This document shows, piece after piece, positions 1-64,000 of a stretch of 64,000 nucleotides of DNA. The position numbers and the translations under genes are program-made. Numbering within the stretch: the stretch's first letter is position 1; every line of letters begins with the position of its first letter. The stretch covers positions 1 to 64,000 of the forward strand of contig NZ_JAJALI010000015.1 of NCBI RefSeq assembly GCF_020523795.1, written 5' to 3'. The notes under the pieces are model-generated. The model saw only the letters and a program-made list of their open reading frames with translations. It ran no database searches and had not been told where the DNA came from. Origin of the DNA: Ancylobacter sp. Lp-2. GTDB lineage: Bacteria > Pseudomonadota > Alphaproteobacteria > Rhizobiales > Xanthobacteraceae.

Positions 1-387
1 GGGGTGCCGCTTCCCGTGGCGGCGCCGGCGCCGGTTGCGACCGGGCCAGCGGCCCCGCCGCGCGACGCGGCGGCCGACAGCCTCGCCGCCGTCGAGCGCG
101 CGGCCAATGAAGGCCGGCTCGCCGAGGCGCGGCAGGCGGCGGGCCGCCACATCGCCGCCTTCGGGCCGTCGGCGGCGGCGCTCTACCTGCTCGGCCTCGC
201 CTGCGATGCCGAGGGCGCGGCGGCGGAGGCCGTGGAGGCCTATCGCAAGGTGCTCTATCTGGCGCCGGACCACCACGAGGCGCTGGCGCATCTGGCGCTG
301 CTGCTGCGCCGGCAGGGCGATCTTTCAGGAGCGAAGGCGCTCGGGGACCGTCTCAGGCGGCTCGAGAAGAGGAGTGAGCGGCGATGA
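1..387 (+). CDS. wspC: C-terminal TPR region of a WspC-like CheR methyltransferase (5' partial)
   Basis: The reading frame is open from the first base, so this is the 3' end of a gene that starts upstream. The visible 128 residues are an Ala/Pro-rich linker followed by TPR-like helices (residues about 25-115 of the visible part, with a LYLLGLACDAEG and YLAPDHHEALAHLALLLR pattern). WspC proteins are CheR-type MCP methyltransferases with a TPR tail. The methyltransferase domain itself is outside the window, so the call rests on the tail and on context. The stop overlaps the next start (ATGA), and wspD-wspE-wspF-wspR follow in canonical order. The GTG at position 4 is internal, not a real start. 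Confidence 0.8.
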   Translation, partial: GVPLPVAAPAPVATGPAAPPRDAAADSLAAVERAANEGRLAEARQAAGRHIAAFGPSAAALYLLGLACDAEGAAAEAVEAYRKVLYLAPDHHEALAHLALLLRRQGDLSGAKALGDRLRRLEKRSERR

Positions 388-1043
388 GCGCCGGTGCCGA
401 TGACGAGCTGCCTCCCTCGCGCGCCCAGGCGGAGCCGTCGAGCCGGGAGGCCTCGCGCCACGCGGCCGCCAGCCGCCTGCTCGACCGCGCCCTGCCGCCC
501 GGCTATCGCGAGGAATGGGCGCGCTATTTCGCCCGGGTTCCCGATGTCGACGAGGTCGAGGCGGAGGCGGGCGAGGCGGGAGCGGACCGGCGCGTGCTGG
601 TGTTCCGCCTCGGCGACGAATGGCTGGCGCTGCCTGCCGATCTGGTTCAGGAGATCACCGAGCCGCGTCCGCGCCATACGCTGCCGCACCGGCGCGACGA
701 ACTGGTGCTCGGGGTGGTGAACATTCGCGGCGAACTGCTGGTCGAGATTTCCTTCGCGTCGCTGATCGGCCTCGGCGAGGCGCGCGGCGAGGCGGCGGAG
801 AACCGCATCACCGCCTTCCCGCGTCTCGTCGTGCTCGGCCGGGACCGGCATCGGGTGGCCTTCCGCGTCGACGAGGTGCACGGCCTGCACCAGCACGCGA
901 CGCGTGACCTGGTGGCGCTGCCGGCGACCATCGGCAAGTCGGCGTCCAGCTTCGCGACCGCGATGATCGCCTGGCAGGGCCGCATGCTGGGCCGCCTCGA
1001 CGGCGATCTCGTCCTCGACGCCATCGACCGGGGCATCGCATGA
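384..1043 (+). CDS. wspD: CheW-like coupling protein WspD
   Basis: This 219-aa protein has a CheW fold at about residues 65-215 (RVLVFRLGDEWLALPADLV, then GVVNIRGELLVEI) preceded by a charged extension of about 60 residues. That extension separates WspD from the shorter WspB coupling protein. In the Wsp pathway it links the receptor WspA to the kinase WspE at the inner membrane. The ATG overlaps the wspC stop by 4 nt, and its own stop overlaps the wspE start by 4 nt, indicating translational coupling. Family and order agree; whether this copy works with one receptor cannot be seen here. Confidence 0.85.
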   Translation: MSAGADDELPPSRAQAEPSSREASRHAAASRLLDRALPPGYREEWARYFARVPDVDEVEAEAGEAGADRRVLVFRLGDEWLALPADLVQEITEPRPRHTLPHRRDELVLGVVNIRGELLVEISFASLIGLGEARGEAAENRITAFPRLVVLGRDRHRVAFRVDEVHGLHQHATRDLVALPATIGKSASSFATAMIAWQGRMLGRLDGDLVLDAIDRGIA

Positions 1044-3319
1044 GCACCCCCGACTATGGCAGCTTCTCCATGCTCGACCTGTTCCGGGCCGAGCTCGACA
1101 TGCAGTCGCAGGCGCTGACCGCCAGCCTGCTGGCGCTGGAGCGCGATCCGGTGGCCACCGCCGAGCTGGAAGCGGCGATGCGGGCGGCGCATTCGCTGAA
1201 GGGCGCGGCGCGTATCGTCGAGCTGATGCCGGCGGTGCGCGTCGCCCACGCGATGGAGGAATGCCTCGTCGCGGCGCAGAACGGCCAGCTGCGGTTGCGC
1301 CAGGAGCATATCGACGCCCTGCTCAAGGGTGTCGACCTGCTCGGCGCGGTCGCTGCCGACGAGACGGCCGGCGCGACGGCGGAACCGCGGATCGCCGTCT
1401 TCCTGCAGGCGCTGGAGGCGGCGTCGCGGGCGGAGCCGCCGGCGGTTCCCGCCGAGGTGCCCGTGTCGCCAGTGTCGCCTTTGCCGGCGCCGGCCGCCGG
1501 CCTGGTCCCGGACGATGCGCCGGTGACGTTCCCGACATCCTTCCCGGCGCCGGAGGCACCGTCGGCGGGCACCGAGCGGATGATCCGCATCACCGCCCAG
1601 AGCATGACCCGGCTGCTCGGCCTTGCCGGCGAATCGCTGATCGAGGCCCGGCGCCTGCGGCCCTTCGCCGACAGCCTGCAACGGTTGCGGCGGCATCATG
1701 CCGAGCTCGCCCGCGCGCTCGACACCGCCCGTGCGGGGCTGCCGCCGGACGCGGGTGACGGGCCGGCCGCCCAGGCGCTCGCCATCGCCCGCGCGGCGCT
1801 GGGAGAGAGTCGGGACTATCTCGCCGGGCGGTTCGCCGAACTCGACTCCATCGACCGGCGCAGCACCGATCTCGCCAACCGCCTCTATGCCGAGACGCTG
1901 GAGAGCCGCATGCGGCCCTTCGAGGATGGCGTGCGCAGCTATTCGCGCACCGTGCGCGATCTCAGCCGCGCGCTGGGCAAGCAGGCGCGGCTCGCCATCG
2001 TCGGCGGCTCCACCGGCATCGACCGCGACATTCTCGACCAACTCGACGCGCCGCTCGGCCATTTGCTGCGCAACGCCATCGATCATGGGCTGGAGACGCC
2101 GGCGGAACGCCAGGCCGTCGGCAAGCCGGCCGAGGGGCTCATCCGCCTGGAAGCCCGGCACACCGCCGGCCTGTTGCAGATCATCGTCGCCGATGACGGC
2201 CGCGGCGTCGATCTCGACCGGCTGCGCCAGGTGGTGGTCGAGCGCCATCTCATCGCCGAGGAGGCGGCGGCCCGGCTGAGCGAGGCCGAGCTGCTGGAAT
2301 TCCTGTTCCTGCCCGGCTTTTCCATGAAGCCGACGGTGAGCGACGTCTCCGGTCGCGGCGTCGGTCTCGACGCGGTTCAGGCGACGGTGAAGGAGATGCG
2401 TGGGCGGGTGGTGATCACGAACCGGCCGGGCGAGGGCACGCGCTTCCTGTTCGAGCTGCCGCTCACCCTTTCGGTGATCCGCACCCTGCTGGTCGAGGTC
2501 GATGGCGAGCCCTATGCGCTGCCGCTCGCCGGCATCACCCGCACCCTCAAGCTGGAGCGCAGCGCCATCGAAACGCTGGAGGGGCGCCCGCATTTCCGCT
2601 TCGGCGACTGGCCGGTCGGGCTGGTCACCGCCCACGAATTGCTGGAGCGCGGCGCGGCGCGGCCAGACACGGCCGAGATCGCTGTCGTGGTGATCGGCGA
2701 GAACGAGGGCACCTACGGCCTGATCGTCGACGGCTTCCTCGGCGAGCGCGAGCTGGTGGTGCGGCTGCTCGATCCGCGGCTCGGCAAGATCAAGGACATC
2801 AGCGCGGCAGCGTTGATGGAGGACGGTTCGCCGGTGCTCATCGTCGATATGGACGACCTGCTGCAATCGGCCGACAAGCTTGCCGTCGCGGGGGCGGTCC
2901 GCAGCCTGCGCCAGAGTTCGGCCGCCACCGCGCAGAGCCGGCGCAAGCGGGTGCTGGTGGTCGACGATTCGCTCACCGTGCGCGAACTGGAGCGCAAGCT
3001 GCTCGACCAGCACGGCTATGTCGTCGAGATCGCCGTCGACGGCATGGACGGCTGGAACGCGGTGCGCTCCGAGGCCTTCGACCTGGTCGTCACCGATGTC
3101 GACATGCCGCGCATGGACGGCATCGAGTTGGTGACGCTGATCAAGCGCGACCCGCGCCTCAACCGCCTGCCGGTGATGATCGTGTCCTATAAGGATCGCG
3201 AGGAAGACCGGCGCCGTGGTCTCGACGCCGGGGCGGACTATTATCTCACCAAGAGCAGCTTCCACGACGAGACCTTGATCCATGCGGTCGAGGATCTGAT
3301 CGGCGCGGCGGTGGAGTGA
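1040..3319 (+). CDS. wspE: Hybrid CheA-type histidine kinase/response regulator WspE
   Basis: The 759-aa protein has an N-terminal HPt domain with the phospho-histidine in [12 protein letters not shown] (His51) and a Pro/Ala-rich linker at about 130-180. A dimerisation/HATPase region follows with the N box [14 protein letters not shown] and G box [12 protein letters not shown] CheW-like P5 domain lies at about 480-620 and a C-terminal receiver with phospho-acceptor Asp686 in [12 protein letters not shown]. This HPt-kinase-CheW-REC order is WspE's. It autophosphorylates on receptor signal and passes phosphate to WspR and WspF. All catalytic motifs are intact. A 28-nt gap separates it from wspF. 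Confidence 0.9.
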
Positions 3320-3347
3320 GAGGGGCGGACATCATGCGGGGCGCGGG

Positions 3348-4364
3348 ATGAGGATCGGCATCGTCAACGATCTGCCGCTGGCGGCGGAGGTGCTGCGGCG
3401 GGCGGTCGCCGCCACCCATGAGCACGAGGTGGCCTGGATCGCCTCCAATGGGCGCGAGGCGGTGGACGCCTGCCGGCGCGACCTGCCCGATCTCGTGCTG
3501 ATGGACCTTGTCATGCCGGAGATGGACGGGGTGGAGGCGACGCGGCGGATCATGCGGGATACGCCGTGCCCGATCCTCCTGGTCATCGCCAGCGTCGACG
3601 GCAACATTCCCGGCGTCTACGAGGCGATGGGCCATGGCGCACTCGACGCCGTCGACATTCCCTCGGTGAACATCGCCGAGGGAATGTCGATCCAGGCCGA
3701 CGTGCTGCTGAACAAGATCGCCACCATCGGCCGGCTGATCGGCGACGGCCGCTCGTCGCGCCCGGTGCCGCCCGCCGCCCCGGCCGGCGGTTCGGCGCCG
3801 CCGCTGGTGGTCATCGGCGCTTCCGCCGGTGGCCCGGCGGCGGTGGCGACCCTGCTCGGCGGCCTGCCGGCCGATTTCCCGGCCGCGCTGATCCTGGTGC
3901 AGCATGTCGACGAGAAATTCGTCCCCGGCCTCGCCTCCTGGCTCGGGCAGCACACCGGGCTGAAGGTGCGCCCGGCGCTGGAGGGCGACCGGCCGGAGGT
4001 CGGTACGGTGCTGATCGCCGCCTCGGCCGATCACCTCGTGCTCACCGCCATCGGCACGCTCGCCTATACGCCGGAGCCGCGCGCCTATCCCTACCGGCCC
4101 TCGGTCGACGTGTTCTTCAAGAGTGTCGCCCGGCTGTGGCGGGGCGACACCGTCGCCGTGCTGCTTACCGGCATGGGCCGCGACGGCGCGACCGGTCTTA
4201 AAATGCTCCGCGACGCGCATCACCACACGATTGCGCAGGACAAGGACAGCAGTGCGGTTTACGGAATGCCGAAAGCTGCCGCCGCGATAGGTGCGGCGGC
4301 CGAGATACTTCCCCTCGACCTGATCGCCCGTCGCCTGACCGTGGCGTTCGGGCGGTCGCAATGA
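3348..4364 (+). CDS. wspF: CheB-type methylesterase WspF
   Basis: The 338-aa protein has a receiver domain with Asp53 in [13 protein letters not shown], a linker with a [17 protein letters not shown] signature, and a C-terminal CheB methylesterase domain. The catalytic triad is visible: Ser159 in GASAGG, His186 in VQHVD and Asp279 in GMGRDGATG. WspF removes methyl groups from the receptor and so dampens the pathway. In Pseudomonas, loss of WspF gives constitutive c-di-GMP production and wrinkly colonies. Here the gene is intact. It ends 13 nt before wspR. Confidence 0.9.
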
Positions 4365-4377
4365 CGGGCATGGTACG

Positions 4378-5391
4378 ATGAGCAACACCGCCGTTTTCCC
4401 GGCCAACATGCCGCCTCTGGCGGAAGGCTATCTCTCGCTGGTGCTGTTGGTCGACGACCAGGTGCTCATCTGCGAGGCGGTGCGGCGTGCGCTGCTGGGC
4501 GAAGGCGACATCGACCTGCACTATTGCACCAACGCCCAGGACGCGATCCGGGTGGCCGAGGAATTGAAGCCGACGGTCATCCTGCAGGACCTCGTCATGC
4601 CCGGCATAGACGGCCTCGCCTTGGTGCGGCACTACCGGGAGCACCCGACGCTGCAGCCGGTGCCGGTCATCGTCCTGTCGGCCAAGGACGAGGCGGCGAC
4701 CAAGAGCGCGGCGTTCCAGGCCGGTGCCAACGACTATCTCGTCAAGCTGCCCGACCGCATCGAGCTGATCGCCCGCATCCGCTATCACAGCCGCGCCTAT
4801 CTCGATCATCTCCAGCGCGACGCCGCCTATGCGGCGCTGCGCGAGAGCCAGCGCCAGCTGATGCAGGCCAATCTGGAGCTGGAGCGCCTTACCCGCATCG
4901 ACGGGCTGACCAGCCTCGGCAACCGGCGCTATTTCGACGAGTACATGATGGCGGAGTGGCGGCGCGCGCTGCGCGGCGGCCTGACGCTGTCGGTGCTGAT
5001 GATCGATGTCGACCAGTTCAAGGACTACAACGACAACTATGGCCATCTCGCCGGCGATGACGTGCTGCGGCGGGTGGCCGACGCCATTCGCGTCAGCGCC
5101 AGCCGCGCCGGCGATTTGGCGGCGCGCTTCGGCGGCGAGGAGTTCGTCGTGGTGCTGCTGAACACCGGCATCGAGGAGGCGCAGGTCGCCGCCGAGCGGC
5201 TGGTGCAGAACGTGCGCAACCTCGACATCCCGCACGGCAGCAAGCGGGTGACGGTCAGCGTCGGCGTTGCCTCGATGCAGCCGCAAGGCGACCTGCCGGA
5301 GGAGATCATCACCGCCGCCGACCTCGCTCTGTTCCGCGCCAAGGCGTCCGGCAAGGACCGCTACGAGCTGAGCATCCCCGGCGATCGCTAG
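4378..5391 (+). CDS. wspR: Response regulator diguanylate cyclase WspR
   Basis: The 337-aa protein has an N-terminal receiver with Asp71 in ILQDLVMPGIDG, a coiled stalk at about 150-175 and a GGDEF domain. The active site reads GGEEF (252-256), a catalytically competent variant. The allosteric I-site RxxD (RAGD, 243-246) lies exactly five residues upstream, so feedback inhibition by c-di-GMP is expected. Phosphorylation by WspE should switch on cyclisation of two GTP to c-di-GMP, favouring surface attachment. It is the last gene of the wsp operon. No clear terminator is visible in the 51 nt before the convergent ybaK gene. Confidence 0.9.
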   Translation: MSNTAVFPANMPPLAEGYLSLVLLVDDQVLICEAVRRALLGEGDIDLHYCTNAQDAIRVAEELKPTVILQDLVMPGIDGLALVRHYREHPTLQPVPVIVLSAKDEAATKSAAFQAGANDYLVKLPDRIELIARIRYHSRAYLDHLQRDAAYAALRESQRQLMQANLELERLTRIDGLTSLGNRRYFDEYMMAEWRRALRGGLTLSVLMIDVDQFKDYNDNYGHLAGDDVLRRVADAIRVSASRAGDLAARFGGEEFVVVLLNTGIEEAQVAAERLVQNVRNLDIPHGSKRVTVSVGVASMQPQGDLPEEIITAADLALFRAKASGKDRYELSIPGDR

Positions 5392-5442
5392 CCGCGCTGG
5401 GCGGTCAGCCTTTTCTCAGCCTGCGTCTTGCCGGCTAACCTC

Positions 5443-5901
5443 TCACCGGCAGACGTCGACCCAGGCGGCGCCGGTGATGTCGGCCATGCGGTCGGGCGCG
5501 ATCCGGAGCGCGGCATAGGGCGAGCCGGCCGCCGGCACCACCTCGTCGAACGCCTTCAGCGACACGTCGCAATAGACCGGCAGCGGCGTCGCGAGGCCGA
5601 ACGGGCAGACGCCGCCGATCGGATGGCCGGTGAGCGCCGTCACCTCGTCGGCGCCGAGCATGCTGGTCTTGCCGCCGAAGGTCGCCTTGGCCTTGGCGTT
5701 GTCGAGCCGCGCCTCGCCGCCGGCCACCAGCAGGAAGGCGCGTTCGCCCACCCGTAGCGACAGCGTCTTGGCGATCTGTGCCGGCGCGACGCCGTGCCCG
5801 GCCGCCGCCTCGGCGACGGTGGCGGTGCGCGCCTCCAGCTCGACGATGGCGATGTCGGGCGCCGTGGCGTCGAGAAAATCCCTGACCGATTGGACGCTCA
5901 T
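5443..5901 (-). CDS. YbaK/EbsC-type aminoacyl-tRNA deacylase
   Basis: The 152-aa protein belongs to the YbaK/ProX editing family, which hydrolyses misacylated tRNA in trans. Family features are the central AKTLSLRVGERAFLLV strand region, the NAKAKATFG segment and the GGVCPFG turn. I chose the ATG at 5901 (MSVQSVRDFLD) because it gives the usual length of about 155 residues. The frame stays open upstream to 6279 but would then run antisense through the promoter and the start of the solute-binding protein gene. Convergent with wspR and divergent from the ABC operon. Which mischarged tRNA it edits cannot be told from sequence. Confidence 0.8.
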   Translation of the reverse strand: MSVQSVRDFLDATAPDIAIVELEARTATVAEAAAGHGVAPAQIAKTLSLRVGERAFLLVAGGEARLDNAKAKATFGGKTSMLGADEVTALTGHPIGGVCPFGLATPLPVYCDVSLKAFDEVVPAAGSPYAALRIAPDRMADITGAAWVDVCR

Positions 5902-6097
5902 TCCCGCCGCGCGCTCCCGCTGTTCATCGCGGCTGATCCTGCCCGATTCGCCCGCTGCGGCGCAGCATCGAATTGCCCTTGCGTTGTTGAGCGAATTGAA
6001 CATAACTAAACACAAAGCTAAACGCGGCCGGACGCCACCGGCACGTAAACGCCAATCGAGGGGGCAGAAGACCCACCTCGTTTCCTGGGAGGAGAAC

Positions 6098-7432
6098 ATG
6101 CTGAAGACGTTGAGGCCCCTTCTGGGGGCTGCGGTTGCGTTTGGAGCCTTCGCCGGCACGCTCGCCGTGCCGCAGGCAGCCAAGGCCGAGCAGCTGACGC
6201 TGTGCTGGGCGGCCTGGGACCCGGCCAACGCACTGGTCGAGCTGTCCAAGGATTTCACCGCCAAGACCAAGATCGACATGAAGTTCGAGTTCGTCCCGTG
6301 GACGAGCTACGCCGACCGCTTCCTCAACGAGCTCAACTCGCACGGCAAGCTGTGCGACCTGATCATCGGCGACAGCCAGTGGGTCGGCGGCTCGGCGGAG
6401 AACGGCCATTACGTGAAGCTGAACGACTTCTTCGCCAAGGAAGGCATCAAGATGGATGACTTCGTGCCGGCGACCGTCGTGGGTTATTCGGAATGGCCGA
6501 AGAACACGCCGAATTACTGGGCGCTGCCGGCGATGGGCGACGTGGTGGGCTGGACCTACCGCAAGGACTGGTTCGAGAAGCCGGAGCTGCAGAAGGAGTT
6601 CAAGGCCAAATATGGCTGGGACCTCGCGGCGCCGAAGACCTACACCCAGCTGAAGCAGATCGCCGAGTTCTTCCAGAAGAGGCAGATCGACGGCAAGACC
6701 GTCTATGGCGCCTCGATCTATACCGAGCGCGGCTCGGAAGGCATCACCATGGGCGTCACCAACGTCCTGTATGATTGGGGTTTCATGTATGACAACCCCA
6801 AGAAGCCCTATGAGATGCAGGGCTACGTCAATTCGCCGGACGCGGTGAAGGGCCTCGAATTCTACAAGGCGCTCTACGATTGCTGCACCCCGCCGGGTGC
6901 CTCCAACGTCTACATGGTGGAATCTGCCGACGCCTTCAAATCCGGCCAGGTGGCGATGCAGATGAACTTCGCCTTCACCTGGCCCGGCCTCTACAAGGAC
7001 GAGAAGGTCGGCGGCAACCGCATCGGCTTCTTCCCCAATCCGGCCGAGAAGTACCATTTCGCTCAATTGGGCGGGCAGGGCATCTCGGTGGTGTCCTATT
7101 CGGACAAGAAGGACGCGGCGCTCCAGTACATCAAGTGGTTCGCCCAGCCGGACGTGCAGCAGAAATGGTGGCAGCTCGGCGGCTTCTCCTGCCTGAAGGC
7201 GGTGGTCGACGCGCCCAGCTTCAAGACCAGCCAGCCCTATGCGCCGGCCTTCCTGGAATCCATGGCCATCGTCAAGGATTTCTGGGCCGAGCCGAGCTAT
7301 GCCGAACTGCTGCAGGCGATGCAGAAGCGGGTGCATGACTATGTCATCGCCGGCAAGGGCACGGCGAAGGAAGCGCTCGACGGCCTGGTCAAGGACTGGA
7401 CCGAGGTCTTCAAGGACGACGGCAAGATCTGA
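6098..7432 (+). CDS. Extracellular solute-binding protein of a polyol/carbohydrate ABC importer
   Basis: The 444-aa family 1 solute-binding protein has a Sec signal peptide (MLKTLRPLLGAAVAFGAFAG... cleaved about residue 31 after AKA) and a long periplasmic body. The ATG at 6098 follows a strong GGGAGGAGA ribosome site and starts the signal peptide; the frame is open further upstream but non-coding in character. The mature protein has five cysteines, including a CC pair at YDCCTPPG, which is unusual for the family. It is the first gene of an importer operon that leads into dihydroxyacetone kinases. That suggests a small polyol or ketose (glycerol, dihydroxyacetone or a C4 relative) as ligand, but this is inference. 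Confidence 0.88.
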   Translation: MLKTLRPLLGAAVAFGAFAGTLAVPQAAKAEQLTLCWAAWDPANALVELSKDFTAKTKIDMKFEFVPWTSYADRFLNELNSHGKLCDLIIGDSQWVGGSAENGHYVKLNDFFAKEGIKMDDFVPATVVGYSEWPKNTPNYWALPAMGDVVGWTYRKDWFEKPELQKEFKAKYGWDLAAPKTYTQLKQIAEFFQKRQIDGKTVYGASIYTERGSEGITMGVTNVLYDWGFMYDNPKKPYEMQGYVNSPDAVKGLEFYKALYDCCTPPGASNVYMVESADAFKSGQVAMQMNFAFTWPGLYKDEKVGGNRIGFFPNPAEKYHFAQLGGQGISVVSYSDKKDAALQYIKWFAQPDVQQKWWQLGGFSCLKAVVDAPSFKTSQPYAPAFLESMAIVKDFWAEPSYAELLQAMQKRVHDYVIAGKGTAKEALDGLVKDWTEVFKDDGKI

Positions 7433-7443
7433 GGCGACGGGGC

Positions 7444-7464
7444 GGAGAGCCCGCAAGGCTCTCC
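7444..7464 (+). other. Stem-loop directly after the binding-protein gene
   Basis: Perfect 8-bp inverted repeat GGAGAGCC/GGCTCTCC with a 5-nt loop, 12 nt past the stop of the solute-binding protein, followed by TTTCC. The T-run is short for a strong terminator. Such hairpins after binding-protein genes often protect the upstream mRNA or partly terminate, so that binding protein is made in excess over permeases. That role is inferred here. Confidence 0.5.
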
Positions 7465-7519
7465 TTTCCGGCACGAGAGATATCTGCCGAGCCATTCCGG
7501 GATCGCCCCTTCTTTCTTT

Positions 7520-7679
7520 CCCTCTCCCCGGTGGGGAGAGGGGCCCGCGCACCGGGTCGGTGAGGGGCCCTCGCGATCGGGAAGCCAAGAAGGCCGCTCA
7601 CCCCGTCCCTCTCGGTCAAAACCGAATGCCTTCGGTTTTGACCATCCAGATCCCGAATTCGGCAACAGCCGAGTTCGGG
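7520..7679 (+). repeat. Composite intergenic hairpin element
   Basis: Part of the 353-nt gap between the binding protein and first permease genes, with three further hairpins in a row. The first is CCCTCTCCCC/GGGGAGAGGG with a GGT loop (7520-7542). The second is a perfect 13-bp GGTCAAAACCGAA/TTCGGTTTTGACC with loop TGCC (7614-7643). The third is CCCGAATTCGGC/GCCGAGTTCGGG with one G-T pair (7652-7679). The stretch AAGGCCGCTCACCCCGTCCC at 7590 recurs nearly identically at 42312. I see no gene in this gap. It looks like a dispersed non-coding element lodged in an operon. Confidence 0.6.
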
Positions 7680-7785
7680 GAGGGAGGGAACCGCCGGGCC
7701 TCCACGTGACGGTTCTGTTGCAGGTGGCCGCGTGGCCGCCCAGGACCAGACCCGGCCCACCCGCTCATCCATCAGGTGAGAGACC

Positions 7786-8754
7786 GTGACCGCTTCACAC
7801 GACACCTTCTCCGACAAGATGGCCGACGCGGCCATCCGCGCGACGCCCGAACCGCTCGCCGCAAGGGTGCGCGGCCTGTCCGACCGGGCCATCGCCTGGC
7901 TGTTCATCGCCCCGACCATCGTGCTGCTGCTGGCGATCAACATTTTCCCGCTGTTCTGGGCGATCTATCTGTCCTTCACCAATTTCCGCGCCAACCGGCC
8001 CAATGCGGTGGTGCAGAATGTCGGGCTCGGCAATTATTCGCGCATCCTCAACGACCCCGACATCTGGGCGTCGATGCAGACCACGGCGCATTTCGTGTTC
8101 TGGACCATCGTGCTGCAGACGCTGATCGGCTTCACGCTGGCCTATCTCATCGACCGCAAGTTCCGTGGCCACGCCTTCTGGACCACGCTGATCCTCATCC
8201 CGATGATGCTGTCGCCGGCGGTGGTGGGCAATTTCTGGCGCTTCCTCTACGAGCCGCAGATCGGCCTGTTCGCCTATGCCGTCTCCTTCGTGTCGGGCAT
8301 CCCGACCTCCGACATCCAGATGCTCGGCAACGTCCATCTCGCGCCCTGGGCGATCATCATCGTCGATACCTGGATGTGGACGCCCTACGTGATGCTGATC
8401 TGCCTCGCCGGGCTGCGCTCCATCCCCGACTACATCTACGAGGCGGCCGAGGTCGACCGCGCTTCGCCCTGGCGGCAGTTCTGGTCGATCACCGTGCCGA
8501 TGGCGCTGCCCTTCATCATGCTGGCCGTGCTGTTCCGCGGCATCGAGAACTTCAAGATGTTCGACATGGTGAACCTGCTCACCGGCGGCGGGCCGGGTTC
8601 GACCACCGAGGTCGCCTCGATCGCGCTCAAGCGCGACGCCTTCGAGGCGTGGGCGACCGGGCGCTCCTCCGCCTTCGCCATCGTGCTGTTCGTCGCGGTG
8701 TTCGGCCTCGCCAACATCTATGTGAAGGCGCTGAACAAGGTGAAGCAGAGATGA
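7786..8754 (+). CDS. ABC transporter permease (MalF/UgpA family)
   Basis: The 322-aa inner-membrane protein has about six predicted helices, the first at about residues 42-65 (IAWLFIAPTIVLLLAINIFP). The EAA loop that docks to the ATPase reads YEAAEVDRASPWRQFWSITVP, near residues 221-241. It starts with GTG at 7786; no strong alternative start is closer to the first helix. Its stop overlaps the start of the second permease gene (ATGA), so the two are likely coupled and form a heterodimeric channel. Family membership is clear, substrate is not. Confidence 0.9.
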   Translation: MTASHDTFSDKMADAAIRATPEPLAARVRGLSDRAIAWLFIAPTIVLLLAINIFPLFWAIYLSFTNFRANRPNAVVQNVGLGNYSRILNDPDIWASMQTTAHFVFWTIVLQTLIGFTLAYLIDRKFRGHAFWTTLILIPMMLSPAVVGNFWRFLYEPQIGLFAYAVSFVSGIPTSDIQMLGNVHLAPWAIIIVDTWMWTPYVMLICLAGLRSIPDYIYEAAEVDRASPWRQFWSITVPMALPFIMLAVLFRGIENFKMFDMVNLLTGGGPGSTTEVASIALKRDAFEAWATGRSSAFAIVLFVAVFGLANIYVKALNKVKQR

Positions 8755-9719
8755 GCACCAGCAAGGCCGCCCCCGCCGTCTCCGCCCATTCGGTCGTCGA
8801 GCCGAGCCCGCGCACCAAGCGCATCGCCGGCGCCCTCGTCATCCTCTACGCGCTCATCACCCTGGTGCCGCTGGTGTGGATCTTCCTCACCTCGATCAAG
8901 TCGCCGCCGGATTCGATCTCCTACCCGCCGAAGATCCTGTTCACGCCGTCGCTCGAGGGCTACTGCAACCTCTTCACCACCCGCACGCGGCAGACGCCGG
9001 ACTACATCGCCGCTCTGCCGCCGCCGTCCGGCGTGTGCGACGCGGTGACCCGCGAGCGCAACATGGTGATCGCCGGCCCGTCCAACTTCCTGCCGCGCTT
9101 CGCCAATTCGCTGATCATCGCCTTCGGCTCGACCTTCCTCGCCGTGTCGCTGGGCACGCTGGCGGCCTATGGCTTCTCGCGCTTCAAGGTGCCGCTGGCC
9201 GACGACCTTCTGTTCTTCATTCTGTCGACGCGGATGATGCCGCCCATCGCGGTCGCCATCCCGATCTACCTGATGTACCGCCAGCTCGGCCTGTCCGACA
9301 CCGCGCTCGGCATGATGCTGCTCTACACGGCGGTGAACGTCTCGCTGGCGGTCTGGCTGCTCAAGGGCTTCATCGACGAGATCCCGCGCGAATATGAGGA
9401 AGCCGCGATGATCGACGGCTACACGCGGCTGCAGGCCTTCTTCAAGGTGGTGCTGCCGCAGGCTACCACCGGCATCGCCGCCACCGCGATCTTCTGCCTG
9501 ATCTTCGCCTGGAACGAATACGCCTTCGCCTCGCTGCTCACCTCGGGCTCGGCTCAGACCGCGCCGCCCTTCATCCCCACCATCATCGGCGAGGGTGGGC
9601 AGGACTGGCCGGCGGTGGCGGCGGGCACCACCATCTTCCTGGTGCCGATCCTCGTCTTCACCATCCTGCTGCGTAAACAGCTGCTGCGCGGCATCACCTT
9701 CGGGGCGGTGCGCAAATGA
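8751..9719 (+). CDS. ABC transporter permease (MalG/UgpE family)
   Basis: The 322-aa MalG-type permease has a first helix at about residues 25-45 and an EAA loop YEEAAMIDGYTRLQAFFKVV near the C-terminal third. Between helices 1 and 2 it carries a long periplasmic loop with two cysteines (GYCNLFTT and SGVCDAVT), about 45 residues longer than a minimal loop. The ATG overlaps the preceding stop, and its stop overlaps the next small gene by 4 nt. It pairs with the upstream permease. Confidence 0.9.
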   Translation: MSTSKAAPAVSAHSVVEPSPRTKRIAGALVILYALITLVPLVWIFLTSIKSPPDSISYPPKILFTPSLEGYCNLFTTRTRQTPDYIAALPPPSGVCDAVTRERNMVIAGPSNFLPRFANSLIIAFGSTFLAVSLGTLAAYGFSRFKVPLADDLLFFILSTRMMPPIAVAIPIYLMYRQLGLSDTALGMMLLYTAVNVSLAVWLLKGFIDEIPREYEEAAMIDGYTRLQAFFKVVLPQATTGIAATAIFCLIFAWNEYAFASLLTSGSAQTAPPFIPTIIGEGGQDWPAVAAGTTIFLVPILVFTILLRKQLLRGITFGAVRK

Positions 9720-9922
9720 CCGACCATACGCTGATCCCCGGCAAGTCCCGCCGGCCGTTCTTCCTGCGGCGCGGCCCGATGGAAATGCTTGCCGTCGCCC
9801 TCATCGCGCTCGGCTTCCTCATGCTGTTCCAGCCCTTCGCGCTGGTGCTCTACACCTATTCCTTCATCACCCTCCTCGCCGGCACGCTGATGTTCACCAT
9901 CGTGTCGAAATTCCCGGAGTAG
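9716..9922 (+). CDS. Small membrane protein of the ABC operon
   Basis: The 68-aa protein has a basic N-terminus (GKSRRPFFLRR) and two hydrophobic helices at about residues 23-40 and 44-63. It overlaps the permease gene by 4 nt and ends 4 nt before the first ATPase gene, so it is clearly a translated member of the operon. Glycerol ABC operons of rhizobia (glpSTPQUV) also carry a small membrane protein, GlpU, between permease and other genes. I do not recognise this one as that family. It may be an accessory subunit; function unknown. Confidence 0.75.
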   Translation: MTDHTLIPGKSRRPFFLRRGPMEMLAVALIALGFLMLFQPFALVLYTYSFITLLAGTLMFTIVSKFPE

Positions 9923-9926
9923 GCCG

Positions 9927-11069
9927 ATGGCCGAGATCAGGGTCGACCACCTCCGCAAGGCCTTCGGCGAGTTCGTCGCGGTGCAGGATTCCTCCTTCAC
10001 CGTCGAGGACGGCGAGTTCCTCGCCCTTCTCGGGCCGTCGGGCTGCGGCAAGACCACCACTTTGCGCATGATCGCCGGGCTGGAGCTGCCCACCGGCGGC
10101 GCCATCCATCTCGGCGGCGAGGACGTCACCTACAAGCGCGCCAGCGAGCGCGACATCGCCTTCGTGTTCCAGCTCTTCGCGCTCTACCCGCACATGAACG
10201 TGCGCCGGAACATCGGCTTCCCGCTGCTCTCGCAGGGCGTGCCGAAGGCGGAGATAAAGCGCCGCGTCGAGGAGACGGCGAAGCTCCTGCAGATCGACCA
10301 CATCCTCGACCGCCCGGTGTCCGGCCTCGCCGGCGGCGACCGCCAGCGGGTGGCGCTGGGCCGCGCCATCGTGCGGCGGCCGAAATGCTTCCTGATGGAC
10401 GAGCCGCTCGGCACGCTCGACGCCGAGTTCCGCGATGTGATGGTCCGCGAGCTGCGCGAACTGCACAACCGCATCCACGCCACCACGGTCTACGTCACCC
10501 ACGACCAGATTGAGGCGATGGCGATGGCCGACAAGATCGCGGTGATGAATCACGGCATCATCGAGCAGTTCGCCACCCCGCGCGAGATCTACAACCGCCC
10601 GGCCTCGATGTATGTCGCCGACTTCATCGGTTCGCCGCCGATGAACTTCCTGCGCTTCACCGCCGGCCTGCCGAAGGGTGCCCGCATCGCCCGCATCGAC
10701 GGGGCGGATGTGCAGATGCCCGAGTTGCGCGCCGACGTCGCCGAGGGCGAGCTCGCCTTGGGCGTGCGTCCCGAGCACATCCGCTTTTCCGACACCTCGC
10801 CGCTGCGCGGGGCGATCTATGGCGCGGAATATCTCGGCACCAACCAGATCGTCACGGTCGAGACGGCGGGCGGCCTCGTCCGCGCCCGTCTGCCGGCCGA
10901 GCGCTCCTACCGCATCGGCGACCGCGTCGGCCTCGCCTTCGTCGCCGACCGGCTGTCGCTGTTTGATTGCCGTAGCGGCCGCGCCGTTCCCTCGGTGCTG
11001 CATGAGGGCGTGCTGGCGCGCGACACCCGCCACCGCGAAATGCGCGATCTGGAGGCCCATCATGGCTGA
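9927..11069 (+). CDS. ABC transporter ATP-binding protein with divergent signature motif
   Basis: The 380-aa MalK-type ATPase has Walker A GPSGCGKTT (36-44), Q-loop FQLFALYPHM, Walker B CFLMDEP (154-160), switch His192 and a C-terminal TOBE-like region. The ABC signature, usually LSGGQ, reads LAGGD (134-138), and the D-loop region reads LGTLD instead of LSNLD. Its partner encoded just downstream keeps LSGGE. A heterodimer would therefore have one standard and one altered ATP site. The two-ATPase arrangement resembles GlpS/GlpT of rhizobial glycerol importers. It overlaps the next gene by 8 nt. Confidence 0.88.
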   Translation: MAEIRVDHLRKAFGEFVAVQDSSFTVEDGEFLALLGPSGCGKTTTLRMIAGLELPTGGAIHLGGEDVTYKRASERDIAFVFQLFALYPHMNVRRNIGFPLLSQGVPKAEIKRRVEETAKLLQIDHILDRPVSGLAGGDRQRVALGRAIVRRPKCFLMDEPLGTLDAEFRDVMVRELRELHNRIHATTVYVTHDQIEAMAMADKIAVMNHGIIEQFATPREIYNRPASMYVADFIGSPPMNFLRFTAGLPKGARIARIDGADVQMPELRADVAEGELALGVRPEHIRFSDTSPLRGAIYGAEYLGTNQIVTVETAGGLVRARLPAERSYRIGDRVGLAFVADRLSLFDCRSGRAVPSVLHEGVLARDTRHREMRDLEAHHG

Positions 11070-12078
11070 TGTCACGCTGAAGAGCGTCACCCGCAGCTTC
11101 GGCGACAAGCGCGCGGTCGACAGTCTCGACCTGCATATTGCCGATGGCGAATTCGTGGTGCTGCTCGGCCCCACCGGCGCCGGCAAGACCACCACGCTGC
11201 GCCTCATCGCCGGGCTGGAGAAGCCGGATGCCGGCACGGTGGAGATCGGCGGGCGGCCGATGAACGGCCAGTCCCCCGCCGGGCGCGACGTCGCCTTCGT
11301 GTTCCAGCAATATTCGCTGTACCCGCATCTCACCGTCTACGAGAACCTGGCCTTCCCGTTGCGCTCGCCGGCGCGGCGGATGGACAAGGCGACCATCGAT
11401 GCCCGGGTGCGGCAGGTGGCGAAGATGGTGCGCATCGACCACAAGCTGGAGAACCGCTCGACAAGGCTGTCGGGCGGCGAGATGCAGCGCGTCGCCATCG
11501 GCCGGGCGCTGGTGCGCCGGCCCTCGATCTACCTGATGGACGAGCCGCTCTCTTCGCTCGACGCCAAGCTGCGCGGCGAATTGCGTCTCGAGCTGAAGCG
11601 CATCCAGAAGGAACTCGGCGCCACCCTGCTCTACGTCACCCACGACCAGATCGAGGCGATGACCATGGCCGACCGCATCGGCATCCTCGCCGAGGGCAAG
11701 CTGGTGCAGATCGGCACCCCGCGCGAGATCTACGCCAACCCGGCCAATCTGCACGTCGCCGCCCGGCTCGGCCAGCCGCACATCAATCTGGTGCCGCCGG
11801 GCCTGCTGCCCGACGCCGCCACGCCGGTGGGCACCCGCACCATCGGCGCGCGTACCGAGCATCTGGAGATCGCCCGCACCCGGGAGGGCGCCGCCGGCAA
11901 TGCCGAGGTCGACTGGATCGAGCATCTCGGCGACCAGAACCACCTGCACATCAAGGTCGACGGCCACAAGCTGGTGACGCTGGCCGATCCCGACCTGCCG
12001 GTCGAGGCGGGCGACCGTGTCAGCGTGCGATTGCGCCAGCCACTCTATTTCGGTGGCGACGGGCAGCGCCTCGCGTGA
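11062..12078 (+). CDS. ABC transporter ATP-binding protein (canonical partner)
   Basis: The 338-aa MalK/UgpC-type ATPase has Walker A GPTGAGKTT, Q-loop FQQYSLYPHL, signature LSGGE (136-140), Walker B SIYLMDEP, D-loop LSSLD and switch His in VTHDQIEAM, then a TOBE domain. The ATG at 11062 lies inside the upstream ATPase gene and gives the standard N-terminus; the longer frame upstream is a shadow of that gene. It is the last importer gene. A 151-nt gap with an inverted repeat (GAGCCCG/CGGGCTC, 12189-12214) precedes the kinase genes. Confidence 0.9.
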   Translation: MADVTLKSVTRSFGDKRAVDSLDLHIADGEFVVLLGPTGAGKTTTLRLIAGLEKPDAGTVEIGGRPMNGQSPAGRDVAFVFQQYSLYPHLTVYENLAFPLRSPARRMDKATIDARVRQVAKMVRIDHKLENRSTRLSGGEMQRVAIGRALVRRPSIYLMDEPLSSLDAKLRGELRLELKRIQKELGATLLYVTHDQIEAMTMADRIGILAEGKLVQIGTPREIYANPANLHVAARLGQPHINLVPPGLLPDAATPVGTRTIGARTEHLEIARTREGAAGNAEVDWIEHLGDQNHLHIKVDGHKLVTLADPDLPVEAGDRVSVRLRQPLYFGGDGQRLA

Positions 12079-12229
12079 CATGAAGACAGGCGGCGCGGTT
12101 CGCTGCGTCGCATCATGTGTCGGCCAGCGCCTCTTCCGGTCGGGTCCCTTGCCCGGTCGATAGGAAGAAGTGCCGGATTCAGGAGAGTGAGCCCGATCCG
12201 GTCGGGGCGGGCTCTGGGGATCGGAAGCA

Positions 12230-13864
12230 ATGACCAAGCATTTCTTCAACCGCCGCGAGGCCATCGTCACCGAGGCGCTGGACGGTCTCATCCGTACCAC
12301 TCCGCCCGGCCGGCTGGCCCGGCTCGACACCTATCCCGACATCAAGGTGGTCCTCCGCGCCGATTGGGACAGGTCGAAGGTGGCGGTGGTCTCCGGCGGC
12401 GGCGCCGGTCACGAGCCCTCGCATGCCGGCTTCGTCGGCCGCGGCATGCTCACCGCCGCCGTCTCCGGCGAGATCTTCGCCTCGCCGAGCGTGGAAGCCG
12501 TGCTCACCGCCATCCGCGCCGTCACCGGCGCGCCGGGCTGCCTGCTGGTGGTGAAGAACTACACCGGCGACCGGCTGAATTTCGGCCTCGCCGCCGAGCG
12601 CGCCCGCGCCGAGGGCTTCAAGGTCGAGGTGGTGATCGTCGCCGACGACATCGCGCTGCCCGACCTGCCGCAGCCGCGCGGCATCGCCGGCACGCTGTTC
12701 GTGCACAAGATCGCCGGCCATCACGCCGAGGCGGGCGCCGACCTTGCCAGCGTGGCGGCGGCGGCCAAGGCGGCGGCGCACGACATCGCCTCGCTTGGCG
12801 TGTCGTTCTCCTCCTGCTCGATCCCCGGCCAGAATTTCACCGAGCGGCTCGGCGAGGCCGAGGGTGAGCTCGGCCTCGGCATCCACGGCGAGCCGGGCGT
12901 CGAGCGTATCGCGGTGCAGCCGGTCGACGCGCTGGTGGCGCGGATGGGCGAGCATCTGGCGCCGAAGCTCGAAGCCGGCGCCAGCTACGCCCTGCTGGTC
13001 AACAATCTCGGCGCCGTGCCGCCTTTGGAGATGTCGCTGATCGCCGACAGCGTGCTGCGCGCGCCGCTCGGCGCCGGGGTGAAGCTGGTAATCGGCCCGC
13101 AGGCGCTGATGACGGCGCTGAACATGAACGGCTTCTCGCTGTCCTTCCTCAAGCTCGACGCCGCGCGGGAAGCCGCGCTGGCCTCGCCGGTCGAGCCGCT
13201 GGCCTGGCGTCCGGCGGTGACGGCCGGCCCGGTCGTCGTGGTGCCGGCGCCCGCCGCGCCGCGCGCCGAGATCCCGCCCGCCAGCGGCGACGCCACCGCC
13301 GAGGCGGTGATCCGCACCGCCTGCGCCGCCCTCATCGGGCTGGAGGCGGAGCTGAACCGCCTCGACGCCAAGGCGGGCGACGGCGATACCGGCTCCACCG
13401 TCGCTACCGGCGCCCGCGCCATCGAGGGCAAGCTCGCCTCCCTGCCGCTCGCCGACATCGCCGCGACGCTCGCCGTCATCGGCGAGACGCTGGCCACCGC
13501 CATGGGCGGGTCGAGCGGCGTGCTGCTCTCCATCTTCTTCACCGCGAGCGCCAAGGCGGTCGCCGAGGGCAAGAACATCCCCGCCGCGCTGCTCGCCGGC
13601 CTCGACCGCATGACCTTCTATGGCGGGGCGACGCTGGGCGCCCGCACCATGGTCGACGCGCTCGATCCCGGCTTGAAGGCGCTGGCGTCCGGCGGCCTCC
13701 CCGGCGCCGCCGAGGCGGCGGATACCGGCGCTGAGGCCACCAAGGCGATGACCCATGCCCGCGCCGGCCGCGCTTCCTATGTCGCGGCGCGCGATCTCGA
13801 AGGCTCGGCCGATCCCGGCGCGGTGGCGGTGGCTGCGGTGTTCGCGGCGCTCGCGCGGGGATAG
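12230..13864 (+). CDS. ATP-type dihydroxyacetone kinase, DhaK-DhaL fusion
   Basis: The 544-aa protein has a DhaK domain at about residues 1-330 and a DhaL domain at about 345-540. The DhaK part has VVSGGGAGHEPSHAGFVG and the hemiaminal-forming His219 in GLGIHGEPG, to which the ketose binds covalently. The DhaL part has GDGDTG (Asp384, Asp386 for Mg-ATP). DGDTG with a fused layout is typical of ATP-dependent kinases. The separate DhaL downstream has DGDHG, the PTS type. Likely reaction: dihydroxyacetone or a related C3/C4 ketose plus ATP to the phosphate. The stop is followed within 30 nt by the dhaL start. Confidence 0.88.
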   Translation: MTKHFFNRREAIVTEALDGLIRTTPPGRLARLDTYPDIKVVLRADWDRSKVAVVSGGGAGHEPSHAGFVGRGMLTAAVSGEIFASPSVEAVLTAIRAVTGAPGCLLVVKNYTGDRLNFGLAAERARAEGFKVEVVIVADDIALPDLPQPRGIAGTLFVHKIAGHHAEAGADLASVAAAAKAAAHDIASLGVSFSSCSIPGQNFTERLGEAEGELGLGIHGEPGVERIAVQPVDALVARMGEHLAPKLEAGASYALLVNNLGAVPPLEMSLIADSVLRAPLGAGVKLVIGPQALMTALNMNGFSLSFLKLDAAREAALASPVEPLAWRPAVTAGPVVVVPAPAAPRAEIPPASGDATAEAVIRTACAALIGLEAELNRLDAKAGDGDTGSTVATGARAIEGKLASLPLADIAATLAVIGETLATAMGGSSGVLLSIFFTASAKAVAEGKNIPAALLAGLDRMTFYGGATLGARTMVDALDPGLKALASGGLPGAAEAADTGAEATKAMTHARAGRASYVAARDLEGSADPGAVAVAAVFAALARG

Positions 13865-13890
13865 TGGAAACCAGCACAGGGGAGGAGCCG

Positions 13891-14505
13891 ATGCATCTCG
13901 CCGCCGCCGATCTCTCCGCGCTGATCGCCCTGTGCCGGGCGGAGATCGACCGGCATGGCGAGCATCTGGGCGCGCTCGACAGCGCCATCGGCGACGGCGA
14001 CCACGGCGCCAATATGCGGCGCGGCCTCGAGGCGGTGTTCGCCGAGCGCGACGCCATCGCCGCCCTGCCGCTGCCGGCGGCGCTGGAGCGCATCGGCCTG
14101 GTGCTGGTGATGAATATCGGCGGCGCCGCCGGCCCGCTCTACGGCACGCTCTTGATGGAGCTCGGCCGCGCGCTGCCCGACGGCGACGAGGCCGACGACC
14201 TCGCCGCCCCGCTTGAGCGCGCCATCGCCGCCGTGGCGCGGCGCGGCCGCTCCGGTCCCGGCGACAAGACGCTGCTCGACGTGCTTTACCCGGTGCAGGC
14301 CGAACTGGTAAGGCGCTCGCCGCCGGGCGACATCGCCGCCTGCGCCCGCTCGGCGGCCCATTCCACCGGGCCGATGCAGGCGCGACGCGGTCGGGCGTCG
14401 TTTCTCGGCGCCCGCTCCATCGGCCACGAGGATCCCGGCGCCTCCAGCTGCGCCCTGCTCACCGCCGCCATCTGCGGCTATTTCGAGGAGCACCGCCCGT
14501 CATGA
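13891..14505 (+). CDS. dhaL: PTS-type dihydroxyacetone kinase ADP-binding subunit DhaL
   Basis: The 204-aa DhaL protein has the nucleotide/Mg motif GDGDHG (Asp35 and Asp37 with His38), typical of PTS-dependent kinases in which DhaL keeps ADP bound and is rephosphorylated by DhaM. I chose the ATG at 13891 over an in-frame GTG at 13864 because GGAGGAG lies 4-10 nt upstream of it. Overlaps dhaM by 4 nt. It should transfer phosphate from DhaM to the ketose bound on DhaK. Here DhaK is encoded 3 kb downstream, unless the fused kinase supplies the partner domain. Confidence 0.88.
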   Translation: MHLAAADLSALIALCRAEIDRHGEHLGALDSAIGDGDHGANMRRGLEAVFAERDAIAALPLPAALERIGLVLVMNIGGAAGPLYGTLLMELGRALPDGDEADDLAAPLERAIAAVARRGRSGPGDKTLLDVLYPVQAELVRRSPPGDIAACARSAAHSTGPMQARRGRASFLGARSIGHEDPGASSCALLTAAICGYFEEHRPS

Positions 14506-14924
14506 ACGCGCGTGCCGACCAGCCCTCCGCGCCGTCCCCGGCCAATGTCGGCATCGTCATCGTGTCGCATTCGCCGCTGGTGGCGAAGGGCGCCGCCGAC
14601 ATGGTGCGCCAGATGGTCGGCGACTGCGTGCCGCTCGCCTGGACCGGCGGCAATGTCGAGGGCGGGCTCGGCACCCATGTCGCCGGCATCGCGGCGGCGA
14701 TCGAGGCGGCGTGGTCGGAGGCAGGGGTCGCGATCTTCGTCGATCTCGGCGGCGCCGAGACCAATAGCGAGATGGCGGTCGAGCGGCTGGGCCCGGCGCG
14801 GGCGGCCCGCGTCGCCATCTGCAACGCCCCGCTGGTCGAGGGCGCGGTGGTGGCCGCCGCCGAGGCGTCGGGGGGCTCCAGCCTCGCCAAGGTGGTGGCG
14901 ACCGCCGAGGAGCTGTCCCCCTGA
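14502..14924 (+). CDS. dhaM: PTS-type dihydroxyacetone kinase phosphoryl donor DhaM (EIIA-Man domain only)
   Basis: The 140-aa single-domain EIIA-Man fold has its phospho-histidine in VIVSHSPLVAKG (His23). In E. coli, DhaM is one polypeptide of EIIA, HPr and truncated EI domains. Here only EIIA is present, and the next two genes encode HPr and EI in the same order. It takes phosphate from HPr and recharges ADP on DhaL. Overlapping start and stop codons tie it to dhaL and to the HPr gene. Confidence 0.88.
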   Translation: MNARADQPSAPSPANVGIVIVSHSPLVAKGAADMVRQMVGDCVPLAWTGGNVEGGLGTHVAGIAAAIEAAWSEAGVAIFVDLGGAETNSEMAVERLGPARAARVAICNAPLVEGAVVAAAEASGGSSLAKVVATAEELSP

Positions 14925-15286
14925 TGAGCGAGCCCAGCCCCGCCTTTCCGCGCGAGCGCAGCGGCGCCCGCTGGCAGACCGAGGTGGAAGTCACCCACGG
15001 CATCGGCCTGCATGCGCGCCCCTCGGTCGCCTTCACCCGGCTGGCCAAGAGCTTTCCCTGCGCCATCGAGGTGGCGGTGGACGGCTCGGCGGACTGGCTG
15101 AACGGCAAGAGCATCGTGAAGATCATGGGCGCCCGCATCCGTCGCGGCACCCGCCTGCGCATCCGCGCCGAGGGCTTTCGCGCCGAGGAGGCGATCGTCG
15201 CGCTCGGCGAGCTGGTGCGGCGCAATTTCGACGAGGACCGCAAGAATGCCCGTGCCGATGGTCGTCCGGATGGCCGGCCCGCGTGA
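14924..15286 (+). CDS. HPr-family phosphocarrier dedicated to the DhaM system
   Basis: The 120-aa protein has an extension of about 20 residues before the HPr core. The active-site His30 is in GIGLHARPS, and a Ser63 in NGKSIVKIM matches the regulatory Ser46 region of HPr. Its position between dhaM and the EI gene indicates that it shuttles phosphate from EI to DhaM. The start overlaps the dhaM stop by one base, and its 3' end overlaps the EI reading frame. Whether HPr kinase acts on Ser63 cannot be judged from this window. Confidence 0.88.
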   Translation: MSEPSPAFPRERSGARWQTEVEVTHGIGLHARPSVAFTRLAKSFPCAIEVAVDGSADWLNGKSIVKIMGARIRRGTRLRIRAEGFRAEEAIVALGELVRRNFDEDRKNARADGRPDGRPA

Positions 15287-16961
15287 GCTGACCGGCAAGG
15301 CGGCCTCGCCCGGCCGCGCCTGCGGTCCGGCGTTCCGCGCCCTCGCGCCGGCCGCGCCCCCGGCGATGGCCGGGGAGGACGCGCGCGCCGCGCTGGCCGG
15401 CGCGGTGACGGTGGCGATCGGCGAATTGCGGGCGCTGGCCGCCGGCGCCGATGCCGAGAGCGCCGGCGTGCTCGACTTCCAGATCGAGATGCTGCTCGAC
15501 GACGACCTGATCGAGCCGGCGCTCGCGCGCATCGCCCGCGGGGAGGGCGCCGCGCTGGCCTGGGCCGGCGCGATGGACGCCCACATCGCCGCGCTGGTCG
15601 CCGATGACGGCCACGATGCGGCGGACACCATTGGGGCGCGCGGCGCTGGCGAAGATGCCTTCGCCGATGGGGTTGGGGAGCGCGGCTCCGGCGAGGACGC
15701 CTTCGCCGATGGAGTTGGAGAGCGCGGCGCTGGCGAAGATGCCTTCGCCGCGCGGGCCGCCGATCTCGCCGACCTCCGGCAGCGCGTGCTCGATGCGCTC
15801 GCCGGACGGCCGCGTGCCGATTTCCCCGCCGCCGCGATCTATGTCGGCGACGACATGCCGCCCAGCCTGTTCCTCGCCCATGACTGGTCGAAGGGCGGCG
15901 GCATCGCGCTCGGCGCCGGCAGCACGGTGAGCCATGTCGCCATGTTGGCCCGCGCGCGCGGCGTGCCGATGGTCATCGGCCTCGGGCCGCTCGCCGTCGT
16001 CGCCGGCCAGCCGCTGCTCGTCGACGGCACGGCCGGGCGGGTCGGCCTCGATCCGGCCGAACCGGTCGCGCCGCCGCTTCCGACCATCATTCCCGCCGCC
16101 GTCGCCGGGCCGGGCGGGGCGTTCCGGCTGAGCGTCAACCTCAACAGCCTGTCCGACCTCGCCGCCGTCGATCCCGCCACGGTGGACGGCGTCGGGCTGG
16201 TACGCAGCGAATTCCTGTTCCTCTCGCCGGCCGAGGCGCTGAGCGAGGAGCGGCATGTCGACTGCTACCGCGCCATCCTCGCGCGCTTTTCCGGCCGCCC
16301 GGTGCGGCTGCGGTTGCTCGATCTCGGCGGCGACAAGGCGCTGCCCGGCCTCGTCGAAGGCGGGCCGGCCTCGCTGCTCGGCGAGCGCGGCATCCGCTTC
16401 CTGCTGGCGCATCCCGATCTCGCCCGCATCCAGGCGCGGGCGATCCTGCGCGCGGCGGCGGACAGTCCGGCAACCCGTGACTCCGTCAGCGTGCTGCTGC
16501 CGATGGTGACGCTGCCGCAGGAGGTCGCCGCCATGGCCGCCTTGTTCGATGAGGAGGCCGCCCGCCTCGCCCGGCTCGGCATCGCCGCGCGGCGCCCGCC
16601 GCTCGGCATCATGGTGGAGGTGCCGGCCGCTGCCCTCACGCTCGACCTGTTCGAGGCGGCGGCGTTCTTTTCGGTGGGGACCAACGATCTGATGCAGTAT
16701 CTGTCGGCGGCCGCGCGCGACAATCCCATCGCCGCCCCGCTCAATGCCGGCTCGGAGACCGCCTTGTTCCGCCTGATGGCCCAGATCGCGACGACCGCGG
16801 AGGCGCTCGGCAAGCCGGTGTCGGTCTGCGGCGACCTCGCCGGCGATCCGGAGGCGCTGGCGCGGCTGGTCGGCCTCGGCTTCCGCGATTTCTCGGTCGC
16901 ACCCTCGCGCCTCGCCGCCATCGGCCCGCTGCGGCGCGCCATGCCCGCCGGGGAGGGGTGA
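15246..16961 (+). CDS. Phosphoenolpyruvate-protein phosphotransferase (Enzyme I)
   Basis: This 571-aa Enzyme I is full length. Phospho-His230 is in STVSHVAMLARARG. The PEP-binding region includes GLVRSEFLF and RLLDLGGDKALPG. GTNDLMQY and the catalytic Cys528 in VSVCGDLAGD complete the site. PEP phosphorylates this protein, which passes phosphate to HPr, DhaM and DhaL. Residues about 131-168 carry three copies of a 14-residue repeat (RGxGEDAFADGVGE) in the HPr-binding helical region, which pushes the active His about 30 residues further along than in E. coli after N-terminal offset. Start is uncertain: ATGs at 15246, 15258 and 15270 are in frame, all inside the HPr gene. Confidence 0.9.
   Translation: MPVPMVVRMAGPRELTGKAASPGRACGPAFRALAPAAPPAMAGEDARAALAGAVTVAIGELRALAAGADAESAGVLDFQIEMLLDDDLIEPALARIARGEGAALAWAGAMDAHIAALVADDGHDAADTIGARGAGEDAFADGVGERGSGEDAFADGVGERGAGEDAFAARAADLADLRQRVLDALAGRPRADFPAAAIYVGDDMPPSLFLAHDWSKGGGIALGAGSTVSHVAMLARARGVPMVIGLGPLAVVAGQPLLVDGTAGRVGLDPAEPVAPPLPTIIPAAVAGPGGAFRLSVNLNSLSDLAAVDPATVDGVGLVRSEFLFLSPAEALSEERHVDCYRAILARFSGRPVRLRLLDLGGDKALPGLVEGGPASLLGERGIRFLLAHPDLARIQARAILRAAADSPATRDSVSVLLPMVTLPQEVAAMAALFDEEAARLARLGIAARRPPLGIMVEVPAAALTLDLFEAAAFFSVGTNDLMQYLSAAARDNPIAAPLNAGSETALFRLMAQIATTAEALGKPVSVCGDLAGDPEALARLVGLGFRDFSVAPSRLAAIGPLRRAMPAGEG
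15639..15750 (+). repeat. 42-bp tandem in-frame repeat inside Enzyme I
   Basis: Units begin at 15639, 15681 and 15723 with an exact 42-nt period; the third is cut after 28 nt. The first 28 nt of units 1 and 3 are identical and unit 2 differs at 4 positions. Each unit contains a hairpin, GGCGAAG-ATGC-CTTCGCC in units 1 and 3, with one wobble pair in unit 2. The period is a multiple of three, so the reading frame is kept and encodes RGxGEDAFADGVGE. Confidence 0.8.
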
Positions 16962-16964
16962 GCC

Positions 16965-17372
16965 GTGGCGCGGGAGCTCGACGAGGCGGTGATCGCCTAC
17001 AAGGCCATGCTGGCCGGCATTCTCGACAACCGGCCCTCCGGCACCCGCCAGCGGCTGGCCTCGGCGCTCGGCAAGCATCGCAGCTTCGTCACCCAGGTGA
17101 CCAGCCCGACCTATGACACGCCGCTGCCGGCCCGGCACTTGCCGACGATCTTCCGCGTCTGCCATTTCAGCCCGGCCGAGCAGGAGCGCTTCCTGCTCGC
17201 CTATGACGCCGCCCATCCCGGCAAGCTGCCGGAGGCCGGGGGCGGTGAGCGGCTGCGCCCGCTGACGCTGATGGCGCCGGACTTCGGCGACGACAAGAAG
17301 AACCGCCAGTTCGACGAGGCGGTCGCCGAGTTCGCCCAGAAGATGGCGGCGCTGGTGAATGGCGGTGAGTGA
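16965..17372 (+). CDS. Hypothetical HTH-like protein in the dihydroxyacetone kinase cluster
   Basis: The 135-aa protein begins at GTG 16965, 3 nt after the EI stop, behind a GGGGAGGGG ribosome site. Residues about 27-60 (TRQRLASALGKHRSFVTQVT...) look like an XRE-type helix-turn-helix, and the C-terminus is a short amphipathic helix. I do not recognise the family. Its place between EI and dhaK suggests a local regulator or adaptor of the kinase cluster, but no enzymatic motif is visible. Position and codon use support a real gene. Confidence 0.7.
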   Translation: MARELDEAVIAYKAMLAGILDNRPSGTRQRLASALGKHRSFVTQVTSPTYDTPLPARHLPTIFRVCHFSPAEQERFLLAYDAAHPGKLPEAGGGERLRPLTLMAPDFGDDKKNRQFDEAVAEFAQKMAALVNGGE

Positions 17373-17423
17373 GCGGTTCCACCATAGCGGCATCCGCCCG
17401 CTTGCGCGCCGGAGCGCCGGGCG

Positions 17424-18425
17424 ATGAAGAAGATCATGAACGCGCCGGAGCGTTTCGTCGCCGAGAGCCTCGACGGGTTGGTGCGCGCGCATGCCGAGCT
17501 CGTCACTTTCGGCGGCGGGCGCAAATTCGTCCGGCGGCGCCAGCTGGTGCCGGGCAAGGTGGCGGTGATCTCCGGCGGCGGCGCCGGCCACGAGCCGCTG
17601 CATTCCGGCTTCGTCGGGTTGGGCATGCTGGATGCTGCCTGCACCGGCCATGTCTTCACCTCGCCGACGCCCGACCAGATCGTCGCGGCGATGGACGAGA
17701 CCGATACCGGCGCCGGCTGCCTGCTGATCGTCAAGAATTACGACGGCGACGTGATGAATTTCGAGATGGCGGCGGAGATGGCCGCCGACCGTCATGCCGT
17801 CGAGACCGTCATCGTCGAGGACGACGCCGCCACCGGGCCGGCGGTGCGCAGCCGGGGCCGGCGCGGGGTCGCCGGCACGGTGGTGGTGGAGAAGCTGATC
17901 GGCGCCGCCGCCGAGCGCGGGGCGGACCTCGCGGCGCTGAAGGCGCTGGGCGACGGGCTCAATGCCGGCATCCGCTCGATGGGCGTCGCCCTGCGCGGCG
18001 TGGCGATACCGAACAACCCGCGCGAGACCTTCGTGCTCGGGCCGGAGGAGATGGAGATCGGCGTCGGCATCCATGGCGAGCCGGGTCTCGATCGTACCCG
18101 CTTCGCCGACGCCGACGCCATCATCGGCCAGCTCGGCGCGGCCATCCTCGCCGAATTGCCGGCGGAGCTGACGGCGGCGACGGACCTTCACCCTCTGCTG
18201 GTGGTCAACGGCTTCGGCGGCACGCCGCCGATCGAGCTCTATCTCGCCTATGGCCTGGCGCATCGCTTCTTCGAGGCGCGGGGCCTGGCGCCGGTGCGCT
18301 CGCTCACCGGCACCTTCGTCACCTCGCTGGACATGGCCGGGCTGTCGGTGACGCTGGCGCTGCTCACGACCGATCAGCTGGCGCTGTGGGATGCCCCGGT
18401 GGCGACGCCGACGCTGAACTGGTGA
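17424..18425 (+). CDS. dhaK: Dihydroxyacetone kinase substrate-binding subunit DhaK
   Basis: The 333-aa stand-alone DhaK has VISGGGAGHEPLHSGFVG and the substrate-binding His217 in GVGIHGEPG. It lacks a DhaL domain and so needs DhaL in trans; the PTS-type dhaL and dhaM genes upstream provide this. It is the second DhaK-type protein of the locus. It may phosphorylate the same ketose as the fused kinase with a different phosphate donor, or a different C3/C4 ketose. Its 3' end overlaps the convergent quinone reductase gene by 52 bp. Confidence 0.88.
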   Translation: MKKIMNAPERFVAESLDGLVRAHAELVTFGGGRKFVRRRQLVPGKVAVISGGGAGHEPLHSGFVGLGMLDAACTGHVFTSPTPDQIVAAMDETDTGAGCLLIVKNYDGDVMNFEMAAEMAADRHAVETVIVEDDAATGPAVRSRGRRGVAGTVVVEKLIGAAAERGADLAALKALGDGLNAGIRSMGVALRGVAIPNNPRETFVLGPEEMEIGVGIHGEPGLDRTRFADADAIIGQLGAAILAELPAELTAATDLHPLLVVNGFGGTPPIELYLAYGLAHRFFEARGLAPVRSLTGTFVTSLDMAGLSVTLALLTTDQLALWDAPVATPTLNW

Positions 18426-19015
18426 GGCGTCGCCGAATTGTCGGTGATCCAGTCGTCGAGCTGTCGCGCATAGGCCTCGGCGGCGGCATCGAGAGCCTCC
18501 ACCGGCACCTTGTTGGCCTCGTAGACGATGAAGGGGTCGGCGAGCGCCAGGCCGCAGCGATGCGCGGTGGCGCGCAGCGGCGCCAGCAGCGCGTCGAGCG
18601 CGAAGGGGTTGCCGGCGCCGGAGCGGTAGGCCTCGGCGGGGCCGCCGGCGGTCAGGGCGAGCAGCAACGGCATGCCCTCCACGAGCCGGCCCTCGCTTTC
18701 ATAGGCGACGTAGAACATGCGGGTCAGCACCGCGTCCTGCCACGCCTTCAGCAGCGGCGGCGTCGCGTACCACAGCAGCGGGAATTGCAGCACCAGCCGG
18801 TCGGCCGCGAGAAGCCGTGCCGCCTCGCGGGCGCCGTCGGCCTCCATGTCGATGCCGTGCGGGTAGAGCGCGGCCATGTCGACTACCTCGACATCCGGTC
18901 GCCGCGCCGCCGCGCTGGCGAGCCTCGCATTGGCGCGCGAGCGGGCGGGATCGGGATGGAACAGCAGGACGAGGGTCTTTCCAGTAGGGTTTTTGCCGGT
19001 CAGTGCGTCGGACAT
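18374..19015 (-). CDS. NAD(P)H-dependent quinone oxidoreductase, flavodoxin fold
   Basis: The 213-aa protein is of the KefF/MdaB-like NAD(P)H oxidoreductase family: TLVLLFHPDPARSRAN near the start (FMN phosphate loop), FPLLWYATPPLLKAWQD in the middle and LTAGGPAEAY later. Such enzymes reduce quinones or electrophiles by two electrons. I prefer the ATG at 19015 because GGAG lies 6 nt upstream; an ATG at 19027 is possible. Divergent from a LysR gene that probably regulates it. Its 3' end overlaps dhaK on the opposite strand. Confidence 0.82.
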   Translation of the reverse strand: MSDALTGKNPTGKTLVLLFHPDPARSRANARLASAAARRPDVEVVDMAALYPHGIDMEADGAREAARLLAADRLVLQFPLLWYATPPLLKAWQDAVLTRMFYVAYESEGRLVEGMPLLLALTAGGPAEAYRSGAGNPFALDALLAPLRATAHRCGLALADPFIVYEANKVPVEALDAAAEAYARQLDDWITDNSATPHQFSVGVATGASHSAS

Positions 19016-19070
19016 CGTCGTCTCCATGGCGGGTTGACGGCACGATGCGCGGCGGCAATAAATCATTCCA

Positions 19071-19083
19071 ATCGATTATCGAT
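19071..19083. promoter_or_regulatory. Candidate LysR operator between quinone reductase and LysR genes
   Basis: ATCGATTATCGAT is a near-perfect 13-bp palindrome in an AT-rich patch between two divergent genes. Position and symmetry fit a LysR-type site controlling both. No binding data; inferred from placement. Confidence 0.35.
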
Positions 19084-19102
19084 ATAGCTTATTATCCACG
19101 TC

Positions 19103-20005
19103 ATGAATTTACGCTCGCTCGACCTCAATTTGCTGGTGGTGCTGGACGCGCTGCTCGACGAGGCGCATGTCGGGCGGGCCGCCGAGCGGGTGGGCCTGTC
19201 GCAGCCCGCCGCCTCGGCGGCGCTGCAGCGCTGCCGTCATCTGTTCCACGACGCGCTGATGGAGCGCGGGCGCGGTGTCATGCGCCTCACGCCGCGGGCG
19301 CAGGCATTGCGCGCACCGCTCAAGGCGCTGCTGGCCGAGGTGGAGGCGCTGGTCGATCCGGCGCCGGTGCCGCTGCACGAGCTGCGGCAGACGCTGCGCA
19401 TCGTTATGACCGACTATCCGGCTCTGTTCGTGCTCGCCCCGCTGGCGGCGAAGCTGGCTGAAACCGCGCCCGGCCTCGATCTGGTGGTGCAGCCCTGGCT
19501 CAGTGCGGAAGCGGCGCGGCGGGCGCTGGCCGAGGGCAGCGCCGATCTCGCCGTCTCGGTCTTCGCCCCCGGCGAGGACGGATTGCGCTACACCCATCTC
19601 CTCGGCGAACGCTATGTGGTGGCGATGCGGCCCGGCCATCCCGCCGCGACGGCGTTCGACCGTGCGCGCTGGCTCGCCAGCCCGCACATCGTCGTCTCCG
19701 GACGGGGCGAGCGGACGACGCCGGTGGACGAGGAACTGGGGCGGCGCGGGCTCGCCCGCCGTGTCGGCTTCGTGGTGCCGGGCTTCCAGATGGTGCCGAC
19801 ACTGCTGCGCCAGACCGACATGATGGCGCTGCTGCCCTCGCGGGTGGTGGCGGCGGAGGGCGGGCTCGTCAGCTTCCCGCCGCCGGTGCCGGTGGCCGGC
19901 TTCCCGCTGCACCTCGCCTGGCACCAGCGCCGCGCCGGCGATGCCGGGCTGCGCCACGTCGCCGGTCTGCTCGCCGAGCTGCTGCGTGCGCCTGCACCCG
20001 CCTGA
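19103..20005 (+). CDS. LysR-family transcriptional regulator
   Basis: The 300-aa protein has an N-terminal winged helix (RAAERVGLSQPAASAALQRCRHLF, about residues 25-50) and a two-lobed effector domain from about residue 90. The MNLRSLDLNLLVVLDALL start is typical of the NodD/LeuO-like branch. Divergent from the quinone oxidoreductase gene, which is its likely target; the effector may be a quinone or aromatic electrophile (inference). It ends 6 nt from the convergent dmeF stop. Confidence 0.85.
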   Translation: MNLRSLDLNLLVVLDALLDEAHVGRAAERVGLSQPAASAALQRCRHLFHDALMERGRGVMRLTPRAQALRAPLKALLAEVEALVDPAPVPLHELRQTLRIVMTDYPALFVLAPLAAKLAETAPGLDLVVQPWLSAEAARRALAEGSADLAVSVFAPGEDGLRYTHLLGERYVVAMRPGHPAATAFDRARWLASPHIVVSGRGERTTPVDEELGRRGLARRVGFVVPGFQMVPTLLRQTDMMALLPSRVVAAEGGLVSFPPPVPVAGFPLHLAWHQRRAGDAGLRHVAGLLAELLRAPAPA

Positions 20006-20011
20006 AGGGGC

Positions 20012-20986
20012 TCAGGCGGCCAGCTTCGGCTCCACCTCGACCGTCACATGCGACAGGTCGTGGATATGCGCCAGCTTGGCGCGGTAGTGCGAGGGCGGGC
20101 GCGGATCGGCGCTGCGCAGCGCGACGATGGCGCCGTGATGGCCGGGGCCGAGCTGCCAGACATGCAGGTCGACGATCTCGTCGCCATCGGTCTCCACCGC
20201 CTCGCGGATCTCGTCCGGCAGGTCCTCGCCCGGCTCGACATAGTCGATCAGCACCGCGCCGGCGCTGCGGATCAGGCCGAAGGACCAGCGGGCGATGACG
20301 AGGCCGCCGACGATGCCCATCATCGGGTCGAGCCACAGCCAGCCATAGAGGCTGCCCAGCGTCAGCGCCGCGATGGCGAGCACTGAGGTCAGTGCGTCGG
20401 CGAGTACGTGCAGATAGGCGGCGCGCAGGTTGAGATCGTGCGCAGGCCCCTCGCTGTGCTGCTCGCCGTCATGATGATCGTGATGATGCCCGTGCCCGTG
20501 GTGGTGGCCATGGCCGTGATGGTGGTCGTGGTCCTCGCGCAGCAGCCAGGCGCTGGCGAGGTTCACCGCGAGGCCGAGCACCGCCACCGCGATGGCCTGC
20601 GGAAAGTCGATGGCGGTCGGGCTGTAGAGCCGCACCAGGCTTTCCCAGCCGATCAGCAGCGCGATCAGCGCCAGCACCACGGCGCTGGCGAAGGCGGCGA
20701 GGTCGCCCAGCTTGCCGGTGCCGAAGCTGAAGCGCGGATTGTGGGCGTTGCGGCGGGCATAGAGATAGGCGAGGGCGGTGATCAGCATCGCCGCCGCATG
20801 GGTCGCCATGTGCCAGCCATCGGCGACCAGCGCCATCGAGCCGAACACGCTGCCGGCGACGATTTCGCCGACCATCATCGTCGCGGTCAGCGCGATCACC
20901 AGCCAGGTGCGGCGGGCGTTGCGGTCATGGTTGTCGCCGAGGAACACGTGGCTGTGCGGCGCATCGAGGCGGGCGGCGTCGGTCAT
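20012..20986 (-). CDS. dmeF: Cation diffusion facilitator DmeF (Ni/Co efflux)
   Basis: The 324-aa CDF transporter has six predicted helices and a His-rich cytoplasmic loop between helices 4 and 5 (runs of DHDHHHGHGHHHGHGHHHDH, about residues 175-195). Metal-site motifs are MALVADGWHMATHA and YLHVLADALTSVLA. The latter pair of His/Asp motifs and the DmeR-like gene upstream favour Ni/Co over Zn. Exports divalent metal from cytoplasm to periplasm against protons. The ATG at 20986 overlaps the stop of dmeR (ATGA). The longer upstream frame is a dmeR shadow. Confidence 0.87.
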   Translation of the reverse strand: MTDAARLDAPHSHVFLGDNHDRNARRTWLVIALTATMMVGEIVAGSVFGSMALVADGWHMATHAAAMLITALAYLYARRNAHNPRFSFGTGKLGDLAAFASAVVLALIALLIGWESLVRLYSPTAIDFPQAIAVAVLGLAVNLASAWLLREDHDHHHGHGHHHGHGHHHDHHDGEQHSEGPAHDLNLRAAYLHVLADALTSVLAIAALTLGSLYGWLWLDPMMGIVGGLVIARWSFGLIRSAGAVLIDYVEPGEDLPDEIREAVETDGDEIVDLHVWQLGPGHHGAIVALRSADPRPPSHYRAKLAHIHDLSHVTVEVEPKLAA

Positions 20987-21255
20987 TTCATATAGGTCCG
21001 GATGACGTCGATCAGCTCCTCGGCGCCCGCCTCGCGGGCGGCCGGGTCCTCGACGGCGAGCACGTGCTCGTGGATGTGGTCTTCGATCAGCTCGGCGGTG
21101 AGGCCGTTGATGGCGCCGCGCACCGAGGCGACCTGGTTCAGCACGTCGGCGCAGGGCGCCTCCGCCTCCAGCGACCGCTCGATCGCCTCCATCTGCCCCT
21201 TCAGGCGGCGGATACGCGCGAGAAGCTTGGCCTTGTTCTTCGCAATATGGCTCAT
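20983..21255 (-). CDS. dmeR: RcnR/CsoR-family metal-sensing repressor DmeR
   Basis: The 90-aa all-helical repressor has His3, Cys35, His60 and His64 in the same numbering as the Ni/Co ligands of E. coli RcnR, with an extra His62. That ligand set indicates Ni or Co rather than Cu or formaldehyde sensing. It should bind GC-centred palindromes upstream and release them on metal binding, freeing dmeR-dmeF. Two candidate operators lie at 21265 and 21402. Overlaps dmeF by 4 nt. Confidence 0.88.
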   Translation of the reverse strand: MSHIAKNKAKLLARIRRLKGQMEAIERSLEAEAPCADVLNQVASVRGAINGLTAELIEDHIHEHVLAVEDPAAREAGAEELIDVIRTYMK

Positions 21256-21264
21256 GGGATATAG

Positions 21265-21274
21265 GGGTATACCC
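21265..21274. promoter_or_regulatory. Candidate DmeR operator 1
   Basis: Perfect 10-bp palindrome GGGTATACCC, set in a wider ATAGGG-N5-CCCTAT repeat (21261-21277), 10 nt upstream of the dmeR start codon and so overlapping its ribosome-binding region. It shares the GGTATACC core with the site at 21402. Confidence 0.5.
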
Positions 21275-21393
21275 TATTTTTCCGAAGGGCAAGGCCACCC
21301 GCTCTCCGTCCGGCGACGCGGAAACGACCAGCTATCCGACATTTAGTGAGGTTTACGCACGCCCCGGCAGCACCCGAGGGCATGCGCGATCGA

Positions 21394-21411
21394 ATTATAG
21401 GAGGTATACCT
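21394..21411 (-). promoter_or_regulatory. Candidate dmeR promoter with operator 2
   Basis: Reading toward dmeR, a perfect -10 TATAAT (21394-21399) sits 2 nt from a 10-bp palindrome AGGTATACCT (21402-21411). The palindrome would fall in the promoter spacer, a good place for a repressor. No good -35 is seen; the upstream side runs into the T-tract of the MFS terminator. Confidence 0.45.
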
Positions 21412-21416
21412 ATACG

Positions 21417-21445
21417 AAAACGCCGCGCCTTTGCCGGGCGCGGCG
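21417..21445 (-). terminator. Rho-independent terminator of the MFS gene
   Basis: On the minus strand a perfect 9-bp stem CGCCGCGCC/GGCGCGGCG with 7-nt loop is followed directly by TTTT. It lies 30 nt past the MFS stop codon and insulates dmeR from read-through. Confidence 0.7.
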
Positions 21446-21474
21446 TCGCGGAAGGCCGATGGTGCGTCGTGCGG

Positions 21475-22845
21475 TCAGCGCGCGATGGCGGCGGCGCCGG
21501 CCTCGTGGGTCCGCCCGGCGAGGGAGAGCAGGGCGCCGAGTCCGGCCAGCCCGCCGGTGAGGGCGACAATCGCGCCCCAGCCGCCATGCTGCCAGAACCA
21601 GCCGCCCATCGAGCCGGTGACGCTGGACCCGATATAGTAGAACAGCAGGTACAGCGAGGCGGCGTGCCCCTTGGACAGCCCGGCCAGCGGGCCGACCGAG
21701 CTGGAGGCCACGGAATGGCCGATGAAGAAGCCGGTCGCCACCAGCGCCACGCCGCCGGCGATCGCCACCAGCGAGGCGGACAGCGTCAGCAGGATCCCCG
21801 CCAGCATGATCAGGAAGCCGGCGACCAGCAGCGGCCGGCGGCCGAAGCGGTCGGCGAGGCTGCCGGCCAGCGAGGAGGAGACGATGCCGAAGCCGAAGGC
21901 GAGGAACAGCATGCTCACCGCGGAGGGGGAGAGCCCATAGGGCGCGCCGGACAGCCGGAAGGTGGCGTAGTTGAACAGCGTCACGAAGATGCTGGTGAGC
22001 ACGAAGCCGATGGCATAGACGCGGATCAGCGCGCGGTTGCGCAGGTGCCCGCCCCAGGCGGAGAGGTGGAAGCCGAGGCCGAGGCCGCGCTGCGGCTGGA
22101 AATTGCGCGAGGGCGGCAAGAGCAGCAGGAAGCCGATCGCCGAGGCGACGCACACCGCGCCGAGCACGCCGAGCGCCATCCGCCAGGAGGCGAATTCGGT
22201 GGTCAGCCCCATGCCGACGCGGCCCATCATCGCCCCGAAGGCGGTGCCGCCAATATAGAGGCCCATCGCCTTGCCGAGATGCCTGGGAGCGATCTCCTCG
22301 GCGAGATAGGCCATCGCCACCGCCGGCACGCCGCCGAGCACGAAGCCTTCCAGCGCGCGCGCGGCCAACAGCGTCGGCCATGAGGGCGCGAAGGCGGCGG
22401 CGAGATTGAAAACCGCCGCCAGCGCCATCGAGCCGAAGATCAGCCCGCGCCGGCCCAGCACCTGCGAGAAGGCGCCGGCCAGCACGATGGAGACCGCGAG
22501 CATCCCGGTGGTCAGCGACAGAGCGAGCGAGCTCTGCGCCGGGGTCAGCGCGAAGGAGCGGGCGAAGTCGGGCAGCAGCGGCTGCACGCAATAGATCAGC
22601 GAGAAGCTGGCGAAGCCGGCGAGGAACAAAGCGAGGCCGGCGCGGCGATAGTCGGAGGTGCCGCGCTCGATGAAGCTCGGCGAAGGCGCGGCCTCATACG
22701 CCATCTCCTCGGGCACCACGAGGTCGGGCGCCGCGCGCGGGATCTCGGCGGCGGGGGCGCGGTCACGCAACACAGGCGAGGCGGCGGCGGGCAAGGCAGC
22801 AGCGGAGGCGGCAAGAGCGGGCGAGGCGAGGGCAGGCGCGGACAT
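21475..22845 (-). CDS. MFS efflux transporter (YnfM-like)
   Basis: The 456-aa major facilitator has about 12 helices after an Ala-rich cytoplasmic tail of about 70 residues. The first helix is FLAGFASFSLIYCVQPLLPD, and MFS loop motifs are FSQVLGRRGLIFGS and LADRFGRRPLLV. This branch (YnfM/arabinose efflux-like) exports small organic molecules or drugs. I chose the ATG at 22845; an upstream ATG at 22947 would reach almost to the divergent LysR start and is less likely. The N-terminal tail may be shorter than annotated. Probably regulated by the divergent LysR. Confidence 0.82.
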   Translation of the reverse strand: MSAPALASPALAASAAALPAAASPVLRDRAPAAEIPRAAPDLVVPEEMAYEAAPSPSFIERGTSDYRRAGLALFLAGFASFSLIYCVQPLLPDFARSFALTPAQSSLALSLTTGMLAVSIVLAGAFSQVLGRRGLIFGSMALAAVFNLAAAFAPSWPTLLAARALEGFVLGGVPAVAMAYLAEEIAPRHLGKAMGLYIGGTAFGAMMGRVGMGLTTEFASWRMALGVLGAVCVASAIGFLLLLPPSRNFQPQRGLGLGFHLSAWGGHLRNRALIRVYAIGFVLTSIFVTLFNYATFRLSGAPYGLSPSAVSMLFLAFGFGIVSSSLAGSLADRFGRRPLLVAGFLIMLAGILLTLSASLVAIAGGVALVATGFFIGHSVASSSVGPLAGLSKGHAASLYLLFYYIGSSVTGSMGGWFWQHGGWGAIVALTGGLAGLGALLSLAGRTHEAGAAAIAR

Positions 22846-22958
22846 CTGACAATTCCCGGAAGCGTCCCCGTTTCGGAGAGGGGGCAGCCCGGCGGAGATA
22901 GTCCCACCAACATCATCTGTCCAATATATGGAAATGTCGTTCTTCATATGTAATATGT

Positions 22959-23894
22959 ATGGCCATGGAGCTGCGCCACATCCGCTATTTCATCGCCGTC
23001 GCCGAGGAGCGGAACTTCACCCGCGCCGCCGCCCGCCTCGGCATCGGCCAGCCGCCGCTCAGCGCCCAGATCAAGGATCTGGAGGCGGAGATCGGCACCC
23101 AGCTGTTCCACCGTGTGGCGCATGGCGCCGAGCTCACCGAGGCGGGCGAGGCCTTCCTCGCGGCGGTGAAGCCGCTGCCGGAGGAGGCCGCCGCCGCCAT
23201 CCACGCCGCCCGGCGCGCCGCGCGCGGCGAGATCGGCCAGCTCAGCGTCGGGCTCACCGGCACGGCGGCACTCAACCCGCTGTTCCCCGCCGCCATCCGC
23301 TCCTTCCGCCGTTCCTATCCCGAGGTCGAGCTGAGGATCGTCGAGGCGAACTCGGTGGTGCTGCTGTCGAGCCTGGTCGAGGGCCGGCTGGACGTCGCCA
23401 TCCTGCGCCCGGCGGAATCCGATCCCGCCGACCTGCACGAGGAGCGGCTGATCGACGAGCCGCTAGTGGCGGCGCTGCCGGCGGCGCATCCCGCCGCGGG
23501 GAAGGCGGGGAAGGCGCGCGGCGGCAAAACGCGCGCCGGGCTGGATCTGACGACGCTGCGCGAGGAACCGTTCATCCTCACCCCGCGCTCGGTCGGCACC
23601 AGCCTGCACGATGCCGCGCTGGCCGCCTGCCGCGCGGTCGGCTTCGAGCCACGCCTCGGCCAGCCGGCGCCGCAGATCGCCTCGATCCTGTCGCTGGTGG
23701 CGGCGGAGTTCGGCGTGTCGCTGGTGCCGGCCTCGCTGGGCGATCTCAACGTGCCCGGCGTGGCGTTCCGCCGGCTGCGCGCGCCGGAGCCGCGCGTCGG
23801 GCTGGTCGTCGCCTACCGCAAGCACCGCCCACCGCCGCTGGCGCTGAACTTCGCCCGCGCGGCGCGGGCGGCGCGGCCGACCGTGCCGGAATGA
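22959..23894 (+). CDS. LysR-family transcriptional regulator
   Basis: The 311-aa BenM/CatM-like LysR protein opens with MELRHIRYFIAVAEERNFTR, and the HTH reads AAARLGIGQPPLSAQIKDLE. Divergent from the MFS exporter with a 113-nt AT-rich gap holding ATATG/CATAT half-sites, so it likely controls that exporter. Two in-frame ATGs (22959, 22965) are equally plausible. The effector domain has a Lys/Gly-rich insert near residues 180-190 (AAGKAGKARGGKTR) that is not usual. It stops 3 nt from the convergent AraC gene. Confidence 0.85.
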   Translation: MAMELRHIRYFIAVAEERNFTRAAARLGIGQPPLSAQIKDLEAEIGTQLFHRVAHGAELTEAGEAFLAAVKPLPEEAAAAIHAARRAARGEIGQLSVGLTGTAALNPLFPAAIRSFRRSYPEVELRIVEANSVVLLSSLVEGRLDVAILRPAESDPADLHEERLIDEPLVAALPAAHPAAGKAGKARGGKTRAGLDLTTLREEPFILTPRSVGTSLHDAALAACRAVGFEPRLGQPAPQIASILSLVAAEFGVSLVPASLGDLNVPGVAFRRLRAPEPRVGLVVAYRKHRPPPLALNFARAARAARPTVPE

Positions 23895-23897
23895 GGC

Positions 23898-24824
23898 TCA
23901 GCCGTTCCTTGCCGCCCGCCGGTAGCGGCCCGGCGGCACGCCGGCGAAGCGGCGGAAGCCGGCGCTGAACGCCGCCTCGGACCGGTAGCCGAGCGCGAAG
24001 GCGATGCCGGCGATGCTCTCGGTGGTGTCCCGCAGCCGCCCGGCGGCCAGTCGCATGCGCCAGCCGGTCAGGTAGTCGAGCGGCGGCTGGCCGACCGCCC
24101 GGCGAAAGCGGTCGGCGAACACGCTGCGCGACATGCCGGCCTGCCCGGCGAGTTCGGCCAGCGTCCAGCGCCGTCCCGGTTCGCCATGCAGGGCGGCGAG
24201 CGCGCGCGCCAGCCGCGGGTCGGCCAGGGCGCCCAGCCAGCCGGGGGGCTTGGCGCCCGCCATGGCCAGCCACAGCCGCAGCACCTGCAGCAGCATGATA
24301 TGGGCGAGATGCTCGGCCATCAGGCCACCGCCTGGCGCCCTGTCCTTCAGCTCCGCCGCCAGCCGCTCCAGCGCCCAGCGCAGCACGGCGGCCTGCTCGC
24401 CGGCGGCGGCGGGCACATACACGATGGCCGGCAGCGCCTCCAGCAGCAGGCCGGCCGCCTCGCCGAAGGCAAACCGTCCGCCGACGAGGAAGAAGTCGCC
24501 GCCGCCATTGCAGGTGGCGATGCCGTCCACCGCGCGATCATAGAGGGTCGGCGAGGCCACCGGCGGCAAAGCGAGGTCGGTGGCGAAGCGGAACGGCCGG
24601 CCGCGCGTCAGCAGGAAGCAGTCGCCGGCCTCGATGCGGCGCGGTTCGCTCTCGCCCTCCGCGTCGCCGTCGACCTGCACCCAGCAGGCACCGCGCAGCA
24701 CGGCGTTGAACTTGATGCCCTCATGCGGGGGAAAGGCGATCGCCCAGTCGCCGCCCGCGTCGAGGCCGGCGCTGATCGCGCTTTTCGGCTTCAGCAGCGA
24801 CAGCACGTCGGAGAGAGGATCCAT
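23898..24824 (-). CDS. AraC-family transcriptional regulator
   Basis: The 308-aa protein has an N-terminal cupin-like sensor (about residues 10-190) of the AraC_binding_2 type and a C-terminal double HTH. The HTH includes LAELAGQAGMSRSVFADRFR and IAGIAFALGYRSEAAFSAGF, the second being the AraC signature. Divergent from the short-chain dehydrogenase gene, which is its most likely target. The 137-nt gap between them shows no clear repeat to me. Confidence 0.85.
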   Translation of the reverse strand: MDPLSDVLSLLKPKSAISAGLDAGGDWAIAFPPHEGIKFNAVLRGACWVQVDGDAEGESEPRRIEAGDCFLLTRGRPFRFATDLALPPVASPTLYDRAVDGIATCNGGGDFFLVGGRFAFGEAAGLLLEALPAIVYVPAAAGEQAAVLRWALERLAAELKDRAPGGGLMAEHLAHIMLLQVLRLWLAMAGAKPPGWLGALADPRLARALAALHGEPGRRWTLAELAGQAGMSRSVFADRFRRAVGQPPLDYLTGWRMRLAAGRLRDTTESIAGIAFALGYRSEAAFSAGFRRFAGVPPGRYRRAARNG

Positions 24825-24961
24825 CAGCGGAGCCGGACGATACAGGAGAAAAGCCGGACTTTATCGCATGGAACGTCCGTCGGCCATCCGCGATGCTTGG
24901 GGGGAGATCGCCGGTCGGTGGACAGTGCATCCGGCCGGCAGTGCAGCGCAGGAGAGTTCTC

Positions 24962-25945
24962 ATGGCCACCCACCAGATGCCGCTCGGTTCCGGCTTCGGG
25001 CCGCGCAGCACCGCGCGGCAGGTTCTCGCCGGCCTGGACCTTGCCGGCCGGCGGGCCCTCGTCACCGGCGGGCATTCCGGCCTCGGGCTGGAGACGACGC
25101 GGGCGCTGGCGGCGGCCGGTGCCGAGGTGGTCGTCGCCGCCCGCCAACCCGAGGTCGCCCGCCGCGCCCTGGCGGATCTTCCCGGCGTGGCGGTCGAGGC
25201 GCTGGACCTTGCCGACCTCGTCAGCGTGCGCGCCTGCGCCGGCCGCCTGCTCGCTTCCGGCGAGCCTCTCGACCTCATGATCAACAATGCCGGCATCATG
25301 GCCTGTCCGGAGACCCGCGTCGGGCCGGGCTGGGAGGCGCAGTTCGCCACCAACCATCTCGGCCCCTTCGTGTTGACCAACCTGCTGTGGCCGGCGCTGG
25401 CGGCAGGCGCGGGCGTGGCGGGAGGCGCGCGCGTGGTCTGCGTCTCCTCGGCCGGGCATCACCAGTCGGCCATGCGCTGGGACGACGTGCAGTTCCGGGA
25501 CGGCTACGACAAATGGCGGGCCTATGGCCAGTCGAAGACCGCCAACGCACTGTTCGCCGTGCATCTCGACCGGCTGGGGCGGGAGCATGGCATCCGGGCG
25601 TTCTCGCTGCATCCCGGCAAGATCTTCACCCCGTTGCAGCGGCATCTGGCGCGGGAGGAGATGGTAGCGGCCGGCTGGCTGGACGAGACGGGAGCGCTCG
25701 CCGATCCCAGCTTCAAGACGCCGGAACAGGGCGCCGCCACCGCCGTGTGGGCTGCCACCTCGCCGCGCTTGGAGGGGCTTGGGGGCCTCTATTGCGAGGA
25801 TTGCGACGTCGCGGTCCGCGCCGAGGAGGCACGGGAGCCGTTCGTCGGCGTGTGCGCCCATGCGGCGGACGAGGGGGAGGCGGCGCGTCTCTGGGCGCTG
25901 TCGGCCGAACTCACCGGCATCGGGCGAGCCGGAGGTCCGGGCTGA
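24962..25945 (+). CDS. Short-chain dehydrogenase/reductase
   Basis: The 327-aa classical-fold SDR has cofactor loop TGGHSGLG (about residues 36-43), NNAGIM in the core and catalytic YGQSK. Length and C-terminal extension resemble the retinol dehydrogenase/WWOX-like branch used for bulky alcohols or carbonyls. The ATG at 24962 follows CAGGAGAG. Divergent from an AraC regulator. Substrate cannot be predicted. Confidence 0.83.
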   Translation: MATHQMPLGSGFGPRSTARQVLAGLDLAGRRALVTGGHSGLGLETTRALAAAGAEVVVAARQPEVARRALADLPGVAVEALDLADLVSVRACAGRLLASGEPLDLMINNAGIMACPETRVGPGWEAQFATNHLGPFVLTNLLWPALAAGAGVAGGARVVCVSSAGHHQSAMRWDDVQFRDGYDKWRAYGQSKTANALFAVHLDRLGREHGIRAFSLHPGKIFTPLQRHLAREEMVAAGWLDETGALADPSFKTPEQGAATAVWAATSPRLEGLGGLYCEDCDVAVRAEEAREPFVGVCAHAADEGEAARLWALSAELTGIGRAGGPG

Positions 25946-26061
25946 CCGGGGCCGGCGGCGGGAGGTTTGTCGCAGCGGCTGTCGCGAAACCCGCTTATGC
26001 TGCCGGCGGCGGCGCGCCCGCGTCGCCGTCCAGCCTCCATCAGCCCGTGACGGCCCTTCCA

Positions 26062-27639
26062 ATGACCCGAGCTTCGACCCGAGCTTCCTCTGAGCGCGCG
26101 CCGGCGCCTTCCCGCCCCAACATCCTGCTGATCACCGCCGACCAGTGGCGCGGCGATCTCATGGGCGCCGGGCGGCCGTTCGGCGGGCTGACGCCGCATC
26201 TCGATGCGCTGGCCGCCGCCGGCACCAGCTTCGCCAGCCATTATTGCCAGGTCTATCCCTGCGGCCCGTCGCGGGCCTCGCTCTATACCGGGCTCTATGC
26301 TCACAAGCACCGCTCGGTGGCCAATGGCATGCCGCTGGACGCCCGCCACCCGACGCTGTTCACCGAGCTGCGCCGTGCCGGCTATCTGCCGACCCTGTTC
26401 GGCTACACCGACACCACGCTCGACCCGCGCGGCCGGGCGCCGCTGGATCCCGATCGCGGCACCTATGAGAATCTCTGCCCGGGCATGGTGGCGGGGATGA
26501 TGCTCACCGAGCGGGCGACGCCGTGGTTGGCGCATCTGAAGGCGAATGGCTACCGGGTGGAGGATCCCGATGCCGGCCGCGAGGCGATCTTCGCCCAGCG
26601 CCGCTTCGGCGAGCCGGCGGTGTTCGCCGCCGAACACTCCGAGACCGCCTTCCTCACCGACCGCTTCCTCGACTGGCTCGGCGTGGTCGGGCGGGAGCCC
26701 TTCTGTGCGCATCTCTCCTACATCGCCCCGCATCCGCCCTTCGGCGCGGCCGATCCCTGGCACCGTCTCGTCGACCCGGCCGACATGCCGGCGCCGGTAC
26801 GCGGCGCCGATCCCTCGGTCGAGGCCGGCCAAAGCCCGCTGATCGCTGCACTGATCGGTCAGATTGGCCTCACTGCACACCTCATCGGTCTCACCGGACG
26901 CGCCGCCGAGATGGATGACGAGCTCATCCGCCGCATGCGTGCCATCTATGCCGGCCTCGCCCATGAGGTGGACCACCATCTCGGCCGAATCTTCCGGGCG
27001 CTCAAGGAAAACGGCTTGTGGGACAATACCTTGATCGTCTTCACCGCCGATCATGGCGAGCAGCTCGGCGACCACTGGCTGCTCGGTAAGACCGGCTATT
27101 ACGACCAGTCCGCCCATATCCCGCTGATCATCCGCGACCCGCGTCCCGCCGTAGACAAAGGGCGCGGCAAGTTGTTGGATTCGTTCACGGAATCCGTCGA
27201 TGTGCTGCCCACTCTGCTGGAGGCCGCGGGCGTGCCGACCCCGCGAAACTGCGACGGCAGGAGCCTCCTCCCCCTCTGCGCCGGCGAGGAAACCCCCACC
27301 GACTGGCGCGACGCCACGCAATGGAGCTTCCATTTCGGCGACATCGTCGGGCGGCGAATGGAGCAGGCTCTCGGTCTGCCGACCAAACGCTGCCACCTGC
27401 AGGTCATTCGAACCAAGGCATTGAAATATATTGCCTTTGCCGGAATGCCGCCAGTGCTGTTCGACCTCGCCGCTGACCCGGCCGAGCTCACGAACCGTGC
27501 CTCCGACCCCGCGTCGCTCGCCCTGCGGCTGGAGGGAGCCGAACGGCTGCTCGCCTTCCGCCAGCGCCATGAGGAGGAAACCCTCACCGGCTATCTCGCC
27601 AAGGACGGAGCATTCCATGAAGAGACGTCTAGAATATGA
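26062..27639 (+). CDS. Phosphonate monoester hydrolase/sulfatase-family phosphodiesterase
   Basis: The 525-aa alkaline-phosphatase-superfamily enzyme has its formylglycine site at Cys67 in CGPSRASLYTG, metal ligands in ITADQW (Asp27) and FTADHGEQLGDH, and an Arg in the CxPSR motif. The C-terminal half (APHPPF, DMPAPVR, LLGKTGYY, ESVDVLPTLLEA, CDGRSLLP) resembles R. leguminosarum phosphonate monoester hydrolase more than classic arylsulfatases, so phospho/phosphonate diesters are likely substrates. A sulfatase-maturing enzyme must be encoded elsewhere. The start is uncertain: ATG 26062 or GTG 26047, neither with a good ribosome site. It precedes the siderophore locus but may not belong to it. 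Confidence 0.8.
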   Translation: MTRASTRASSERAPAPSRPNILLITADQWRGDLMGAGRPFGGLTPHLDALAAAGTSFASHYCQVYPCGPSRASLYTGLYAHKHRSVANGMPLDARHPTLFTELRRAGYLPTLFGYTDTTLDPRGRAPLDPDRGTYENLCPGMVAGMMLTERATPWLAHLKANGYRVEDPDAGREAIFAQRRFGEPAVFAAEHSETAFLTDRFLDWLGVVGREPFCAHLSYIAPHPPFGAADPWHRLVDPADMPAPVRGADPSVEAGQSPLIAALIGQIGLTAHLIGLTGRAAEMDDELIRRMRAIYAGLAHEVDHHLGRIFRALKENGLWDNTLIVFTADHGEQLGDHWLLGKTGYYDQSAHIPLIIRDPRPAVDKGRGKLLDSFTESVDVLPTLLEAAGVPTPRNCDGRSLLPLCAGEETPTDWRDATQWSFHFGDIVGRRMEQALGLPTKRCHLQVIRTKALKYIAFAGMPPVLFDLAADPAELTNRASDPASLALRLEGAERLLAFRQRHEEETLTGYLAKDGAFHEETSRI

Positions 27640-27702
27640 TTAGAATAATTAAAATGAGAGGGTGACGTCCGTTGTTTTCTCCATAAGTAGAATAGTTTAA
27701 AA
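27639..27702 (+). promoter_or_regulatory. AT-rich siderophore promoter with Irr-box-like motifs
   Basis: The 150 nt between the hydrolase stop and the first siderophore gene are markedly AT-rich against a GC-rich background. Two motifs resemble the iron control element TTTAGAA-N3-TTCTAAA. ATTAGAA-TAA-TTAAAAT (27639-27655) matches 10 of 14 half-site bases, and AGTAGAA-TAG-TTTAAAA (27686-27702) also matches 10 of 14. A TTGACA hexamer follows at 27725. Iron-dependent control through Irr is plausible but inferred. Confidence 0.4.
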
Positions 27703-27789
27703 GTAAGAATTAAGAATTGTTTAGTTGACAGTAACGGCATAGCGGGCGGATAGGCAGCGTAGTTCTTGTGCAGCCGATGACACCGATCC

Positions 27790-28926
27790 ATGCCCGTCCG
27801 CAACCTGTCGCCTGTCCTGCCCCGCCGACGCGATGTACTGGGCCTCATGGCGCTGACCCTGGTCGGCGGTGGCCTGTCCATGCACCCGGCGATGGCGGAT
27901 ATCGCGCTGAAGGACGTCACCGGACGCGAGGTGACGCTCGCCAAGCCCGCCTCGCGGATCGTGATCGGCGACGGTCGTTTCCTTCTGGCGCTGGCGCTGG
28001 TGCATCCCGACCCGGTCTCGCTCGTTGCCGGCTGGCCGCGCGACATCAACCGCCTGGGCCGGTCGGCCTATGAGGCGTGGCAGAAAAAATTCCCTGCGAT
28101 CAACGACATACCCCAGACGTCGGCGGCCAATGCGGCGATCTCGGTGGAGCGCATCATCGCCGCGAAGCCGGACCTCGCGCTGTTCTCCCTCGGCGCGACG
28201 CCCTCCGACGAGGAGCGGGCGCGGCTGGAGGCGGCGGGCATTCCCGTCGCGGTGGTCGATTTCTTCGTCAAGCCGCTCGACAATATGGAAGCGAGCCTCC
28301 GCCTCATCGGCGCGGCCGTGGGCCGCGAGGCGCAGGCGGAAGCGTTCATCGCCTTTCGTCGCCAGCATTTCGATGTCGTGCGCAGCCGCGTCGCTACCCT
28401 GCCGCCGGAGAAGAAGCCGCGCCTATTCTTCGAGGCGCATGCGGCGATGACCGCCGATTGCTGCAACTCCCCCGGTCGCGGCAATATCGGCGAAGTCATC
28501 GCGGCGGTGGGCGCGACGAATATCGGCGCCTCGGTGATTTCCGGCGCCTTTGGCAAGCTGAACCTGGAATATGTCATCGCCCAGGACCCGCAGGTCTATG
28601 TCGCGACCGGCGGCAGCCACATGGAAGGCACCGCAGGCCTGCTGATCGGCCCGGAATACAGCGCCGAGCGTGCCCGCGAGACGCTGGCCGGCCTCATCAA
28701 GCGCCCCGGATTCGACGGCATGAGCGCGGTGCGCAACCACCGCGTCTACGGCCTCGCCCACCAGATGCTCAACTCGCCGCTTGACGTGCTCACCCTCGAG
28801 GTGCTGGCGCGCTGGGCGCATCCCGAACTTTTCGCCGATCTCGATCCCGACGCCACGCTGGCCGAGATCAATGCGCGCTTCCTCGCCGTGCCCGTCGCCG
28901 GTCCGAACTGGATCGCCCTCGACTGA
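27790..28926 (+). CDS. Periplasmic ferric-siderophore-binding protein (FepB/FhuD class)
   Basis: The 378-aa protein has a twin-arginine-like signal (PRRRDVLGLMALTLVGGG, cleavage about residue 36 after AMA) and two helical-backbone lobes of a cluster A-II binding protein. Typical strands are VTGREVTLAKPASRIVIGD and PDLALFSLG. No lipobox is present, so it should be soluble. It is the first gene of the siderophore operon and would deliver ferric catecholate to the permease and ATPase encoded at 38629-40532. Starts at ATG 27790 behind an AT-rich promoter; the ribosome site is weak. Confidence 0.82.
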   Translation: MPVRNLSPVLPRRRDVLGLMALTLVGGGLSMHPAMADIALKDVTGREVTLAKPASRIVIGDGRFLLALALVHPDPVSLVAGWPRDINRLGRSAYEAWQKKFPAINDIPQTSAANAAISVERIIAAKPDLALFSLGATPSDEERARLEAAGIPVAVVDFFVKPLDNMEASLRLIGAAVGREAQAEAFIAFRRQHFDVVRSRVATLPPEKKPRLFFEAHAAMTADCCNSPGRGNIGEVIAAVGATNIGASVISGAFGKLNLEYVIAQDPQVYVATGGSHMEGTAGLLIGPEYSAERARETLAGLIKRPGFDGMSAVRNHRVYGLAHQMLNSPLDVLTLEVLARWAHPELFADLDPDATLAEINARFLAVPVAGPNWIALD

Positions 28927-28960
28927 TCGGCCTCATCGCATCCCGCAACGGAGATTTCCC

Positions 28961-30157
28961 ATGCGCCTCGTCGCCCAGACCCGCCGATTCCTTGCCGCTT
29001 CCTCGCTTCCCGCGCTTGTGATGGGTGCGGCGCTGCTCGTCGGTACCGGCGCAGCGCAGGCCGAGCCGGAATTCGTCCGTTCGGTGAAGCCCGGTCCCGG
29101 TGTCTATGAGCTGGTGTTCAGCGCGCCGATGAACCGCGTCTATGTCGCCGCCGCCGGCACGCGCGGCTCGACCGAGGCCAAGGTGCTGGCGCTGGATCCG
29201 GCGACGCTGGAGACCAAGGAAACCATCGATTTCGGCTCGGAGGCCGCTTTCGGCCTCGGCATCAACAACAAGACCAAGAAGCTCTACGCCACCCAGACCC
29301 GCATCGGCGCGGTGGCGATCGTCGATCTTGCCACCGGCAAGGTGGTGGCGACGGTGAAGAAGGGCGACAAGGCGCATGTGCGCGAGGCCGTGGTCGACGA
29401 GGCCGGCAACCGCACCTTCATCACCGTGATGGGCCGCGATGACGACAGCTCGGTGTGGATCATCGACGGCGCCACCGACAGCATCGTCGGCAGCATCGAC
29501 AACCTGCCCGGCAGCGTCACCGGCGTCGCCGTCGATCAGAAGGGCAACCGTCTGTTCGCCTCCGCGATGAAGAGCAATCAGGTCCATGTCATCGACCTCG
29601 CCACCGGCAAGATAATCAAGAGCTTCGCGTCGGGCGGAGAGAACGCAATCAACCTCGTTTATGACGCCAGCGGCGACCAGATCTTCGTCGCGCATCAGGG
29701 TTCCGGCGACGTGGTGGTGCTCGACGCCAAGGACGGTTCGGTCGTCAAGAAGATCCCGACTGGCCAGGGCGCCCTCGGCATCACGCTCGATGCGGCGCGC
29801 AACCTGGTCTACGTCGCCAATCGCGTCGGGGGCTATGTCACGCTGATCGACACCAAGACGCTGGAGCCGGTGGCGAATGTGGTGACCGGCTCGATGCCGA
29901 ATACCGTCGCCGTCGATCCGGCGACCGGCAATGCCTATGTCACCAACAAGTCGAAGATGACGCCGCGCCCGCGTCCCGCCCAGCCGCCGGCGGCTGGAGC
30001 GGCGCCCGCCCCGGGTGCTACGCCGGCCACGCCCGTCGCGGCGGCCCCCGCGGGCGGTGCCCCGGCCGGTGGTGCGCCGGGTGGCCCGGCTCCGGGCGGC
30101 CGTCCGGTGCCGATGATCGATCCCTTCGGCGACACCGTCTCCCTGATCAAGCCGTGA
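28961..30157 (+). CDS. YncE-like periplasmic beta-propeller protein
   Basis: The 398-aa protein has a Sec signal peptide (cleavage about residue 33, AQA) and repeated beta-propeller strands of the YncE/YVTN type (NRVYVAAAGTRG, VWIIDGATDSIVG, NQVHVIDLATGKIIKSF, LVYVANRVGGYVTLID). Near the C-terminus a Pro/Ala/Gly-rich spacer of about 50 residues interrupts the last blade before GDTVSLIKP. E. coli YncE is induced by iron limitation; here the gene sits inside a siderophore operon, 34 nt after the binding-protein gene. Function is unproven; a periplasmic scaffold or siderophore-binding role is inferred. Confidence 0.8.
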   Translation: MRLVAQTRRFLAASSLPALVMGAALLVGTGAAQAEPEFVRSVKPGPGVYELVFSAPMNRVYVAAAGTRGSTEAKVLALDPATLETKETIDFGSEAAFGLGINNKTKKLYATQTRIGAVAIVDLATGKVVATVKKGDKAHVREAVVDEAGNRTFITVMGRDDDSSVWIIDGATDSIVGSIDNLPGSVTGVAVDQKGNRLFASAMKSNQVHVIDLATGKIIKSFASGGENAINLVYDASGDQIFVAHQGSGDVVVLDAKDGSVVKKIPTGQGALGITLDAARNLVYVANRVGGYVTLIDTKTLEPVANVVTGSMPNTVAVDPATGNAYVTNKSKMTPRPRPAQPPAAGAAPAPGATPATPVAAAPAGGAPAGGAPGGPAPGGRPVPMIDPFGDTVSLIKP

Positions 30158-30167
30158 CGCCGAGGAC

Positions 30168-31391
30168 GTGACCAAAGCCCGCATGATGAAGACCTCGGAG
30201 ATGACAGACCGGGAGGCGACGGCACTCGATGCACCGGCTGCCGCCCTCTCGTCCTTCGTCCTGGTCGGGGCCGGCGAGACGGTGGTGGCCACCGGCTGCC
30301 GGCCGGTTCCGGTCGTCGCCGGCGTGTCGCTGGCGCGGCAGGCCGCCGACGCGCTGGCCGATGCACGCGGCGGCGCGGCGGTGCTGGTCGGAGCGTTGCC
30401 TTACGACCATGCGCAGCCGGCGCATCTGCTGCGTCCGGCCGGCTGGTCGCGCCAGCCGGGCCGTTCCGCCGCCCGGGCCTTCGGAACGCCGGCTCTCGTG
30501 CGGGCCGACGCCTACCCACGCTGGCAGGTGACGGCGGAGCCTTCCCTCGCCGCCTATCAGGCCGCGGTGGCGGAAGCACTGGCGCGGATGGAGCGCCGGC
30601 CGGAGCTGCGCAAGGTGGTGCTGGCGCGGGCGCTGCGGGTGGCCGGTGACCGGCCGATCGATGCCCGCGCGCTGCTCGGTCGCCTTGCCGAGGATCCGGC
30701 CGCCACCGCCTTCTGCGTGCCGCTGCCGTCGCAGGGCGGGGCGGGGCGGCTCTTGGTCGGTGCGACGCCGGAACTGCTGGTTTCGCGGCAGGGCGACGCG
30801 GTGCTGTCGCACCCGCTCGCCGGTTCGGCTCGTCGCTCGGCCGATCCAAGTCTCGACCGCGAGGCAGCCGAGGGCCTCGTCGCTTCGGCCAAGGATCAGC
30901 GCGAGCACCGGGAAGTGGTGACCGCCATCCTCGACCAACTGGCGCCGCATTGCCGCGAATTGGGCACGCCGGAGGGCACGCAGATCGTGTCCACCGCCAG
31001 CATGTGGCATCTCGGCACGCGGATCGTCGGGCGGCTGCACGACACGACGCTGTCGAGCCTCGACCTCGCCGCCCTGCTGCATCCGACGCCCGCCGTCTGC
31101 GGCACGCCCCGCGACGCGGCGGCGGCGGTCATCGCCGAGCTCGAAGGCCATGATCGCGGCTTCTACGCCGGAGCTGTCGGCTGGTGCGAGGCAAATGGCG
31201 ACGGCGCCTGGTATGTCGCGCTGCGTTGCGCCGAGATCGCCGGCAACGAGGCGCGGCTGCATGCCGGCGCCGGTGTCGTGCCGGGCTCCGACCCGGTGGC
31301 GGAAGGCGAGGAGACCGCGGCGAAATTCGCCGCGATGCTGCGTGCGCTCGGCCTCGACGAAGCCATCGCCTTTGACGGAGCCGCTCGATGA
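30168..31391 (+). CDS. entC: Isochorismate synthase (EntC/DhbC type)
   Basis: The 407-aa chorismate-utilising enzyme converts chorismate to isochorismate, the first committed step to 2,3-dihydroxybenzoate. Family motifs in order are [52 protein letters not shown] and GFYAGAVGW. Starts at GTG 30168, 10 nt after the propeller gene; ATG codons at 30183 and 30186 are alternatives. The stop overlaps the start of the AMP-ligase gene by 4 nt. Confidence 0.9.
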
Positions 31392-33025
31392 TCCCGCTGG
31401 TGCAGCCCTTCCAGCCGGAATTCGCCGAGCGCTACCGCCGGGCCGGCTATTGGCGCGGCGAGACCTTCCCCGGCATGCTGCGGGATCTCGCCGCGCGCCA
31501 TGCCGAGCGGATGGCGGTTGTCGGCGGCGATCAGCGCTGGAGCTATGGCGAGCTCGCCGGCCGGGCGGAACGGGCGGCGGCCGGTTTCCTCGCGCTGGGG
31601 CTGAAGCCGGGCGACCGGGTGGTGGTGCAACTGCCCAACATCCCGGAATTCCTGTCGGTGGTGTTCGGCTTGTTCCGCGCCGGGCTGGTGCCGGTCTATG
31701 CGCTGCCGGCGCATCGGGTGGTCGAGGTGGTGCATTTCGCCCGCACCGCCGAGGCGCGCGCTTATGTCGTCGCCGAGCGACATGAGGGCTTCGACTATCG
31801 CGGCCTTGCCGAGGAGGTGCGGCAGCAGGTGCCGGCGCTCGATACGGTCATCGTGGTCGGCGAAGCCGGCCCGTTCGAGCCGTTTGGCGGGTTGGAGGGC
31901 GATGTCGCGTCGCTGCCGGGCGATCCGGATCCCTCGTCGGTCGCCTTCCTGCAGATTTCCGGCGGCAGCACCGGCCTGTCCAAGCTGATCCCGCGCACGC
32001 ATGACGACTACATCTACAGCTTCCGCGCCAGCGCCGAGATCTGCGGCCTCACGCCGGACAGCATCTATCTCGCGGCGCTGCCGGTGGCGCATAATTTCCC
32101 GATGAGCTCGCCCGGCGTGTTCGGCGTGCTCCATGCCGGCGGCACCGTGGTGATGTCGCCCTCGCCGAGCCCGGAAGCGGCTTTCCCGCTGATCGCGCGG
32201 GAGAGGGTGACGATCACCGGCCTGGTGCCGCCGCTCGCTTTGCTGTGGATGCAGGCGGCGCCGAAGGCCGGGCACGACCTGTCCAGCCTGGAGGTGCTGC
32301 AGGTCGGCGGCGCCAAATTCATGCCGGAGGCGGCGCGCCGCGTGCGTCCGACGCTCGGCTGCACCTTGCAGCAGGTGTTCGGCATGGCGGAGGGGCTGGT
32401 CAACTACACCCGCCTCGACGACCCCGAGGAGATCATCGTCACCACGCAGGGACGGCCGATCAGCGAGGCCGACGAAGTGCTGATCCTCGACGATGCCGGC
32501 GCCCCGGTGCCGGAGGGCGAGGTCGGCAATTTGCTGACGCGCGGGCCCTACACCATCCGCGCCTATCACAATAATGACGGCGCCAATGCTCGCTCCTTCA
32601 CCCAGGACGGCTTCTACCGCACCGGCGACATGGTGAAGCGGACGCCCGATGGCTATCTCGTCGTGCAGGGGCGCGCCAGCGACCACATCAACCGCGCCGG
32701 CGAGAAGATCTCCGCCGAGGAGATCGAGGATCATCTGCTGGCGCATCCGAGCGTATTCGACGCTGCCGTGGTGTCGCTGCCGGACGAGTTCCTCGGCGAG
32801 CGGAGCTGCGCCTTCGTCATCGCGCAGGGAGACAAGCCGAAGGCGGCGGCGCTGAAGGCGTTCATGCGTACGCGCGGGCTCGCCGATTTCAAGGTGCCTG
32901 ACCAGGTCGTCTTCGTGCCGGCCTTCGAGACCACGGCGGTGGGCAAGGTCAGCCGCAAGGAGCTGCGCGCCACGCTGCGCCGGCAGTTCCTCGCCGAACA
33001 ATCGGCCGTGCCGCCGGGAGAATGA
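31388..33025 (+). CDS. entE: 2,3-dihydroxybenzoate-AMP ligase (EntE/DhbE type)
   Basis: The 545-aa adenylating enzyme activates 2,3-DHB with ATP and loads it on the aryl carrier protein. The ATP loop is [18 protein letters not shown]. Later come [18 protein letters not shown] and the C-terminal Lys in [10 protein letters not shown]. Its pocket stretch [18 protein letters not shown] closely matches EntE/DhbE rather than salicylate ligases as far as I can judge. Overlaps both neighbours by 4 nt, so entC-entE-isochorismatase are translationally coupled. Confidence 0.92.
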
Positions 33026-33675
33026 CCATGTCCGACAAACCCGGATTGCCGCGCATTGCTTCCTATGCGCTGCCGACGCCGGCCGCGCTGCCGGCCTCGC
33101 GGGCACCGTGGACGCTCGCCCGCGAGCGGGCCGCGCTGCTGATCCACGACATGCAGGGCTATTTCGTCGCCGCCTTCGCCGCCGGCGAGGCGCCGATCGC
33201 ACCGGCCATCGCCAATATCGCCGCGCTCGCCGCCGCCGCCCGTGCCGCCGGGGTGCCGGTGTTCTACACGGCGCAGGACGGCGACCAGGACCGGCGCGAC
33301 CGTGGCCTGCAGGCCGATCTCTGGGGCCCGGGCATGAGCTCGGCGCCGGAACACCAGAAGATCATCGCCGAGCTCGCGCCCGGGCCGGCCGACTTCGTGC
33401 TGGTGAAGCACCGCTACAGCGCCTTCCAGCGCTCCAACCTGGAGACGCTGATGCGCGTGCGCGGCCGTGACCAGCTGATCGTCACCGGCATCTACGCTCA
33501 TATCGGCTGCCAGCTCACTACCGCCGAAGCCTTTATGCGCGACATCGAGCCGTTCTTCGTGGCCGATGCGCTCGCCGATTTCTCGCGGGCGAAGCACGAT
33601 GCGGCGCTCGCCTATGTCGCGTCGACCTGCGGTGTCGTCGCCCCTGCCGCCGCGCTGATGGAGATGCTGCGATGA
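33022..33675 (+). CDS. Stand-alone isochorismatase (EntB N-domain)
   Basis: The 217-aa cysteine-hydrolase-fold isochorismatase has the catalytic Asp in [10 protein letters not shown], the [14 protein letters not shown] segment and [17 protein letters not shown] near the nucleophile position. It splits isochorismate to 2,3-dihydro-2,3-DHB and pyruvate. E. coli EntB fuses this domain to an aryl carrier protein; here the protein ends before it, and the carrier is the next gene. Overlaps neighbours by 4 nt on both sides. Confidence 0.9.
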
Positions 33676-33953
33676 TCGATCCCACCCAGATCCGCCGCCT
33701 CGCCGAGCCGCGCGAGCCGCTGACCATGGACCGCATGCGCCGCGACATCGCCGCGATGCTGCACGAGGACCCCTCCGAGATCGGCGAGGCCGACAGCCTG
33801 CTCGACCTCGGGCTCGATTCCATGCGGGCGATGAATCTCGTGCTCGGCTGGAGCGAGGGCGGGCTCGACCTCGAATTCTCCGAATTCGCGGAGGATCCGA
33901 CCCTGACCGGCTGGTGGACGATCGTCGCCCGGCAGCAGGCGCGGCGCGGCTGA
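33672..33953 (+). CDS. Stand-alone aryl carrier protein
   Basis: The 93-aa carrier protein has phosphopantetheine Ser50 in LLDLGLDSMRAM and a tail DPTLTGWWTIV that matches the ArCP domain of EntB. It carries 2,3-DHB as thioester from the AMP ligase to the condensation domain of the synthetase. It needs a phosphopantetheinyl transferase, not found in this window. Starts by a 4-nt overlap with the isochorismatase gene and ends 5 nt before the synthetase start. Confidence 0.9.
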   Translation: MIDPTQIRRLAEPREPLTMDRMRRDIAAMLHEDPSEIGEADSLLDLGLDSMRAMNLVLGWSEGGLDLEFSEFAEDPTLTGWWTIVARQQARRG

Positions 33954-33958
33954 ACGCG

Positions 33959-36900
33959 ATGGCCGCGTCGCCCGATAGTCCCGGCTGGCCGCTGACCGAG
34001 GCGCAGAGCGGCCTGTGGTACGCGCAGCGGCTCGATCCCGCCAATCCGCTGTTCAATACCGGCCAATATATCGAACTCGCCGGCGCGCTAGATCTCGACG
34101 CCTTCCGGTCCGCCGTCGCGACGGCGGTGGAGGAGGCCGAGGCGCTGGCGCTGTGCATGGTCGATGCCGCCGAGGGACCCCGTCAGTTGCTCGACCCGTC
34201 GCGGCGCCCTCGGCTGGAGGTCGTCGACGTGTCCGGTGCAGCCGATCCGCTGGCCACCGCCGAGGCCGACATTGCCCGCGACATGGCGACGCCGATCGAT
34301 CCGACGCGGGATCCGCTCGCCGCCGAGCGGCTGTTCGTCCTCGGGCCGCAGCGTTTCGTCTGGCAGCAGCGCATCCATCACCTCGCCATCGACGGCTATG
34401 GCATGATCCTGCTCACCCAGCGGGTGGCCGACCTCTACAATGCGCGCCGGCGCGGGACCGTGGCCGGCCCGGCATTGCCGGGGCTCGATGTGGTGCTGGC
34501 CGAGGATGCCGCCTATCGCTGCTCGAACAAGCGCCAGGCCGATGCCGCCTATTGGCGCGACGCCTTCGCCGGCCAGCCGGAGGTCGTCAGCCTGGCAGCC
34601 GGCGCGCCGGTGAGTGCCTTCGGCTTCCATCGCCGGGCGGTGGAGATCGATGCCGCGACCATCGCCCGCCTGCATGCTCTGGCGCGGGAAAGCTCCATTC
34701 CCTGGCCGGACCTCATCACCGCCTTCTGCGCCGCCTATGTGCAGCGCCACACCGGCACGCCGGAAGTGGTGCTCGGCGTGCCGCATATGGGCCGGCTCGG
34801 CAGCAAGGCGGCGCGGGTGCCGGCGATGCTGATGAACGTGCTGCCGCTCAGGGTGGCGCCGCAGCCGGGCGCCACACGGGCGGATTTCCTCGCCTCGGTG
34901 GCGCGCAGCCTGGTGAAGGCCCGCCGCCACGGCCGCTACCGCAGCGAGCAATTGCGCCGTGATCTCAAGCTGATCGGCCGCCGGCGGCGCCTGCACGGGC
35001 CGCTGGTCAATGTGCTGCCTTTCGACGAGACACCGCGCTTTGAGGGGCTCGACGCCCGGCTGGAAGTGCTGAGTGCCGGGCCGGTGGATGACATCACCTT
35101 CACCTTCCGCGCCCATGGCGCCGGGGGGCTGCGGCTGGAGGTCGACGCCAATCCCGATCTCTATTCCGCCGAGGAGGCGCTTGCGCATGCCCGCCGGCTC
35201 GACGCCTTCATCGCCGGGGCGCTCGCCGCCGAGCGACTCGATGAGGTGCCGACGGCCACGCCGGAGGAAGCGCACCGCCATCTGGTGGAGATGAACGCCA
35301 CCGCGCATGAGGTGCCGGACGTCACCCTTACGGCGCTGATCGAGGCGGCGATGCGGCTGACGCCGGAGGCGCCGGCGGTGCGTTTCGAGGGCGTGGAACT
35401 CAGCTATGCCGAGCTTGAGCGCCGTAGTGCCGCGCTGGCCGGCGGCTTGACGGATGCCGGTGCCGGTCCGGGCTCCCTCGTTGCGGTGGCGTTGCCGCGT
35501 TCGCTGGAACTGATCGTGGCGCTGGTGGCGGTGCTGCGGGCCGGCGCCGCCTATCTGCCGCTCGATCTCGCCCACCCCGACGAACGGCTTGCCCGCATCC
35601 TCGGATCCGCAAAACCGTGCGTGATACTTGCGCGGGACGCCGATGCCGACCGGCTGCGGCCACATGCGGCGGTGCTTGTCCCCGAGGCGTGGCCGACCGA
35701 GATCGGCGCCGCGCCGCTGCATGCGCCGGTGCCCGACGACGCGGCCTATGTGATCTACACCTCCGGCTCTACCGGCGAGCCGAAAGGCGTGGTGGTCGGG
35801 CATCGGGCCATCGCCAACCGCCTCGAATGGATGCGCGAGCACTACGGCATCGGGCCGGGCGAGCGCATTGTGCAGAAGACGCCGGCCACTTTCGACGTCT
35901 CGGTGTGGGAGTTCTTCCTGCCGCTGATCGCCGGGGCGGTGCTCGTGGTGGCGCCGCCCGACGCGCATCGCGACCCGCTGGCGCTGGCGCGGCTGTTCCG
36001 GACCGAGAAGGTGACGACGGCGCATTTCGTGCCGTCCATGCTGGCGGCCTTCCTCGCCGAGCCGGCGGCTCGGGGGCTCGAAGTGCGCCAGGTCTTCTGC
36101 TCCGGCGAGGAACTGCCGGCGGATCTGCGCGACCGTTTCCACCGCACGCTGAGCGCGGAGCTGCACAATCTCTACGGGCCGACCGAGGCGGCGGTCGACG
36201 TCAGTTACTGGCCGGCCGGGCCGGACGATCGCGCGCGGCCGGTGCCGATCGGCTTCCCGGTGTGGAACACCCGGCTCTATGTGCTCGACGAGGCGATGCG
36301 CCCGCAGCCGCCGGGCGTGCCAGGTCATCTGTTCCTTGCCGGCGTGCAGCTGGCGCATGGCTATCTCGGCCGACCGGACCTCACCGCCGAGCGCTTCCTC
36401 GCCGATCCCTTCGTGGCCGGCGAGCGCATGTACCGGTCGGGCGACCTCGCCTATTACCGGCCGGACGGTGCGGTGGTGTTCCTCGGCCGCTCCGATCACC
36501 AGATCAAGATCCGCGGCCTGCGCGTCGAGCTCGGCGAGATCGAGGCGGCGATCATGCAGAGCGGACTGGCTCGGCAATGCGCCGTGATCGCCAGCCGCGA
36601 TGCCGCCGGCACTCAGCGCATCGTCGCCTATGTGGTGGGCGTCGAGGATGTCGCAGTGCTGCGCGAGCGGCTGGCGGCGCGGCTGCCGGACTACATGGTG
36701 CCTTCCGCGCTGGTAGCGCTCGACGCGCTGCCGGTGACGGCGAACGGCAAGCTTGACCGCGCGGCCTTGCCGGCACCGGAATTCTCCGGCAGCGGCGGGC
36801 GTGGGCCGGGGACGCCGAGCGAGAAGCTGGTAGCGGCGCTGTTCCGCGAGGTGCTGGGACTGGACGCCGAGCCCGCCGCCGAGGACGACTTCTTTACGCT

Positions 36901-37912
36901 CGGCGGCGATTCCCTGCAGGCGGTCGCCCTGCTGCTGCGTCTGCGCGAAGCGGCAGGACGCGATCCGGGCCTCGCGGCGCTATTCGCGGCCCCGAGCGTT
37001 GCCGGCCTTGCCGGCGCCTTGGACGAGCAGGGCGCGCGGGCCGATTTCGGCCTTGAGCCGCTGGTCCGCCTGACCGAGGGCGATCCCGCGCTACCGCCGC
37101 TCTTCGCCATTCATCCGGCCGGCGGCCTGTCCTGGTGCTATGGGGGGCTCGCACGGGCGCTGGCGCCGCGGCGGAGCGTCTACGGGCTTCAGGCGCCGGC
37201 CCTGTCGCCGGACCAGCCGCTGCCGCCGAGCCTCGAGGCACTCGCCGCAGATTATGCCCGGCGCATCCGGGCGCTGCGGCCGGAGGGACCCTATCATCTC
37301 GTCGGCTGGTCGGTCGGCGGCATCCTCGCGCAGGCGGTGGCGGTGGAACTGCGCCGGCAGGGCGCCGAGGTCGGCATCGTCGCGCTGCTCGACGCCTATC
37401 CGAGCGATTGCTGGCGTGCCGAGCCGGAGCCGGCGCCCGATGCGGCGCTCAAGGCACTGTTGGCGATCGCCGGCCACGATCCCGACCGGCTGCCCGGGCT
37501 GGCGCTCAGCCGCGCCTCGGTAGTCGCCTTCTTGCGCGCCTCCGACAGCCCGCTCGGCACGCTTTCCGACACTGCTCTCGACGGGGTGGTGCGGGTGGTG
37601 GCCGGCAACAACCGGCTGGTGCGCGGGCATCACCATGCCCGCTACGACGGTGGGCTGACCTTCTTCCGTGCGGCGCTGGACCATGAGGGGCGCGACCTCA
37701 CGCCGGCGAAATGGGCGGCCTATGCTGATCATATCGACGTCGTCGACATAGCGAGCCTGCATGCGCATCTCACCGGCCGCGAGGCAACCATGGCCATCGC
37801 GCCGGCTCTCGGCGCCGCGCTGACGGCCTGCGAACAAGCAAGGAAAACATCATGCGCGACAATGGCCTGCGCGGACGCATCGCCCTCGTCACCGGAGCGG
37901 GCGGAGGCATAG
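33959..37912 (+). CDS. entF: EntF-like nonribosomal peptide synthetase (C-A-PCP-TE), serine-specific
   Basis: The 1317-aa synthetase has a condensation domain (about 1-430, HHLAIDG at 140-146) and an adenylation domain (about 450-940, YTSGSTGEPKG from 600). A carrier domain follows (Ser985 in LGGDSLQAV), then a thioesterase (Ser1118 in GWSVGG). The ten pocket residues, read from D646, V647, W650, H689, F713, S715, L738, V746, D747 and the terminal-domain Lys, give DVWHFSLVDK, the serine code of E. coli EntF. It should condense DHB with Ser and cyclise three units. Length is close to EntF (1293). The first good ATG is 33959. The 3' end overlaps entA by 61 bp. Confidence 0.92.
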   Translation: MAASPDSPGWPLTEAQSGLWYAQRLDPANPLFNTGQYIELAGALDLDAFRSAVATAVEEAEALALCMVDAAEGPRQLLDPSRRPRLEVVDVSGAADPLATAEADIARDMATPIDPTRDPLAAERLFVLGPQRFVWQQRIHHLAIDGYGMILLTQRVADLYNARRRGTVAGPALPGLDVVLAEDAAYRCSNKRQADAAYWRDAFAGQPEVVSLAAGAPVSAFGFHRRAVEIDAATIARLHALARESSIPWPDLITAFCAAYVQRHTGTPEVVLGVPHMGRLGSKAARVPAMLMNVLPLRVAPQPGATRADFLASVARSLVKARRHGRYRSEQLRRDLKLIGRRRRLHGPLVNVLPFDETPRFEGLDARLEVLSAGPVDDITFTFRAHGAGGLRLEVDANPDLYSAEEALAHARRLDAFIAGALAAERLDEVPTATPEEAHRHLVEMNATAHEVPDVTLTALIEAAMRLTPEAPAVRFEGVELSYAELERRSAALAGGLTDAGAGPGSLVAVALPRSLELIVALVAVLRAGAAYLPLDLAHPDERLARILGSAKPCVILARDADADRLRPHAAVLVPEAWPTEIGAAPLHAPVPDDAAYVIYTSGSTGEPKGVVVGHRAIANRLEWMREHYGIGPGERIVQKTPATFDVSVWEFFLPLIAGAVLVVAPPDAHRDPLALARLFRTEKVTTAHFVPSMLAAFLAEPAARGLEVRQVFCSGEELPADLRDRFHRTLSAELHNLYGPTEAAVDVSYWPAGPDDRARPVPIGFPVWNTRLYVLDEAMRPQPPGVPGHLFLAGVQLAHGYLGRPDLTAERFLADPFVAGERMYRSGDLAYYRPDGAVVFLGRSDHQIKIRGLRVELGEIEAAIMQSGLARQCAVIASRDAAGTQRIVAYVVGVEDVAVLRERLAARLPDYMVPSALVALDALPVTANGKLDRAALPAPEFSGSGGRGPGTPSEKLVAALFREVLGLDAEPAAEDDFFTLGGDSLQAVALLLRLREAAGRDPGLAALFAAPSVAGLAGALDEQGARADFGLEPLVRLTEGDPALPPLFAIHPAGGLSWCYGGLARALAPRRSVYGLQAPALSPDQPLPPSLEALAADYARRIRALRPEGPYHLVGWSVGGILAQAVAVELRRQGAEVGIVALLDAYPSDCWRAEPEPAPDAALKALLAIAGHDPDRLPGLALSRASVVAFLRASDSPLGTLSDTALDGVVRVVAGNNRLVRGHHHARYDGGLTFFRAALDHEGRDLTPAKWAAYADHIDVVDIASLHAHLTGREATMAIAPALGAALTACEQARKTSCATMACADASPSSPERAEA

Positions 37913-38628
37913 GTCGGGCAGTGGTCCGGCTGCTGGTCGAGGAAGGCGCCCGCGTCGTCGCCACCGACCACGCGGCCGAACTGCTGGCGCCGATCGCCGA
38001 GGAATTCGGTGGTGCCGTGCGCACGGAGATTCTCGACATCCGCTCCACCGAGGCGGTGGAGGCGGTGGTGGCGCGCGTTGAGGCGGAGGAGGGGCCGATC
38101 GATCTCGGCGCCAGCGTCGCCGGGGTGCTGTCCTGGCAGACGGTGGTGGAGACCGACGACGCCGAGTGGGATCGGGTGTTCGACATCAACAGCAAGGGGG
38201 TGTTCCGCTTCGGCCGGGCGCTCGCCCGCCGTATGCAGCCGCGCCGGCGCGGGGCGCTGGTGACGGTTGCCTCCAATGCCGCCGGGGTGCCGCGCCACGC
38301 CATGGCCGCCTATGCGGCCTCCAAGGCGGCGGCGGCGATGTTCACCCGCTGCCTCGGCATCGAGCTCGCCCCGCACGGCATTCGCTGCAACATCGTGGCG
38401 CCCGGCTCGACGCTGACGTCGATGCAGACCGGCATGTGGGCGGACGACAACGGCGCGGCGCAAGTCATTGCCGGCGCAGCGGAAGTCTTCAAGGCCGGCA
38501 TTCCGCTCGGCAAGCTGGCGACCCCGGAGGATGTGGCGGAGGCGGTGGTGTTCCTGCTCTCGGCACGGGCCGGGCACATCACCATGAGCGACCTCTATGT
38601 CGATGGCGGCGCGACGCTGCGGGCCTGA
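37852..38628 (+). CDS. entA: 2,3-dihydro-2,3-dihydroxybenzoate dehydrogenase
   Basis: The 258-aa classical SDR has TGAGGGIG near the N-terminus and the catalytic YAASKAA, with a C-terminus ending [12 protein letters not shown]. It oxidises the isochorismatase product to 2,3-DHB with NAD. Starts inside the last 61 nt of the synthetase gene in another frame. It is the last gene of the plus-strand operon and abuts the convergent ATPase gene with no gap, so transcription units collide here. Confidence 0.9.
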
Positions 38629-39411
38629 CTAGTCCTTGACGGCGTCGACCATCACTTGCACGAAGCCGTGCGAGCAGCGCTCGACCCGCGCCTCGACACC
38701 GTAGACGCTCGCCAGCATCGCCGGGGTGATCGCCTGCGCCGGCGTGCCGTCGGCGACAATATGCCCTTGAGAAAGAACGATAATCCGGTCGCACCAGCGA
38801 GCCGCCAGCGCGATGTCGTGCAGCACCACCACGACGATGATGCCGCGCTCGCGCGCCACCTCGCCGGCGAGCTTCATCACCGCGAGCTGGTGGCGGATGT
38901 CGAGGGCACTGGTGGGCTCGTCGAGCAGCAGCACCCTCGGCTCGCGCACCAGGCACTGGGCGAGGGCGGCGAGCTGGCGCTGGCCGCCAGACAGCTCGTC
39001 GAGGCCGCGCATGGCGAGGTCGGCAATGCCGAGACGGCGCAGGACGTCGAGAGATTTCCGTTTTGGATCAGTGCCTTGCGCGAAGGTTACCGATTGCAGC
39101 GCGCTCAGCGTCGCCTCGAAGACCGAGAGCGCGACGCGCGGCGGCAGCGTCTGCGGCATGTAAGAGACCTCGCGCGCATAGCTGGCCGGATCGAGGCCGG
39201 ACAGTTCGCGGCCGTCGAGGCGGATCGAGCCGCGGGCGGGAATCAGCCCCGCCAGCGAACGCAGCAAGGTGGTCTTGCCGGCGGCGTTCGGTCCGACCAG
39301 TGCGGTGACCGATGCGGCCAGAATGCCGCTCAAGTGCAGCCCGTCGATGATGCGACGCGCGCCGTAGCCGACCGACAGGTCGGCAATGTCCAGTCCCGAT
39401 GCCGCACTCAT
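38629..39411 (-). CDS. Ferric-siderophore ABC transporter ATPase (FepC type)
   Basis: The 260-aa ATPase has Walker A GPNAAGKTT, signature LSGGQRQ, Walker B VLLLDEP and a D-loop region TSALD. The family is the FecE/FepC iron-siderophore group. Overlaps the permease gene by 4 nt and so forms a two-gene minus-strand unit. The binding protein is encoded apart, at 27790. Confidence 0.9.
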   Translation of the reverse strand: MSAASGLDIADLSVGYGARRIIDGLHLSGILAASVTALVGPNAAGKTTLLRSLAGLIPARGSIRLDGRELSGLDPASYAREVSYMPQTLPPRVALSVFEATLSALQSVTFAQGTDPKRKSLDVLRRLGIADLAMRGLDELSGGQRQLAALAQCLVREPRVLLLDEPTSALDIRHQLAVMKLAGEVARERGIIVVVVLHDIALAARWCDRIIVLSQGHIVADGTPAQAITPAMLASVYGVEARVERCSHGFVQVMVDAVKD

Positions 39412-40532
39412 CCCAGATTACCCCGGCGGGAGAGGATGAGGACCACGAAGAAGGGTATCCCGATAAGCGAGGTGATGATGCCGACCGGCAGCAGCGTGCC
39501 GGGCACGATGAGCTTGCTGCCGACCGAGGCGAGCGACATCAGCCCGGCGCCGGTCAGCACGCTGGCCGGCAGGTAGAAGCGGTGATCCTCGCCGACCAGC
39601 AGCCGGGCGATGTGCGGCGCCACCAGCCCGATGAAGCCGATGGTGCCGACAAAGGCGACGCTGGTGCCGGTGAGCACGCTGACCCGCAGCAGCGAGGCGA
39701 AGCGCAGTCGGCCGAGCGCAATGCCGAAGCTGCGCGCGCGATCCTCGCCGAGGCGCAGGGCAGTCATCTGCCAGCTGTCCCGCAGCGCGAGCGGCACCAG
39801 CACCGCCAGCACTGCGGCGAGCACCCCGAGCTTGGCCCAGGTGGCGCGGGCGAGCGAGCCCATCGACCAGAACACCAGCTGTTGCAGCGCCTCCTGGCTG
39901 GCGACGAACTGGATGAGCGCCACCAGCGCGTTGAAGGTGAACACCATGGCGATGCCGAACAGCACCAGGGTTTCCACCCCGGTGCCGCGCAGCCGCGCCA
40001 GCGCCTGCAGCAGCAGCACCGAGCCGAAGGCGAACAGGAAGGCGAAGAGCGGCAGGTTCCAGTTGCCGGGCAGGCCGGGGATGGCGAGGCCGAGCACGAT
40101 GGACAAAGCGGCGCCGAAGGAGGCGGCCGAGGAGACGCCGAGCGTGAACGGGCTGGCCAGCGGGTTGTTGAGGATGGTCTGCATCTCCGCCCCGGCGAGC
40201 GCCAGCGCGGCGCCGACCAGCACCGCCATCAACGCCGCCGGCAGCCGCACCTCCCAGACGATGACCCGGATGCCGGGCTCGGCGGCGGCGGGATCGAGGA
40301 GGGTGCGCAGCACCGCGCCGATCGACAGGCCGGAGGGGCCGGTGGCGATGTCCACCAGCATGCCGGCCGCCATGATGGCGAGCAGGCCGGCGAGGATGGC
40401 GAGCCGCCGGCGCTGGCGGCGGGCATAGGCATCGATCGGATCGGCGGCAATGAGATCGGCGGCGAGGGCGGCGCCGGCCGGCAGGTCGGGAAGGCTCTGG
40501 CCTGGCGGTGCCTGCGGCGACAATCCGGTCAT
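39408..40532 (-). CDS. Ferric-siderophore ABC transporter permease (FecCD family)
   Basis: The 374-aa FecCD permease has about nine or ten helices after a cytoplasmic N-terminus of about 45 residues. Signatures are GAEMQTILNNPLASPFTLG and FVGTIGFIGLVAPHIARLL. Enterobactin uptake in E. coli uses two permeases, FepD and FepG; here a single gene is present, so a homodimer is expected. I chose the ATG at 40532 with GGACGGAG just upstream; the frame is open to 40670. Divergent from the esterase. Confidence 0.88.
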   Translation of the reverse strand: MTGLSPQAPPGQSLPDLPAGAALAADLIAADPIDAYARRQRRRLAILAGLLAIMAAGMLVDIATGPSGLSIGAVLRTLLDPAAAEPGIRVIVWEVRLPAALMAVLVGAALALAGAEMQTILNNPLASPFTLGVSSAASFGAALSIVLGLAIPGLPGNWNLPLFAFLFAFGSVLLLQALARLRGTGVETLVLFGIAMVFTFNALVALIQFVASQEALQQLVFWSMGSLARATWAKLGVLAAVLAVLVPLALRDSWQMTALRLGEDRARSFGIALGRLRFASLLRVSVLTGTSVAFVGTIGFIGLVAPHIARLLVGEDHRFYLPASVLTGAGLMSLASVGSKLIVPGTLLPVGIITSLIGIPFFVVLILSRRGNLG

Positions 40533-40673
40533 CTCCGTCCCACTCGGCCTGTTTGCGCGGCGTGTCGCGACGCTATCCGTCGCGTGGCCCGGCGAGCGGG
40601 GCTCTCGCGGCGGCGCGCAAGGTTCAATGCCCGAGCCGTCCGTACCGGTCAAGTTTCTGATGTCGCTCAATAA

Positions 40674-40690
40674 TTTAGAATCGTTTCAGT
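40674..40690. promoter_or_regulatory. Irr-box-like motif in the permease/esterase divergent promoter
   Basis: TTTAGAA-TCG-TTTCAGT has a perfect left half of the iron control element TTTAGAA-N3-TTCTAAA and a poor right half. It lies in an AT-richer patch of the 233-nt gap between the permease (minus) and esterase (plus) genes, where iron control would be expected. Confidence 0.3.
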
Positions 40691-40765
40691 CTGGAGGGCG
40701 GCTGCTTGCATTGTCCGGCGAGTGGTTTAGATGCCGGGAGGAAATGGCAGGGGCGCGCGAGGCGG

Positions 40766-41617
40766 ATGGAACCCGGCATCGTCATCGAGGGTAGCTGCTG
40801 GTTCGACCTCGCGCCGCGTGGCGGCGGGGCGCCCTATCGCATTTTCCTGGCGCTGCCGAAAGGACCGGCGCCGCCGGCCGGCTTCCCGGTGCTGTATCTG
40901 CTCGACGCCAATGCCAGCTTCGCGACGCTGGTGGAGGCGCAGCGGCGCGGCGGCGAGCGCCCGGCCGGCACCGGCATCGGCCCGACGGTGCTGGTGGGCA
41001 TCGGCCATGCTGCCGACGGGCTCTATGACCGGACGCGCCGGACCTTCGACTACACCGCCGGGCCGAGCCAGGAGGCGCCGGCGGTTGCCGGTGCTACCGC
41101 CGGCCGGGCGACGGGCGGGCGGGATGCGTTCCTTGCCTTTCTTCGTGGCGAGGTGAGGCGGGCGGTGGCCGCGCGCGTGCCGGTTGATGCCGGCCGGCAG
41201 ACGCTGGTCGGCCACTCGCTGGCGGGGCGTTTCGTGCTCGATGTGTTCGGCCGCGACAGCACGGCCTTCGCCGCCTATGTGGCGATCAGCCCCTCGATCT
41301 GGTGGGACGAGGAGGAGCTTCTCGACGGATTATCGGCCCCGGGCGGAGCTCCTCGCCTTTCCATCGTCGTCGGCGAATGGGAACAGCAGCTGGCGCCCTG
41401 GCTGGCGGCGCGCCCCGGCGCGGCGGAAATCGCCGAGCGGCGGGCGCGCCGGGCTATGGTCGACCGGGCGGCAGCCTTCGCAGAGCGGGCGCGAGCGGTG
41501 CTTGGCGAAGAGGGCAGGGTGCAATTCGAATGTCTTCCCGGCGAGGACCATGCCTCGGTGGTGGCGCCGGCTCTGACCCGGGCGTTGCGCTTGGCGCTGG
41601 TCGCTGCCGAAGGGTAA
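40766..41617 (+). CDS. Siderophore esterase-like alpha/beta hydrolase (IroE/Fes class)
   Basis: The 283-aa esterase of the PF00756 type has the Ser nucleophile in GHSLAGRFVLDVFG, close to the IroE pattern, an ISPSIWWDEE segment and a late His in PGEDHASV. Such enzymes cut the trilactone of enterobactin-type siderophores to release iron. No signal peptide is evident, so a cytoplasmic Fes-like role is more likely than a periplasmic IroE role. I use the ATG at 40766; the true start is unsure as the frame opens at 40706. Divergent from the permease gene. Confidence 0.8.
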   Translation: MEPGIVIEGSCWFDLAPRGGGAPYRIFLALPKGPAPPAGFPVLYLLDANASFATLVEAQRRGGERPAGTGIGPTVLVGIGHAADGLYDRTRRTFDYTAGPSQEAPAVAGATAGRATGGRDAFLAFLRGEVRRAVAARVPVDAGRQTLVGHSLAGRFVLDVFGRDSTAFAAYVAISPSIWWDEEELLDGLSAPGGAPRLSIVVGEWEQQLAPWLAARPGAAEIAERRARRAMVDRAAAFAERARAVLGEEGRVQFECLPGEDHASVVAPALTRALRLALVAAEG

Positions 41618-41772
41618 GGCGACTCGCGCCACGGTGTGTTCGCCAAACTGTGATCGCCGCAGATGCCGTGTCGCCGTCGGTGCGCTGGAATTGCACGGGT
41701 TCTGGTCGCGACGGCGATTTCCCGGCGGCCAAAACGGCTTTAAGGAAGGCTCGCTTGTTCGCGGAGCCCGAG

Positions 41773-42297
41773 ATGCCGAATCCTGATATGTCCAGCCTCG
41801 ATGCGACCGCTGGCGCGCGCCGCCCGCTGGTGCTCGCCCCGCTGATCATCGCGGCCGGGGCGGCGGCGACGCTCGCCGGTGCCTGGTTCTTCCAGCTGGT
41901 GATCGGGCTGGCGCCGTGCCCGCTCTGCCTGGAGCAGCGGCTGCCCTATTACGCCGCCGTGCCGCTGGGGCTGGTGGTGGCGCTGGTGGCGCGGCAGGGG
42001 CATGCCGGGCTGGCGCGGCTGGGTCTGGCGCTGCTCGGCCTATTGATGCTGGTCGGCTTCGGGCTGGCGCTCTATCACGCCGGCGTCGAATGGCACTGGT
42101 GGCAGGGACCGACCGCCTGCTCGGGGGCCGCTCCGGCGGCGGGCTCGGCGAACCTGCTGCAGGACCTGCAGCAGGCGCGGGTGGTGCGCTGCGACGAGGC
42201 GCCGTGGCGCTTCCTCGGCCTGTCGCTGGCCGGCTGGAACGTGCTGATCGCCGCGACGCTGACGCTGGTGGCGGTATGGGGCGTGCGCCGGCGCTGA
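41773..42297 (+). CDS. dsbB: Disulfide bond formation protein B (DsbB)
   Basis: The 174-aa membrane protein has four helices. The quinone-side pair Cys49-Cys52 is in APCPLCLEQRLPYY, and the second periplasmic pair is Cys116 and Cys140, as in classic DsbB. It reoxidises DsbA and passes electrons to quinone. No dsbA is adjacent. Start ATG 41773; ATG 41788 is possible. A second, differently built DsbB-like gene lies at 55000. Confidence 0.87.
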   Translation: MPNPDMSSLDATAGARRPLVLAPLIIAAGAAATLAGAWFFQLVIGLAPCPLCLEQRLPYYAAVPLGLVVALVARQGHAGLARLGLALLGLLMLVGFGLALYHAGVEWHWWQGPTACSGAAPAAGSANLLQDLQQARVVRCDEAPWRFLGLSLAGWNVLIAATLTLVAVWGVRRR

Positions 42298-42486
42298 GGG
42301 CGGGAGCGGCGAAGGCCGCTCGCCCCATCCCTCTCGCCGACTGGGAGGGGGCTGTCGCGCGGAACTGGGCAGACCGCGTCGGGGCGATTCAGCGATGGCG
42401 GGGCGGAGCAGGTAAGGGGGCAGGCGAGCCGAAGCCGCGAGGGCCCGCGTCCCAACGGGAGAGGGGAGCCTCCCGAGGATTGCAGC
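42298..42486. repeat. Intergenic repeat element, second copy
   Basis: The gap between dsbB and the HNH gene contains AAGGCCGCTCGCCCCATCCC at 42312, differing in two positions from the 7590 copy. It also has further CCCTCTC/GAGAGGG-like arms (CATCCCTCTC early, GGGAGAGGGGAG late at about 42459). Both copies are non-coding and stem-rich. I see no gene in it. Confidence 0.5.
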
Positions 42487-43044
42487 CTACGGGTCGAGCT
42501 CGGTATCCCAGTAGAGATAATCGACCCAGCTCTCATGCAGGTAGTTGGGCGGGAAGTGCCGGCCGTTCTGGTGCAGGTCGAATACCGCCGGCTGGAAGGG
42601 TTTCTGCCGCGGCACCATCCTCGCCTCCGCCGGCATCAGGCTGCCCTTGCGCAGATTGCAGGGTGAGCAGGCGGCGACGACGTTCTCCCAGGTCGTCAGC
42701 CCGCCGCGCGAGCGCGGGATGACGTGGTCGAAGGTGAGGTCATCGCGCGAGTCGCAGTACTGGCAGGTGAAGCGGTCGCGCAGGAACACGTTGAAGCGGG
42801 TGAAGGCCGGCTGGCGGGCCGGGCGGATGAAGCTCTTGAGCGAGACGACGCTCGGCAGCCGCATCTGGAACTGGGCGCTGGAGACCTGCCGCTCGTAATA
42901 TTCGACGATATTCACCCGGTCGAGGAACACCGCCTTGATGGCGTCCTGCCATGACCAGACCGAGAGGGGGTAGTAGCTCAACGGGCGGTAATCCGCGTTG
43001 AGCACGAGGGCCGGCCAGGCACCTGGGGACAAAGTCGCCGTCAA
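42487..43044 (-). CDS. HNH endonuclease
   Basis: The 185-aa HNH protein has zinc ligands in FTCQYC and ACSPCN, and the catalytic core DHVIPRSRGGLTTWENVV. This short type is widespread and chromosomal in Hyphomicrobiales; its cellular role is unknown. No restriction or phage genes surround it. The ATG at 43044 gives the usual ALVLNADYRPLSYYPLS N-terminus. The 147 nt upstream hold no other gene. Confidence 0.88.
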   Translation of the reverse strand: MTATLSPGAWPALVLNADYRPLSYYPLSVWSWQDAIKAVFLDRVNIVEYYERQVSSAQFQMRLPSVVSLKSFIRPARQPAFTRFNVFLRDRFTCQYCDSRDDLTFDHVIPRSRGGLTTWENVVAACSPCNLRKGSLMPAEARMVPRQKPFQPAVFDLHQNGRHFPPNYLHESWVDYLYWDTELDP

Positions 43045-43191
43045 GCACTTGCTCCCTTACCGGAGCGACTCACGACGGCTCGGCGCCGTGGGACGCACGG
43101 CGATACTCTATAGGTAGCGTGTCAGTCTTGTGAAGCACCGCGATGCGGCATCGGCTTCACGAATGCGGCCAACGGACCCGCCGGAGCGGGC

Positions 43192-43884
43192 TCAGCCGAG
43201 CGGCGGCAGGCGTTCGGCGAGGAAGGCGCCGCCGAGCAGCAGGCCCTCGCTGTCGATGCCGTGGCCGAGCCCGCGCGACAGATGCCCGCGCGCTGGCACG
43301 CCGGCCGCCTTGAGGCTCGCGAGCGAGCGCGGCAGCGCCTGCGGCGGGATCACCTCGTCGGCATCGCCATGGATGAGCAGCACCGGCGGGCGGCTGGCGA
43401 TCACCGGGCCGGCGATGTCGGCGGCGCGGCCTTCCGGGGTCACGTGCAGGCCGGAATAGCCGAGGATGCCGGCGAGCGGCGCCGGCCGGGCGAGGCCGAC
43501 CTCCAGCGCCATCATCGTGCCCTGGCTGAAGCCGACCAGCGCCAGGCGGGACGGCGGCAAGGCGTGGCGGGCGAGCTCGGCATCGAGGAAGCCGTCGAGC
43601 GCGGCATGGGCGGCCTGCACGCCGGCCCAGCGCTCGCGGTCGTTACGCTCGACATAGGCGAACCATTGCCGGCCGACCGGGGCGATGCCGAGCGGCTCGG
43701 GCGCGTGCGGCGACACGAAGGCGGTGCGCGGCAGCTTCTCGCCCCACAATTCGCCGAGGTCGATCAGGTCGCGGCCATCGGCGCCGTAGCCGTGCAGCAG
43801 CACCACCAGCGAATCGGGCGCGCCGCCGGAGCGGGGGGCGAGGCGCGGGCCGTCGAGGAGCGGAACTGCGGCGGGAGTGACCAT
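43192..43884 (-). CDS. Carboxylesterase/phospholipase-like serine hydrolase
   Basis: The 230-aa alpha/beta hydrolase of the YpfH/Abhydrolase_2 type has oxyanion region LLHGYGADGRD, nucleophile GFSQG and late catalytic IHGDADEVIP and GLGHGID. Likely a cytoplasmic esterase on short acyl esters. It ends the M23 gene's neighbourhood with only 8 nt between, so they may be co-transcribed. Confidence 0.83.
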   Translation of the reverse strand: MVTPAAVPLLDGPRLAPRSGGAPDSLVVLLHGYGADGRDLIDLGELWGEKLPRTAFVSPHAPEPLGIAPVGRQWFAYVERNDRERWAGVQAAHAALDGFLDAELARHALPPSRLALVGFSQGTMMALEVGLARPAPLAGILGYSGLHVTPEGRAADIAGPVIASRPPVLLIHGDADEVIPPQALPRSLASLKAAGVPARGHLSRGLGHGIDSEGLLLGGAFLAERLPPLG

Positions 43885-43892
43885 GGCGGGGC

Positions 43893-45881
43893 TCAGTTGG
43901 TGTCGTCGCTGCCGTCGCGGGAATTGCCGGCGACCTTGGGGCTGGGGCTGTGGTTGAGCAGCGTGTCGATACGGGTGCGCTCGGTGGAGAAGTCGGCGAG
44001 GATCTTGCCGTCGAGCGCGCGGCCACGCGGCAGGCGCACGCGCATCGGATCGACGAAGCGGCCGTTCACCAGCACCTCGTAATGCAGATGCGGGCCGGTG
44101 GAGAGGCCGGAGGAGCCGAGATAGCCGATGAGCTGGCCCTGGCGCACCCGCATGCCCTCGCGGATGCCCTTGGCGAAGCCGGACTGATGCGAATAGGTGG
44201 TCACATAGCCGTTGGCGTGCTGGATCTCGGTATGGCGGCCATAGCCCGAGCTCCAGCCGGCCTTCCGGATGATGCCGTTGCCGGCGGCGTAGATCGGCGT
44301 GCCGACCCGGTCGGCCCAGTCGACGCCGGAATGCATGCGCGAGAAGCCGAGGATCGGGTGGCGGCGCATGCCGAAGCCCGAGCGCAGCGTGCCACCGGCG
44401 ATCGGTTTGCGGACCAGGAACTTCTTCGCGCTCTTGCCGGTCTCGTCATAGAAGTCGAGCACGTTGTCGTCGGCCGTCTGGTAGCGGTAATAGCGCCGCT
44501 CCTCGCCGCCGACGGTGAGACCGGCATAGAGCACGCCGGCGGTGCCGCCGCCTTCCTCCGGGTCGAACAGCACCTCGAAGCTGTCGCCCGAGCGCACCCG
44601 GCGCTGGAAGTCGACGTCGAAGGAATAGATGCGGATCAGGTTCTCGATGACCGGGCGCGGCACGTCGTGGCGCAGCGCGGTCTCCCAGATGCTCTCATAG
44701 AGGGTGATGCCGCCACGTCCGCCGGCATCGTCGTCGCCATCGTCGGAGGGCAGGTCGGCGACCTCGACGTCATTGGGCTCCTCGACCGCGAGGAAGGTGC
44801 CCATGTCGGAGAGCGCGATGGTGCCCTCATGGCCCTGGTCGCTGAACACCCCAACGCGCAGCGGCACCGTGGCGCCGCCGGACGGATCGAGCAGCACCCG
44901 CAGCCGCAGGCCGGGGGTGAGCGGGCCGCGCAGCTCGGGAGTGGCGAAGGCCGCCGCCGCCGCCTTGGCGGACACGTCGGCGACGCCGAGATCCTTGAGG
45001 ATGGAGGCGATGCTGTCGCCTTTTTTGGTGACGACGGCGCGCTCGGTCCACTCATTGCCGCCGGACGCCTCGCCGGCTGACTTGCCGAAGGCGCTCATAT
45101 TGTCCGGCGTGTTGGCGAGCGCGGTGGGGTCGGCCGGGACGTTGGCAGGCGCGTAGCCGAGGGCGCCGCCGCCGAAGCTGGCCAGCGCCGGCATCGTCGC
45201 CTCGGCGAGCGGCATGCTGAACTCGGCGGTCTCGCGCACCTTCATCAGCACGTCTTCCATCGACAGTTCGGCCGCGAACTTCGTGGAGGGCGGCAGGCTG
45301 CCGAGGTCGCGCATCGTCAGGGTGAGCTCGCCGGTGGGCTCGGCCTGCGGCGTGTCGTCGTCCTGGTCGTCGGAAGAGGTATCGGCGATCAGCTTGGTCG
45401 GGTTGAAGCGCGGCACGTCGGCCGAGGCCGAGGTGACCGACTGGGCGAGATTGGTGCTCACCCGCGTCACCGCCCGCACCTTGATCACCTCGCGGTCGCC
45501 GTCCCGCGTGGTGGTGGACAGGCGCAGCGTCTGGCGGGCGTTGAAGCTCTCGTTGATGATCGACATGCGGTCGCCCTTGCGGGCGACATTGGACGGGCGC
45601 TCGCCGGCAGCCAGCGCGCCGCGCAGGGCGGAGCGCACCGTTTCGGGCGACTGGGCGAAGCGGTAGACCTCGTTGTCGAGCGCGGCATAGACCGCGCCGC
45701 CCATCAGCGCCGCGCCGCAAATGCCGGTGAGCAGGGTGGCCATCAGCCAGCGTATGGAGATGCGGCGGCGGTTGATCGGCTCCTCGGTGTCGCCGTCAAC
45801 GCCCAGCGGAGGCTCGTCGCCGAGATCGAACGCCGCGCCGCGCCAGCGTCGCAGGCCGTTTGCTCCGAGCCGCGTCTCCAA
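43893..45881 (-). CDS. M23 family metallopeptidase, membrane-anchored
   Basis: The 662-aa protein has a cytoplasmic N-terminus, one transmembrane helix at about 43-66, an acidic low-complexity middle and an OapA/LysM-like region (VVTKKGDSIASILKDLG). The C-terminal M23 lysostaphin-type domain has zinc ligands in RMHSGVD and HLHYE. It should cut peptide cross-links in peptidoglycan in the periplasm. All metal ligands are intact, so it is an enzyme and not an EnvC-like activator. The 266 nt upstream (45882-46147) hold its promoter region and no gene I can support. Confidence 0.88.
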   Translation of the reverse strand: METRLGANGLRRWRGAAFDLGDEPPLGVDGDTEEPINRRRISIRWLMATLLTGICGAALMGGAVYAALDNEVYRFAQSPETVRSALRGALAAGERPSNVARKGDRMSIINESFNARQTLRLSTTTRDGDREVIKVRAVTRVSTNLAQSVTSASADVPRFNPTKLIADTSSDDQDDDTPQAEPTGELTLTMRDLGSLPPSTKFAAELSMEDVLMKVRETAEFSMPLAEATMPALASFGGGALGYAPANVPADPTALANTPDNMSAFGKSAGEASGGNEWTERAVVTKKGDSIASILKDLGVADVSAKAAAAAFATPELRGPLTPGLRLRVLLDPSGGATVPLRVGVFSDQGHEGTIALSDMGTFLAVEEPNDVEVADLPSDDGDDDAGGRGGITLYESIWETALRHDVPRPVIENLIRIYSFDVDFQRRVRSGDSFEVLFDPEEGGGTAGVLYAGLTVGGEERRYYRYQTADDNVLDFYDETGKSAKKFLVRKPIAGGTLRSGFGMRRHPILGFSRMHSGVDWADRVGTPIYAAGNGIIRKAGWSSGYGRHTEIQHANGYVTTYSHQSGFAKGIREGMRVRQGQLIGYLGSSGLSTGPHLHYEVLVNGRFVDPMRVRLPRGRALDGKILADFSTERTRIDTLLNHSPSPKVAGNSRDGSDDTN

Positions 45882-46147
45882 CAGATCCTATCCCCGTGCT
45901 TCGCGGCGCTCCCTGGGCCGCCACTCAGAAATTGCGCGTCCGCTGGTTCGAACGTCCGTGTCTCATTGCCGCCGGGTCGGCAGCGGGCGGGACGATGCCG
46001 CCCCGGGCGCGCAACGTCAACCCGGGCGAATCCCGCCAGCGCTTCGGCGTCGTGCAGGATGTAAATCGCCGTCTCGCGGCGAAACCAAGGCGAGGGCGCG
46101 TGGACGCCCCCTCATTCCGCGTCGGTGGGGCATTGCGTGCCGACGGA

Positions 46148-47257
46148 TCACTCCGCGCTGGCGGACTTGCGGCGCAGCGGCGAGGCCATCGGCAGCGGCA
46201 CGCTGGCGAGCGTCGTGACGGTGCGCGATGCGGCGGCGCCGGGACGCAAAGGCAGCGGCTGCGACGTGGCGGCGGTGCCGGCGGCCACCAGGGCCTCGGT
46301 GCCGGGCGGCGTCTCCGGCACCGTCGGCGTGCCGTAGCGCTTGAAGAAGGACCAGATCTCGTTCGGCGCGTCGAGACCGCTGCGGCGCGGCCCGAGCAGC
46401 AGCGCGGCCAGGGCATCGCCGGCGTCGACCGACTGGGCGGGCGGCTGGTGGCCGCCGGCAATCTCGTAATAGGCCACCGCCGCGCCGCCGGCGCAGCGGT
46501 CGAAGCGGTAGATGCGGGTATTCGGCGCCTGGCTGACCTGGGCGGAAGCGCAACCGTCGATGCGGGCGAACAGCTCGGCGCTTTCCCGCGCCGACATCAG
46601 CCGGGCCCCCGGCGTCGGGCGGCCGAACATCGGCACGATGGGATCATAGGTGCCGTTCATCATCAGGATCGGCACCGGCTTCGACGGCCGGCAGGATTCC
46701 GCATAGCCGACCGGCACCGTCATCATCATGGTGGCAAAGGCGGCGAAGGCGTCGGCATGGCGGCAGGCGACGAAGGCGGTGAGGAAGCCGCCATTGGAGA
46801 AGCCCATGAGATAGGAGCGGCCGGGATCGGCCAGCCCCTGCGCGACGAGCTCGTCGCGCACCGCCAGCACGAAGCCGGCATCGTCGCGGGCATCGAGGAT
46901 CGGCAGGAAGCCGGCGACCGAGGCACGGCCGTCGTTCCAGATCAGGTTGATGCCCTTGGGATAGGCGACGACGAAGCCTTCGCGGTCGGCCACCGCGTCG
47001 AGATCGAGGTAGCGCTGCATGATGCTGGCCGGCTGCAGGGCGCCGTGCAAGGCGACGACCAGCGGCCGCGGGCCGGGCGGCAGATTCTTCGGAACATGCA
47101 GGATGTAGTTTCGCGTCGTGCCCTGAAACGCGATGGAGCGCTGCTGCGCCTGCGCGGCCGCGAACGGCCCAAGGAGGGCCGGCGCCAGCAACAGGGCCAT
47201 GACGGCAACACAAAATCGGCCAAGCCCCGACAGTCGGGCAAAACACGCACGCCGCAT
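46148..47257 (-). CDS. Secreted PHB-depolymerase-like esterase (LpqC family)
   Basis: The 369-aa protein has a signal peptide (cleavage about residue 38, AQA), oxyanion LVVALHGALQ, nucleophile GFSNGGFLTAF, Asp in NGTYDPIVP and His in AGGHQPP. This matches extracellular polyhydroxybutyrate depolymerase/feruloyl esterase-like enzymes (LpqC). The C-terminal 50 residues are low complexity. Divergent from sdhC across 236 nt. Substrate is not predictable. Confidence 0.82.
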   Translation of the reverse strand: MRRACFARLSGLGRFCVAVMALLLAPALLGPFAAAQAQQRSIAFQGTTRNYILHVPKNLPPGPRPLVVALHGALQPASIMQRYLDLDAVADREGFVVAYPKGINLIWNDGRASVAGFLPILDARDDAGFVLAVRDELVAQGLADPGRSYLMGFSNGGFLTAFVACRHADAFAAFATMMMTVPVGYAESCRPSKPVPILMMNGTYDPIVPMFGRPTPGARLMSARESAELFARIDGCASAQVSQAPNTRIYRFDRCAGGAAVAYYEIAGGHQPPAQSVDAGDALAALLLGPRRSGLDAPNEIWSFFKRYGTPTVPETPPGTEALVAAGTAATSQPLPLRPGAAASRTVTTLASVPLPMASPLRRKSASAE

Positions 47258-47493
47258 GCCGGTCCTCGCTCACGCCACCATTCGGCGGTCATTGACGCCG
47301 CCATTCCGTCAATTAAATGGCAAAGATGGTTAATGGTCCATGACCGGCGCGATTGCCTCCTGACAAGAGCGTCCGGCATCGCTAGGTTGCCCTTGCTGCG
47401 ACGCACCCAAAAACCTATAGACGTCGCCTTTGGAATGATTGCGAACTGCTATCGTTTCCGCTACGCACTCCGCATAGACTGAAGGACCTCGCA

Positions 47494-47895
47494 ATGTCCG
47501 ATATGCACGGCGCTGCCCGGCGGCCGCTTTCGCCGCATCTCCAGATTTACCGGCCGATGCTCACGATGATGATGTCCATCGTGCACCGAATTACCGGCGT
47601 GGCTCTCTATTTCGGCACCTTCCTGTTGGTCGTGTGGCTGGTGGCGGCGGCAAGCTCCCCCAACGCCTTCGCGACGGTGAACGCCGTCTATGGCAGCTGG
47701 ATCGGCCTCATCGTGCTGTTCGGCTTCAGCTGGGCGATGCTGCACCACATGCTGGGCGGCCTGCGCCACTTCATCTGGGACATGGGCCACGGCTTCGGGC
47801 CGGAGGCGCGCGAATTGATGGCCAAGCTGACCATCGGCGGTTCGGTGGCGCTGACGGTGCTGCTGTGGGTCGTCATCTTTGCGGTGAAGGGCTGA
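47494..47895 (+). CDS. sdhC: Succinate dehydrogenase cytochrome b556 subunit
   Basis: The 133-aa membrane anchor of complex II has RPLSPHLQIYRP at the start, SIVHRITGVALY in helix 1 (quinone-site Ser and Arg) and the heme-ligand His in WAMLHHMLGGLRHF. Begins the sdhCDAB operon, 4 nt before sdhD. The promoter lies in 47258-47493, shared with the divergent esterase gene. Confidence 0.93.
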   Translation: MSDMHGAARRPLSPHLQIYRPMLTMMMSIVHRITGVALYFGTFLLVVWLVAAASSPNAFATVNAVYGSWIGLIVLFGFSWAMLHHMLGGLRHFIWDMGHGFGPEARELMAKLTIGGSVALTVLLWVVIFAVKG

Positions 47896-47899
47896 AGTC

Positions 47900-48307
47900 A
47901 TGAGCGGATCTTCCGACTTCCCGGGCTCCTCGCTGCGCACGGTGCGCCGCCGCGTCGCCGGCCTCGGCGCCGCCCATTCCGGCACCCACCATTTCTGGCT
48001 GCAGCGCGTGACCGCGCTCGCCAATGTGCCGCTGACCCTTGCGTTTCTCGCGGTGCTGGTCTGCGTCGCCGGCGAGCCCCCCGAGCGGGTGCTGGCCACC
48101 ATCGGCCAGCCGATCGTGGCGATCATCCTTCTCCTCGCCATCGTCTCCATCACCACCCACATGCGGGCGGGCATGCAGGTGGTGATCGAGGACTACGTCC
48201 ATAACGAGGGCGCCAAGGTGCTCGCTTTGGTCGGCAACACCTTCTTCTGCGCCGCCATGGGCTGCGCCGGGGTGTTCGCGATCCTCAAGATCAGCTTCGG
48301 AGGCTAG
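47900..48307 (+). CDS. sdhD: Succinate dehydrogenase membrane anchor subunit
   Basis: The 135-aa three-helix anchor has an N-terminal [19 protein letters not shown] and a later [10 protein letters not shown], the alphaproteobacterial SdhD pattern. With SdhC it forms the quinone site and holds heme b. Starts at ATG 47900, 5 nt before sdhA. Confidence 0.92.
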
Positions 48308-48312
48308 TTCCC

Positions 48313-50172
48313 ATGGCCGAGACCCATTCCGCCAACGGTTCTGCCGCCAACGGTTCCGCCGACCCGAAGGCCGCCTATCTGAACGGCGCCTACCCGATCA
48401 CCGACCACACCTATGACGTGGTGGTGGTGGGCGCCGGCGGCGCCGGCCTGCGCGCGGTGGTCGGCTGCTCGGAAGCCGGGCTGCGCACCGCCTGCGTCAC
48501 CAAGGTGTTCCCGACCCGCTCGCACACCGTGGCGGCGCAGGGCGGCATCGCCGCCTCGCTCGGCAATATGGGCGTCGACGACTGGCGCTACCACATGTAC
48601 GACACCGTGAAGGGGTCGGACTGGCTGGGCGATCAGGACGCCATCGAATATCTGGTGCGCCACGCGCCGGCGGCCGTCTATGAGCTGGAGCACTGGGGCG
48701 TGCCGTTCTCGCGCACCGAGGCCGGCAAGATCTACCAGCGCCCCTTCGGCGGCATGACCATCGACTACGGCAAGACCCCGGCGCAGCGCACCTGCGCCGC
48801 CGCCGACCGTACCGGTCACGCCATCCTGCACACGCTCTACGGCGCGGCGCTGAAGCACTCGGCCGAGTTCTTCATCGAGTATTTCGCCCTCGACCTGATC
48901 ATGGACGAGGATGGCCGCTGCCGCGGCATCGTCGCCCTGAAGATGGACGACGGCACCCTCCACCGATTCCGGGCGCAGACGGTGATCCTCGCCACCGGCG
49001 GCTATGGCCGCGCCTATTTCTCGGCGACATCAGCCCATACCTGCACCGGCGACGGCAACGCCATGGTGCTGCGCGCTGGCCTGCCCTTGCAGGACATGGA
49101 GTTCGTGCAGTTCCACCCGACCGGCATCTACGGCTCGGGCTGCCTGATCACCGAGGGCGCGCGCGGCGAGGGCGGCTACCTCACCAATTCCGAGGGCGAG
49201 CGCTTCATGGAGCGCTACGCGCCTTCCGCCAAGGACCTCGCCTCGCGCGACGTCGTCTCGCGCTCCATGACCATGGAGATCCGCGAGGGGCGCGGCGTCG
49301 GCAAGAACAAGGACCACATCTTCCTGCACCTCGACCATCTCGACCCGGCGATCCTGCATGAGCGCCTGCCGGGCATCTCCGAGAGCGCGAAGATCTTCGC
49401 CGGTGTCGACGTGACCAAGGAGCCGATCCCGGTGCTGCCGACCGTGCATTACAACATGGGCGGCATCCCGACGAACTTCCACGGCGAGGTCGTCACCAAG
49501 AAGGACGGCAACCCCGACCATGTGGTGCCTGGCCTGATGGCGGTGGGCGAATGCGCCTGCGTGTCGATCCACGGCGCCAACCGGCTCGGCTCCAACTCGC
49601 TGACCGACCTCGTGGTGTTCGGCCGCGCCGCCGCGCTGCGCTGCGCCGAGCTGCTCACCCCCGGTGACAAGCAGCGCGAATTGCCGGCCAATTCGGCCGA
49701 GCTCGCTCTGTCGCGGCTCGACCATTTCCGCAACGCCTCCGGCTCGACGCCGACCGCCGAGCTGCGCCTCTCCATGCAGAAGGTGATGCAGAACAACTGC
49801 GCGGTCTACCGCACCGGCGACGTGCTGCAGGAAGGCCGCAAGCTGATCGCCGACGTGTTCGCCGGCACCGACGACATCGACGTCACCGACCGCTCGCTGG
49901 TGTGGAATTCCGATCTCATCGAGACGCTGGAATATGACAACCTCATCTGCCTCGCCACGGTGACGATGGAAGGCGCGGCGGCGCGTACCGAGAGCCGGGG
50001 CGCCCATGCCCGCGAGGACTTCCCGGATCGCGACGACAGCAAGTGGATGAAGCACACGCTGGCCTTCGTCGATTTCGACACCCGCGCGGTGCGGCTCGAC
50101 GACCGTCCGGTGCACACCTACACGATGTCGAACGACATCCAGTACATCGAGCCGCGCAAGCGGGTCTACTGA
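48313..50172 (+). CDS. sdhA: Succinate dehydrogenase flavoprotein subunit
   Basis: The 619-aa flavoprotein has FAD loop [12 protein letters not shown], the flavin-linking His in [11 protein letters not shown], and catalytic residues around HPTGIYGSG and TEGARGEGG. It oxidises succinate to fumarate in the TCA cycle and respiratory chain. A short spacer [16 protein letters not shown] leads the protein. A 76-nt gap with a direct repeat precedes sdhB. Confidence 0.96.
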
Positions 50173-50176
50173 GCCA

Positions 50177-50230
50177 GCCTGCGGCAGCGGCCGCGCGCGA
50201 TTACCGACAGGCCTGCGGCATCGGCCGCGG
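50177..50230 (+). repeat. 34-bp-period direct repeat before sdhB
   Basis: GCCTGCGGCAGCGGCCGCG at 50177 recurs as GCCTGCGGCATCGGCCGCG at 50211, one mismatch in 19. It lies in the sdhA-sdhB gap. Both copies contain CGGCCG arms and could pair. Function unknown. Confidence 0.6.
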
Positions 50231-50248
50231 GAAAGGGATAAAGGCCAG

Positions 50249-51031
50249 ATGGTCCAGCTCACGCTTCCGAAGAACTCGCAGCTCGTTCCCGGCACGGTGT
50301 GGCCGAAGCCGGAGGGCACCAACCGGCTGACCGAATACCGCATCTATCGGTGGAACCCGGATGACGGGAAGAACCCGCATGTCGACACCTATTATGTCGA
50401 CCGCGACGATTGCGGGCCGATGGTTCTCGACGGCCTCATCTATATCAAGAACAAGATCGACCCGACGCTGACCTTCCGCCGCTCCTGCCGCGAGGGCATC
50501 TGCGGCTCCTGCGCGATGAACATCGACGGCACCAACACGCTGGCCTGCCTCAAGAGCATGGACGACGTGACGGCGAAGTCGGTCAACATCTACCCGCTGC
50601 CGCACATGCCGGTGGTGAAGGACCTGGTGCCGGACCTCACCCAGTTCTACGCCCAGCACGCCTCGGTGGAGCCGTGGCTGCACACCAAGACCCCGGCGCC
50701 GGAAAAGGAATGGCCGCAGGGCCGCCAGGACCGCGAGAAGCTCGACGGGCTCTATGAGTGCATCCTGTGCGCCTGCTGCTCGACCTCCTGCCCGAGCTAC
50801 TGGTGGAACGGCGACCGCTATCTCGGCCCGGCGGCGCTTTTGCAGGCCTATCGCTGGCTGATCGATAGCCGCGACGAGGCGACCGGCGAGCGGCTCGACG
50901 ACCTCGAGGACCCGTTCCGGCTCTATCGCTGCCACACCATCATGAACTGCGCCAAGGCCTGCCCGAAGGGGCTGAACCCGGCCAAGGCGATCGCCGAGAT
51001 CAAGAAGATGATGGTGGCCCGCCAGTTCTGA
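50249..51031 (+). CDS. sdhB: Succinate dehydrogenase iron-sulfur subunit
   Basis: The 260-aa protein carries three clusters: [2Fe-2S] in [13 protein letters not shown], [4Fe-4S] in [12 protein letters not shown] and [3Fe-4S] in [12 protein letters not shown]. It passes electrons from the flavin to quinone. Starts at ATG 50249 after a purine-rich GGGAAAGGGATAAAGG. Last gene of the operon; gluQ starts 115 nt later. Confidence 0.96.
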
Positions 51032-51146
51032 CGGCGGTTCTTCTTCTTTCGACGCGTCGATATGGCCGGGCTCGTCCCGGCCATATGCGTTTCGGGACCC
51101 GCGCGGCCTCTCGCCTGATGCCTCGTGAATGGCGTAGACACGAGCG

Positions 51147-52007
51147 ATGCCCCGCCCCGATCCCCGCCCCGTCTTCCGCTTCGCGCCGAGCCCGAATGGG
51201 CTGCTGCATCTCGGCCATGCGCGTTCGGCGCTGCTCAATGCCGAGATGGCGCGCGCGGCGGGCGGGCGGTTCCTGCTGCGCATCGAGGATATCGACGCCA
51301 CGCGCTGCCGGCCGGAGTACGAGGCGGCGATCTATGAGGATCTCGCCTGGCTCGGGCTCGACTGGGAGCGGCCGGTGCGCCGGCAGTCCGAGCATATGGA
51401 CGCCTACCGCGCCGCGCTGGCGCGGCTGGAGGCGATGGACCTCGTCTATCCGAGCTTCGAGAGCCGCGCCGAGATCCGCCGCGCGGTCGCCGCCCGGCCG
51501 GGCTGGTCGAGCGACCCGGACGGGGCGCCGCTGTTTCCGTTTTCCCGCGCGGCGATGGACGAGGCGGAGCGCCGCGAGCGGCAGGCGGCGGGCGAGCCCT
51601 ATGCGCTGCGGCTCGACATGGCACGCGCGGTGGCGCTGGTGGGGGAGGGGCTGAGCTGGCGCGAGGCGGGCGAGGCGGGGCCGGTGCCGGCCGACCCGGC
51701 GGCGTGGGGCGACGTCGTCATCGCCCGCAAGGAGACGCCGACCAGCTATCACCTCTCGGTGGTGGTCGACGATGCCGTGCAGGGCGTCACCCATGTGGTG
51801 CGCGGTGCCGACCTGAAGGCGGCGACCTCGGTGCATCGCCTGCTGCAAAGGCTGCTCGACCTGCCCGAACCGCTCTACCGCCATCATGCGCTGGTGCTCG
51901 ATGAGCAGGGGTGCAAGCTGTCCAAGTCGATCGGCTCGGAAAGCCTGCGTGACCTGCGCGCGCGCGGAGTGAGCGCCGCCGAGGCGCGGCACATGGCGCT
52001 CGGCTAA
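51147..52007 (+). CDS. gluQ: Glutamyl-Q tRNA(Asp) synthetase
   Basis: The 286-aa class I synthetase-like enzyme attaches Glu to queuosine in tRNA-Asp. HIGH motif is HLGH (21-24), followed by [10 protein letters not shown]; the KMSKS-type motif is KLSKS near residue 260. It lacks the anticodon-binding domain of GltX, as expected. The zinc-binding cysteines found in E. coli YadB (YPCHC region) are replaced here by YPSFESR, so the zinc site seems lost. Start ATG 51147; little ribosome site is visible. Confidence 0.9.
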
Positions 52008-52093
52008 GGATTGGCGTTTCCCGCTGCGTCAAGCCGATGTCATCGGCGGCGGCTATGCCTTCGCCGTCATCCGCCGGGGAAGGGAAACCGTCC

Positions 52094-53338
52094 ATGTCGC
52101 GCCCGCTGTCGATCCGCCTGCCACTTGCCGCACTCGCGCTCTCGCTTTTCGTCGCGCCGCTGGCGGCGCAGGAAGTTAGCCGGCTCGCCGAAGTCGGCCC
52201 GCGCCCGTTCCATCTCGTCGACACCATGAAGGACGGCCCGCTGAAGGATCAGCTGGCGCAGTGCAAGGGGCCGTTCACCACCAAGAATTTCTCGATCTCG
52301 CATCGCGGCGCGCCGCTGCAATTCCCCGAGCATACCCGCGAGGGCTATCTCGCCGCCGCGCAGATGGGCGCCGGCGTCATCGAATGCGACGTCGCCTTCA
52401 CCAAGGACCGCCAGCTGGTGTGCCGCCACGCCCAGTGCGACCTGCACACCACCACCGATATCCTCGCGCGGCCCGAGCTCGCCTCGAAGTGCTCGCAGGG
52501 CTTCCAGCCGGCCGACCCGGCGACCGGCCGCAAGGCCAGCGCCAAATGCTGCACCAGCGACCTGACGCTGGCCGAGTTCAAGTCGCTGAAGCCGAAGATG
52601 GACGCCGGCAACCCCGCCGCCACCACGGTGGCCGACTACATGAATTCGACGCCGCGCTGGCGCACCGACCTCTATGTCGACCGCGCGACGCTGATGTCGC
52701 ACAAGGAATATGTCGAGCTGGTCAAGTCGCTCGGCCTGAAGTTCACCCCGGAGCTGAAGGCGCCGGAAGTGACCATGCCGTTCGAGGGCAGCTACACCCA
52801 GGCGAACTACGCCCAGCAGCTGATCGACGAGTACAAGGCGGCCGGCATCGACCCGAAGGACGTCTACGCCCAGTCCTTCCAGCTTGACGACGTGCTGTAC
52901 TGGCTGAAGAACGCCCCGGAATTCGGCGCGCAGGCGGTGTATCTCGACGGTCGCGACGAGACCGACACCGGCTTCGACAACATGAAGGCGGAGAGCTGGA
53001 AGCCCTCCATGCAGGAGCTCGCCGACAAGGGGGTGAAGATCCTCGCCCCGCCGCTGTGGATGCTGGTCACGGCCAAGGACGGCAAGATCGTGCCCTCGCT
53101 CTATGCCGAGGAGGCCAAGAAGGCCGGGCTCGGGCTGATCTCCTGGTCGCTGGAGCGCTCCGGCCCGCTGAAGGATGGCGGCGGCTACTATTACCAGTCG
53201 ATCAAGTCGGTGACCGACCGCGACGGCGACACGTTCGCATTGCTCGACGTGCTGGCCCGCGACATCGGGGTGATCGGGGTGTTCTCCGACTGGCCGGCGA
53301 CCACCACCTTCTACGCCAATTGCATGAAGCTGAACTGA
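52094..53338 (+). CDS. Periplasmic glycerophosphodiester phosphodiesterase
   Basis: The 414-aa protein has a Sec signal ([20 protein letters not shown], cleavage about residue 27 after LAA) and a GDPD TIM barrel: [24 protein letters not shown] and [10 protein letters not shown] give the catalytic and metal residues. It releases glycerol 3-phosphate from glycerophosphodiesters. I chose the ATG at 52094 since it begins the signal and follows GGGGAAGGGA; the frame opens at 52037. It has several extra cysteines after the barrel start. Ends 88 nt before the convergent transporter. Confidence 0.9.
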
Positions 53339-53426
53339 GCCGAAGCAGGCCTGATTTCGTCGATCACCGCCCCCGCCGCACGGCGTCCGATCCGCCGGCG
53401 GCGGTCCTTAGGCCGGATTCGAGGCG

Positions 53427-54383
53427 TTAGCCGACGCCGAGGATCAGGAACCACACCGAGACGGTGAATAGGCTGAGCGCGGTCGACAGCGACACCGCGC
53501 TCGCCGAGGCGGTGACGCCGACGCGGTAGCGCTGCGCCAGCAGATAGGCGTTGATGCCCGAGGGCATCGCCGCGAACACCACCGCGACATCGGCCCATAC
53601 TTTCGGCATCGGCAACACCTGCACCAGCCCGAACACCAGCGCCGGGTGCACGACGAGCTTCAGCGTGGTCATCACCGCCGCTGGGGCGATGTCGCCGCGG
53701 ATCGGGTAGCGGTGCAAGGCGAGGCCGAGCGAGACCAGCGCGCAGGGCGAGGCGGACGCCGCCAGCATGTCGATGGTCTGCTTTAAGAGGCCGTCCGGCG
53801 CATAGCCGATCACCTTGGCGATGCCGCCGGCATAGATGCCGAGCAGGATCGGATTATAGGCCAGCTGCCGGCCGAGCTTCTTCAGCCCGGCGAGCGAGAG
53901 GCCGGAGGCGGCGCCCTCGGTGAGCACGGTGGCGACCACCATCATCACCGGCAGATGGATGGCGATGAGCAGGAACAGCGGCACCGCGCCCTCCGGCCCG
54001 AAGGCGGTGAGGATCAGCGGCACGCCGACGAAGACCGTGTTGGCCTGGCCGGAGGTGAAGCCCTGGATCACCGCCTCGGTATGGTCGCGGTGGAACAGTT
54101 TCCGCGCCGCGAGCATGCCGAGGGCGAACACCGTGAAGGCGCCGGTGAAATAGGCGATCCAGTAACCCCAGGGCTGGCCCTCGGCCGGCAATTGCGCCTC
54201 GGCCAGCGTCTTGAAGATCAGCACCGGCACGGCCAGCCCGAACACATATTCGGACAGGCCCTCCGCCGCCTTCTCGCGCAGCAGGCCGCCCCGGCTCGCC
54301 ACATAGCCGAGGCCGATCAGACCGAACACCGGCGCCACGAGGAAGGCGATGCCGCCCAGCTGGGCGCCGAGCTGTGCGAGCAT
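53427..54383 (-). CDS. AEC-family transporter
   Basis: The 318-aa auxin-efflux-carrier family protein has about ten helices, the first at about 12-32 (GIAFLVAPVFGLIGLGYVAS), and the typical AVPVLIFKTLAE and GQANTVFVGVPL segments. Bacterial members export malonate, malate or other organic acids. It follows the small ACT-like gene by 7 nt on the same strand. Substrate unknown. Confidence 0.85.
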   Translation of the reverse strand: MLAQLGAQLGGIAFLVAPVFGLIGLGYVASRGGLLREKAAEGLSEYVFGLAVPVLIFKTLAEAQLPAEGQPWGYWIAYFTGAFTVFALGMLAARKLFHRDHTEAVIQGFTSGQANTVFVGVPLILTAFGPEGAVPLFLLIAIHLPVMMVVATVLTEGAASGLSLAGLKKLGRQLAYNPILLGIYAGGIAKVIGYAPDGLLKQTIDMLAASASPCALVSLGLALHRYPIRGDIAPAAVMTTLKLVVHPALVFGLVQVLPMPKVWADVAVVFAAMPSGINAYLLAQRYRVGVTASASAVSLSTALSLFTVSVWFLILGVG

Positions 54384-54390
54384 GGATGCC

Positions 54391-54720
54391 TCAGGCCGCC
54401 GCTTCCGAGGAAGCTGGCGAAGAGGTCGATGAGGACGCCGGGGCGACGGCGGTGGAGACGAGGTGCGAGGAGCGCACCGGCACCATCACGTCGATGCGCG
54501 ACCACAGGCGCTCGGCGACCTCCACCGGGGCGGTGAAGGCGATCTCCGCCCGCATCGCGCCGAGATCGGCCATGTCCATGACGCCGTCGGCCGGGCCGTC
54601 CATGCGCACCCGGGTGGGCTGCACGTCGTGCACGGCGAAGGGTTCGAGCAGGCGCAGCATGAGATTGGGATGGGCATCGGCCTCGACCACGAGGCGATGA
54701 CGGAGAAGGGCGTAGGACAT
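54391..54720 (-). CDS. Small protein with possible ACT-like fold
   Basis: The 109-aa protein has residues 1-88 of alternating strands and helices (LLRHRLVVEADAHPNLMLRLLEPFAV...IAFTAPVEVAERLWSRIDVMV) that resemble a small ACT or IlvM-like domain, then a Ser/Ala-rich tail. Co-directional with the AEC gene 7 nt away, so probably one operon. I do not recognise it firmly. Three palindromes lie in its upstream region. Confidence 0.55.
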   Translation of the reverse strand: MSYALLRHRLVVEADAHPNLMLRLLEPFAVHDVQPTRVRMDGPADGVMDMADLGAMRAEIAFTAPVEVAERLWSRIDVMVPVRSSHLVSTAVAPASSSTSSPASSEAAA

Positions 54721-54772
54721 GGGAGCTAATCCGGGAATGACGAGAAAGGAGCTGGTGAGCGTCGGAACTCGC

Positions 54773-54863
54773 GGCCGATCGCATCGGCCCTCAGAGTTCA
54801 GGTGCCCCGGCCGATGAAATCGGCAGACAGGGTCAGGTATCCCGGCCGATAAAATCGGCCGGG
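54773..54863. repeat. Triple interrupted palindrome GCCGAT-N3-ATCGGC
   Basis: Three copies of the same palindrome are spaced about 36 nt apart: GGCCGAT-CGC-ATCGGCC (54773-54789), GCCGAT-GAA-ATCGGC (54810-54824) and CCCGGCCGAT-AAA-ATCGGCCGGG (54841-54863). The last two also share the flank TCAGGT at a 35-nt period. They occupy the 5' region of the minus-strand gene at 54391. Could be operators or a small repeat expansion. The rest of 54721-54999 shows no gene. Confidence 0.75.
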
Positions 54864-54999
54864 CGACGAATTCGCCGTCCCGCGCGGATGCGCTCTCTCG
54901 TCACCAGGGTCGTCATGGTGGTGAAGCTAGGCGCCCGCCCGGCGCGCGTCAATATGACAAAGGTGGACAGAGGCTTGCGTGGAACGCAGGCCGTGCGAA

Positions 55000-55596
55000 T
55001 CAGGGAGCCGGGGACGGGGAGAGCAGTTGGTAGCCGGCGGGATCGTCCGGGCAGAGGCCGGCGCCGCATTCGAGCACGGTGGAGACGCCGTTGCCGAGCG
55101 TCAGCGCCGCCATCAGCACCAGAGCGGCGAGGGGGAGGGCGGCGAGGGGGAAGGCATTGGGCGGGCCGTTCCCCGGCCGGGGCTCCTCGAACTGCCGGTC
55201 GAACAGCAGCAGCACGGCGCAGCCAGCGATGATGGCGATATAGAGCACCAGCGCCCAGGAATAGAAGTGCAGGCCGAGCAGTGCCTCGCCATAGGACCCG
55301 GTGCCGGGCACGATGTGCAGCAGCACCTGCCGTACCGACACGAGCGCGCCGGCCATCGCCGAGAGGATGGCGACGGCATAGTGGCTCGGCCGCGCGCCGA
55401 ATCGCAGGTTCAGTGCGAGGCCGACGCCGACGCCGCAGAAGCCGACCCGCTGCAGGATGCAGAGCGGGCAGGGCAGGTCGTGGCGGAAGATCTGGTCGAT
55501 GAAGGCGAAGAGCAGCACCAGCGCCACCGCGACGAGGCCGAGCGCGTTCAGCAGCCGCGAGCGGGCCGGGTCGAGCAGGGCGGGGGCGGGGCTCAT
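55000..55596 (-). CDS. DsbB-like protein with C-terminal cysteine pair
   Basis: The 198-aa protein has five hydrophobic helices. The first redox pair Cys43-Cys46 is in LPCPLCILQR as in DsbB. The usual second pair in the loop between helices 3 and 4 is absent; instead Cys177 and Cys182 (VLECGAGLC) follow an extra fifth helix near the C-terminus. It lies 63 nt after a 51-aa membrane protein gene, a pairing I associate with this DsbB variant. Probably a specialised disulfide oxidase. Confidence 0.8.
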   Translation of the reverse strand: MSPAPALLDPARSRLLNALGLVAVALVLLFAFIDQIFRHDLPCPLCILQRVGFCGVGVGLALNLRFGARPSHYAVAILSAMAGALVSVRQVLLHIVPGTGSYGEALLGLHFYSWALVLYIAIIAGCAVLLLFDRQFEEPRPGNGPPNAFPLAALPLAALVLMAALTLGNGVSTVLECGAGLCPDDPAGYQLLSPSPAP

Positions 55597-55659
55597 GCGC
55601 GTGGCCTCACGAGCGGGGTTCGATGGGCGAGTGTTCCGGGGCGGGGTGCCATCGAGGGC

Positions 55660-55815
55660 TCACAGCGCGATGTTCAGTGCGTCGGTGGCGTGCAGGCGGA
55701 ACAGCAGCGCCAGCAACGTCATCGACAGCGCCCAGGCCAGCATGGCCGCGCCCCGACGCCCGGCGAGGATGAGCGCCAGACCGGCGAACAGGCCGAAAAA
55801 CGGCAGGCTCATCAT
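55660..55815 (-). CDS. 51-aa membrane protein, DUF5993-like
   Basis: MMSLPFFGLFAGLALILAGR and the rest form two short hydrophobic helices (about 5-20 and 24-40) with RR between. Length and composition fit the DUF5993 small proteins encoded beside DsbB-like genes, which is also the context here. I start at ATG 55815; the adjacent ATG at 55812 works as well, and the longer upstream frame has no hydrophobic or coding character. Likely a partner of the DsbB variant. Confidence 0.65.
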   Translation of the reverse strand: MMSLPFFGLFAGLALILAGRRGAAMLAWALSMTLLALLFRLHATDALNIAL

Positions 55816-55943
55816 CGGCGGAACGTCCTTAAACCGAGGAAACGGGCCAGAAGCGGGGCAGGTTGAAAGCCGCGCATTTTGTGCAGGAAATCCGTCGCTG
55901 TCACGACGCGCTGCGGTGGAGTCGGCCCGGCCGGAGCACACCA

Positions 55944-56070
55944 GTCAGAGGAGGTCGGATAGAGGAGGCGGGCAGGTGAGGGCCGGCCGGAGGAAGCTAG
56001 TCAGAGAAAACCGGGCCGCAGAAGGCCGGCTGAAGGAGGTCGGTCAGGGGACGTCGGTTAAAGGAGGCGG
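55944..56070. repeat. Degenerate direct repeat upstream of the DsbB-variant unit
   Basis: A 28-nt segment GTCAGAGGAGGTCGGATAGA... at 55944 recurs at 56043 with 24 of 28 matches. Between them, purine-rich AAGGAGGTCGG and GGCCGG blocks recur loosely. The 269-nt gap 55816-56084 contains no gene I can support. Confidence 0.5.
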
Positions 56071-56084
56071 CTGGCGAGAAACGG

Positions 56085-58298
56085 TCACAGGAAGCTCTGT
56101 GGGTCGATGTCGATCTCCACCTTCACATTGCCGCGCGGGCGCGGCGCTTTCGCCATCCAGTCGCGCACATAGGCGGAGAGGTCGAAGGCGCGGGGCGCGC
56201 GCGCCAGCAGCCGCAGTCGGTGGCGGCCGCGCAGCAGCGCGATCGGCGCTTCCGCCGGGCCGAGGATGCGCACGCCCTCGACGAGGGGGGCCGAGGCGGC
56301 GAGCGCCTGGGCGTGGCGCTGCGCCTCGTGCTGCTCGTTCGCCGAGACGACGAGGCCGCAGAAGCGGGCGAAGGGCGGCAGGTGCGCCTCCTCGCGCACC
56401 GCGATCTCGCGGTCGTAGAAGGCGGCGCGGTCGCCGGCGATCAACGCCTGCATCACCGGGTGCTCCGGCATGAAGGTCTGCAGGAAGGCGCGTCCCTCCA
56501 GCTTGTGGCGGCCGGCGCGGCCGGCGACCTGGTGCAGCAGCTGGAAGGTGCGCTCGGCGGCGCGCGGATCGCCATGACCGAGCCCGACATCGGCATCGAC
56601 CACACCGACCAAAGCGAGGCCGGGGAAATTGTGCCCCTTCGCCACCAGCTGGGTGCCGACGACGACGTCGACCTCGCCGTCCTCGATGGCCTTCAGCTCG
56701 GTGCGCAGCCGTTCGACGCCGCCGGCGAGGTCGGAGGACAGCACCTGCACGCGCGCCTGCGGCAGCAGCGCCTGGATTTCCTCATGCAGCCGCTCGACGC
56801 CGGGGCCGCAGGGGATGAGGCTGTTGGGCTCGTGGCAGGAAGGGCAGGCCTCCGGCACCGGGGTGGCGTAGCCGCATTGATGGCATTCGAGCCGGCGGCG
56901 GAAGCGGTGCTCGACCAGCCAGGACGAGCAGGACGGGCAGCGGATGCGGTGGCCGCAGGTGCGGCACAGGGTGAGCGGGGCATAGCCACGCCGGTTGAGG
57001 AACAAGAGCGCCTGCCCGCCGCCTTCGATCGTCTCGGTAATGTCGGTCACCAGCGACGGGGCGATCCAGCGGCCCTTGGGCGGCCCCTGCCGGCGCATGT
57101 CGATGGGCTCCAGCCGGGGCACCTTGGTGCCGGCGAAGCGCTCGGGCAGCGCGAGGCGCAGATAGCGGCCGCGCCGGGCATTCACCTCGGTCTCGATGGA
57201 GGGCGTCGCCGACGCCAGCACCACCGGCGCGCCGGCGAGACGGGCGCGCACCACCGCCATGTCGCGGGCGTGGTAGTGGACGCCGTCCTCCTGCTTGTAG
57301 GCAGCGTCGTGCTCCTCGTCGACGATGACGAGGCCGAGATCGCGGTAGGGCAGGAACAGCGCCGAGCGGGCACCAGCCACCACCACGACCTCGCCGGAGG
57401 CGACGCCGGCAAACACCCGGCCGCGACGCTTGCTGCCGACCGCCGAATGCCACTGCGCCGGGACGACGCCGAAGCGCTTGGCGAACCGGTCGAGGAAGGC
57501 CTGGGTGAGGGCGATTTCCGGCATCAGGATCAGCACCTGCCGGCCGTCGCGGATCGCCTGCGCCACGCCTTCGAAATAGGTCTCGGTCTTGCCCGAGCCG
57601 GTGACGCCGTCGAGCAGGTGGACGCGGAATTCGTGCGCCGCCACCGCCTCGCGCAGCACATCCGCCGCCGCCTTCTGGCCGGGCAGCAGCTCGGGCACCG
57701 CGTGGTCGGGATCCGGCGGCTCGGCAGCGGGCTCGGGCGGCAGGGTGACGGTCTCCAGCACCCCCTCGTCGATCAGCCCGTCCACCACCGAGGGCGACAC
57801 GCCGGCCTCGCGGGCGGCCTCGTTCTTCGGGCGCAGGAAGCCGTCGGCGAGCGCCTCGATGACCTTCTCGCGCGCGCCGGTGCGGCGCTCCGGGCGCTTG
57901 TCCGTCAATCGCACGCCGACCCGCTCGCGCTGCGGGCCGGCGGCCTCGTCATGGCGCAAGGCGAGGCGCAGCACCATGCCGGGCGGCGAGACGGTGTATT
58001 CCGCCATCCAGTCGATGAAGGCGATCATCTGCGCCGACAGCGGCGGGGCGGCGTATTTGCGGATCACCGGCTTCAGCTTGCCCGGATCGACCGGCTTTTG
58101 CGGCGCGGCGGGATCGCGCGGCCAGACGCAGCCGAGAATGTTGCGGGTGCCGAGCGGCACCACCACCACGTCGCCAGGGGCAAGCTCCATGCCCTCCGGC
58201 ACGCGGTAGGAATAGGCGGCGCCGATGGCCACCGGCAGCAGCACATCGACGGTCTCGGGCGCAGCCGCCTCGGCGAAGGGGAGAATCGGAGCTTTCAT
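56085..58298 (-). CDS. priA: Primosomal protein N', replication restart helicase PriA
   Basis: The 737-aa SF2 helicase has Walker A DGVTGSGKTETY, Walker B region IVDEEHDAAYKQ and eight zinc-binding cysteines from CRTCGHRIRCPSC to EACPSC. It reloads the replisome at stalled forks. I chose the ATG at 58298 (MKAPILPFAEAAAPE), which gives the family length; the frame is open to 58430 but then overlaps xerC. Divergent from xerC with a very short shared promoter. Confidence 0.93.
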   Translation of the reverse strand: MKAPILPFAEAAAPETVDVLLPVAIGAAYSYRVPEGMELAPGDVVVVPLGTRNILGCVWPRDPAAPQKPVDPGKLKPVIRKYAAPPLSAQMIAFIDWMAEYTVSPPGMVLRLALRHDEAAGPQRERVGVRLTDKRPERRTGAREKVIEALADGFLRPKNEAAREAGVSPSVVDGLIDEGVLETVTLPPEPAAEPPDPDHAVPELLPGQKAAADVLREAVAAHEFRVHLLDGVTGSGKTETYFEGVAQAIRDGRQVLILMPEIALTQAFLDRFAKRFGVVPAQWHSAVGSKRRGRVFAGVASGEVVVVAGARSALFLPYRDLGLVIVDEEHDAAYKQEDGVHYHARDMAVVRARLAGAPVVLASATPSIETEVNARRGRYLRLALPERFAGTKVPRLEPIDMRRQGPPKGRWIAPSLVTDITETIEGGGQALLFLNRRGYAPLTLCRTCGHRIRCPSCSSWLVEHRFRRRLECHQCGYATPVPEACPSCHEPNSLIPCGPGVERLHEEIQALLPQARVQVLSSDLAGGVERLRTELKAIEDGEVDVVVGTQLVAKGHNFPGLALVGVVDADVGLGHGDPRAAERTFQLLHQVAGRAGRHKLEGRAFLQTFMPEHPVMQALIAGDRAAFYDREIAVREEAHLPPFARFCGLVVSANEQHEAQRHAQALAASAPLVEGVRILGPAEAPIALLRGRHRLRLLARAPRAFDLSAYVRDWMAKAPRPRGNVKVEIDIDPQSFL

Positions 58299-58348
58299 TA
58301 AGCTCAGATATGGCAGGATGGGCGCGGAACAGAAGGGGAAACGCGCAG

Positions 58349-59356
58349 ATGGCGATGACCGACGTCCAGAAGGCGGAGCGGGCGGAGATCGCTCTCCTCG
58401 CCGGCGCCGCGCCGGACGTGGCGCCGGCATTGAAAGCCTGGCTGGCGCGTCTTGGCCATGAGCGGCGGCTCTCGGCCAAGACGCGCGAGGCCTATGCGCG
58501 CGACATGACCGGCTTCCTGCAGCATCTGGCGCGGCATCTCGGCGCGACGCCCGACCTCGCCGCCTTCTCCGAGCTCGCCCCGCGCGACGTGCGGGCGGTG
58601 ATCGCCGCCAAGCGGGCGGAAGGCATCGAGCCGCGCACCCAGATGCGCTTTCTCGCCGCCGCCCGCTCCTTCGGCCGGCATCTCGAGCGCGAGGGGCTGG
58701 GCAAGGTGGGGGCGTTGACGGCGGTGCGGGCGCCGAGGATCCCGCGTACCCTGCCGCGACCGGTCTCGGTGGCCGATGCGAAGAAGCTCGCCGATCCGGA
58801 TATCCGTGCCGGCGAGGCGCGTGAGAGCTGGGTGCTGATGCGCGACGCGGCGGTGCTGGCGCTGCTCTACGGCTCCGGCCTGCGCATCTCCGAGGCGCTG
58901 GGGCTGAGGCGGCGCGACATGCCGGCGCCGGGAGCCGGCGACCACATCACCGTGACCGGCAAGGGCGGCAAGACCCGCATGGTGCCGGTGCTGCCGCATG
59001 TGCTGAAGGCCATCGACGCCTATGCGGTGGCCTGTCCGTTCGCGCTGGAACTCGGCGGGCCGCTCTTCGTCGGCGAGAAGGGCGGGCCGCTGTCCGCGCG
59101 GGTGATCCAGCGCACGGTGGAGAGCCTGCGCGGGGCGCTGGGGCTGCCGGACAGCGCGACGCCGCATGCGCTGCGGCACTCCTTCGCGACGCATCTGCTG
59201 GCGCGCGGCGGCGATCTGCGCTCGATCCAGGAGTTGCTCGGCCACGCCTCGCTGTCCACCACGCAGATCTACGCCGCCGTCGACGCCTCGGCGCTGATGG
59301 CGAGCTGGCGGGCGGCGCATCCCCGCGCGCGCCTCGCCGACAACAAGGAAGGGTAG
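58349..59356 (+). CDS. xerC: Tyrosine recombinase XerC
   Basis: The 335-aa integrase-family recombinase carries the full catalytic set: Arg179 (GSGLRISEAL), Lys205 (GKGGKTR), His273 and Arg276 (PHALRHSF), His299 (GHASLSTTQIY) and Tyr308. It resolves chromosome dimers at dif. Its place next to priA is the chromosomal Hyphomicrobiales arrangement, not a phage or integron. I prefer ATG 58349 with AGAAGGGGAA upstream; ATG 58310 is the alternative. Confidence 0.92.
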   Translation: MAMTDVQKAERAEIALLAGAAPDVAPALKAWLARLGHERRLSAKTREAYARDMTGFLQHLARHLGATPDLAAFSELAPRDVRAVIAAKRAEGIEPRTQMRFLAAARSFGRHLEREGLGKVGALTAVRAPRIPRTLPRPVSVADAKKLADPDIRAGEARESWVLMRDAAVLALLYGSGLRISEALGLRRRDMPAPGAGDHITVTGKGGKTRMVPVLPHVLKAIDAYAVACPFALELGGPLFVGEKGGPLSARVIQRTVESLRGALGLPDSATPHALRHSFATHLLARGGDLRSIQELLGHASLSTTQIYAAVDASALMASWRAAHPRARLADNKEG

Positions 59357-59392
59357 TGGGTCAGGAAGGTTCGCGGGCAAGAAGGGTTCGAC

Positions 59393-59848
59393 ATGACGCT
59401 GACGGTGCAGCCGATCCTGCCGATGATCGACCATATGTCGGTCGGGGTGAGCGACCTCGCCCGCTCGGTGGCGTTCTACGACGCGGTGCTGGCGCCGCTC
59501 GCCTATGTCCGGGTGCGCCACTACGATGCCTCGGAGGACCCGAATGGCGGCGCCGCCTGCTGGGGCCGGCCGGGGGAGGCGCCCTCGCCGGACGGGCTGC
59601 CGGGAGCGGCGGCGTTCTGGATCCAGCGTCGCGCCGGAGCGGTGACGCCGCAGCCGGGCTGCCATTTCTGCTTCCTGGCGCCCGATCGTGAGGCGGTGCG
59701 CGGCTTCCACGCCGCCGGGCTGACCCATGGCGGCGCCGATTTCGGCGCGCCGGGGCTGCGCGCGCATTATGGTGAGGGTTACTACGCCGCCTTCCTCACC
59801 GACCCCGATGGCTGGCGGATCGAGGCGGTGGCCTACACGGCTGCGTGA
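59393..59848 (+). CDS. VOC (glyoxalase/bleomycin resistance) family protein
   Basis: The 151-aa vicinal oxygen chelate protein has MIDHMSVGVSDLARSVAFYDAVL at the start, FCFLAPDREAVRGFHAA in the middle and FLTDPDGWRIEAV at the end, giving the His and Glu metal positions. Co-directional with xerC after 36 nt. Substrate is not predictable. Confidence 0.85.
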   Translation: MTLTVQPILPMIDHMSVGVSDLARSVAFYDAVLAPLAYVRVRHYDASEDPNGGAACWGRPGEAPSPDGLPGAAAFWIQRRAGAVTPQPGCHFCFLAPDREAVRGFHAAGLTHGGADFGAPGLRAHYGEGYYAAFLTDPDGWRIEAVAYTAA

Positions 59849-59954
59849 GACCGGGTGGATTTGCCTGACTTTAGGTCACATGGCACCGGCGGCGCGCTTT
59901 TCATCACCTTCCGCATGGGTAAGACTGGGGCGTCCACACCAGAGGAGACCTGAC

Positions 59955-60080
59955 ATGAAGAAGATCGTGACGGCCCTGTGTGCGCTTTCCCTCACCGTGG
60001 CCGCCTCCGGGGTTGCGCTTGCCGACTGCTCGCCGGGCCATGCCTCGGCGCCGAAGCCGACCCAGACGCAGGGTACCTGA
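59955..60080 (+). CDS. 41-aa secreted small protein
   Basis: ATG 59955 follows AGAGGAGA. The product MKKIVTALCALSLTVAASGV... has a clear Sec signal cleaved after ALA (about residue 23), leaving an 18-residue mature peptide with a single Cys and a Pro/Thr/Gln tail. A strong hairpin terminator follows at 60149. Good start signals, signal peptide and terminator support a real gene despite its size. No family recognised. Confidence 0.6.
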   Translation: MKKIVTALCALSLTVAASGVALADCSPGHASAPKPTQTQGT

Positions 60081-60148
60081 GACAACGGGACCCGACCTTG
60101 GGCAGCTGATCTCGGGCACCTGAGCTGCGACGGTCCCCGCTAAAACGG

Positions 60149-60179
60149 AACGGCCCGGAGAGATGCTCTCCGGGCCGTT
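60149..60179. terminator. Bidirectional hairpin terminator
   Basis: Perfect 14-bp stem AACGGCCCGGAGAG/CTCTCCGGGCCGTT with an ATG loop. The plus side is followed by CTCGTTT and the minus side reaches TTCCGTTTTA, so it can end both the small-protein transcript and the convergent lpdA transcript. Confidence 0.8.
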
Positions 60180-60233
60180 CTCGTTTCCGCCGTGAGGCAG
60201 AGCCTCACATGCCGTCCGCGCCGAGGCGCGGCC

Positions 60234-61634
60234 TCACATGTGGATGGCGCGCTTCTCCACCGCCATCGCCGCTTCCTTCACCGCCTCGGAGCGGGTGGGG
60301 TGGGCGTGGCAGGTGCGGGCGAGATCCTCGGGCGAGCCGCCGAACTCCATCAGCACCGCGCATTCGTGGATCATCTCGCCGGCCTCGACGCCGATGATGT
60401 GGGCGCCCAGCACCTTGTCGGTGGCGGCGTCGGCGAGGATCTTCACGAAACCCTCGGTCTGGTCGTTGGCCTTGGCGCGGCCATTGGCGAGGAAGGGGAA
60501 CTTGCCGACCTTGTACTCGATGCCGGCCGCCTTCAGCTCCTCCTCGGTCTTGCCGACCGCGGCGACTTCCGGCGAAGTGTAGACCACGCCCGGAATGACG
60601 TCGTAATTCACATGCCCGGCCTGGCCGGCCAGCAGCTCGGCGATGGCGACGCCCTCGTCTTCCGCCTTGTGGGCCAGCATCGGGCCGGCAATGGCGTCGC
60701 CGATGGCGAAGACGCCGGGCACATTGGTGCGGAAATAATGGTCGGTGACCACACGGCCGCGCTTGTCCTTCTCGACGCCGAGCGCCTCGAGGCCGAGGCC
60801 CTCGGTGTAGGCGACGCGGCCGATGGCGACCAGCACCACATCGGCTTCCAGGCTCTGCGCCTCGCCGCCGGCGGCCGGCTCGATGGAGACCTTCAGCGTC
60901 TTGCCGGAGGTGTCGACGCCGGTGACCTTGGCGCCGAGCTTGAACGCGACACCCTGCTTCTCGAGGATGCGCTGGAACGACTTGGCGACCTCGCCATCCA
61001 TGCCGGGCAGGATGCGGTCGAGGAACTCGACCACGGTCACCTCGGCACCAAGGCGGCGCCACACCGAGCCGAGTTCCAGCCCGATGACGCCGGCGCCGAC
61101 CACGATCAGCTTGCCCGGCACCTTGTCGAGCGCGATGGCGCCGGTGGAGGAGACGATGCGCTGCTCATCGATCTCGATACCCGGCAGCTTCGCCACATCC
61201 GAGCCGGTAGCGATGACGATGGCCTTCGATTCCAGCGTCTGCTGGCCGCCATCGGCGAGCGCGACCTCGACCTTGCCGGGCGCGGCGATGCTGGCGGTGC
61301 CGTGGAAGGTGTCGATCTTGTTCTTCTTCATCAGGAAGGCGACACCCTTGGTGTTGCCGTCCACCGCCTTGTCCTTGAAGCCGAGCAGCGCCGGCAGATC
61401 GAGCTTCGGCTTGTCGACCACGATGCCCATATTGGCGAAGGAGTGGCCGGCCTCCTCGAACAGCTCGGAAGCGTGCAGCAGCGCCTTGGAGGGGATGCAG
61501 CCGACATTCAGGCAGGTGCCGCCGAAGGTGGCGCGCTTCTCCACCACCGCGACCTTGAGGCCGAGCTGCGAGGCGCGGATGGCGCAGACATAGCCGCCCG
61601 GGCCGGTGCCGATGACGATCAGGTCGTAGGACAT
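60234..61634 (-). CDS. lpdA: Dihydrolipoamide dehydrogenase (E3)
   Basis: The 466-aa flavoenzyme has FAD loop [12 protein letters not shown], the redox disulfide in [13 protein letters not shown] and the base His in HAHPTRSE. It reoxidises lipoamide for 2-oxoglutarate and possibly pyruvate dehydrogenase. It lies two genes after sucA-sucB on the same strand, with a LysE-type gene between. Terminated by the hairpin at 60149. Confidence 0.95.
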
Positions 61635-61661
61635 GGAGGTTTCCTTGAATTCCGAAAGCGA

Positions 61662-62303
61662 TCAGCCGGCCTTCTGGGCGGCAAGACGTAGGCCGAGCAG
61701 CACGAAGGTCGCCCCGGTGATCCGGTTGAACCAGCGACCGCCCGCCGCGAAGCGTGCCCGCACGGCGGGATTGGTGAAGAACAGCGTGACGCCGGCGAAC
61801 CAGGCGATCAGCGCCGCCGCCATGCCGATGCCATACAGGAAAGTGACGGCGGCCGGTGTCTCGTGGCTGACCAGCGCCGAGAACAGCGACAGGAAGAACA
61901 GCACCGGCTTGGGGTTCAGCGCATTGGTGAGGAAGCCCATGCCGAAGCACATCGGCAGCGACAGGCGCCGAGCCGCCTGAGCCTCACCGGCGAGCGCGGT
62001 CTCGTCGAGGCTGAACGGCTTCTCGAAGAAGGAGCGGATGCCGAGATAGACCAGATAGGCGACGCCGCACCACTTGATCAGCGCGAACAGCGCCAGCGAC
62101 TGCGAGACCACCAGCCCGATGCCGAGAATGGTGTAGCTGATGTGGAAGAGGAGCGAGGCACCGATGCCGAAGGAGGTGACCAGCGCCGCGCGGCGGCCAT
62201 GCACCACGCTCTGGCGCACGACGAGGGCGAAATCCGCCCCCGGCGCCACGATCACCACCGCGAACACGGCCATGATGGCCGCGAATTCGCCGAGATAGCT
62301 CAA
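61662..62303 (-). CDS. LysE/RhtB-family amino-acid exporter
   Basis: The 213-aa protein has about six helices with the family start VIVAPGADFALVVRQSVVHGRRAAL and the NPKPVLFFLSLF segment. Likely exports an amino acid or related metabolite. It is wedged between odhB/sucB (42 nt) and lpdA (27 nt) on the same strand, so it is probably co-transcribed with TCA genes. Confidence 0.88.
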   Translation of the reverse strand: MSYLGEFAAIMAVFAVVIVAPGADFALVVRQSVVHGRRAALVTSFGIGASLLFHISYTILGIGLVVSQSLALFALIKWCGVAYLVYLGIRSFFEKPFSLDETALAGEAQAARRLSLPMCFGMGFLTNALNPKPVLFFLSLFSALVSHETPAAVTFLYGIGMAAALIAWFAGVTLFFTNPAVRARFAAGGRWFNRITGATFVLLGLRLAAQKAG

Positions 62304-62345
62304 CGCCCCCTCCGCCCGGTTGGTTGCCGCCTCAGTTGGTTGCGA

Positions 62346-63578
62346 TCACAGGTCCAGCACGAGGCGGGTCGGATCTTCCAGCGCTTCCTTGACGCGGACC
62401 AGGAAGGTCACCGCGCCCTTGCCGTCGACGATGCGGTGATCATAGCTGAGCGCCAGATACATCATCGGGCGGATGACCACCTGGCCCTTGATCGCCACCG
62501 GACGCTCCTCGATGCGGTGCATGCCGAGAATGCCCGACTGCGGCGCGTTGAGGATCGGGGTGGACATCAGCGAGCCGTAGATGCCGCCATTGGTGATGGT
62601 GAAGGTGCCGCCCTGCATGTCCTCGATGCCGAGCTTGCCGTCGCGCGCCTTGCGGCCATAGCCGGAGATCGCCTTCTCGATGCCGGCGATGGACAGCGCG
62701 TCGGCGTCGCGCACCACCGGAACCACCAGGCCCTTATCGGTGCCGACGGCGATGCCGATATTGTAGTAGTTCTTGTAGACCAGTTCCTGACCGTCGATCT
62801 CGGCATTCACCTCCGGCACATCCTTCAGCGCCTGGATGACCGCCTTGGTGAAGAAGCCCATGAAGCCGAGCTTCGTGCCGTGCTTCTTCTCGAACACGTC
62901 CTTGTACTGCGCGCGCAGGCTCATCACCGCCGACATGTCGACGTCGTTGAAGGTGGTGAGCATCGCCGCGGCGTTCTGCGCATCCTTCAGCCGCTTGGCG
63001 ATGGTGAGGCGCAGCTTGGTCATCTTCACCCGCTCCTCGCGGGCGGCGTCGACCGGCGTCGAGGGCGCGCGCGCGACCACAGGAGCCGGGGCCGGGGCGG
63101 CGGCGGGCGGAGTGGCGACGGCCGCGAGCATGTCGCCCTTGGTCACCCGGCCGTCCTTGCCGGAGCCGGCGAGCAGTGCCGGGTTGATGCCGGTCTCGGC
63201 GGCGAGCTTGGCGACCGCCGGGCCATTGGAGCCCGACGCGGCGGCAGCGGCAGCCGGGGCCGCGGCGGCAGGAGCCGCCGGAGCGGGCTTGGGCGCCTCG
63301 GCCTTGGCCGGGGCGGCGGCGGGAGCGGCAGCCGCACCGGCACCTGCGCCGATGGAGCCGAGCAGGGCGCCAACGCCGACGGTCTCGCCGTCCTTGGCGA
63401 TGATCTCGGAGAGCACGCCGGCGGCGGGAGCCGGAACCTCGATCGTGACCTTGTCGGTCTCAAGCTCGACAATCGGCTCGTCGGCGGCGACGGCCTCGCC
63501 GGCCTTCTTGAACCACTTGCCGATGGTCGCTTCGGTGACCGATTCGCCCAGCGTCGGAACGCGGATCTCGGTGGCCAT
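62346..63578 (-). CDS. odhB: Dihydrolipoyllysine succinyltransferase, E2 of 2-oxoglutarate dehydrogenase
   Basis: The 410-aa protein has a single lipoyl domain with Lys43 in [11 protein letters not shown], an Ala/Pro-rich hinge (about 75-115), a peripheral-subunit-binding domain ([18 protein letters not shown]) and an acyltransferase core with catalytic His381 in [11 protein letters not shown]. Transfers succinyl to CoA. Upstream of it on the same strand lies the E1 gene. Often named sucB. Confidence 0.94.
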
Positions 63579-63643
63579 GCTCTTTTTCCCTTACCTACCC
63601 ATTGGCCGACCGCAGGGCCGGCGCTCCCTTCGGTTCGTCAGTG

Positions 63644-64000
63644 TCAGTCCAGCGCGTCGGCCAGGAAGGCCTTGAGCTGGGCGAGATGCTTGGACATGAG
63701 GCCGGTGGCGGTGGCCGCCGAGGCCGGCCGGCCGGCATAGCGCGGCCGCGACGAGGCCGAGCCCGTCTGCTCCAGCACCCATTCCAGATAAGGCTGCACG
63801 AAGGCCCAGGCGCCCTGGTTCTTCGGCTCCTCCTGGCACCAGACGATCTCCGCCTGCTTGAAGCGCGACAGTTCCTGCACCAGCGTCTTGAGCGGGAACG
63901 GGAAGAGCTGCTCGACGCGCATCAGGTAGATGTCGTCGATGCCGCGACGCTCGCGCTCCTCGAACAGGTCGTAATAGACCTTGCCCGAGCAGAGCACGAC
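63644..64000 (-). CDS. sucA: 2-oxoglutarate dehydrogenase E1 component (3' end only)
   Basis: The last 117-119 residues of E1, running off the window edge. Visible are LCSGKVYYDL, MRVEQLFPFPLKTLVQEL, WCQEEPKNQGAW and RYAGRPASAATATG, the conserved C-terminus of SucA. With odhB and lpdA it forms the 2-oxoglutarate dehydrogenase complex. A 65-nt gap separates it from odhB. Confidence 0.92.
   Translation of the reverse strand, partial: VVLCSGKVYYDLFEERERRGIDDIYLMRVEQLFPFPLKTLVQELSRFKQAEIVWCQEEPKNQGAWAFVQPYLEWVLEQTGSASSRPRYAGRPASAATATGLMSKHLAQLKAFLADALD

Follow-up and report, generated by a model that had tools for sequence, protein, structure and literature searches.

A putative dihydroxyacetone uptake operon with two routes of phosphorylation and a candidate local regulator in Ancylobacter sp. 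Lp-2

Gene content of the block

The window, a 64,000-nucleotide stretch of DNA from the soil bacterium Ancylobacter sp. Lp-2, contains thirteen forward-strand genes that fill positions 6098-18425 in the order SBP (periplasmic binding protein), P1, P2, sTM, A1, A2, KL, DhaL, DhaM, HPr, EI, X135 and DhaK. Profile searches with Pfam and NCBIfam confirmed the genes and gene order that an original prediction, made from the nucleotide letters, had assigned to this region; two genes were left out of that prediction, encoding the 68-residue sTM protein (9716-9922) and X135 (16965-17372). The intergenic distances range from -41 to +4 nt with three exceptions (SBP-P1, 353 nt; A2-KL, 151 nt; X135-DhaK, 51 nt), and given these small gaps a single transcript is likely. 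A Pfam profile search of the block revealed no polyol or glycerol dehydrogenase, as had been predicted for the neighborhood, and no isomerase or glycerol kinase either.

The importer is composed of the SBP (6098-7432; Pfam SBP_bac_8 and SBP_bac_1), the permeases P1 (7786-8754) and P2 (8751-9719), both with BPD_transp_1 domains, the small hydrophobic protein sTM, and two ATPases of the UgpC/MalK type, A1 (9927-11069; ABC_tran, TOBE_2 and OB_MalK) and A2 (11062-12078; ABC_tran and TOBE_2). sTM has a conserved position in the block and matched no Pfam or NCBIfam family in the profile search. Ugp proteins are among the best NCBIfam models for the permeases and ATPases, with scores below the respective cut-offs for UgpA and UgpE (98 vs 335 and 82.6 vs 297 bits) and for UgpC (383.7 and 345.7 vs 432 bits). 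The structure model of the SBP (pLDDT 54) is too poor for judging the ligand, and its nearest PDB relatives by sequence are weak matches with other sugars as ligands, which do not decide the matter.

KL (12230-13864) is an ATP-type DhaK-DhaL fusion (Pfam Dak1 and Dak2) resembling the ATP-dependent kinase of PDB entry 1un9 over its whole length (509 bits), and has the features of ATP-type dihydroxyacetone (DHA) kinases, i.e. fused DhaK and DhaL domains, GHEP, the covalent His and GDGDTG. It differs from that kinase in falling below the TIGR02361 equivalog cut-off (522.6 vs 574.95 bits) and in adjoining a complete PTS set. The latter includes a PTS-type DhaL (13864-14505; TIGR02365, 181.9 bits with a cut-off of 138.3; PDB 2btd, 117 bits), an EIIA-Man-type DhaM (14502-14924; TIGR02364, 125.7 bits with a cut-off of 98.25) and a DhaK (17424-18425) that scores higher with PTS-type 1uoe (276 bits) than with ATP-type 1un8 (152 bits), well exceeds the Pfam Dak1 cut-off and misses the TIGR02363 equivalog cut-off (385.8 vs 406.25 bits). 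The catalytic motifs, namely the covalent His of DhaK (GIHGEP), the Asp motif of DhaL (GDGDHG) and the His of DhaM (VSHS), are shared with the PTS-dependent DhaKLM systems of E. coli and L. lactis (PDB 1uoe, 3pnl, 2btd, 3cr3 and 3ct6), from which the block differs in also encoding an ABC importer of its own, X135, and HPr and EI as separate genes. Judged by sequence, both predicted kinase chemistries are thus present, the fusion carrying GDGDTG and the stand-alone DhaL carrying GDGDHG, as foreseen. The motifs are also retained among homologues: GHEP and GDGDTG in 99/99 KL proteins, the catalytic His in 103/103 DhaM proteins and GIHGEP in 106/107 DhaK proteins. The GIHGEP pattern missed KL at seven KL-only loci, and the two that were inspected read GIHGEA, with the His retained.

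HPr (14924-15286; Pfam PTS-HPr) carries a GLHARP site, and the catalytic His is found in 101 of 102 homologues. EI ends at 16961 and has an uncertain start (15246, 15258 or 15270); all three Pfam parts (PEP-utilisers N, mobile and C domains) are present, in keeping with its prediction as a full-length enzyme. Degeneration of EI was rejected as an explanation for a first pattern missing 27 of 97 EIs, as an alignment of 98 EIs, including that of the window, shows the catalytic His and Cys in every one. The predicted 'private PTS relay' stands in that the block encodes its own HPr and EI, but not in the strict sense, since the genome holds one further EI-type gene and one further HPr, and EI is absent from the block at six of the 80 loci kept by a scan with KL, where HPr, DhaM, DhaL, DhaK and X135 are retained.

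Conservation of the importer and exchange of the kinase module

All thirteen genes occur in order at 69 of the 80 KL-scan loci. Apart from the six lacking EI only, the other 11 comprise a 13.1-kb contig ending before DhaK, a 4.4-kb contig and three loci with KL but without the block. The surveyed loci are related, and locus counts are not independent. In a survey of 385 genomes of the class, the SBP (E ≤ 1e-60) was counted in 22, and a dihydroxyacetone-kinase module lies behind the importer in every one of these, consisting of KL alone (7), the PTS set alone (9), both (2) or DhaL and DhaK (4). The same arrangement of importer followed by kinase module was seen in 5/5 plasmid regions examined (out of 802 matching records). 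This survey of conserved linkage, which had been proposed together with the original prediction, bears out the coupling of importer and kinases. Seen from the kinase side the linkage is loose, and KL or the PTS set occurs without the importer at loci L012, L037, L058, L148, L149 and L200.

At least seven changes of the kinase module are needed on the importer tree. Because the module varies among genomes, the 'two chemistries', while both present here, are not a fixed pair but one state of a swappable module. An importer that stays the same while ATP- and PEP-dependent kinases are exchanged behind it is a natural experiment on the choice of phosphoryl donor. LacI genes, searched for using three LacI proteins from KL-only loci as queries, were found at 9/10 KL-only, 0/78 KL+PTS, 4/9 PTS-only and 2/5 DhaL+DhaK loci; four PTS loci have a LacI gene in addition to X135. 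A regulator in the flanks of the full block was also considered; of the 40 largest families listed there (ORFs of at least 90 aa within 4.5 kb, at loci having SBP and DhaK), none was common to the genera. The largest belong to a single genus cluster (15 loci), and a mixed family occurs at 9 loci.

A related cluster is already in print. Bradyrhizobium diazoefficiens blr3566-blr3577 are reported as co-regulated and co-expressed genes, in the order SBP, two permeases, small hypothetical, two ATPases, DhaL-like, EIIA, HPr, EI, hypothetical and DhaK (PMC5017801). The gene order given there is shared with the block except that KL is absent, and the hypothetical blr3576 corresponds to X135 in position. 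The proposal of an undescribed catabolic system therefore does not hold for the whole block, given this published KL-less cluster. The literature search found no study of the ligand of the importer and no binding-protein importer dedicated to DHA; a candidate for such an importer is present in many Alphaproteobacteria, rhizobia among them.

X135 and the operon promoter

X135 (135 aa) matched no family in Pfam or NCBIfam and no sequence in the PDB, and no helix-turn-helix profile exceeded its cut-off. Its AlphaFold model (pLDDT 83) contains a lambda-repressor-type helix-turn-helix (helices 27-35 and 39-46), for which Foldseek returned lambda-repressor-like folds with probabilities near 1 but E-values of at least 0.17 and identities of about 10-20%; a viral fold library gave generic repressor-type matches only. 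The modeled core would be shared with XRE/lambda-repressor-type regulators, from which X135 would differ by an extra C-terminal helix (110-131) as well as by reaching no Pfam HTH model. The gene adjoins the PTS set in 13/13 class genomes carrying it and is missing from 15/15 importer loci without a PTS set. A solitary paralogue (L204) has no PTS genes beside it.

The operon promoters of X135 loci carry GTTTAGT-N12-ACTAAAC repeats. The GTTTAGT half-site lies within 300 bp of the SBP gene at 79 of 87 X135-positive loci (the exact half-site is missing from the other eight) compared to 0/15 X135-negative loci, and occurs elsewhere 14 times in 1,817,456 bases. The three X135 loci without an importer (L148, L149 and L200) likewise all have the motif, in front of their kinase genes. 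Within the order, the exact palindrome is present in 17 of 199 genomes, all belonging to the 42 with X135; the strict form is absent from 25 of the 42, the genome studied here among them. In the window, the predicted operator (5986-6023, forward strand) reads GTTGAGC (5986), 12 nt, ACTAAAC (6005), 5 nt and GCTAAAC (6017). Its left arm has two mismatches to GTTTAGT, and the pattern of its 6005-6023 part matches nowhere else in the 5.59-Mb genome. A second conserved box on the same strand, TGCGGCGCAGCA (5956-5967; family TGCNNYGCARCA), is shared by 55/87 X135-positive promoters and 0/15 X135-negative ones, and is located 17-18 nt upstream of the operator in 37 of 38 promoters measured. A sigma-70 scan gave no match, with 0.8 expected.

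The known regulators of DhaKLM systems are DhaR or DhaS/DhaQ, neither of which was found in the thirteen-gene block. Given the modeled helix-turn-helix and the motif occurring with X135, the protein is probably the local transcription factor of the operon, predicted to bind the GTTTAGT/ACTAAAC repeats; this probable in-operon regulator and its predicted operator were overlooked in the original prediction. X135 goes with the PTS set and not with importer or KL, which makes the PTS-type kinase or its relay the probable source of the signal for X135; the direction of regulation is likewise an inferred one. As a tentative extension, X135 may represent a new regulator family that senses phosphorylation or occupancy of the PTS DHA-kinase relay and sets the expression of its own uptake operon, where swapping the module would tend to swap the switch (X135 or LacI) and the operator too. 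With a predicted operator, a hypothetical protein gains a testable role.

Proposed pathway and alternatives

The gene content suggests that the block probably imports DHA and phosphorylates it by two routes. We favor, with moderate confidence, a self-contained operon for DHA uptake and conversion to DHA phosphate, with X135 as the local regulator. The SBP would catch DHA, and the two permeases, two ATPases and small membrane protein would bring it into the cell, where KL would phosphorylate it with ATP; alternatively, DhaK and DhaL would do so with phosphate relayed from PEP via EI, HPr and DhaM. DHA phosphate would pass straight into central metabolism, and therefore no further enzyme would be needed in the block. 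X135 would bind the promoter repeats as the switch of the operon, responding to the PTS-type kinase or relay. Two kinases in one block constitute a redundancy, which was counted against reading the block as a DHA operon.

DHA is the importer ligand that we infer, favored over the less likely erythrulose because no tetrulose-phosphate isomerase or dehydrogenase travels with the block. In known tetritol pathways erythrulose is a substrate of DHA-type kinases, the residues of the DHA pocket do not speak against this sugar, and import of two related ketoses, one per kinase, could explain why two kinases occur together. Uptake of a C4 ketose, either alone or as one of such a pair, is nevertheless unlikely: the block lacks an isomerase and a dehydrogenase, the 40 largest flanking families listed include none common to genera, and the importer is paired in some genomes just with KL and in others just with the PTS set, as if one substrate were enough. 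The importer could also be imagined to carry glycerol or glycerol phosphate, with DHA made inside the cell by a dehydrogenase encoded elsewhere before the kinases act. Its two ATPases and small membrane protein resemble the architecture of the Rhizobium glycerol importer GlpSTPQV, and Ugp proteins are among the best models for its permeases and ATPases. With the Ugp equivalog and subfamily cut-offs missed, and neither glycerol dehydrogenase nor glycerol kinase in the block, we consider this reading improbable.

For the promoter, the alternative to X135 is a regulator encoded elsewhere that binds the GTTTAGT repeat, leaving X135 another role such as helping the PTS kinase. Binding of X135 to the repeat is a prediction and the Foldseek E-values are weak, a second conserved box adjoins the repeat, and a LacI gene accompanies X135 at some loci, all of which would suit such an arrangement. 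The motif, however, accompanies X135 into loci without the importer, the palindrome is restricted to X135 genomes in the survey of the order (17/17), and X135 itself is modeled as a helix-turn-helix protein, which together make an outside regulator quite unlikely and argue for X135 as the candidate switch of the DHA operon. The genome has yet another DhaK gene, its third (C27), which was set aside as part of a different system, lying near an ABC importer of another type, dehydrogenase-like genes and a LacI gene.

Gene block and its conserved linkage

The block at 6098-18425 comprises thirteen genes, every one on the + strand and mostly overlapping or separated by at most 4 nt, with larger gaps between the binding protein (SBP) and the first permease (P1; 353 nt), between the second ATPase (A2) and the ATP-type DhaK-DhaL fusion (KL; 151 nt), and between X135 and DhaK (51 nt). 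The original prediction, a single importer operon carrying two dihydroxyacetone (DHA) kinase chemistries, was borne out here: family scans recovered all the genes it named and added a 68-aa hydrophobic protein (9716-9922, + strand) and X135, a 135-aa protein (16965-17372, + strand). Upstream, on the opposite strand, is a gene with a tRNA-editing domain; downstream come genes for a flavodoxin-fold protein and a LysR regulator. As a whole, the system combines known parts in a new way and adds one new part, X135 with its predicted operator. Chemotaxis-type genes (CheW, a CheA-type kinase and CheB) and a diguanylate cyclase occupy 378-5391.

The proposed linkage of importer and kinases proved real and conserved. 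A KL-based pattern scan with one genome per species yielded 287 relatives, and the complete thirteen-gene order was found in 69 of the best 80 loci; six of the others lacked EI only, one stopped before DhaK, one was a 4.4-kb contig and three had KL without the block. Since KL had been the query in that scan, the importer was taken as the second query. SBP was detected at E <= 1e-60 in 22 of 385 genomes of the class, and a DHA-kinase module followed the importer in all 22 (the window, 20 further loci and genome G337): KL alone in seven, the PTS set (DhaL, DhaM, HPr, EI and DhaK) alone in nine, both in two, and DhaL with DhaK in four. The same linkage is seen in five plasmid regions retrieved from among 802 matching records. 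On an importer tree built from SBP and both permeases (43 rows, after the both-type rows had been reduced from 84 to 15), at least seven changes among the four module states are needed. The kinases also occur away from the importer: none adjoins them in loci L148 (KL and PTS set), L149 and L200 (PTS set in each).

Bradyrhizobium diazoefficiens blr3566-blr3577 shares the gene order of the block but is missing KL, according to PMC5017801, which also reports 4.2- to 24.3-fold induction in a blr7984 mutant and lower expression in bacteroids (0.17-0.60 of free-living). PMC8632152 names blr3566 among genes with Mesorhizobium orthologues. The literature searched, mostly outside subscription journals, showed no study of such a DHA importer.

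Kinases, phosphate relay and likely product

Judged by their sequences, both kinases look active. KL, whose 97% identity to the KL of Ancylobacter sonchi marks the organism as an Ancylobacter relative, can be aligned from end to end with the dihydroxyacetone kinase structure 1un9 (509 bits); the separate DhaK is nearer the PTS-type 1uoe (276 bits) than 1un8 (152 bits), and the block's DhaL matches PTS-type DhaL. Both KL and DhaK score below the NCBIfam equivalog cut-offs. Among the loci read, KL kept GHEP and GDGDTG in 99/99 and GIHGEP in 92/99; the remaining seven all come from KL-only loci, two of which were inspected and have GIHGEA with the His retained. The other motifs were similarly kept: GIHGEP of DhaK in 106/107, VSHS of DhaM in 103/103, GLHAR of HPr in 101/102, and the EI His and Cys in 98/98 aligned sequences.

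The PTS relay of the block, envisaged as private, is not strictly so. Six loci are without EI (five from Phyllobacterium and one, L067, from a Rhizobiales isolate), and the window's own genome carries, beyond the block, one EI-type gene (an 809-aa open frame) and one HPr. HPr is followed by X135 at a distance of 17-76 nt in the four EI-less loci measured, and in all six HPr would have to receive its phosphate from a different EI. Three related genomes of about 1.4 Mb (L124, L125 and L150) have the same importer with just DhaL and DhaK behind it; DhaM, HPr and EI are all missing beside them.

The importer's constant partner is a DHA-type kinase. The block brings no isomerase or dehydrogenase with it, and none of the flanking gene families listed is common across genera. 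Tetrulose pathways require phosphate isomerases, so DHA phosphate is the simplest product to propose for the block. The structure model of SBP (pLDDT 54) gave no help on the ligand.

X135 and a predicted operator

X135, probably the regulator of the operon, had no match among Pfam or NCBIfam models or among PDB sequences, its best Pfam score falling far under the cut-off. An AlphaFold model built from 25 sequences (pLDDT 83) places helices 27-35 and 39-46 as a helix-turn-helix, and among PDB structures Foldseek ranked lambda-repressor and restriction-controller proteins highest (with a probability near 1, but E 0.17 and up). X135 is present in 13 of the 385 class genomes, adjoining a PTS set every time, and is absent from all 15 importer loci that lack a PTS set (11 genome and 4 plasmid loci). 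The exception to this rule is an orphan paralogue (L204, 12044, in genome G826), which has a glucan-branching enzyme gene on one side and the gene of a luciferase-like enzyme on the other.

The promoters compared share a repeated element, GTTTAGT/ACTAAAC, which forms a predicted operator array at 5986-6023 in the window. Of 87 loci with X135, 79 have an exact half-site no more than 300 bp from the SBP start vs 0 of 15 loci without it, against a background of 14 among 1,817,456 bases elsewhere in those X135 loci; most of the eight X135 promoters devoid of an exact half-site have near-copies. The most frequent spacings are 12 nt for convergent arms and a 12-nt period for direct arms. Three X135 loci with no importer have exact half-sites upstream of the kinase genes, and all ten loci fetched from 19 X135-containing genomes of the phylum (nine new; L179 is from the same genome as L083) have one upstream of the operon. 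ACTAAACNNNNNRCTAAAC, part of the window's array, matched a single site in the 5.59-Mb genome, the site from which the pattern itself was derived.

In a survey of 199 genomes of the order, the exact palindrome occurred in 17 of 42 with X135 and 0 of 157 without (Fisher 1.5e-13, relatedness ignored), and the pattern read backwards matched six genomes, none with X135. In 16 of the 17 cases the site and X135 share a contig and are 2.9-11 kb apart, and the remaining site is at an operon split across two contigs; all eight sites with gene maps are upstream of the first gene. The strict palindrome is missing in 25 X135 genomes, including the window's own.

A second conserved box, TGCNNYGCARCA (5956-5967), stands 17-18 nt ahead of the operator, and boxes of this type occur in 55 of 87 X135 promoters vs 0 of 15 others. 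It is perhaps a site for a carbon-status regulator of the PhaR/AniA kind.

KL-only clusters and other loci

In the four KL-only promoters read, a GAGGTGCGCACCTC-like palindrome takes the place of the GTTTAGT repeats. A LacI gene is found in 9/10 KL-only loci vs 0/78 loci with KL and the PTS set, and LacI and X135 occur together in 4/9 PTS-only loci. A TGAGGTGCGCACCTCA-like palindrome upstream of SBP in KL-only clusters L108, L109, L127 and L128 may be where their LacI protein binds.

A probable siderophore cluster at 27781-40685 encodes a periplasmic metal-type binding protein, a chorismate-binding enzyme, an AMP-binding enzyme, a short-chain dehydrogenase, a FecCD permease, an ABC ATPase and a 1417-aa condensation-adenylation-carrier-thioesterase protein. 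Elsewhere in the genome, a third DhaK and DhaL pair (C27; L171, 7571-16849) neighbours another type of ABC importer, an aldo/keto reductase, a short-chain dehydrogenase and a LacI gene, and probably belongs to a separate polyol or ketose system.
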